A DNA stretch of 34,717 nt, taken from assembly GCA_015232025.1 (NCBI GenBank), contig JADGAL010000007.1, forward strand, positions 1 through 34,717, read 5' to 3'. The stretch comes from Alphaproteobacteria bacterium (GTDB taxonomy: Bacteria; Pseudomonadota; Alphaproteobacteria; Rhodospirillales; Magnetospirillaceae). Of this stretch, positions 1 to 34,717 are shown piece after piece. How positions within the stretch are numbered: the stretch's first letter is position 1; each line of letters starts with the position of its first letter. The translations under genes were made by a program, and so were the position numbers. The notes beneath the pieces were generated by a model. It made no database searches and was not told where the DNA came from. It saw only the letters and a list, made by a program, of their open reading frames with translations.

Positions 1-1
1 C

Positions 2-799
2 GGCCGCGACCGCCTGAACATCGCCGACCGCGCCGCCGTGCTGGACGCGGTGGCTTCGAGCGGCGCCGCCGCCGTGATCAACGCCGCCGCCTTCACCGCC
101 GTCGACCCCGCCGAAAGCCGCCGGGACGAGGCCTTCGCGATCAACCGGGACGGCCCCGCCTGCTTGGCCGAAGCCTGCGCGCGGGCCGCCATTCCGCTGG
201 TCCACATCTCGACCGACTACGTGTTCGACGGCGAGAAGGGGTCGCCTTACGTCGAGGACGATCCGGTCAATCCGCTGGGCGTCTACGGCGCCAGCAAGGA
301 GGCCGGCGAGCGCGCCGTGCGCGAGCGCCTGGACGCCCATCTGATCGTGCGGACCTCGTGGGTCTACGACGCCCTGGGCCACAACTTCGTGCGCACCATG
401 CTGCGCCTGGGCGCCGAGCGCGACCGCCTGACCATCGTCGACGACCAGTGGGGCGCCCCCACCACCGCCCCCGATCTGGCCCGCGCCCTGCTGACCGCGA
501 CGGCGCGGTCGCTCGACGAGGCGGGATGTTTCGGCACCTTCCACCATTCGGGCGGCGGCGCCACCACCTGGTTCCGCTTCGCCCAAGCGATCTTCGCCCA
601 CGCCGCGGCGGCGGGCCGCCGGGTGCCGGGCGAGTTGGTCCCGATCCCCACCAGCGCCTATCCCACCCCGGCGCGGCGCCCGGCCGACGGACGGCTGGAC
701 TGCGCGCGGTTCACCGCCCGCTTCGGAATGGCGCCGGTGCCTTGGGAGGACGCCCTGGGGCGCATGATGCCCGAGGTTCTGGCGGCGGCGGCCGCTTGA
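2..799 (+). CDS. rmlD: dTDP-4-dehydrorhamnose reductase (RmlD-like), 5' truncated by window edge
   Basis: Open frame continues to the left edge; INAAAFTAVDPAE, HISTDYVFDG, NPLGVYGASKEAGE, IVRTSWVY, VDDQWGAPT motifs typical of RmlD. Confidence 0.9.
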   Translation, partial: GRDRLNIADRAAVLDAVASSGAAAVINAAAFTAVDPAESRRDEAFAINRDGPACLAEACARAAIPLVHISTDYVFDGEKGSPYVEDDPVNPLGVYGASKEAGERAVRERLDAHLIVRTSWVYDALGHNFVRTMLRLGAERDRLTIVDDQWGAPTTAPDLARALLTATARSLDEAGCFGTFHHSGGGATTWFRFAQAIFAHAAAAGRRVPGELVPIPTSAYPTPARRPADGRLDCARFTARFGMAPVPWEDALGRMMPEVLAAAAA

Positions 800-855
800 C
801 CTCGCGATGGCCGGCGTATAACCTTTTCGCCTACGCGGACATAGACGAGAGTAAG

Positions 856-1992
856 ATGAGCGACCAGAAGGAAGCGGCGGAACGGCTGGGCATGACTGAG
901 CAGCTTTTGCGGCAGTCCAAATATTGGCAAGCCGAAAAAGTGGCCCGGAGCATCCTCGACACGCAGCCGCTTCATCCCCAGGCCCTGCTGGGCCTCGCCG
1001 TCGCCCTTCTGGGAGTCGGGCGTGTCGACGAAGCCGCCCACCAGCTCGACAAGGCGGCGGCGAACGGGGCCGGCGCCGAGCAATGCGCCCCGTGGCGGGC
1101 GCAAATCGACACCGCGCGGCAAAACCGCAAGGCCAATCCGCGGCCCATGAAATATCTCTGGCCCTATCAGACCCAGGGCGACGTCAAGCGCGCCAACGAC
1201 ATGATGGCCAGCGGCGACGTCGAGGGCGCGTCGAACCTGCATCGCGAGATTCTGCGGCTGGTGCCTCACGAGGCCCATTCCGTCTCGCACTTCGGCGCGC
1301 AGCGGCCCAATTACTTCTATGGCGTCAGCATGGCGGCGCGTCTGGCCAAGATGCTGGGCTACGAAGCGGTCTCGGTGATCGAGTTCGGCGTGGCGGCGGG
1401 CGACGGCTTCCGCTCACTCGAACAGTCGGCCCTGTTCATCCAGGATCTGCTTGAAATCGAGATCAAGGTGTTCGGCTTCGATCTGGGCGAGGGCCTGCCG
1501 ACGCCGGTCGATTACCGCGACGCCTCGTTCGTCTGGCAGGCGGGCGAGTACAAGATGGACCACGACTTCCTGCGCCAGCGGCTGGTCAACGCCGAGCTGA
1601 TCCTGGGCGAGGTATCCGAGACCATCAAGAGCTTCACGCCGCCCAAGGGCGCGCCGGTCGGGTTCTGCTCATTCGACCTCGACTATTATTCAAGCACCAT
1701 GTCGGCCTTCGACATCCTGCGCCGCAAGGATGCCTGCCTGCCGCGCGTCTGCTGCTATTTCGACGACATCATCAGCCACTTCTTCTTTCCAAACTGCGAA
1801 TTCATCGGCGAACTCGCCGCCATCGAGGACTTCAACAAGGAGTCCGAGACACGCAAGATTGCCCGTATCAACAAACCCCAGAATCATCTGATGTTCCCGA
1901 TCGCGGAAAGCTGGCATCCGCACATCTTCTATTATCACGACTTCGCGCATCCGCAGTACAACACCTATGCGATGCCGGAGCCCCTGGCCTGA
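856..1992 (+). CDS. TPR-containing protein with C-terminal SAM-methyltransferase-like domain
   Basis: ATG at 856 inside the longer ORF 358-1992; N-terminal TPR-like helices (AERLGMTEQLLRQSKYWQAEKVARSIL...HPQALLGLAVALLGVGRVDEAAHQL), then VIEFGVAAGDGFRSLE and FCSFDLDYYSSTMSAFDIL. Confidence 0.65.
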   Translation: MSDQKEAAERLGMTEQLLRQSKYWQAEKVARSILDTQPLHPQALLGLAVALLGVGRVDEAAHQLDKAAANGAGAEQCAPWRAQIDTARQNRKANPRPMKYLWPYQTQGDVKRANDMMASGDVEGASNLHREILRLVPHEAHSVSHFGAQRPNYFYGVSMAARLAKMLGYEAVSVIEFGVAAGDGFRSLEQSALFIQDLLEIEIKVFGFDLGEGLPTPVDYRDASFVWQAGEYKMDHDFLRQRLVNAELILGEVSETIKSFTPPKGAPVGFCSFDLDYYSSTMSAFDILRRKDACLPRVCCYFDDIISHFFFPNCEFIGELAAIEDFNKESETRKIARINKPQNHLMFPIAESWHPHIFYYHDFAHPQYNTYAMPEPLA

Positions 1993-1994
1993 GC

Positions 1995-3158
1995 ATGGAG
2001 CGGCTGACCGGCAAGACGCTCACCTTCCCTTCGCGCCTGCTGACCGTTTCGGAGTGGGCGACGGCCGGCGGCGGGACTTTGATCCGCCATCCGCTGGTCC
2101 GCCCGATGGACCCCACCGGGGCGATCGGGCGGGCCTGCGTCGGGTCCTGGCGCGCCGCCTACGATCTGCTGGCCAAGACCTATGACGGGGGAAGCTGGCT
2201 GGTCGAGGGCAAGAACGCGCGGGTTCTCTTGTGGAAATGGCGTCTGCCGAACGGGGGCGTGGAAGAGCTGTTCCTGACCTTCGCCCGAGACGGCGGCCTG
2301 CTGTGCGAAGATCCGTTCTGGCTGCCGTTCTATCCGCTCCTGCGCCCGACCGAACGTCCCGAGCAAATGACGGTGATGGCGCCCGAGCCCGAGATGGAGC
2401 ATTTCACGGGCGAATACGTCTTCTTCGGCGGAAAATCCAACTGGGGCCATTGGCTGATCGACTGGCTGTCGAACGCCCATTTCCTGGAAAACCACGCCGA
2501 GCTGGACGGCAAGACCCTGGTCGTCAACAAGATGACCGCGTGGCAGCGCGAAACCCTGCGCCACCTGGGCATCGACCGCCAATTCCTGGAACTCGACGTC
2601 GAGGGGATGTGCGGACTGTACACTTTCGACTCGCTGTGGGTCATCCACGGCCATCCGCTGCCAGCCCGCGCCGATTACATCCGCCGCCGTCTGGCGCGAC
2701 CGGCGCGCGAGAAGCGCAAGCGGGTCTATCTGTCGCGCGCCACGATGGCGCCGCTGCACCGGGTCGAGAACGAGGACGAGGTGCAGGCGCTGTTCCGCGC
2801 CCGCAGCTTCGAGATCGTCTATCCCGAGAAGCTGTCGCTGACCGAAAAGATCGACCTGCTGGGCGGCGCCGAGATCGTGGCGACGCCGCCGGGCTCGGCC
2901 TCGGTCAATTATCTGCTGTTCACCGGCGACCACGCCGTCAACGTCAATTTCGCCCCCTCGTTCATGCGCGAGAACACGCCGCTGAACTGGGTGATCGGCG
3001 GCATGTCCTACGTGGTCCCGCGCATGGACCGCACCATCGTGGTCTATGGCGAGCGCGCCGCCGGGCTGCCCGCCGAGGCCAGCATCGACATCGCCGAAAC
3101 CTATCCGCCGCAGGCCGTCGCCGCCGCCGTGGATGTCGCCGAGGCGATGCTCGCTTGA
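1995..3158 (+). CDS. glycosyltransferase family 61 (DUF563-like)
   Basis: FGGKSNWGHWLIDWLSNAHFL, RKRVYLSRATMAPLHRVENEDEV, LLGGAEIVATPPGSASVNYLLF pattern of GT61 proteins. Confidence 0.7.
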   Translation: MERLTGKTLTFPSRLLTVSEWATAGGGTLIRHPLVRPMDPTGAIGRACVGSWRAAYDLLAKTYDGGSWLVEGKNARVLLWKWRLPNGGVEELFLTFARDGGLLCEDPFWLPFYPLLRPTERPEQMTVMAPEPEMEHFTGEYVFFGGKSNWGHWLIDWLSNAHFLENHAELDGKTLVVNKMTAWQRETLRHLGIDRQFLELDVEGMCGLYTFDSLWVIHGHPLPARADYIRRRLARPAREKRKRVYLSRATMAPLHRVENEDEVQALFRARSFEIVYPEKLSLTEKIDLLGGAEIVATPPGSASVNYLLFTGDHAVNVNFAPSFMRENTPLNWVIGGMSYVVPRMDRTIVVYGERAAGLPAEASIDIAETYPPQAVAAAVDVAEAMLA

Positions 3159-3171
3159 CCGGAGACCGACC

Positions 3172-4365
3172 ATGCGGATGAACACACTCGAGATCGTCGG
3201 ACTGCGCGAGGTCTGCCAGAAGAAGAAGACGGCCGCCGACCTGATCGGCGCCGACGAGAACGCCTATCTGGCCATGGTCGAGGGCCAGACCCTGATGGTC
3301 GACGAGCCCGAATTCTGGGCGGTGCGCGAAGAGGCGACCTCGATCGGCAAGGACTGCAGCGACTTTTCGTTCAACCTGTTCGACTTCCGCATGACCATCG
3401 ACCCCTTCGTGCTGGCCAAGCTGAAGGGCGCCCGGCTGCGCAACGGCTGCCACACGCTGATGGTCACGCCCAATCTGGCGGCGGGCGAGTCCTATCACAA
3501 CACGCCGGCCCTTCATCGGCTGGTCGGCGGGCCGCGCGGCTTCTTCCCGGTTGACATCACGCTGTCGATGAACGGCCAGCCCCACAACGTCACGGTCAAG
3601 GTCTATCCCGAGCAGGAGCCGGATCAGATCATCGATCAGCCCTTCGTCGTCATCTCCAGCCGCTGGGCCGAGAATTACTTCCACTGGTTGGCCGACTGCC
3701 TGCCGCGGCTGGCCTGCTTCGACTTCGTGCCCGAGTTGCGCGGCACGCCGATCCTGATCCCCGCCCAAGGCCCGGCCTTCCAGAACGAGATCCTGGCCGC
3801 GTTGGGTTTCGACAAGAACGTGATCCGCTTCACCGGCGCGGTGGTCGGCGGCGACCAGATGTATTACCCCAGCTTCTTTTCCCCCGGCGGCCATTCGCGC
3901 CAGCAGATCGACTGGCTGCGCGACAAGCTGCGCGCCGCCTACGGTGTGCCTGCCGAGGAGGAGCGGACCGAGCGCCTGTACATCACCCGCGCCGGCAGCC
4001 GCGCGCGGCGCCTGGTCAACGAGGACGACGTCTCGGCCTATATGCGGCGCAACGGCTTCAAGGTGATCCAGCCCGAGACGATGAGCTTCGGCGAGCAGGT
4101 GCGCCTGTTCTCGCGGGCCTCGGTGCTGGCCATGGCGCATGGCGCGGGCTGCGCCAACGTGATGCTGTGCCGCCCCGGCGCCACCTTGATCGAGCTGATC
4201 CCCGACACCTCGCGCCATCCCGGCTATTGGATCCTGGCCAAGGCCAGCGGCATGAAATACGGTCGCCTGCTGTGCGCCAGCACGCCACCGCCAATCGCCG
4301 ACATGCAGGTCGACATGAGCAAGCTGGACACCGTTGTCCAGCGGGTTATCGCCTCTTACTCCTGA
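3172..4365 (+). CDS. glycosyltransferase family 61 (DUF563-like)
   Basis: ATG at 3172 in ORF 3046-4365; SSRWAENYFHWLADCLPRL, RLYITRAGSRARRLVNEDDV, SRASVLAMAHGAGCANVMLCRPGATLIEL. Confidence 0.8.
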   Translation: MRMNTLEIVGLREVCQKKKTAADLIGADENAYLAMVEGQTLMVDEPEFWAVREEATSIGKDCSDFSFNLFDFRMTIDPFVLAKLKGARLRNGCHTLMVTPNLAAGESYHNTPALHRLVGGPRGFFPVDITLSMNGQPHNVTVKVYPEQEPDQIIDQPFVVISSRWAENYFHWLADCLPRLACFDFVPELRGTPILIPAQGPAFQNEILAALGFDKNVIRFTGAVVGGDQMYYPSFFSPGGHSRQQIDWLRDKLRAAYGVPAEEERTERLYITRAGSRARRLVNEDDVSAYMRRNGFKVIQPETMSFGEQVRLFSRASVLAMAHGAGCANVMLCRPGATLIELIPDTSRHPGYWILAKASGMKYGRLLCASTPPPIADMQVDMSKLDTVVQRVIASYS

Positions 4366-4378
4366 TCCGAGGACGACT

Positions 4379-4942
4379 ATGATCTTTTTGGAAACACCGC
4401 TCGAAGGCGCCCGGCTGATCGACATCGAGAAGCGCGGCGATGACCGCGGCTTTTTCGCCCGCGTGTTCTGCGCCAACGAATTCGCGGCGCAAGGGCTGGA
4501 GACCCGGTTCGTCCAGGGCAACACCTCGCTGAGCACGACCAGGCACACCTTGCGCGGCATGCATTTCCAGCGGCCCCCCCACGAGGAGGTCAAGGTGGTG
4601 CGCTGCACGCGGGGCGCGATCTGGGACGCCATCATCGACCTGCGCCCCGCCTCGCCCACCTTCGGCCGGGGCTTCGGCGCCGAGCTGACCGCCGCCACGG
4701 GCCGGATGATGTACGTGCCGCGCGGCTTCGCGCACGGTTTCCTCAGCCTGACCGAGGACGCCGAGGTGCTGTATCTGGTCAGCGACGCCTACACGCCGGG
4801 GGCCGAGGGCGGCATCCGCTGGAACGATCCCCGCTTCGCCCTGGACTGGCCCGCCGCGCCGGCCAGCATCTCGCCCAAGGACGAAAGCTGGCCCGATTTC
4901 GACGAGACGGCCCACAAGGCCGCCTGGAACGCCAAGTCGTGA
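4379..4942 (+). CDS. dTDP-4-dehydrorhamnose 3,5-epimerase family protein (RmlC/RfbC-like)
   Basis: ATG 4379; DDRGFFARVFCANEF, LRGMHFQRPPHEEVKVVRC, DLRPASPTFG, VPRGFAHGFLSL. Confidence 0.88.
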   Translation: MIFLETPLEGARLIDIEKRGDDRGFFARVFCANEFAAQGLETRFVQGNTSLSTTRHTLRGMHFQRPPHEEVKVVRCTRGAIWDAIIDLRPASPTFGRGFGAELTAATGRMMYVPRGFAHGFLSLTEDAEVLYLVSDAYTPGAEGGIRWNDPRFALDWPAAPASISPKDESWPDFDETAHKAAWNAKS

Positions 4943-5742
4943 TCTACGTCATCGGCGGCCGGGGCTTGGTCGGCTCGGCGGTGGTCCGCCGCCTGACCGC
5001 CCTGGGGCGGGCGTTCCGCGTCATCGGACGCGAGGACGCCCAATCGGTGATGGGCACAAGTTGCGACGTGCTGTTCTACTGCAACGGCAACGCCATGAAG
5101 GGCAAGGCCAACGCCAATCCCTGGTTCGACTTCGAGGCCTCGGTGGCCAGCGCGGCCCGCTACGTGATGGGCATCGAGGCGGGGCTGGTGGCCCATGTCT
5201 CGTCGATCGACGTCTATTCCGATCCCACCACCCGGCGGGGCACCGACGAGACGGCGGCGATCGACCGCGCCCGGCTGATGCCCTACGGCTTCAACAAGCT
5301 GATGGCCGAAGACATCGTGCGCCGCTACGCCCGCTCGCATCTGGTGTTCCGCCTAGCCGGGCTGGTCGGGCCGGGCCTGGCCAAGAACCCGGTCTACGAC
5401 TGGGTGACGCCGGGCAAGAAGGTGATGATTTCGCCCGACTCGGTGCTCAATTTCATGCACACCGACATCATCGCCGAGACGATGCTGGCCCTGATCGATG
5501 CGGGCGTCCGCGACGACACCTTCAACGTGGCGTCGCGCGACAGCGTGCGGATCGGCGATCTGGAGCGGATCACCGGCGCGTCAACCGACTACACCGACGA
5601 CGCGCGGTCCCATACGCAGACCTATCACATCGCGGTCGACAAGGTTTCGGCCCGCTTCCCCATGCCCAGCAGCGAGGAGTGCATCCGCCGCCACGTCGCC
5701 GGTCAGCCGACGAAGTTGGGCGACATGTCCGGGTCGGGGTAA
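4939..5742 (+). CDS. NAD-dependent epimerase/dehydratase (extended SDR)
   Basis: GTG start overlapping previous stop (GTGA); MIYVIGGRGLVGSAVVRRL Rossmann start, HVSSIDVYSD, YGFNKLMAED. Confidence 0.75.
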   Translation: MIYVIGGRGLVGSAVVRRLTALGRAFRVIGREDAQSVMGTSCDVLFYCNGNAMKGKANANPWFDFEASVASAARYVMGIEAGLVAHVSSIDVYSDPTTRRGTDETAAIDRARLMPYGFNKLMAEDIVRRYARSHLVFRLAGLVGPGLAKNPVYDWVTPGKKVMISPDSVLNFMHTDIIAETMLALIDAGVRDDTFNVASRDSVRIGDLERITGASTDYTDDARSHTQTYHIAVDKVSARFPMPSSEECIRRHVAGQPTKLGDMSGSG

Positions 5743-6752
5743 AGCGCCTCCTCGAGCGCCACGTTCATCTGGATGTGCTTGCAGAACAGGCCGCAATTGT
5801 TGGGCCGGCACCACGCCTCGATGCCGCGGTTGGTTTCCGAGTTCCAGATCTCGGTCATGGTGTTTTGGTTGATGTCGCCGATGTAGAAGGCCTCGGCGCC
5901 GCGCGCGTTCTTGCAGTAAGCGACATGGCCGTCCGCCAGCACGGCGAACTGGAAGAAATGCGCGTGGCAGGCGCGCGGATAATCCAGCTTGTCCTGATGC
6001 CAGACGTATCCGGCCGTCAGCAGCCGGGTCCGTGCGCCGGCCATGGCGGCGCCGGCGCGCTCGAAGACGGCGCGGGTCTCGGGGGCGTTCCAGAAGGCGC
6101 CCTCGTCGGCGGTGAACTGGTCGGGGGCCACCTGAAGGTAATCCACGCCGAGCGCCGCCAGCCGGGCGGCCAGCAGCGGCACCGTCGCGATGTTGTCGGG
6201 AGTGCCCAGCATGCGCACGCCGATGTTGGTCGACGAGTTCAGCCGCGCCCGCGCCTCGCAAGCCTGCCCCAGGCCGGCCAGCACGCGATCGAAATGGTCG
6301 ACGCCCTGGACCTTGCGATAGCTCTCGGCGTTGCCGCCGGCCGCCGACACGCGCAGCCAGCTCAGCGTGCGGACCAGCGCCTCGGCGTTGCGCTCGCCGA
6401 TCGCCGAGCCGTTGGTGATCAGCCCGACATCGAGACCGACCGCGCGGGCGTGCTCCATGATCTCGACGAAATCCTTGTGCAGCATCGGCTCGCCGCCGCC
6501 GGTCAGGCTGACGCCGCGGGTGCCCAAGGCGCGCATCTCGGCCAGACGGGCCTTGATCACCCCGGTGTCGAGCGTCGAGCGGTCGGTGGCGACCGTCTCG
6601 GCGTAATAGCAGAAGGCGCAGCGGTGATTGCAGCGGTTGGTCAGGTCGATTTCGACCGTCACCGGAAACGGCCGCTCGCCGGCCTTGTGGGCGGCCACGC
6701 GCTCGGGATGGTAAAAGACCTTCCTCGAGAAATCGAAGTTTCTCAACTCCAT
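5703..6752 (-). CDS. radical SAM/SPASM domain protein
   Basis: DLTNRCNHRCAFCYYAE (CxxxCxxC), GGGEPMLHKDF, C-terminal SPASM-type cysteines (CHAHFFQFAVLADGHVAYCKN...CRPNNCGLFC). Confidence 0.9.
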   Translation of the reverse strand: MELRNFDFSRKVFYHPERVAAHKAGERPFPVTVEIDLTNRCNHRCAFCYYAETVATDRSTLDTGVIKARLAEMRALGTRGVSLTGGGEPMLHKDFVEIMEHARAVGLDVGLITNGSAIGERNAEALVRTLSWLRVSAAGGNAESYRKVQGVDHFDRVLAGLGQACEARARLNSSTNIGVRMLGTPDNIATVPLLAARLAALGVDYLQVAPDQFTADEGAFWNAPETRAVFERAGAAMAGARTRLLTAGYVWHQDKLDYPRACHAHFFQFAVLADGHVAYCKNARGAEAFYIGDINQNTMTEIWNSETNRGIEAWCRPNNCGLFCKHIQMNVALEEALYPDPDMSPNFVG

Positions 6753-6768
6753 GTGCCTGTCTCCGGGC

Positions 6769-7860
6769 TCAGATGAAGTTCACGTGCGGGGGCGGCTCGT
6801 CGATCAGCGCGTGAAGATAGCGGTTGGCCTCGTCCATGCGGCAGTTGCGGCGGCAGCCGGCGATGTCCAGGGTCTTCAAGGTCTCGAAGCCTTGCCTCCG
6901 CTTCTCGCCTTCCCAAATTCCCTGGAAGGTGGCCTCGTTGATGTTGCCGTATTCGAACCGCTCGTCCAGCAGATAGGCGCTGCAGCCCGAGACGGTGCCA
7001 TCGGCCATGATGTAACCCCACAGGAACGGCACCGAGTAGCAACGGCCGTAGTGCCGCTCTTGCTCGCCATATTTTTTCATCGTCTTGGTGCGGCAGATCA
7101 CCTGAAATCTTTCGGTGTTGAGATCGCTCAGCCGCGCCTGGATCTCCTCGGGCGACGAATAGCTCAGATCCTCGTAGACCTTGGTGAGGCTGAAATTGTG
7201 CTGCGAATAGGGTTTGATCACCAGATAGTCGAGCCCGATGTCGCGGCAGATTTGCGCCAGCCCGCGCAGTTCCGCCGCGTTCTCGGGCAACAGCAGGATT
7301 TGCGCCCCGATGGCGCAGTCGATCCCCGCCGCGTCGCGCTTGGCGACGATCTGGGTCAGGTTGGCGATCACGGCGTCAAAATGGGCGGCCTTGGTGCGAT
7401 GGATGGCGGAATAGGTCTCGGCGGTCCCGGCGTTGACCGAGGCCTTGATCCACGAGACATGCGGCAGCGCCTCGTCAAGGAACCCCCTGGGTAGAACCGA
7501 CGCGTTGGTGGTCAGCGAGACGTCGATGCCGGCCCGCTTGGTGGTGGCGATCAGCTCGTTGATGGACTTGTGGAGCAAGGGTTCCCCCTCGCCGGCATAC
7601 ATGATGCTTCGAACGCCCAGGCGGCCCATCTCGGGCAGGCGCTCGCGCATCAGCGCCATGTCCAGGGATCGGGTCTTGTAGCCGATGTAATCGACGGCGC
7701 AGAACACGCAGCGATGATTGCAGGCGCCGACCGGAGCCACCTCCATATAGATGGGATAGACCCCCTTGGCCTTCTCCCAATCATCCTTCGCCGCCATCAG
7801 CGCCGCGACGCGATCGGGGTGGTAAGTCAGTTTATGGCCGTCGATGAGATAGCGATCCAT
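6769..7860 (-). CDS. radical SAM/SPASM domain protein, paralog of neighbour
   Basis: APVGACNHRCVFCAVDYIGYKTR (CxxxCxxC), AGEGEPLLHKSI, C-terminal CSAYLL...CRRNCRMD. Confidence 0.9.
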   Translation of the reverse strand: MDRYLIDGHKLTYHPDRVAALMAAKDDWEKAKGVYPIYMEVAPVGACNHRCVFCAVDYIGYKTRSLDMALMRERLPEMGRLGVRSIMYAGEGEPLLHKSINELIATTKRAGIDVSLTTNASVLPRGFLDEALPHVSWIKASVNAGTAETYSAIHRTKAAHFDAVIANLTQIVAKRDAAGIDCAIGAQILLLPENAAELRGLAQICRDIGLDYLVIKPYSQHNFSLTKVYEDLSYSSPEEIQARLSDLNTERFQVICRTKTMKKYGEQERHYGRCYSVPFLWGYIMADGTVSGCSAYLLDERFEYGNINEATFQGIWEGEKRRQGFETLKTLDIAGCRRNCRMDEANRYLHALIDEPPPHVNFI

Positions 7861-8010
7861 GCACTCTCTCGCATTGTCGGTGGGTCGGGGCGCGCCCGCA
7901 TGCGGTCACCCCGCGGAGTGTTGATCCGCGAAAGGTTATCAAAGTCTGAATATCGCGCCCTCGCGAAAAGCACTCGGCGAAATTTTCCGCCGCGAAGGGC
8001 GGCAGGAAGT

Positions 8011-8052
8011 GTCTTGACGCGGGCGGTTTCAGTGGAGCACATTCTGTCCCCG
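8011..8052 (+). promoter_or_regulatory. candidate promoter/regulatory motif, copy 1
   Basis: GTCTTGACGCGGGCGGTTTCAGTGGAGCACATTCTGTCCCCG; contains a TTGACG -35-like hexamer; 32/42 identical to 29837-29878, with exact GTCTTGACG and GAGCACATTC blocks. Confidence 0.55.
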
Positions 8053-8228
8053 TTGCGCAGAGGTCGCAATACGAACTTTCACCAGGAACGGGTGGCCGGA
8101 CCGCGATCCCGTGGCGTGGTCGTTCCCTTGCATCCTTCTGCGGCGGGACCTTTTCGTTGGCCTGTGGTCCTCGCCCACGGGTGAACCCGTCTCGAAATTC
8201 GACGGGAACGGAAAGCATCGGGGAAGGA

Positions 8229-9392
8229 ATGGTCATGAGGAAAGTGCTGCTGGTCGGGTGCGGTGCCGAGATCGGCTCGCTCCTCGTGACGATGGTGGAC
8301 CCGGCCCGCGACGGATTCCAGATCGGCGCCATTCTGACGCGCCCGATCAAGGCCGATCCCAAATACCCCGAACTCTCGTCCATCGATTCCCTGGTCGCCC
8401 GGATCGTCCTGGCGGACCCCCGCATGCTTGGCCAGGTTACCGTGGCGCGCGCGCCGGATCGCCTGGTGATCCGCGGAATTGAAATCCCCGTGCATTGGGG
8501 CGACGTGCTTTCGCTGGGATCGTTGGCGACCGGCCAGCGTTTCGACGCGTGCGTCCTGGCGACGTCGAAGACGCACATCAACGACAAGACGGTGATGGAA
8601 TCGCTGCTCTCGGTCGCCGAGGTGGTGGTGGGCGTCGCCGAGGCCGAGGGGCTGTGGGCCCTTTACCCGTCGCTCGACGGCGCTCCGGCGGCCCTGCTTC
8701 TCCGTCCGCCGGAACCGATCGGCGACCGCCGACTGTTCTGCCTGGGCTCGTGCCAGACCAATGGTTGGCAGGCGATCTGGCACGGCCTGCTCGCCGCCCT
8801 GGACCGGGCCGGCGTCGACGCGGTCCAAATGCGTGGCGCGGAGGTCGACATCGTTCATCCCGACACGCCCACCGGCCGCCTGGGCACCAAGTCCCTGTCG
8901 GCGCGCGAACAGGACCCGCGCAACAACCTGCGCCCCAGCTTCTCGCAAGTGGCCCTTTCGATGCGGCGCCTGCTGCCGGGAACGCACGGGTTGAACACCG
9001 TCTCGCTGCGCACCCTGACCATGCCGCCGGGCTTCCAGATCTGCCGCTTCTTCTTCGAGTACCGCCGCGAGGCCGGGCGACTGGATCGCTTGGCCATGCT
9101 GCGCGGTTATGGCGCGGTGGCCGAGCGGAGTCCGACCATCCTGCACCTCGCCGATCTGCCACTGGGCAGCCGTGGCTTCGAGTTCTGCGAAGCGGCCGCC
9201 GTGGTGCTGCCGCAGTCGCCCCTGTTCCAATTCCACGACGATCCCTTCGGCGCGGTCGGCCCCGGCGGCGCGCCGCTCAGCGAGATGATCGTCCAGGCCT
9301 ATGTCCACAACACGCGGGGCTACTGCCGCAGCGTCATCGAGGCGTTGCGCGGCCTGTTCTCCCCCGTCCCGCCCAAGATCTTCGCGCCGTGA
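8229..9392 (+). CDS. divergent GAPDH-fold protein
   Basis: ATG 8229 or 8235 after GGGAAGGA; KVLLVGCGAEIGSLLV N-terminus, SCQTN (cf. GAPDH SCTTN), RNNLRPSFSQVALSMRRLLPGTHG (cf. [21 protein letters not shown]), YVHNTRGYCRSVIEAL (cf. WYDNEYGYSNRVVDL). Confidence 0.6.
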   Translation: MVMRKVLLVGCGAEIGSLLVTMVDPARDGFQIGAILTRPIKADPKYPELSSIDSLVARIVLADPRMLGQVTVARAPDRLVIRGIEIPVHWGDVLSLGSLATGQRFDACVLATSKTHINDKTVMESLLSVAEVVVGVAEAEGLWALYPSLDGAPAALLLRPPEPIGDRRLFCLGSCQTNGWQAIWHGLLAALDRAGVDAVQMRGAEVDIVHPDTPTGRLGTKSLSAREQDPRNNLRPSFSQVALSMRRLLPGTHGLNTVSLRTLTMPPGFQICRFFFEYRREAGRLDRLAMLRGYGAVAERSPTILHLADLPLGSRGFEFCEAAAVVLPQSPLFQFHDDPFGAVGPGGAPLSEMIVQAYVHNTRGYCRSVIEALRGLFSPVPPKIFAP

Positions 9393-10528
9393 TGACCGTC
9401 GCCTCGCCTCCGCTGCGGCAATTGTCGTTCGCCAGCCACAAGGTGCTGAAGGACGGGTCGTGGATCGTGGTTCGGATCGATCTGCCGGACCTGCCGGTGA
9501 TCTGCAAGATCATCAAGGGCGACGCCGAAAAGCTGCGCCGCGAGGTGACCCGCATCGAAGCGCTGCGCGAGACCTTCCCGACCCTGGCCCAATTGATGCC
9601 GGCGATCGTCGGACAGGGCCATTTGCGGGGATGCATGCCCGAAGGCCGCCCCTATTATCTTCAGGAGTTCGTCGGCGGCACCACCCTTGGCGACGCCCTT
9701 CAGCAAGGCGGCGAGATCGCCACCGGGGCCCAGGCCATGCTGGGGCCGATCCTTCGCGCGCTGCTCGACCATGTCGACGAACATCGGCCGATCGAGATGG
9801 TCGATCCGCGCCAGTGGCTGTTCTCGTCCTTGACCCGCGCGCTGGACCGGCTGAAAGACCTGCCGGTGATCGACACGCTGGCGCGTGCCTCGTCCATCGT
9901 GATCAATGGCCGTCGCCGCGATGGCTTGGCCGCATGCTTGGCCAGACTTCTGCTGATGGCCGAGGCGATGCTGCCGGCCGACGCGATCACCGTGTCGGCC
10001 CTGGGCCATTGGAATTTCCATGCCCAGAACCTGATCCTGACCGACGAGAAGCCGACCGGCTTCGCCATCATCGACCCTGATTCCAGCCTGGAAACGTGCG
10101 ATCCGATGTTCGGCATCGCGCGGCTGCTCTATTCGTTCCCGCATGACGTGGCCGAACAGGGCGGCTATCGCCTGGTCACCGACCACCTGCTGCGCGACGA
10201 AATGCCCAACCCGCGTTTCGAGGTCGAATTCGGCTGGATCCACACCGCCATCGCCGCCTATGGCGCGCTTTATCACGGGCTGTTCGCGCCCGGACGGTTG
10301 CCGCGCGCCGTCGATCTCGACCGGCGGCTGGCCGATCCCGCCCAGGCCCTGCGGCTGCACCTGAACCTGCTGCTTTGCCTGATGCGGGGCGCGGCGGTCA
10401 ATCACGAGCCCGACTTCCAGGTGGTCGATGGCAATCTAAGGCATCTGCGCAACAACGGGGTGTTCCTGTATCTGCACGCCGTCGATCTGGCCAACACCCT
10501 GCTCGACACGTCGCGGGGGCGGCCGTGA
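9392..10528 (+). CDS. aminoglycoside-phosphotransferase/choline-kinase-fold protein
   Basis: ATGA overlap with upstream gene; ALGHWNFHAQNLILTDEKPTGFAIIDPDSSLETCDPMFGIARLLYSF resembles the HxDxxxxN...D-x-(D/E) APH catalytic region, with HWNFHAQN at the catalytic loop. Confidence 0.6.
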   Translation: MTVASPPLRQLSFASHKVLKDGSWIVVRIDLPDLPVICKIIKGDAEKLRREVTRIEALRETFPTLAQLMPAIVGQGHLRGCMPEGRPYYLQEFVGGTTLGDALQQGGEIATGAQAMLGPILRALLDHVDEHRPIEMVDPRQWLFSSLTRALDRLKDLPVIDTLARASSIVINGRRRDGLAACLARLLLMAEAMLPADAITVSALGHWNFHAQNLILTDEKPTGFAIIDPDSSLETCDPMFGIARLLYSFPHDVAEQGGYRLVTDHLLRDEMPNPRFEVEFGWIHTAIAAYGALYHGLFAPGRLPRAVDLDRRLADPAQALRLHLNLLLCLMRGAAVNHEPDFQVVDGNLRHLRNNGVFLYLHAVDLANTLLDTSRGRP

Positions 10529-11268
10529 CGGAACGCGCCGCGCTGGTCACCGGAGGCAGCAAGGGAATCGGGCGGGCCTGCGTCGAGGTCTTCGCCGCGC
10601 AAGGGGCGCAAGTGGCCTTCACTTGGCATTCCGACGCCCAGGCCGCCGCCGATCTGGAGGCCTGGGCGGCGCAGGCCGGCCATCGAGTGACCGGCATCCG
10701 TTCGGACGCCCGCGACCCCGCCGCCTACGCGCCCTTGCGCGATGCGGTGCGCGCCTTCACCGGCGGGCGGCTGGACGTGCTGGTCAACAATGCGGGCGAC
10801 GCCATCCGCCGGTCGAGCTTCGCCGCGTCCGACGACGCGCTGTGGACCGACAGCCTGACGCTGAACCTGATGTCCGCGGTGCGCGCCTGCCACGCCTTCC
10901 TTGATCTGCTGAAGGCGTCAAAGGCCGGCGTGGTGGTCAACGTCTCGTCAATCGCCGCCGTCACCACCGGGGCCGGCGATTCCCTGCATTACGGCGTCGC
11001 CAAGGCGGCGCTCGACACCTTCACCAAGGGTCTGGCGCGCGAGACGGATGGCGGCGCGCTGCGGGTGGTCGGGGTGGCGCCGAGCGCCATCGCCACAGAT
11101 TTCCAGACCCGCCTTTCGTCGACCGAGCGTCTGGACCGGATCATCGCCCAGACCCCGGCCGGGCGCATCGGCACGGCCGAGGAGGTCGGCGCCGTGATCG
11201 CCTTTCTGGCCTCGCCGCTTGCCGGCTATATTAGCGGCGCGATTCTGCCGATCACCGGCGGCCGCTAG
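10525..11268 (+). CDS. classical SDR oxidoreductase
   Basis: GTGA overlap; VTGGSKGIGRA, NNAGD, NVSSIAA...YGVAK (YxxxK). Confidence 0.92.
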   Translation: MTERAALVTGGSKGIGRACVEVFAAQGAQVAFTWHSDAQAAADLEAWAAQAGHRVTGIRSDARDPAAYAPLRDAVRAFTGGRLDVLVNNAGDAIRRSSFAASDDALWTDSLTLNLMSAVRACHAFLDLLKASKAGVVVNVSSIAAVTTGAGDSLHYGVAKAALDTFTKGLARETDGGALRVVGVAPSAIATDFQTRLSSTERLDRIIAQTPAGRIGTAEEVGAVIAFLASPLAGYISGAILPITGGR

Positions 11269-11289
11269 GTCTTGGATAGGGAGAAGACG

Positions 11290-12285
11290 GTGCAAGAAAC
11301 CAGAGTGGCCGTCATTGGCAGCGGATCGTTTTCCGGTTCGGACTTCGTCGATCTTCTGCTGGAGGATCCGTCGATGCGGGTTCTCGGCCTAAGCAGGTCG
11401 CCGGAATCCCATCCGGTGTTCCTGCCCCACCTGCGCCATGGCACCGATCGCTACACGTTCCGCCAAGCCCATCTGGTCTCGGAGATGGAGCGGGTGATCG
11501 CCGCCCTGGACGCGTTCGAGCCGCATTACGTGGTGAACTTCGCCGCCCAGGGCGAGGTGCGATCCAGCTTCGACCATCCGGTCGAATATTTCCGCACCAA
11601 CACCCTGGCCATGATCGAACTGAGCGAGGCCCTGCGGCGGCGGTCGTGGCTGCGCAAATACGTCCACATCTCGACGCCCGAGATCTACGGCACCTGCGAC
11701 CATGCGGTGACCGAAAACCAGCCGATGAATCCCAGCTCGCCTTATGCCGCCTCGAAGGCCGGCGCCGACATGTTCAACGGCGTGCTGCACCGGACGGCGG
11801 ACTTTCCGGTGTCGTGGGTGCGGGCGACCAATGTGTACGGCGCCCACCAGCAGCTTTACCGCATCATGCCGCGCACGGCGATCTATCGGAAGCTGGGACG
11901 GATCCTGCGTCTGGACGGCGGCGGCGTGGCGGTCAAATCCTACATCCACATCCGCGACGTCTCGCGCGGCGAATTGGCCGTGATGCTGCGCGGCCGGCCC
12001 GGTCAAGTCTACCATCTTTCGCCCGACGGCGGTATCTCGATCCGCGAGGTGGTCGAGATGATCTGCCGCATGGCCGGCGCCGACTTCGCCAGCTCGGTCG
12101 AGATCGGCCCCGAGCGGCCGGGCCAGGACAAGGCCTATGTGCTGGATTCCACCCTGGCGCGAACCGAACTGGACTGGGCGCCGCGCATTTCGTTCGAAGA
12201 GGGCGTGCGCGCGCTGGTCGACTGGGTCGAGACCAACTGGGAAATCATCCGCACTCTGCCCCTGGATTACGAGTTCCGGCCGTAA
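11290..12285 (+). CDS. NAD-dependent epimerase/dehydratase, nucleotide-sugar 4,6-dehydratase-like
   Basis: GTG 11290 preceded by AGGGAG (TTG 11272 is an alternative); VIGSGSFSGSDFV, VNFAAQGEV, HISTPEIYG, NPSSPYAASKAGADM, RATNVYG, HIRDVSRG. Confidence 0.8.
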   Translation: MQETRVAVIGSGSFSGSDFVDLLLEDPSMRVLGLSRSPESHPVFLPHLRHGTDRYTFRQAHLVSEMERVIAALDAFEPHYVVNFAAQGEVRSSFDHPVEYFRTNTLAMIELSEALRRRSWLRKYVHISTPEIYGTCDHAVTENQPMNPSSPYAASKAGADMFNGVLHRTADFPVSWVRATNVYGAHQQLYRIMPRTAIYRKLGRILRLDGGGVAVKSYIHIRDVSRGELAVMLRGRPGQVYHLSPDGGISIREVVEMICRMAGADFASSVEIGPERPGQDKAYVLDSTLARTELDWAPRISFEEGVRALVDWVETNWEIIRTLPLDYEFRP

Positions 12286-12295
12286 GGAGCCCATC

Positions 12296-13357
12296 GTGAC
12301 CGCATTGCCCACCACCACCACCGCCGCCGTCCTGGTCGCACAAGGGGCGCCGCTCGAAATCCACGAACTGGAGATTCCCCCCCTGAAGGAGGGGCAGGTT
12401 CTGGTGTCGATCGCCCATTCCGGCATCTGCCACACCCAGTTGGGCGAAGTGCGCGGCAAGCGAGGCCCCGATCCCTGGCTGCCCCATTGCCTGGGCCACG
12501 AGGGCGGCGGCACCGTGCTGGCGATCGGTCCGGGCGTGACCCGCGTGGCGGCCGGCGACCGGGTCGTGGTCTCGTGGATCCGGGGCCCCGGCATGGCCGC
12601 CCCCGGCGCGATCTATCAGGCCGCCGGCCTGGGCAAGGTCAATTCCGGCCCCGCCAACACCTTCATGACGACCTCGGTGGTGGCCGAGAACCGGCTGACC
12701 GCGCTGCCGCCCGACTTCCCGCTCGACGTCGCGGCGCTGCTGGGTTGCGCCGTGCCCACCGGGGCGGGCACCGTGCTGAAGACGGCCGGCGCCAAGGCGG
12801 GCGAGAGCCTGGCCGTGTTCGGACTGGGCGGAGTGGGGCTGAGCGCGATGATCGCCGGGGTCTATGCCGGCTGCGCGCCGATCATCGCCGTGGACGTGGT
12901 CGCGGCCAAGCTGGACGTGGCCCGGCGGCTGGGCGCCACCCATGTCGTCGACGCCTCGCGGACCGACGCCGCCGCCGCGGTGCGCGAAATCACCGGCGGC
13001 AAGGGCGTCGCGGTGGCGATCGAGGCGGCCGGAGCGCCCAAGGCCATGGAAAGCGCCTACGCCGCCACCCTGGTCGCGGGTGGCCGCACCGTGCTGGCCG
13101 GCAACTTGCCGCATCAGGCGACCATCACCATCGACCCCTTCCCGCTTTTGCTGGGCCGCAAACTGCTGGGCGGCGGCGGCGACAGCGCGCCGGCCGAGGA
13201 CATCCCGCGCTACATCGAGGCCCACCAAGTCGGCCGGATGCCGCTTGAGGGCCTGATCAGCCACCGCTTCGGCCTCGAAGACATCAATCGCGCCATGGAC
13301 ATGCTGGAACGCGGCGAGGTGACGCGGGCCATCGTCTCGATGACGGGCGACCGATGA
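12296..13357 (+). CDS. zinc-type alcohol dehydrogenase (MDR family), no structural-zinc cysteine cluster
   Basis: AAGGAGcccatcGTG; SGICHTQLGE, LGHEGGGTV, GCAVPTGAGTVL, GLGGVGLSAM cofactor motif. Confidence 0.9.
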   Translation: MTALPTTTTAAVLVAQGAPLEIHELEIPPLKEGQVLVSIAHSGICHTQLGEVRGKRGPDPWLPHCLGHEGGGTVLAIGPGVTRVAAGDRVVVSWIRGPGMAAPGAIYQAAGLGKVNSGPANTFMTTSVVAENRLTALPPDFPLDVAALLGCAVPTGAGTVLKTAGAKAGESLAVFGLGGVGLSAMIAGVYAGCAPIIAVDVVAAKLDVARRLGATHVVDASRTDAAAAVREITGGKGVAVAIEAAGAPKAMESAYAATLVAGGRTVLAGNLPHQATITIDPFPLLLGRKLLGGGGDSAPAEDIPRYIEAHQVGRMPLEGLISHRFGLEDINRAMDMLERGEVTRAIVSMTGDR

Positions 13358-14130
13358 GCGGCGACGCCCTGGCCGGCAGGCGCGTCCTGGTCACCGGCGC
13401 CTCGAAGGGGTTGGGCCGGGTGGCGGCCGAAGCTTTCGCGGCGGCCGGCGCGCGGGTGCTGGGAGCCGGCCGCAGCGCCGACAAGCTGAACGATCTTCTC
13501 GCCACCCTGGATCCGGCGGGCGGCCACGCGATCTTCGCGGTCGATCTGCTGACCCAGGCGGGGGTCGCCGCCCTGGCGGCGTTCGGGCAAGAGCGCTTCG
13601 GCGGCTTCGACGTGATCCTGCACGCCCTGGGCGGCGGCTATGGCTTCCGCGACCCCCTGCCGAGTTGGGAGCAGTTCGAAACACTGCATCGCCTCAATCT
13701 GGGCGCGGGCGCCGAGTTGAACCGGCTGCTGGTCCCCGGCATGGCCGAGGCCGGCGGCGGGCGTATCATCCATGTCGGCTCGGTGGCATCGACCGACGCC
13801 ATCGCCTCGGTCGGCTACACCACCATCAAGGCGGCGCTCTCGGGCTATGTCCGCACCCTGGGGCGCGCCATGGCGCCACGCGGCGTCGTCGTCACCGGCA
13901 TCCTCCCCGGCGCCTTCTACGCCCCCGAGAATTCGTGGCGACGCATCGAGGCGACCAAACCGGAGGTGGTCGCCGATTTCGTGCGCGAACGCCTGCCGCG
14001 TGGCTATATTGCCGAGGCGGCCGAGATCGTTCCGCTGATGCTGTTTCTGGCCGGCCCCGGCGCCTCGATGATGGGTGGCGCGCTGGTGCCGATCGATGCC
14101 GGCGAAGCGGTCGCCCATGTCGGCCCGTGA
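13354..14130 (+). CDS. classical SDR oxidoreductase
   Basis: ATGA overlap; VTGASKGLGRV, HVGSVAS...YTTIK (YxxxK). Confidence 0.92.
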   Translation: MSGDALAGRRVLVTGASKGLGRVAAEAFAAAGARVLGAGRSADKLNDLLATLDPAGGHAIFAVDLLTQAGVAALAAFGQERFGGFDVILHALGGGYGFRDPLPSWEQFETLHRLNLGAGAELNRLLVPGMAEAGGGRIIHVGSVASTDAIASVGYTTIKAALSGYVRTLGRAMAPRGVVVTGILPGAFYAPENSWRRIEATKPEVVADFVRERLPRGYIAEAAEIVPLMLFLAGPGASMMGGALVPIDAGEAVAHVGP

Positions 14131-14137
14131 GGATGGA

Positions 14138-14827
14138 ATGATGGAACATTACGACATCGGCTATTTCGACCCGACGGTCGATCGCCGCATACCACGCGGT
14201 TTCCGCACGCTGAAGCAGCGGCTGATCGCCTTCGAGCTGGGCCGCGAGTACTACGACGGCGCGCGCGAGAACGGCTATGGCGGGTTCCGCTATGATGGCC
14301 GCTGGGCCCGGCTGCTGCCGCCGATCATCGAGCGCTACGGCCTGACCGCGTCCTCGTCGGTGCTCGACCTTGGATGCAAGAAGGGCTTCTTCATGCACGA
14401 CTTGGCCGAGGCGCTGCCCGGAATCACGGTCAAGGGAGTGGAAAACCACCCCTACCCGATCGAGACCGCGATGCCCTCGGTGCGCGACCGCATGACCCTC
14501 GCTCCCTACGAGGCATTGCCCTTCGCGGATGGGGCCTTCGACTTCGTCATGGCGTTCTCGGCCGTCTACATGCTCAATCTGGGCGGCGTCGCGCAAGCTT
14601 TGCGCGAGATTCAGCGGGTGAGCGGGGGGCGTTCCTACGTCACCCTGGGCGCCTACGAGACCGACGAGCAGAAAGAGATCTTCATGAACTGGACGCTTCT
14701 CGGCACCACCGTCCTGCATGTCGACGAGTGGCGCCGCGTAATGGAATGGGCGGGCTATACGGGCGATTACTTTTTCACCACGCCCAAAGCCCTGAACGTG
14801 TCCTTCGCCGAAGAGGCCGGCCAATGA
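14138..14827 (+). CDS. class I SAM-dependent methyltransferase
   Basis: VLDLGCKKGFFMHDLAE, VKGVENHPYPIE, LPFADGAFDFVMAFSAVYML. Start at 14138 or 14141. Confidence 0.85.
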   Translation: MMEHYDIGYFDPTVDRRIPRGFRTLKQRLIAFELGREYYDGARENGYGGFRYDGRWARLLPPIIERYGLTASSSVLDLGCKKGFFMHDLAEALPGITVKGVENHPYPIETAMPSVRDRMTLAPYEALPFADGAFDFVMAFSAVYMLNLGGVAQALREIQRVSGGRSYVTLGAYETDEQKEIFMNWTLLGTTVLHVDEWRRVMEWAGYTGDYFFTTPKALNVSFAEEAGQ

Positions 14828-16626
14828 AACTCGCTGAATACGTCGCCGATTTCATCGCCAAGCTGGGTGTGGGCCAAGTGTTCGGCGTCACCGGCGGCGG
14901 CGCCATGCATCTCAACGACGCCATGGGCGGCCATCCCGACCTGGAATTCGTCGTCACCCATCAAGAGCAATCGGCCGCAATGGCCGCCGAGGCCCACGCC
15001 CGGATGACCGGCCGCATCGGCGTTTGCCACGTCACCACCGGCCCCGGCGGCACCAATGCCATCACCGGGGTGGCCGGCGCCTGGATCGATTCCATTCCCA
15101 TGCTGGTGGTGTCGGGCCAAGTGACCACCGGCACGATGATCGCGGGCGCCCAACTGCGCCAATTGGGCGTCCAGGAGATCGACATCATTCCGATGGTCCG
15201 CCCGATCACCAAATACGCGGTGACGGTGACCGAGCCGGGGATGATCCGCCACCACCTCGAAAAGGCGGTCCATCTGGCCACCACCGGCCGGCCGGGGCCG
15301 GTGTGGATCGACCTGCCGCTGGATGTCACGAACGAGCGGATCGAGCCCGCCTCGCTGCCCGGCTACACGCCCGAGCGGAGCCCGGTCCGTCCCGCCGCGC
15401 ATTTCGAGCGCCGGTTGGCCGAATGCGTGCGCATGCTGGGCGAGGCCAAGCGGCCGGTGCTGATCGCCGGCAACGGCATCCGCCTAGCCGGCGCGGTGGC
15501 CGAGTTCGGCGCGATCGTCGAACGGCTGCGCATCCCGGTGATCACCTCTTGGAACGCCAGCGATCTGATCGATTCCGGCCATCCCTGCCATGCCGGCCGG
15601 GCCGGCCTGTTCGGCGACCGGGCGGGCAACTTCACCGTCCAGAACGCCGACCTGCTGCTGATCGTCGGCTCGCGCATGTCGATCCCGCAGACCGGGCACA
15701 ACACCGCCCAGTTCGCCCCCCATGCCCGCCAGATCGTGGTGGACGTGGACGAGAACGAACTGATGAAGCCGACGCTGCGACCGGACGTGGCGATGGCGGC
15801 CGACGCCAAGGTGTTCCTGACGGCCCTGCTGGCGCGCGGCGACGCGATCGGCCGCGACAAGGGCGTCGACGGCTGGCTGGAGACGGTCGCCGACTGGCGG
15901 CGCCGCTATCCGGTGGTGCTGGACGAGTACCGCACCCTGCCCAGCCAAGTGAACTCGTTCCATTTCATCGACCGTTTGGCCGATCGCCTGCCGTCCGACG
16001 CCGTGGTGGTCACCGACATGGGGACCAGCTTCACCTGCACCATGCAGACCTTCGCCATCAAGAAGGGCCAGCGCCTATTCACGTCGAGCGGACTGGCCTC
16101 GATGGGCTTTGGCCTGCCGGGGGCGATTGGCGCCTGCTACGCGGCCGGCCGGCGCCAAGTGATCTGCGTCAGCGGCGACGGCGGCTTGATGTTCAATGTG
16201 CAGGAACTGCAAACCCTGGCCCACAACAAGCTGCCGGTGGTGCTGTTCGTGCTGGCCAATCGCGGCTATCTGACGATGAAGCTGATGCAGCACAATCACT
16301 TCGGCCGCTTCGTCGGCTCCGAGCCAAGCTCGGGAGTCAGTTGCCCCGACTTCGTCGAGCTGGCCAAGGCGTTCGGGATTCCGGGCCTCCACATCCGCTC
16401 GAACCGGGATCTGGACGAGCATCTCGACGCGATCCTGGCCAGCGACGGCCCGATGGTTTGCGAGATCGAGATGCCCGAGATGCAGCCGCTGATTCCGCGC
16501 GTGCAGACCATGAAGGGTCCGGACGGCCGGCTACTTCCGACGCCTATGGAGGACATGTACCCATTCCTCGACCGCGCCGAGTTGCGCGCCAACATGGTGG
16601 CGGCCCAGGCCGCCGAAGCGGAGTGA
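14824..16626 (+). CDS. thiamine-diphosphate-dependent enzyme, acetolactate-synthase-like
   Basis: ATGA overlap; FGVTGGGAMHLNDAM, HQEQSAAMAAEAHAR catalytic Glu, TTGPGGTNAITGVAGAW, GDGGLMFNVQELQTLAHNKLPVVLFVLANRGY ThDP motif. Confidence 0.93.
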   Translation: MKLAEYVADFIAKLGVGQVFGVTGGGAMHLNDAMGGHPDLEFVVTHQEQSAAMAAEAHARMTGRIGVCHVTTGPGGTNAITGVAGAWIDSIPMLVVSGQVTTGTMIAGAQLRQLGVQEIDIIPMVRPITKYAVTVTEPGMIRHHLEKAVHLATTGRPGPVWIDLPLDVTNERIEPASLPGYTPERSPVRPAAHFERRLAECVRMLGEAKRPVLIAGNGIRLAGAVAEFGAIVERLRIPVITSWNASDLIDSGHPCHAGRAGLFGDRAGNFTVQNADLLLIVGSRMSIPQTGHNTAQFAPHARQIVVDVDENELMKPTLRPDVAMAADAKVFLTALLARGDAIGRDKGVDGWLETVADWRRRYPVVLDEYRTLPSQVNSFHFIDRLADRLPSDAVVVTDMGTSFTCTMQTFAIKKGQRLFTSSGLASMGFGLPGAIGACYAAGRRQVICVSGDGGLMFNVQELQTLAHNKLPVVLFVLANRGYLTMKLMQHNHFGRFVGSEPSSGVSCPDFVELAKAFGIPGLHIRSNRDLDEHLDAILASDGPMVCEIEMPEMQPLIPRVQTMKGPDGRLLPTPMEDMYPFLDRAELRANMVAAQAAEAE

Positions 16627-17066
16627 GCGGCGCGCGGGAGCGCGAGGCGGCGGTGATCCTGCCCCGCCGCGACGGGCGCATCCTGATGCAGTTGCGCGAC
16701 GAGAAGGAAAGCATCGTCTTTCCGGGCTCGTGGGGCTATTTCGGCGGAACCATCGAACCGGGCGAAACCCCGGAACAGGCGGCCCGCCGCGAACTGGCCG
16801 AGGAGACCGGCCTCGAGGCGACCCACTTGCGGCCCATCGGACATTTTCCGCGCCTGCGCGACGAAATGCCGGCCATCCACGCCTTCGGTTGCGAACTCGA
16901 CCGGCCAGCCGAGACGATCGAGCTTCGCGAAGGCATGGATTTCGCGCTGGTGTCCGTCGAGGACATACGAGCGGGCCGCCTGTACTCGCCGAACCTGGGG
17001 CGGTCCTTTCCCGTGGTGAACGAGCCGTTCATGATGACCCTGTTCGCTGCCGGTTTGACATGGTAA
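16623..17066 (+). CDS. Nudix hydrolase
   Basis: GTGA overlap; complete Nudix box GTIEPGETPEQAARRELAEETGL. Confidence 0.92.
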   Translation: MSGAREREAAVILPRRDGRILMQLRDEKESIVFPGSWGYFGGTIEPGETPEQAARRELAEETGLEATHLRPIGHFPRLRDEMPAIHAFGCELDRPAETIELREGMDFALVSVEDIRAGRLYSPNLGRSFPVVNEPFMMTLFAAGLTW

Positions 17067-17105
17067 CGTCGGCCAGCGCGGGCAAATGCAAGAGAGGGTA
17101 ACCAG

Positions 17106-18548
17106 ATGAGCGACACGGTGCCGATTTTCGACGCTCAGATCGTGAAAAAGTACGAGCGTCGCCGCGGCTCCTGGTTCACCTCTTATCCCTACCAGTCGCA
17201 ATGGCGGGAAGACCCGTGCACCGCCGACGTCGACTTCGCCGAGGCTTTGCGCCGGAACGTGCCCGCCGGGGCGCCCGTGGCGCTTTACGTGCATTTCCCC
17301 TACTGCCTACGACAATGCCTATTTTGCCAATGCGTGATGGTGGTGTCGCAGGATCGGACGCTTTACCGCGCCTATCTCGACAAGCTGGCCGCCGAGATCG
17401 CCCTGCTGGTCGCCCACTTCGAGAAGACCGGCTTTCCGAACGTGCGCGAGGTCCATTTCGGCGGCGGATCGCCCTCGATTCTCGACCCCGACGAATTCCG
17501 TCACTTCGCCTCGATCCTGTCGCCCATCGTCGATTTCAAGACTCTGGACGAATGCGCCATCGAGATCGATCCGCGCTTCGGCATCGACGCCGACATGATG
17601 CGGGCCTATCACGAGGTTGGCATCAACCGGATCTCGTTTGGCATCCAGGATTTCGACCCCGCCGTCCAGAAGGCCATCGCCCGCGTCAACCCGCCGGAAA
17701 TGATCGAGGCCCTGCTGGTGCCCGAGGTGCGCGCCTTGTTCACCGGCGTCAGCTTCGACATCCTGTACGGGCTGCCCAAGCAGACCCGCGAGGGTCATCG
17801 CGCGACGATGGAACGGGTGCTCGCCTTCGCGCCCGACCGGGTGAATGTGTGCCTGCTGGGCCACCGGCCCGACATCTTCCCGCATCAGCGCGCTTACCGC
17901 GAGGAAGACCTGCCCTCGACCGAGGATCTGGTCCGCATGCGCATCGACACCATCGACCTGCTGCTTGGCCACGGCTACGGGCGGATCGGGCTTGACCACT
18001 TCGCCAAGCCGCACGACGTGCTTTCCGTCGCCAAACGCGAAGGACCGCTGATGCGGACGGTGCTGGGCTATTCGCGCGGCCGCTGCGAGACCATCCTGGG
18101 CGTCGGGCCGTCGGCGATCAGCACCTTCCCCGACTGCTACACCCAGAACTACTATAGCCTGGACAAATACACCGAGTGCTTGGACCAGGGACGATTGCCG
18201 CTGGTGCGCAGCTGCATCCTCGATGCCGACGACCTGCTGCGGCGCCATGTCATCTTCGCCTTCATCACCCATGAGGGGGTCTCGTTCGCCGAGGTGGAAG
18301 GCCGCTTTGGCGTCGATTTCCGCGCCACCTTCACCGAAGAGCTGAAGGGACTGCGCGAACTCGAAGCCGATGGGCTGGTCGAGATCGACGACCAGGGCAT
18401 CCGCCTGACGCCGCTGGGCACCATCAACACGCGTCACGTCTGCGCCGTGTTCGACCGCTATGGCAGGGATTCCTACCTGCAAGCCCGCGACCTTGGCGAT
18501 GGCCGCCGCTCGCTGCAACGCTCGGTCAACCACGCCGCGACCCCATGA
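17106..18548 (+). CDS. HemN-family radical SAM protein (oxygen-independent coproporphyrinogen III oxidase-like)
   Basis: KYERRRGSWFTSYP, YVHFPYCLRQCLFCQC (CxxxCxxCxC), GGGSPSIL, DILYGLPKQT, GLDHFAKPHD, LGVGPSAIS, CYTQNYYSLDKY follow HemN layout throughout. Confidence 0.85.
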   Translation: MSDTVPIFDAQIVKKYERRRGSWFTSYPYQSQWREDPCTADVDFAEALRRNVPAGAPVALYVHFPYCLRQCLFCQCVMVVSQDRTLYRAYLDKLAAEIALLVAHFEKTGFPNVREVHFGGGSPSILDPDEFRHFASILSPIVDFKTLDECAIEIDPRFGIDADMMRAYHEVGINRISFGIQDFDPAVQKAIARVNPPEMIEALLVPEVRALFTGVSFDILYGLPKQTREGHRATMERVLAFAPDRVNVCLLGHRPDIFPHQRAYREEDLPSTEDLVRMRIDTIDLLLGHGYGRIGLDHFAKPHDVLSVAKREGPLMRTVLGYSRGRCETILGVGPSAISTFPDCYTQNYYSLDKYTECLDQGRLPLVRSCILDADDLLRRHVIFAFITHEGVSFAEVEGRFGVDFRATFTEELKGLRELEADGLVEIDDQGIRLTPLGTINTRHVCAVFDRYGRDSYLQARDLGDGRRSLQRSVNHAATP

Positions 18549-20446
18549 CGACACCAGCCGACGCCGAGCGGACGCCCCTCGAAGCCCTGGCCGCCGATCT
18601 GGCGGCGACCAGGATGCCCAACAACCGGGTGCTGCTGTTCAACGCGCCGGGCTTCCTGCGCGGCACCCTGCGCCGCGACATCGTCCGTCGGCGCGCCGTC
18701 TACGCCTATCCGCCGCGCGGGCTGCTCAACATCAAGGAGGCGATCCTCGGCCTGAATCTCGAGGTTCGGGTCCGCGATCTGAATTTTCTGATGCTCAAGC
18801 GCATCGCCGAGGACGACGCCTTCGATCCCGAGGACTGGCTGCGTTTGGCGCGGGACGAGATCGACGACTTCGATCCGGCGGTGATCGGCGTATCGTGGCT
18901 GACCGTCACCGCCGACGTCACCGGGCGCGATTACTACGCCACCGATCTGCTGGCCGAACTGAAGCGAATGGACCGCCACATCGTCGTGCTCGGCGGCTCG
19001 ATCGCCAGCGACGAGAAGGAATTCTATCTCGACAGCGGGCTCGCGCATTTCGTGGTCGTCGGCGAAGGCGAGAACAAGGCGCCGCACCTGTTGGCCCTGC
19101 TGTCCGGCCGCGAGCCGGCGCGGCCCGAGATGCGGGGAATCTTCTTCAGGCGGGATGGCGCGGTCGTCGAAAGCCGGGGTGCCGCGGACAAGGTGGTTCC
19201 GACCGGCGGCATCGTGCCGTTCCTGGACGATCTGCCGATCGCCTCGTATCGCAAGGTGGGTTCGCTCAATCCGTTCTCGCGGATGGTCGGCGTCGACGTC
19301 CCCTATGGCACCCTCCTGCTGAACCGCGGCTGCCGGGCCAATTGCGCGTTCTGCGGCGTGACGGTGTTCATGGGCCGCGGGCTTCGGCAGCATCCCGTGG
19401 ACGCGGTGATTGACGAGGCGCGCCATCTGGTCCATCACCACGGCATCCGCCATTTCGAGATGCTGGACGACGATTTCCTGGGCACGCCATCGTTGCGCGA
19501 AGGGGTAGAGGGGCTGTTGACCGAGATGGTCGCCCTCAGGCGGTCGCACGGCATCACCTGGTCCGCCGGCAACGGACTGATCGCCTCGTCGCTGGACAAT
19601 CGCATGCTGCGACTGATGAGCGATTCCGGCTGCGTCGGCTTCCGCATCGGCATCGAGTCGGGCGACCTCGCCATGCTGAAACGCATGCGCAAGCCGACCA
19701 GCATTCCCATGCTGCGCAAAATGGCGCGCCGGCTCGACGGCTATCCCGAGATATTCGCCTGCGGCAACTACATCCTGGGACTTTTCAACGAAGAGACCTT
19801 CGGGCAGATGCTGAATACCGTTCGGCTGGCCGACGAACTGGATCTCGACTGGTCCTCGTACACCACGTTCCAAGTGACCAACAAGGAACGCGCCCGCATC
19901 GACAACATCACTGGCGGCAAGCGTCAGACCGCCGATTTCATTCCCACCAAAGACAGCGCGAGCCGAGAATTGGGCGTGCCGGCCGGGGTGGTCACCGGCC
20001 CCGCCGTATTCGACCTCGACCCCGCCGCGGTTCCCGACACGGAACAAGTCAAGCAGATCTGGTTCGCCTTCAACCTCGTCAACAATTACATCCGCAACAA
20101 GAACCTGCGGCCGGGCGGCAACGCGCTGAAGCTGGCGCGATGGCTGGAGGCCGTGGCGATCAGCTATCCGGACAACGCCTACATGCCGCTTTACGCCGCC
20201 CTGGCGAACCGCGCTCTGGGTCGCGACGACGATGCGCTGGCGGCGCACCGGCAGGCTGCGGAACTGGTCGCCGGTTCGGCCTATTGGCGGCGCTGTTTCG
20301 ACGATTTCGACCTGATGCGGCTGATCGAGACCTTCCCCCGCGACGCCGCCGAGATCTTCGACACCGTGGCGGCCATGGCCGCCCGCTACGATCCGGTGTT
20401 CCGATCCCTCACGGAGGACGCAGTTCTTGCCCCCCAAGGTCATTGA
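18545..20446 (+). CDS. cobalamin-binding-type radical SAM protein (BchE-like class B layout) with C-terminal TPR-like region
   Basis: ATGA overlap; N-terminal B12-binding-like Rossmann region (DPAVIGVSWLTVTAD...IVVLGGSIAS...FVVVGEGE), NRGCRANCAFCGV (CxxxCxxC), IGIESGDLAMLKRMRKP. Confidence 0.85.
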   Translation: MTTPADAERTPLEALAADLAATRMPNNRVLLFNAPGFLRGTLRRDIVRRRAVYAYPPRGLLNIKEAILGLNLEVRVRDLNFLMLKRIAEDDAFDPEDWLRLARDEIDDFDPAVIGVSWLTVTADVTGRDYYATDLLAELKRMDRHIVVLGGSIASDEKEFYLDSGLAHFVVVGEGENKAPHLLALLSGREPARPEMRGIFFRRDGAVVESRGAADKVVPTGGIVPFLDDLPIASYRKVGSLNPFSRMVGVDVPYGTLLLNRGCRANCAFCGVTVFMGRGLRQHPVDAVIDEARHLVHHHGIRHFEMLDDDFLGTPSLREGVEGLLTEMVALRRSHGITWSAGNGLIASSLDNRMLRLMSDSGCVGFRIGIESGDLAMLKRMRKPTSIPMLRKMARRLDGYPEIFACGNYILGLFNEETFGQMLNTVRLADELDLDWSSYTTFQVTNKERARIDNITGGKRQTADFIPTKDSASRELGVPAGVVTGPAVFDLDPAAVPDTEQVKQIWFAFNLVNNYIRNKNLRPGGNALKLARWLEAVAISYPDNAYMPLYAALANRALGRDDDALAAHRQAAELVAGSAYWRRCFDDFDLMRLIETFPRDAAEIFDTVAAMAARYDPVFRSLTEDAVLAPQGH

Positions 20447-22340
20447 AATCGATCCCGTCCGGCTTGGAGCGAACGAGCCCGCCCTGGCCCAGGCCGAGCG
20501 GATCATCGCCCGCCTGTTCCCCGCCCGCAGCGTCGGTCGGGTGCTGCTGATCGCGCCGCCCGACGCCGATTCCGGCTTGTTCGACTTTGAGGTGGCCAGG
20601 CGTCGGCGCTACTGGAACCATCCGCAATACGGATTGGGCTTGGTCGGCGCCGTGCTGCGCAAGGCCGGCTACGAGGTGCGCGTCCTCAACCTCAACCACG
20701 TCGTTCTGGGCGCTAGCCAGACCTGCGAAGGGTCCGAGACGTTCGACTTCACCGCCACGGTGGAACAATCGATCAGCCGTGAAATCGACACCTTCGCGCC
20801 GGATCTGGTCGGCGTCACCTGCATGTACTCGCTGGCGCACAAGTCGATGACGGACGTCTGCGCCCGCGTCCGCGCGCACGACGCCTCGCTGCCGCTGTTC
20901 GTCGGCGGCATTCACGTGACCAACTCGTTCGTCGATCCGCTGACCAGGGAGTCGCTGCTCGACGCCTTGTCGTTCGTCGACGGGCTGGTGCTTTACGAGG
21001 CCGAATACGCCTTCCTGGACTTCCTCGAGGTGGTGAACCACAAGGCTGGGTCCGAACGGCTACGCCAACTGGCGCTGTTCGACGGCGACAGCCTCGTCCA
21101 TTTCTCGGCTTGGCATCGCCCGAACGGCGCGGAACTCGACGTTATTCCGGCGCATGACCTGATCGCCTCGCACGAGATGTCCTCGACCGGGCGGGTCGGG
21201 GCCTTCTACAGTCTGGTCGATCCCCGTGTCCGCATGGCTACGGCCCAGTTGAATCGCGGCTGCCGTTTCCAATGCACCTTTTGCAGCGTTCGCAACTTCA
21301 ACGGGCTGGGGGTCCGCAACCGCAGCGTCTCGTCGGTCCTTGAGGAATTGAAGATCCTGCGGTTCGAGCACGGAGTCGGCCACATCACTTGGCTGGACGA
21401 CGATCTGCTTTACGATCGTAAACGCGCCATCGAACTGTTCGAGGGCATCGCGCGCGATGGCATCGACATCACCTGGGACTGCTCGAACGGCTTGGTGGCC
21501 GGCTCGTGCGCCGAGGACGTCATCGCCGCCGCCGCCGGCAGCGGCTGCATCGGTCTTTATCTCGGCATAGAGTCTGGCAACGCCGAGATCCTAAGGCGCA
21601 TCCGCAAGCCGGGCAATCCCGACGTGTTCCTGCGCGCCGCCGAGACGGTGCGACGGCACGAGAGCATCCACACGCGGGCCTTCCTGATCATCGGCTTCCC
21701 CGGCGAAACCTTCGATATGCTGCGCGACACCTTCTGGCTGGCTCGCGAAATGGACCTTGACTGGTGCCACGTCAACGTCCTGCAAACGCTGCCCAACACG
21801 CCGATGTTCGCCGAAACGGCGGCCGACCAGGAAAGCATCGACTTCACCGAGATCCGCTTCACGTCCGGCGGCTTCGGTAAGCACCAGAAAAGCCGCGACC
21901 CCAAGGCGCGGGCGGTATTTCTGCGCGACTTCCCCAACATCTTCGACCGGCGGCCCGGCGATTCGGTGCCCAGCCGGGAAGAGTTGGACGATGTCTGGGC
22001 CTACATCAACTTCTACGCCAATTTCGCCCGGCTGTTCCGCGAGGACCGCCCACGCAAGCTCGAGCAAAACCTGCGCTACGTGAAGAACATCATCGACGTC
22101 GTCGATCCCGACAACGCCTTCGCCTACTACTTCGCCGCCTATCTGGCCAAGCGCCTGAACCAGGCGGCCGATCAAGCGTGGACCGCCCGCTGCGAATCGC
22201 TCGTAAACGGCAACGAGGTCTGGCAGAATCGGTTCATCGAGGTGGGAATCGAAGTGGGACATCTGAAAAGCGGTGGCTTTTCGGTGCCCGAAGCTCGTTT
22301 CCGCGGTGCCGTCGGCGGCAAGCTCATGGATGCCCGATGA
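20427..22340 (+). CDS. cobalamin-binding-type radical SAM protein, paralog of preceding gene
   Basis: TTG start preceded by GGAGG; B12-binding-like N-terminus (APDLVGVTCMYSLAHKSM...LFVGGIHVT), NRGCRFQCTFCSV, LGIESGNAEILRRIRKPGNP. Confidence 0.85.
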   Translation: MPPKVIEIDPVRLGANEPALAQAERIIARLFPARSVGRVLLIAPPDADSGLFDFEVARRRRYWNHPQYGLGLVGAVLRKAGYEVRVLNLNHVVLGASQTCEGSETFDFTATVEQSISREIDTFAPDLVGVTCMYSLAHKSMTDVCARVRAHDASLPLFVGGIHVTNSFVDPLTRESLLDALSFVDGLVLYEAEYAFLDFLEVVNHKAGSERLRQLALFDGDSLVHFSAWHRPNGAELDVIPAHDLIASHEMSSTGRVGAFYSLVDPRVRMATAQLNRGCRFQCTFCSVRNFNGLGVRNRSVSSVLEELKILRFEHGVGHITWLDDDLLYDRKRAIELFEGIARDGIDITWDCSNGLVAGSCAEDVIAAAAGSGCIGLYLGIESGNAEILRRIRKPGNPDVFLRAAETVRRHESIHTRAFLIIGFPGETFDMLRDTFWLAREMDLDWCHVNVLQTLPNTPMFAETAADQESIDFTEIRFTSGGFGKHQKSRDPKARAVFLRDFPNIFDRRPGDSVPSREELDDVWAYINFYANFARLFREDRPRKLEQNLRYVKNIIDVVDPDNAFAYYFAAYLAKRLNQAADQAWTARCESLVNGNEVWQNRFIEVGIEVGHLKSGGFSVPEARFRGAVGGKLMDAR

Positions 22341-23894
22341 AGAAACTGGCCCTCGTCTATCCAAACCAGCATTGGCTCAAGGACGTCATCGTCACCACCT
22401 GGACCATCGACGCTTCCGCCGCATCCTGTCCGACGAATGTCCCCCCCGCGCTGTCGCCACATTGCGGGTCTACGAATGGGACCGCATCAATTCCCAGCCG
22501 GATCGGATCGCGAAGATCTGCGAAATCTGGGGCACCAGCGTGGAAGACCTGAACCGCATCCCGCAAGGTCACCCGGGACAGCTTGGTCTTCTAACGCGAC
22601 GAGCACGCCGGGCTGGAGGCCCACCGACATCATGATCGATTCCGCGTCCGCGCTTTACCGCTGGATAGTCGAAAACAACATCCGCATCGCGGCGAACAAT
22701 CCTTTCCCGTGGGCTCCCGGGCACATGATGCACGACACGGACAACCTGCTCAGGATGATCCATCTGAGGGAGTTGGACCCGAACCGTATGTACATCTACC
22801 CGCTGCAGGAATCCCACATTCCGGCGGTCATGGCCGACATGTACCGCAAGCACTTCGCGCCGCACACGAACGTGCATTTCATGGTCAGCAACGCGGCCGT
22901 CGCGTGGTGCCGGGAAATCAGCCAACTCGCGCCGCAGATGACGGTCGACATCGGCCTGTCGCACAGCAAGTTCGCCTGGACCGATCCCAGCAGGGCGAGG
23001 CTTTACCCCTTCGCCGGCGGCCTGCACTGGATCGTCGAGAACGAGGTGGTCTACAGGTCGCACCTCGACTGGCTGAAGCGGCGGCGGGCCAGCCCCGGCT
23101 ATCAGCCGCTCCGCGACGTGCCCGCCATTCAGGAAGAGGAGTTCATCCGGTTTCTGGGCGGTGACACCAGCAAACTGGCCCTGGTCCACTTCAAGCACGT
23201 GATAGCCAATGCGACCATCCCGGCGCGGCCGGAAGACTTCGATCAGGCCTTCTCGATCCTGAAGGACACCGGACACACCATCGTGGCGGTCGGTCGCGAG
23301 GAATGCCCGGAGTACTTCAGGAAAGTTCATGGAGTCATCGACTATGGGAAAAGCCAGTTCACCAGCTTCCGCAACGATCTGCTGCTGTTCAAGGCGGCCT
23401 CGATCGCCCTGGTGAACGCCTCGGGCTTGACCGTGGTGGGCCAGCTTCTCGACACGCCAATGGTCTCGATGAACAGTTGGATGCTGCGCACCGGGCTTTT
23501 GACCTCGGATCGAGGGGTGTTCCTGCCGGCCATGGTCCGGCATAAGGCGTCGGGGCGCTTGCTGAAATTCATCGAGCATGTCGCGCTGATCGACCGCCGG
23601 CCGCAGCCCTGGAACATGGAACCAGACCAGTACGCCCAGGCGGGGAGTTGCGGTAATCCGCTGACCTTCCGCTGCGGCGAACTCGAAGACTACGAGCCCC
23701 TGGCGGCATCGCCCGACGAAGTTGCCGAGGCCGTCAAGGAGGTCCTTCTCCTCAAGGAACGGGACGAACCGCTGACCTCGTTACAGGTGAGCTTTCAGAA
23801 CCTGACGGCGAACTTCCACGCCAAATGGCAGGAAGGCCGCATCTCGCGATATTTCGCCGAAAAGCACGCAGCGGCGATCGAGCCGGGCTATTGA
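22337..23894 (+). pseudogene. glycosyltransferase-like gene (possibly TIGR04372-like) split across frames by apparent frameshifts
   Basis: ATGA start MKKLALVYPNQHWLKDVIVTTWTID in frame 2, plausible continuation RFRRILSDECPPRAVATLRVYEWDRINSQPDRIAKICEIWGTSVEDLNRIPQGHPGQLGLL in frame 1, then frame 0 to 23894 (TDIMIDSASALYRWIVENN...). Confidence 0.5.
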
Positions 23895-23897
23895 CCG

Positions 23898-24623
23898 TCA
23901 CAAATTGATCATCTTGCGGGCGTCGCCGAAAATGAAGGTGACGATGTTGACCGACATCAGCTTGTAACCGGCCTCGGTCAGGCGGCGCACCGTGCCGTTG
24001 GCGCCGAGGTCGAGCAGGTCGATGTTGTGCATCTCGATGGCGATCACCTTGGGGCGGTATTTCTCAAGATCGACGGTAGCGAGCGCCACCTCGTCCAGTC
24101 CCTCGATGTCGACGTTCAGGAAATCGATGACTGTTCCCTGGGACACGTATTCGTCGAGCATTCGACCGAGCGGCCGGATCGGCACATGCTTCTCGCCGAC
24201 CTGGGCCCAGCCGCGGGCGCGCCAAGCGCTGGCGAGTTGGGGATCGCAGGTGCTGGCCGCCCCGCCCTGGAACTCGTAAAACGTGGTGGTGCCCTCGACG
24301 GCGCCGATCGCGCAACACAGATTGGTGTCGTTGGGCCGTTCGCGGCGGAACGCCTCGATCGAGGCGTCGGACGCGTCGACATTGACGCCCTTCCAACCCT
24401 GAAGGTGCAACAGGAAGGTGTTCGATCCGATGCGCGGGTGATGGGCGCCGATGTCGACGTAAAAACCGGGCCGGCCCAAAGGCGGCAAGTTGTTCTCGAA
24501 CATGTGCGCGATGACCACGTCCTCGCCCACCTGCGACAGGGACAGGCCGATCGCCTGATCGCCCATGAGGCCGAGCATGGCGTCGCCGCGGAGCGTCTGA
24601 AGATGGGGCAGCTTGATGCGCAT
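23898..24623 (-). CDS. FkbM-family methyltransferase
   Basis: SQVGEDVVIAHMF, GFYVDIGAHHPRIGSNTFLLHLQGWKGVNVDAS, IDFLNVDIEGLDEVAL. Confidence 0.9.
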   Translation of the reverse strand: MRIKLPHLQTLRGDAMLGLMGDQAIGLSLSQVGEDVVIAHMFENNLPPLGRPGFYVDIGAHHPRIGSNTFLLHLQGWKGVNVDASDASIEAFRRERPNDTNLCCAIGAVEGTTTFYEFQGGAASTCDPQLASAWRARGWAQVGEKHVPIRPLGRMLDEYVSQGTVIDFLNVDIEGLDEVALATVDLEKYRPKVIAIEMHNIDLLDLGANGTVRRLTEAGYKLMSVNIVTFIFGDARKMINL

Positions 24624-24637
24624 CGTTTGTCGATCCT

Positions 24638-25534
24638 TCAGGCGGCGGCGCCGCCACTCTCTGCCAGAAGCTGTCGGAAGCCGTCCTCAAGGCCGATGCG
24701 CGGCCGCCACCCGGGCACCGCCGGGCCGGTGCGCCAGGGCACCATCACCTCGCGGAAGCGATAGGGCCGCGCGCCCCAGTCGATGCCGATCGGGCGACCC
24801 GCCACCTTCGAGAACAGCTCGATAACCGAGCGGAGGGGAAGCGGATCACCGGAACTGACCGCATAGTCCTCAAGCCCCGAAACCTTGCCGTCCAGCAGGC
24901 GGTCGGCGGCGGCCACGAAGGCGTCCACCACATCGTCGACATGGACGATGTCGAGCAGTTGCTCGCCCGGCGACATCGCCAGGGACTCGCCGGTCCGCGC
25001 CATGCCGGCCAGACGGGTCAGCAGCTTGCCGCGGCGGTCGCATGGCCCGTAGGTGTCGAACAGCTTCAGCGTGATCACCGACATCTCGTGGGCGTCGACG
25101 TAATAGGTCAGGATGCTTTCGAAGGCCTGTTTGGTGGCCGCGTAAAGCGTGACCGGCCGCCCGGCTCCGTCCGCGTCGTGCTGCCACGAGGTTCCGGTGT
25201 TGACCAGATGCCGCACCCCGCACCGCGCCATCGCGTCGGCGAGCTGGGTGGAGAACAGCACGTTGGCGGCCAGCAGCCGCTCGATATCCTGCGGCTGGTG
25301 GCGATCGACGAACAGGGCCGCCAGATGAAAGACGACGTCCGGCTCGGCCGCCTCGACGATCGCCTTCAAGCCGGCGACCGAGCCGTCGTGAACGTGGATC
25401 GCCGCGATGGGGGGCAGATCGCCACGGTGCGAGCCGGGCCTGACCAGGGTCGCCACCCGATGCCCGTCGCGCGTCAGCCGGCGGGCGAGGTGGGCGCCCA
25501 CGAAACCGCTGGCGCCGGTCACCAGGGCCTTCAT
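24638..25534 (-). CDS. NAD-dependent epimerase/dehydratase (possibly CDP-sugar 4-reductase/epimerase type)
   Basis: Start at CAT 25532-25534 (MKALVTGASGFVGAHLARRL); NTGTSWQHD, LYAATKQAFESILTYY, FDTYGPCDRRGKL, HVDDVVDAF. Confidence 0.85.
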   Translation of the reverse strand: MKALVTGASGFVGAHLARRLTRDGHRVATLVRPGSHRGDLPPIAAIHVHDGSVAGLKAIVEAAEPDVVFHLAALFVDRHQPQDIERLLAANVLFSTQLADAMARCGVRHLVNTGTSWQHDADGAGRPVTLYAATKQAFESILTYYVDAHEMSVITLKLFDTYGPCDRRGKLLTRLAGMARTGESLAMSPGEQLLDIVHVDDVVDAFVAAADRLLDGKVSGLEDYAVSSGDPLPLRSVIELFSKVAGRPIGIDWGARPYRFREVMVPWRTGPAVPGWRPRIGLEDGFRQLLAESGGAAA

Positions 25535-26301
25535 GACCAGGTCTTCCAAGGGGCGTCGCCGCTCGCCCAAAGGCTGTCCAGCATGCGACGATCCCGCAGG
25601 GTGTCCATCGGCTGCCAAAATCCCTTGTGGGTGAAGGCCATCAATTGCTCCTGGCGCGCCAGGGTCTCCATGGGCGCCTTCTCCCATTCCGTCGAATCCG
25701 TAGCGACGAAGTTGGCGACCGACGGCTCGAGCACGAAATAGCCCCCGTTGATCAGGCTTTCCGAGCGGTCGCCCTTCTCGACGAAACGGGTCACCCGGTC
25801 GCCGTCCAGGTCGAAGATGCCGAAGCGGCCGGGCGGCGTGACGGCGGTGACCGTGGCCATCCGGCCATGGGCGCGGTGGAACCGGATCGATTCGGTGATG
25901 TCGACGTCGCTCAGCCCGTCGCCATAGGTGAAGCAGAAGGTCTCGTCGCCGACATAGGGCATCACCCGCTTGAGGCGCCCGCCGGTCTGCGTCTCGACGC
26001 CGGTGTCGACCAGGGTGATGCGCCAGGGTTCGGCCTCGCTGTTGCGGGTCTCCACATTGCCGGTGGCGAGGTCGACTACGACGTCACTCATATGAAGGAA
26101 ATAATTGGAGAAGTATTCTTTGACCACATAGCCCTTGTAGCCGAGACAAATGATGAAATCATTAATCCCGTGGCTGCTGTAAATCTTCATGATATGCCAC
26201 AGGATGGGCTTGCCGCCCACTTCGACCATCGGCTTGGGGATGCGATCCGTCTCCTCGCTCAGCCGCGTACCCAATCCGCCGGCCAGGATTACCGCCTTCA
26301 T
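25531..26301 (-). CDS. rfbF: glucose-1-phosphate cytidylyltransferase
   Basis: MKAVILAGGLGTRLSEETDRIPKPMVEVGGKPILWHIMKIYSSHGINDFIICLGYKGYVVKEYF, TYGDGLSDVDI, WEKAPMETLA; ATGA overlap with downstream gene. Confidence 0.95.
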   Translation of the reverse strand: MKAVILAGGLGTRLSEETDRIPKPMVEVGGKPILWHIMKIYSSHGINDFIICLGYKGYVVKEYFSNYFLHMSDVVVDLATGNVETRNSEAEPWRITLVDTGVETQTGGRLKRVMPYVGDETFCFTYGDGLSDVDITESIRFHRAHGRMATVTAVTPPGRFGIFDLDGDRVTRFVEKGDRSESLINGGYFVLEPSVANFVATDSTEWEKAPMETLARQEQLMAFTHKGFWQPMDTLRDRRMLDSLWASGDAPWKTWS

Positions 26302-26305
26302 CTCG

Positions 26306-26437
26306 TCACACCATGGGAAATCCGAGTAGCCATCGGGATACCACAGAAGTCAAGGCGGCGCAAACGCGGCTGCGGTCCGAGGTGAACTGGTTCCAGGCCT
26401 CGCAGCAAGCGCCGACGATCGCCGCATAGGTAATTGC
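26306..26437 (-). mobile_element. IS630-like transposase C-terminal remnant
   Basis: Minus-strand frame reads AITYAAIVGACCEAWNQFTSDRSRVCA...; the ACCEAWN segment resembles IS630 transposase C-termini. No start, no upstream catalytic part. Confidence 0.45.
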
Positions 26438-26518
26438 TCACCATCTCCGGCGGGCTGATCGGGCGACGGCTGGGGCTGCATGACGATATCGGCCTACACT
26501 GACTCCGCCGCTCGACCT

Positions 26519-26608
26519 CACCTCCACCGCCACCGGGCAGCCATCGGCCGAGCACAGCAGGCCGTAGACGATCTGCAGCTTGCCCTTCTTGCCGTCGCGG
26601 CTGTAGCC
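26519..26608 (-). mobile_element. IS1634/IS4-like transposase internal fragment
   Basis: GYSRDGKKGKLQIVYGLLCSADGCPVAVEV, typical segment of IS1634-type transposases; similarity stops abruptly on both sides. Confidence 0.65.
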
Positions 26609-26637
26609 GAGGTCGCGTCCCCCCGAGTGGTGTAGGA

Positions 26638-26705
26638 GCTGTGGGTAACTGGCCCGCCGCAGCACCGCCCACGAGTCCGGCGGAGGCGGGCCAGTTATCC
26701 ATAGC
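26638..26705. repeat. 21-nt near-perfect inverted repeat with 26-nt loop
   Basis: GCTGTGGGTAACTGGCCCGCC (26638-26658) vs reverse complement of 26685-26705 GCTATGGATAACTGGCCCGCC; 19/21 identical, both mismatches become G-U pairs in plus-strand RNA. Confidence 0.85.
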
Positions 26706-26772
26706 GGTGGTCATCGCAAATCTCCGGTAGGGTTTGGTTTCCACACCGAACAACCGAACCGAGGACCTGACG

Positions 26773-26847
26773 ATGACCGACGAGATGATGGCCCTTCGCG
26801 GCCTTTTGGAGAAGGGCTCCGAAGCCGATCATCTCGCGCAGGAGATC
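26773..26847 (+). mobile_element. IS256-like transposase N-terminal fragment
   Basis: MTDEMMALRGLLEKGSEADHLAQEI resembles IS256-family transposase N-termini; truncated after about 25 residues. Confidence 0.5.
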
Positions 26848-26961
26848 CACCTACCGTCCTGTCCAATCTCTCAGGCCACCTCTTGGCCACCTCTCTATTG
26901 CGGTGGCGGACGCCAAGGGACATAGTGCGCCATCGTTTTCAGGGTACGGGCAGGCGGCACA

Positions 26962-27912
26962 ATGGCGTACAATAGGGGCATTCTGGTCACCGGCGGCGCG
27001 GGATTCCTGGGATCGCATCTGTGCGAGCGGTTGCTCGGGCAGGGCCACAGCGTCATCTGCGTCGACAACTTCTTCACCGGCACGCGCGAGAACGTGGCCC
27101 AGCTGCTGGGGCATCCCCGGTTCGAGCTGATCCGCCACGACGTGACCTTCCCGCTTTATCTCGAAGTCGACGAGATCTGGAACCTGGCCTGCCCGGCGTC
27201 GCCGATCCACTATCAGCACGATCCGGTGGCGACCACCAAGACCAGCGTCCACGGCGCCATCAACATGCTGGGCCTCGCCAAACGCACCCGCGCGAAGATC
27301 TTCCAGGCCTCGACCTCCGAGGTCTATGGCGATCCGGCGGTGCATCCGCAGACCGAGGACTATTGGGGCAACGTCAACCCGATCGGCCCGCGCTCGTGCT
27401 ACGACGAGGGCAAACGCTGCGCCGAGACGCTGTTCTTCGACTATCACCGCCAGCACCGGATGCGCATCAAGGTGGCCCGGCTGTTCAACACCTACGGCCC
27501 GCGCATGCATCCCGGCGACGGCCGGGTGGTGTCGAACTTCATCGTCCAGGCCCTGCGCGGCGAGGACATCACGGTCTATGGCGAGGGCACCCAGACGCGG
27601 TCCTTCTGCTATGTCGACGACATGATCGAGGGCTTCGTGCGCCTGATGAACAGCCCCGACGAGGTGACCGGGCCGATCAATCTGGGCAATCCCGGCGAAT
27701 TCACCATCCGCGAACTGGCCGAGAAGGTGATCGACCTGACCGGATCGAAGTCGAAGATCGTCAACAAGCCGCTGCCGGCCGACGATCCCCGCCAGCGCCA
27801 GCCCGATATCGGCCGGGCCCGCGCGCTGCTCGACTGGCAGCCGACCATTCAGCTCGAGGAAGGCTTGAACCGGACCATTCCCTATTTCGACACGCTGCTG
27901 CGTGGCGCCTGA
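26962..27912 (+). CDS. UDP-glucuronate decarboxylase / UDP-xylose synthase-like SDR
   Basis: [95 protein letters not shown]. Confidence 0.93.
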
Positions 27913-27921
27913 GGGCGCCGG

Positions 27922-29820
27922 ATGCCTGCGGTCGGAAGCGGCGCGAAAATCCTTGTCACCGGCGCCAGCGGCTTCATCGGCGCCGCCTTGTGCCGACGGC
28001 TGGTCGCCGAGGGTTTCGACGTGGTCGGCGCGACGCGGCGGCCCTTCGGCACCCTTCCCGAGGGCGTGCGGCGCGCCTGGGTGCCCGGGGTCGGCGGCGC
28101 GACCGACTGGACTGGGCATCTGGACGGCGTCGACGCGGTGGTCCATCTGGCCGCGCCGGCCCACATCACGTGCCGCTTGCCGACGGCCACCGCCGAGTCG
28201 TTCCGCCGCGCCATCGTCGACGGCACCGAGGCCTTGGGCCGCGCGGTGGCCGCGCGCGGCCTGCGGCTGGTGTTCATCAGCACCGCCAAGGTGCATGGCG
28301 AGCGCACCACTGACCGTCCATTCGTCGAGGACGATCCCCTGGCGCCCGGCGATCTTTACGCCCAATCCAAGGCCGAGGCCGAGCGGCGACTGGCGCGGCT
28401 GGCCGAACAGGGGCTCGACCATGTGGTGCTAAGGCCGCCGCTGGTCTATGGGCCGGGCGCCAAGGGCAATCTGCGCAGCCTGGTCCGGCTGTGCGATTCG
28501 GACCTGCCGCTGCCCTTCGCCACACTGCGCAATCGCCGCAGCCTGATCTATCTCGACAGCCTCGCAGATGCCATCCTGACCGCCCTGCGCGCGCCGCGGG
28601 CCGGGGGCCGCACCTATCTGGTGGCGGACGAAAACGCCTATTCGACGCGTGAACTGGCGGCCGGCATCCGTCGCCGGCTGGGCCGGGCCGAGCGATTCTT
28701 CACCCCGCCCAGACCGCTGGTCGCCCTGGTGTCGCTGCTGCCGGGGATGGCCGTCCGCGCCAGCCGTCTGTTCGCCTCGCTGGCCGTGGACACGACACGC
28801 ATCCGCGGCGAACTGGATTGGCGCGCGCGGGCGACGCTCGACGACGGCTTGGCCCGCATGGTCGACGGATACCGGGCGGCGGGCGGCAGCCCCGAGGCCG
28901 ATGGCGTGGTGTTCGATCAGCGGCCCGACGAGGACGGCGTCTCGGTGGTGGTCGTCTCGTACCGCAACGCCGAACTGCCCGCCGTTCTGCAAGCGGCCCA
29001 ACGCGACCCGGCGATCATCGAGATCATCGTGGTCGACAATGGCAACGACGACCGACTGCTGGCCCGGATCGAGGCCATGCGGGCCGCCGATCCGCGCCTG
29101 CGGCTGATCTCGGGCCACGGAAATGTCGGCTTCGCCACTGGCTGCAACATCGGCGCGGCGGTCGCCCGCGGACGGCACCTGCTCCTGCTCAATCCCGACT
29201 GCCATCTAGGACCCGACAGCGTCACCCAGTTGACGCACCAACTCGGCGACCGGCCGGGACTATGGGTATGCGGCGTGCGTCTGATCAATTCGGACGGCAG
29301 CGAACAGCGCGGGGCGCGGCGCAACATCGGCACGCCGTCGCAATGGCTGGTCGAGGCGCTGCATTTCGACGATCATTTCGTGCTGCCCCTGGGCCGGGTC
29401 CAACGGGTCAACCTGCACCACCAGCCGCTGCCGGACGCGATCACCGAGGTGCCGGCCATCTCGGGCGCCTTCATGTTCATGCCGCGCCGCTCTTACGAGG
29501 CGGTGGGCGGCATGGACCCGCGCTACTTCCTGCATTTCGAGGATCTGGACTTCTGCCAGAAGATCGGCGGCGGCGGCGGGCGCGTGCTGTTCTGTCCCAA
29601 CATCGTGCTGTTGCACGAGAAGTCGCAAAGCCGGGCCTCGCCGCTGTTCGTCGAACGGCACAAATGCCGGAGCATGCGGCTCTATTTCCGCAAATACTTC
29701 TCTCGCGGCGGCGCGATCGTTCCCAACGCGGTGTGGGCCGTGCTGGGTTCCGGGTTGTTGCTGCGCGGCCTGATGCGGCGTCTGCGCGAAGGCGCGGCAC
29801 GCTGGCCTGAGCGGGGCTGA
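27922..29820 (+). CDS. bifunctional fusion: N-terminal extended SDR epimerase/dehydratase + C-terminal GT2 glycosyltransferase
   Basis: KILVTGASGFIGAALCRRL, FISTAKVHGE, YAQSKAEAE, then in the same frame SVVVVSYRNAELPAVL, IIVVDNGNDD, GNVGFATGCNIGAAVARGRHLLLLNPDCHLG, GGMDPRYFLHFEDLDFC. Confidence 0.9.
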   Translation: MPAVGSGAKILVTGASGFIGAALCRRLVAEGFDVVGATRRPFGTLPEGVRRAWVPGVGGATDWTGHLDGVDAVVHLAAPAHITCRLPTATAESFRRAIVDGTEALGRAVAARGLRLVFISTAKVHGERTTDRPFVEDDPLAPGDLYAQSKAEAERRLARLAEQGLDHVVLRPPLVYGPGAKGNLRSLVRLCDSDLPLPFATLRNRRSLIYLDSLADAILTALRAPRAGGRTYLVADENAYSTRELAAGIRRRLGRAERFFTPPRPLVALVSLLPGMAVRASRLFASLAVDTTRIRGELDWRARATLDDGLARMVDGYRAAGGSPEADGVVFDQRPDEDGVSVVVVSYRNAELPAVLQAAQRDPAIIEIIVVDNGNDDRLLARIEAMRAADPRLRLISGHGNVGFATGCNIGAAVARGRHLLLLNPDCHLGPDSVTQLTHQLGDRPGLWVCGVRLINSDGSEQRGARRNIGTPSQWLVEALHFDDHFVLPLGRVQRVNLHHQPLPDAITEVPAISGAFMFMPRRSYEAVGGMDPRYFLHFEDLDFCQKIGGGGGRVLFCPNIVLLHEKSQSRASPLFVERHKCRSMRLYFRKYFSRGGAIVPNAVWAVLGSGLLLRGLMRRLREGAARWPERG

Positions 29821-29836
29821 TCGCCAGGGAAGAAGC

Positions 29837-29878
29837 GTCTTGACGGAGGCAGTTTCCCTAGAGCACATTCCCAGCCCG
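29837..29878 (+). promoter_or_regulatory. candidate promoter/regulatory motif, copy 2
   Basis: GTCTTGACGGAGGCAGTTTCCCTAGAGCACATTCCCAGCCCG, 32/42 identical to 8011-8052, same orientation relative to downstream operon. Confidence 0.55.
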
Positions 29879-29948
29879 CCGTCAGTACAATTCGCCGAGA
29901 AGCAGCCGGGTCACGGCAGCCGGTCGTCACTATCGGTCAGGAGTGAAC

Positions 29949-30947
29949 ATGGCCATCGGGAAATGCCTCGTCACCGGGGGTGCCGGCTTCATTGGCAGCC
30001 ATCTGGTCGACCGCCTTCTCGAAGACGGGCACCAGGTCGTGGTCATCGACAATTTCTCGACCGGCCGCCCCGAGAATCTCGGCCACGTCGCCGACAACCG
30101 GCGGCTTTCAATCCATCAGGCCGACATCGCCTCATCCGATATCCGCCCGTTGTTCGAGGGCGTGCGCCACGTCTTCCATCTGGCGGCGCTGGCCGACATC
30201 GTGCCATCGATCCAGCAGGCCGGCCCCTATCACCACGCCAATGTGAACGGCACCCTGGCCGTTCTTGAGGCGTCGCGGCACGCCGGGGTCGAACGCTTCG
30301 TCTGCGCGTCGTCCTCGTCGTGCTACGGCGTTCCGGACGTCTATCCGACGCCGGAAAGCGCCCCGCCGCGCCCCATGTATCCCTATGCGCTGACCAAGTG
30401 GGTCGCGGAATGCTACGTGCAGCATTGGCACCAGACCTATGGTCTGCCGACCGTCTCGCTGCGCATGTTCAACGTGTTCGGTCCGCGGTCCCGGACGTCG
30501 GGCACCTATGGCGCCGTGTTCGGCGTGTTCCTGAAGCAGAAGCTGGCCGGCAAACCGTTCACCGTGGTGGGCGACGGCTCCCAGACGCGCGATTTCACCT
30601 ACGTCACCGACGTGGTCGACGCCTTCGTGACCGCCGCCGCCTCACAACTCGGCGGCGAGATCATGAATGTGGGCTCGGGCGGCCATTACAGTATCAACCG
30701 CTTGGTCGAACTGCTGGGCGGCCCGGTCGTCCACATCCCCAAGCGCCCCGGCGAGCCGGATTGCACCTTCGCCGACACCAGCCGGATCTCGTCGCTGCTG
30801 AAGTGGACGCCGCGAATCAGCTTCGAGGATGGCGTCGCCCTGGTGCTGGAACACATCGACTATTGGAAAGAGGCGCCGCTTTGGACGCCGGATTCAATCG
30901 CCGAGGCTACGGCCGACTGGTTCAAGTTTCTCGGGGACGATCGATGA
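29949..30947 (+). CDS. NAD-dependent epimerase (UDP-glucose/UDP-GlcNAc 4-epimerase-like)
   Basis: [96 protein letters not shown]. Confidence 0.92.
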
Positions 30948-32512
30948 ACCAACAGATTGAAGTTCAAGCCGGTTTTATGCGCGCGCGCGACAAGGTCAAA
31001 TCCCTCGAGCAAATGGCCGCGCTCGCCGAGGCGGCGCGCAACGCCGGGCGACGCGTGGTGCTCGCCCACGGCGTCTTCGATTTGGTCCATCTGGGCCATA
31101 TCCGCCACCTGGAACAAGCCGCGGCCGAAGGCGACATCCTTCTGGTGACGCTGACCGCCGATCGCCACGTCAACAAGGGGCCGGGCCGCCCGATCTTCGG
31201 CGAGCAGTTGCGTGCCGAAATGCTGGCGGCGGTCGGGTTCGTGACCTGCGTGGCCATCAATCCCACGGCCACCGCCGTCGAGGTGTTGCGCCAGGTCAAG
31301 CCCGACGTCTACATCAAGGGTTCGGACTACGAGAACCCGGACGAGGACATCACCGGCAAGATCAACGACGAACGGACGGCGGTTGAAAGCCATGGCGGAC
31401 GCATCGTCTTCACCCGCGACATCACGTTCTCGTCGTCCAGCCTGATCAACCGCTACCTGGATGTCTACGACCAGCCGCTGCGTGACTTTCTGCACGAAAT
31501 GCGCGAGCAGGGGGGCCTGGGCGCGATCGGGGAGTTGGTCAACGCGGTGGCCGGATTCCGGCTGCTGTTCGTGGGCGAGACGATCATCGACGAATACCAA
31601 TACGTCACCGTTGTTGGGAAATCGCCGAAGGAGAACATGATCGCCACCCGCTTCCAGGGTAGCGAGGCGTTCGCGGGAGGCGTCATCGCCGCCGCCAACC
31701 ACGCCGCCGATTTCTGCCGAGAGGTCGAGGTGGTCACCGTGTTCGGCGGCCAGGACGCCGACCGGGCGGAAGAGATGGTTCGGGCCATCCTGAAGCCCAA
31801 TGTGCGCCTGACCGCGCTGCGCCGACCCGACACCCCGACGATTCGCAAAAGCCGCTTCGTCGATCCGATCTACGTGCGCAAGTTGTTCGAAGTTCAGTTC
31901 ATGAACGACTCGCCCCTGCCCAAATCCCTGACGGACGAGTTGGACAAGGTGATCGCCGAAAAGGCGCCGCACGCCGACGCCACGGTGGTCACCGATTTCG
32001 GCCACGGCATGATCGGCCGCTCGACCATCGACACGCTGGTGAAGCACGCGCGATTCCTGGCGGTCAATGCCCAGAGCAACAGCGCCAACATGGGCTTCAA
32101 CCTGATCACGCGCTATCCGCGGGCCGACTATGTCTGCATCGACGCGCCCGAGGCCCGGCTGGCGGTCGGCGAGCGCTATGCCGATATCGCCGACATCGCC
32201 AGCGAGGTTCTTCCCGGCCGTATCGACTGCCCACGGATCGTCATCACCCACGGCAAGGACGGCTGCTACGCCCACCAGCAGGGCGCCAGCCTGCGCTGCA
32301 TTCCCGCCTTCACCAAGACCGTGACCGACACCATGGGCGCGGGCGACGCCTTCTTCGCCGTCACCGCGCCGCTGGCCGCCGCCGGGGGGCGGATGGAGCA
32401 CGTGGGCTTCGTCGGCAATGCCGCCGGAGCGATCAAGGTCGGGATCATCGGCCACCGCCAGTCGGTCGAGAAGGTGCCGCTGATGAAATTCGTGACGGCG
32501 CTGCTGAAATAA
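30944..32512 (+). CDS. bifunctional cytidylyltransferase-like (N-term) / PfkB sugar kinase (C-term) fusion
   Basis: ATGA overlap; GVFDLVHLGHIRHLEQA (HxGH), TITF-type tail RDITFSSSSLINRYL, then PfkB-type ...DTMGAGDAFFAVTAPLAAAGG. Confidence 0.9.
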   Translation: MNQQIEVQAGFMRARDKVKSLEQMAALAEAARNAGRRVVLAHGVFDLVHLGHIRHLEQAAAEGDILLVTLTADRHVNKGPGRPIFGEQLRAEMLAAVGFVTCVAINPTATAVEVLRQVKPDVYIKGSDYENPDEDITGKINDERTAVESHGGRIVFTRDITFSSSSLINRYLDVYDQPLRDFLHEMREQGGLGAIGELVNAVAGFRLLFVGETIIDEYQYVTVVGKSPKENMIATRFQGSEAFAGGVIAAANHAADFCREVEVVTVFGGQDADRAEEMVRAILKPNVRLTALRRPDTPTIRKSRFVDPIYVRKLFEVQFMNDSPLPKSLTDELDKVIAEKAPHADATVVTDFGHGMIGRSTIDTLVKHARFLAVNAQSNSANMGFNLITRYPRADYVCIDAPEARLAVGERYADIADIASEVLPGRIDCPRIVITHGKDGCYAHQQGASLRCIPAFTKTVTDTMGAGDAFFAVTAPLAAAGGRMEHVGFVGNAAGAIKVGIIGHRQSVEKVPLMKFVTALLK

Positions 32513-34404
32513 TGTCGCCCCGCCCCTGCCCGCTCTGCGGTGCCGCCTCCGCCGACGCGGCGGTGTCGCTTCCGCTGAGGGACGGCGGCCGGCTCGATTA
32601 CCGGGAATGCGAATCCTGCGGCACGCTGGCCGCGCCGCCGCCGCCGGTCGGGCCGATGGCCGGGCGGTTCGACGCCGTCGACGTCGAGCGGCCGCGCCAG
32701 CGGCTGATCGACGCGTTCCGGCTGGCGGTGTGCCTGACCGATCTGTTCGCCTTCGAACAGCCGGGCGTGGTGGTCGCGGATCCCGACGGGCTGACCACCG
32801 GATTCCTGCGCGACGCCGGCTTGTCGGCGCGCCGCGACGGCGACGGCTCGGGGCTGTTCGACCGCATCCCCGGCGATTGCGACCCGACCATCGTGTTCTG
32901 CCTGGATGGGCTGGACCGTTGCCGCGATCCCGCCGCGCTGCTGGCGCGCATCGCCGCGTTCGACGCCGACATCGTGGTGTTCGGCGGCCGGCCGCATAAA
33001 TGCGACCGCCAATCGCTGCCCGAACGGGTCGGCTTCGGCCGACGCTGGCTGGTTCCCTCGCGAGACGGTCTCCAGCGCCTGGCCGAGCGGTGGGACATGC
33101 GCCTGCTCACCGCGATCGATCTGCACGTCCTTTTGCGCAACCGCCCCAAGCGCATGCGGTGGAACGACAACGACCTGTTCCGCATCCAGTATCGCCTGCA
33201 CCAGCCGCGCCTTCTGATGGCCAAGGCGATCGAGAATTTGGCCGCCATGGAGATGGCCCGGCCCGAGGGGCGCCACGACGGGGCGATCCGCTCGGCGGTC
33301 CTGGACGGCCAGCCGAGCACCCGTCCCCGGATGCCCAGGCCGGTCCAGCCGGCGCCCATCGTGATCGACGGGGTGTTCTTCCAGCTTTACCGCACCGGCA
33401 TCGCGCGGGTGTGGGCCTCGCTGCTGAAGATCTGGAACGACGGCGATTTCGCCAAGCGGCTGCTGGTCCTCGACCGCGGCGGCACGGCGCCGCGCTTCGC
33501 CAATCTGCGCTATCGCCTGATCGGGCTGCACGAGTACGACGACGACATGACGCCCGACCGCCGCCAGCTCGAACGCGTCTGCCGCGACGAGGGCGCGGCG
33601 CTTTTCGCCTCGACCTATTACACCTCGCCGCTGACCATCCCCTCGATCCAGGTGGTCTACGACATGATCCCCGAGGTGATGCTGTTCGGCAAGGACGACC
33701 CGATGTGGGTCGAGAAGCGCACCGCCATCGCCCGCGCCTCGCGCTTCGTCTGCATCTCCGAGAACACCCGCAAGGACCTGAACGCCTTCCACCCCCACAC
33801 CGTCGGCCGCACCGAAATCGCCTATCCGGGAATCGATCCGGTGTTCCGGGTGCTGACCGAAGACGAGCGCGCGGCGGCGCGGAGCCGGCTGGAACTCGAA
33901 AAGCCCTTCTACCTGCTGCCCACCTCGGTCGATGGCTACAAGAATGGACGCCTGCTGCTGGACGCGCTGCGGACCCTTCCGGAACTGGCCGACCGGATCA
34001 TCGTGGTGACCAACGATCCGGGCGATCCGGCGCAGTTCGGCGGGTTGGACGTCCGCCGCATCCGCGGCGACGACACCGTGTTGCGCGACCTCTACAACTG
34101 CGCCGTCGCCACCGTTTATCCCTCGGCCTATGAGGGCTTCGGCATGCCGATCGGCGAGGCGATGGCCTGCGGCTGCCCGGTGATCGCCTCGATGAACGAC
34201 GTCTCGGTCGAGGTCGGCGGCAACGCCGCCCTGTACGTTAACCCGACCAAGGCGGATTCGATGGCCAAGGCGCTACGCCGGCTGGAGGCCGACCCCGTCC
34301 TGCGCCAGACCTGCGTCGCCCGCGGGTTGGAGCGGCCCGGCCTGTTCCGCTGGGAGGACATGGCCGCGACCATCCGCCGCGTCCTGGAAGAGATGACCGC
34401 CTGA
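32512..34404 (+). CDS. fusion: zinc-ribbon/degenerate methyltransferase-like N-terminus + GT4 glycosyltransferase
   Basis: CPLCGA...CESCGT, LDGLDRCRDPAALLARI; C-terminal ISENTRKDL, YPGIDPVF, YLLPTSVDGYKNGRLLLDAL, YPSAYEGFGMPIGEAMACGCPVIAS. Confidence 0.85.
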   Translation: MSPRPCPLCGAASADAAVSLPLRDGGRLDYRECESCGTLAAPPPPVGPMAGRFDAVDVERPRQRLIDAFRLAVCLTDLFAFEQPGVVVADPDGLTTGFLRDAGLSARRDGDGSGLFDRIPGDCDPTIVFCLDGLDRCRDPAALLARIAAFDADIVVFGGRPHKCDRQSLPERVGFGRRWLVPSRDGLQRLAERWDMRLLTAIDLHVLLRNRPKRMRWNDNDLFRIQYRLHQPRLLMAKAIENLAAMEMARPEGRHDGAIRSAVLDGQPSTRPRMPRPVQPAPIVIDGVFFQLYRTGIARVWASLLKIWNDGDFAKRLLVLDRGGTAPRFANLRYRLIGLHEYDDDMTPDRRQLERVCRDEGAALFASTYYTSPLTIPSIQVVYDMIPEVMLFGKDDPMWVEKRTAIARASRFVCISENTRKDLNAFHPHTVGRTEIAYPGIDPVFRVLTEDERAAARSRLELEKPFYLLPTSVDGYKNGRLLLDALRTLPELADRIIVVTNDPGDPAQFGGLDVRRIRGDDTVLRDLYNCAVATVYPSAYEGFGMPIGEAMACGCPVIASMNDVSVEVGGNAALYVNPTKADSMAKALRRLEADPVLRQTCVARGLERPGLFRWEDMAATIRRVLEEMTA

Positions 34405-34595
34405 GGGTGGCCGCGCGATCATGGGGCCGGCGCCAGGCGGTCCATGTGCCGACCGATAACGCGGATGTCGTTCTCGGATCGCCACGGGCCCCGAAGTGAT
34501 CGCGCCAGCGAGTTTAACCCTTCAGTTCGTTGGTATCCGTCAGGAGCACCGTATCCGACATCGCCAGCCCACGTAGCCATCGTCTCGGCGCGGAG

Positions 34596-34717
34596 GACCG
34601 GGTCTACGCCCGGGCGGCGCAGGTGTTGGCCGGCTACACCGGCATCCTGCAGGTGGACGGATGGGGCGGATTCAAGCGGCTGGTCGGTCGCGACGACGCG
34701 ACCCGCGCCGACGTCGG
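34596..34717 (+). mobile_element. IS66-like transposase (TnpC) internal fragment, truncated by window edge
   Basis: DRVYARAAQVLAGYTGILQVDGWGGFKRLVGRDDATRADV; LAGYTGILQVDG is a recognisable IS66 transposase segment. No start codon context for an intact gene. Confidence 0.6.

Follow-up and report, generated by a model that had tools for sequence, protein, structure and literature searches.

In the window, by which we mean the whole 34,717-nt stretch of DNA analysed here, two copies of a short intergenic block are probably twin housekeeping promoters of the RpoD (sigma70) type. Each would drive a plus-strand operon for glycan biosynthesis, and the twins would have been copied or co-recruited and kept under selection. 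The kind of element is most likely ordinary, and the twin arrangement is modestly interesting rather than a new type of genetic switch. If this reading is true, matching promoters would allow both halves of an accessory gene cluster for surface glycans to be expressed together; it would supply a start-site prediction for a fragmentary genome and leave the general understanding of promoters unchanged.

Two copies of one block precede two plus-strand operons

The window is an entire contig (34.7 kb) of a 3.7 Mb MAG that is 81% complete and comprises 499 contigs. An earlier note on this DNA had reported that 8011-8052 and 29837-29878 share 32 of 42 bases in an ungapped comparison, and a recount gave the same figure. 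The best block limits add 10 nt 5' of that frame, placing copy 1 at 8001-8044 and copy 2 at 29827-29870, both on the plus strand, with 35 of 44 positions identical in an ungapped alignment and a 3' limit at the C of CACATTC, one base past CACATT. At offsets of at least 50 nt, the twin block is the sole pair in the whole window to match at 33 or more of 42 positions. A simple composition model, which treats intergenic and coding DNA alike, predicts about 0.0008 pairs at 35/44 across the window, a value that precedes counting that both copies are intergenic, and 0.055 pairs at 32/42; the pattern appeared in none of the window shuffles. The twin block is real and non-random. In the spacer, mismatches between the copies come in short runs; GTTTC (8026-8030 and 29852-29856, plus strand) and GAGCACATTC are exact, and no further TTGAC-N6-9-GTTTC was present in 358 kb of this genome. 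The flanks 5' of the copies and the leaders 3' of them align no better than shuffled sequence, which bears out the earlier description of the surroundings as otherwise unrelated.

Both copies lie wholly between genes, 5' of plus-strand operons, and the non-coding position claimed for them holds. Copy 1 sits in the divergent gap 7861-8228, and copy 2 begins seven nt past the stop codon of the gene at 27922-29820. The operon starts given previously, 8229 and 29949, are correct or nearly so; operon 1 has a first gene that could also start at 8235. The divergent gap also contains a terminator-like hairpin with a T-rich tail on the minus strand (7975-7992), just 5' of copy 1.

Both copies resemble sigma70-type promoters

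Each copy reads TTGACG-N18-CACATT on the plus strand. The predicted -35 hexamers lie at 8014-8019 and 29840-29845 and the predicted -10 hexamers at 8038-8043 and 29864-29869, each pair separated by an 18-nt spacer. In both copies the -35 matches TTGACA at 5/6 positions and the -10 matches TATAAT at 3/6, with the A at position 2 and the T at position 6 present. In a scan with a small, hand-picked matrix built from other TTGAC-type sites of this genome, each copy outranked every other promoter-like site in its leader, scoring 10.9 against at most 5.8 for the next different plus-strand site. A strict scan for the E. coli-type consensus returned no promoter in either leader; it misses both copies because their -10 matches at only 3/6 positions.

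Promoter statistics were based on about 358 kb of this genome, with 124 upstream regions totalling 22.6 kb. TTGAC occurred 26 times in these regions compared with 13.6 in shuffles, with reverse-strand counts also raised and many gaps shared or divergent. TTGAC followed by xAxxxT was found six times at an 18-nt spacer (twin sites included; 0.6 in shuffles) and four times at a 17-nt spacer (0.7 in shuffles). Both the enrichment and the matrix scores draw on few sites, all anchored on TTGAC.

Upstream of orthologous epimerase-hldE operons in relatives, TTGAC sites joined by a 17-18-nt spacer to a plausible -10 are frequent but not universal, lying some 50-120 nt ahead of the start codon. Such sites precede several of the operons (L013, L016, L023, L024, L082, L083 and L088) and are missing from many others. 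They read TTGACC-N17-TAGAAT in L082 and L083, TTGACC-N17-TAGTGT in L024, TTGACC-N18-TATAGC in L023 and L088, and TTGACA-N18-CATAGT in L016, and the -35 region of L013, CGTCTTGACGG, equals that of copy 2. The exact 44-nt block is absent upstream of the orthologous operons, whose common feature is only the TTGAC promoter-like site. The shared promoter suggested in the earlier note is well supported by three lines of evidence, namely the rank of TTGACG-N18-CACATT in each leader, the enrichment of TTGAC-N17/18-xAxxxT, and the orthologue sites.

Mapped start sites in the alphaproteobacterium Magnetospirillum gryphiswaldense define sigma70-like promoters with cTTGcc and TATaaT at 11-20 nt spacing, many of them followed by leaders of 150-300 nt (PMC9549626). 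The two copies resemble such RpoD promoters in their TTG-type -35, in A2 and T6 of the -10, in a spacing within the reported range and in having a leader ahead of the operon; they differ in their weak -10, CACATT, and in sharing far more sequence than two independent RpoD promoters should. RNA polymerase would be expected to initiate at both sites, near 8050 and 29876, giving predicted leaders of about 179 nt for operon 1 and about 73 nt for operon 2. At a sigma70 promoter, transcription begins 6-9 nt past the -10.

Similarity beyond the hexamers and the search for further copies

Outside the two hexamers, the copies are identical at 23 of 32 positions, whereas no more than 15/32 positions agree in any of 275 other pairs of upstream segments anchored on TTGAC (mean 8.4, sd 2.5), so the similarity of the twins needs a cause. 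As judged from sequence comparison, it implies either a promoter that was copied and has since been constrained or a local shared regulator with its operator. Under the twin-promoter reading, one promoter would have been copied within the accessory cluster, or recruited into it together with its twin, and both would have been kept under selection for joint expression of the two operons. As a marker of duplication, flanking homology was absent around either copy.

A local DNA-binding regulator that reads GTTTC-N4-GAG and/or the region 5' of the -35, and jointly controls these two sigma70 promoters alone, is a possible but doubtful cause. The extra conservation would then be its operator, with GTTTC as a putative contact, a proposal that would add to the promoter reading and not replace it. 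The clustering of the spacer differences around exact GTTTC and GAGCACATTC, a similarity outside the hexamers above that of all other promoter pairs, and the position of both operons in one cluster speak for such a protein. Against it, neither half of the block was found convincingly elsewhere in the 3.7 Mb, 81% complete MAG, no clear dyad is common to both copies outside GTCTTGAC, the block is not conserved in relatives, and no DNA-binding regulator family was detected among the window genes tested. A more specific version, in which a regulator dedicated to the cluster, and whose gene lies beyond the window, switches both surface-glycan operons through a putative operator, GTTTC-N4-GAGCACATTC, overlapping the -10, appears unlikely. 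A literature search for GAGCACATTC returned unrelated papers only.

The earlier note had also suggested a dedicated regulator or sigma factor. An alternative sigma factor dedicated to these two sites, with a consensus of its own, would agree with the two long exact blocks and the non-canonical -10. The consensus spacings of Sigma54, RpoH and ECF factors are not known to fit both copies, TTGACG with N18 conforms to TTGAC-N17/18-xAxxxT as seen upstream of other genes in the genome, and the window genes tested yielded no sigma factor. The genome-wide motif search that the note had proposed yielded no further sites before functionally related genes. With three mismatches allowed, the full pattern had no other match in this genome, from which about one fifth is missing and might hold copies, or in 148 relatives, and a plasmid collection contained no match to the block. 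Among 317 genomes of the order, two-mismatch matches outside this genome numbered five, compared with four for a reversed control pattern.

Two-mismatch matches in two genomes (G011 and G037) and a three-mismatch match in another contig of this genome (C101) are alike, reading TTGACGTAGAA.GT.TCCTC.GGGCACATC, which suggests one sequence common to all three, probably coding, and not promoters. Across about 85,000 species genomes there was one exact match (L069), which we rejected as a chance occurrence, as an open reading frame of 850 codons covers it on the opposite strand of an AT-rich genome. Since no further copies were found, order-wide matches stay at control level and the exact match is intragenic, neither a wide regulon nor a dedicated sigma factor is supported; both are unlikely, the sigma factor very much so. 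What survives of the suggestion is a regulator confined to the two promoters, which is possible.

A transcribed leader element or a mobile remnant

A post-initiation leader element of the JUMPstart/ops kind, bound by RfaH or a NusG paralogue, or another polysaccharide-operon RNA element, is highly improbable. The likeness to JUMPstart/ops, the RfaH target, lies in a short conserved non-coding block positioned ahead of long polysaccharide-type operons. The ops element contains GGCGGT, which is present in copy 1, but copy 2 has GGCAGT, and the GGCGGTAG core of JUMPstart/ops is absent from both, copy 1 reading GGCGGTTT and copy 2 GGCAGTTT. Unlike JUMPstart/ops, which lies in the transcribed leader, the 44-nt block spans the -35 to the -10 and ends there, and it is known from only two copies in one genome. 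Rfam gave no match to the region, and its RNA folds were no better than those of shuffles, which makes a DNA element likelier than an RNA element. The PF02357 profile matched no NusG-family protein in the 81% complete MAG, universal NusG included; NusG is nearly universal and the MAG incomplete, so that the missing match is probably an assembly gap.

The two copies bracket 21.8 kb of the cluster that is apparently absent from the sole congener compared, an arrangement that would suit the remnant of a mobile element or recombination site, by which the cluster's gene cassettes are moved, and not a promoter. This explanation is extremely unlikely, given that no further copies exist in the sequences searched, that flanking repeats or homology are lacking, and that the block boundaries coincide with those of the promoter.

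The two operons belong to an accessory-looking glycan cluster

The preferred twin-promoter reading links two operons of one gene cluster. Operon 1 (8229-23894, plus strand) encodes an unassigned protein (8229-9392), an SDR enzyme, an epimerase, a zinc-type alcohol dehydrogenase-like protein, a second SDR enzyme, a methyltransferase, an acetolactate-synthase-like TPP enzyme, a HemN-like protein, two radical-SAM proteins and a glycosyltransferase. Operon 2 (29949-34404, plus strand) encodes an NAD-dependent epimerase, an HldE-like cytidylyltransferase/PfkB kinase and a group 1 glycosyltransferase, and its epimerase-hldE gene order is kept in relatives. We consider the cluster to be of surface-glycan type because the window genes include glycosyltransferases, NAD-dependent epimerases, a nucleotidyltransferase, the HldE-like kinase/cytidylyltransferase, SDR enzymes and radical-SAM proteins. 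It looks accessory, since nothing in the sole congener compared matched the 8229 protein, and the HldE-like protein there is only 45% identical.

The 8229-9392 product had no Pfam or NCBIfam match, and its rare relatives comprise proteins of 56% identity in a genome of the same order (G059), 38% in one of the same family (G025) and 36% on a Pantoea alhagi plasmid. In the product of the gene at 27922-29820, an NAD-dependent epimerase/reductase domain is naturally fused to a family-2 glycosyltransferase domain. On the minus strand, two neighbouring radical-SAM-type genes (5703-7860) are read away from copy 1, the one at 6769-7860 carrying a SPASM domain. Inside operon 1, at 17106-22340, the HemN-like protein is accompanied by the two other radical-SAM proteins, one of which carries a B12-binding domain, a set that suggests an unusual radical modification step.
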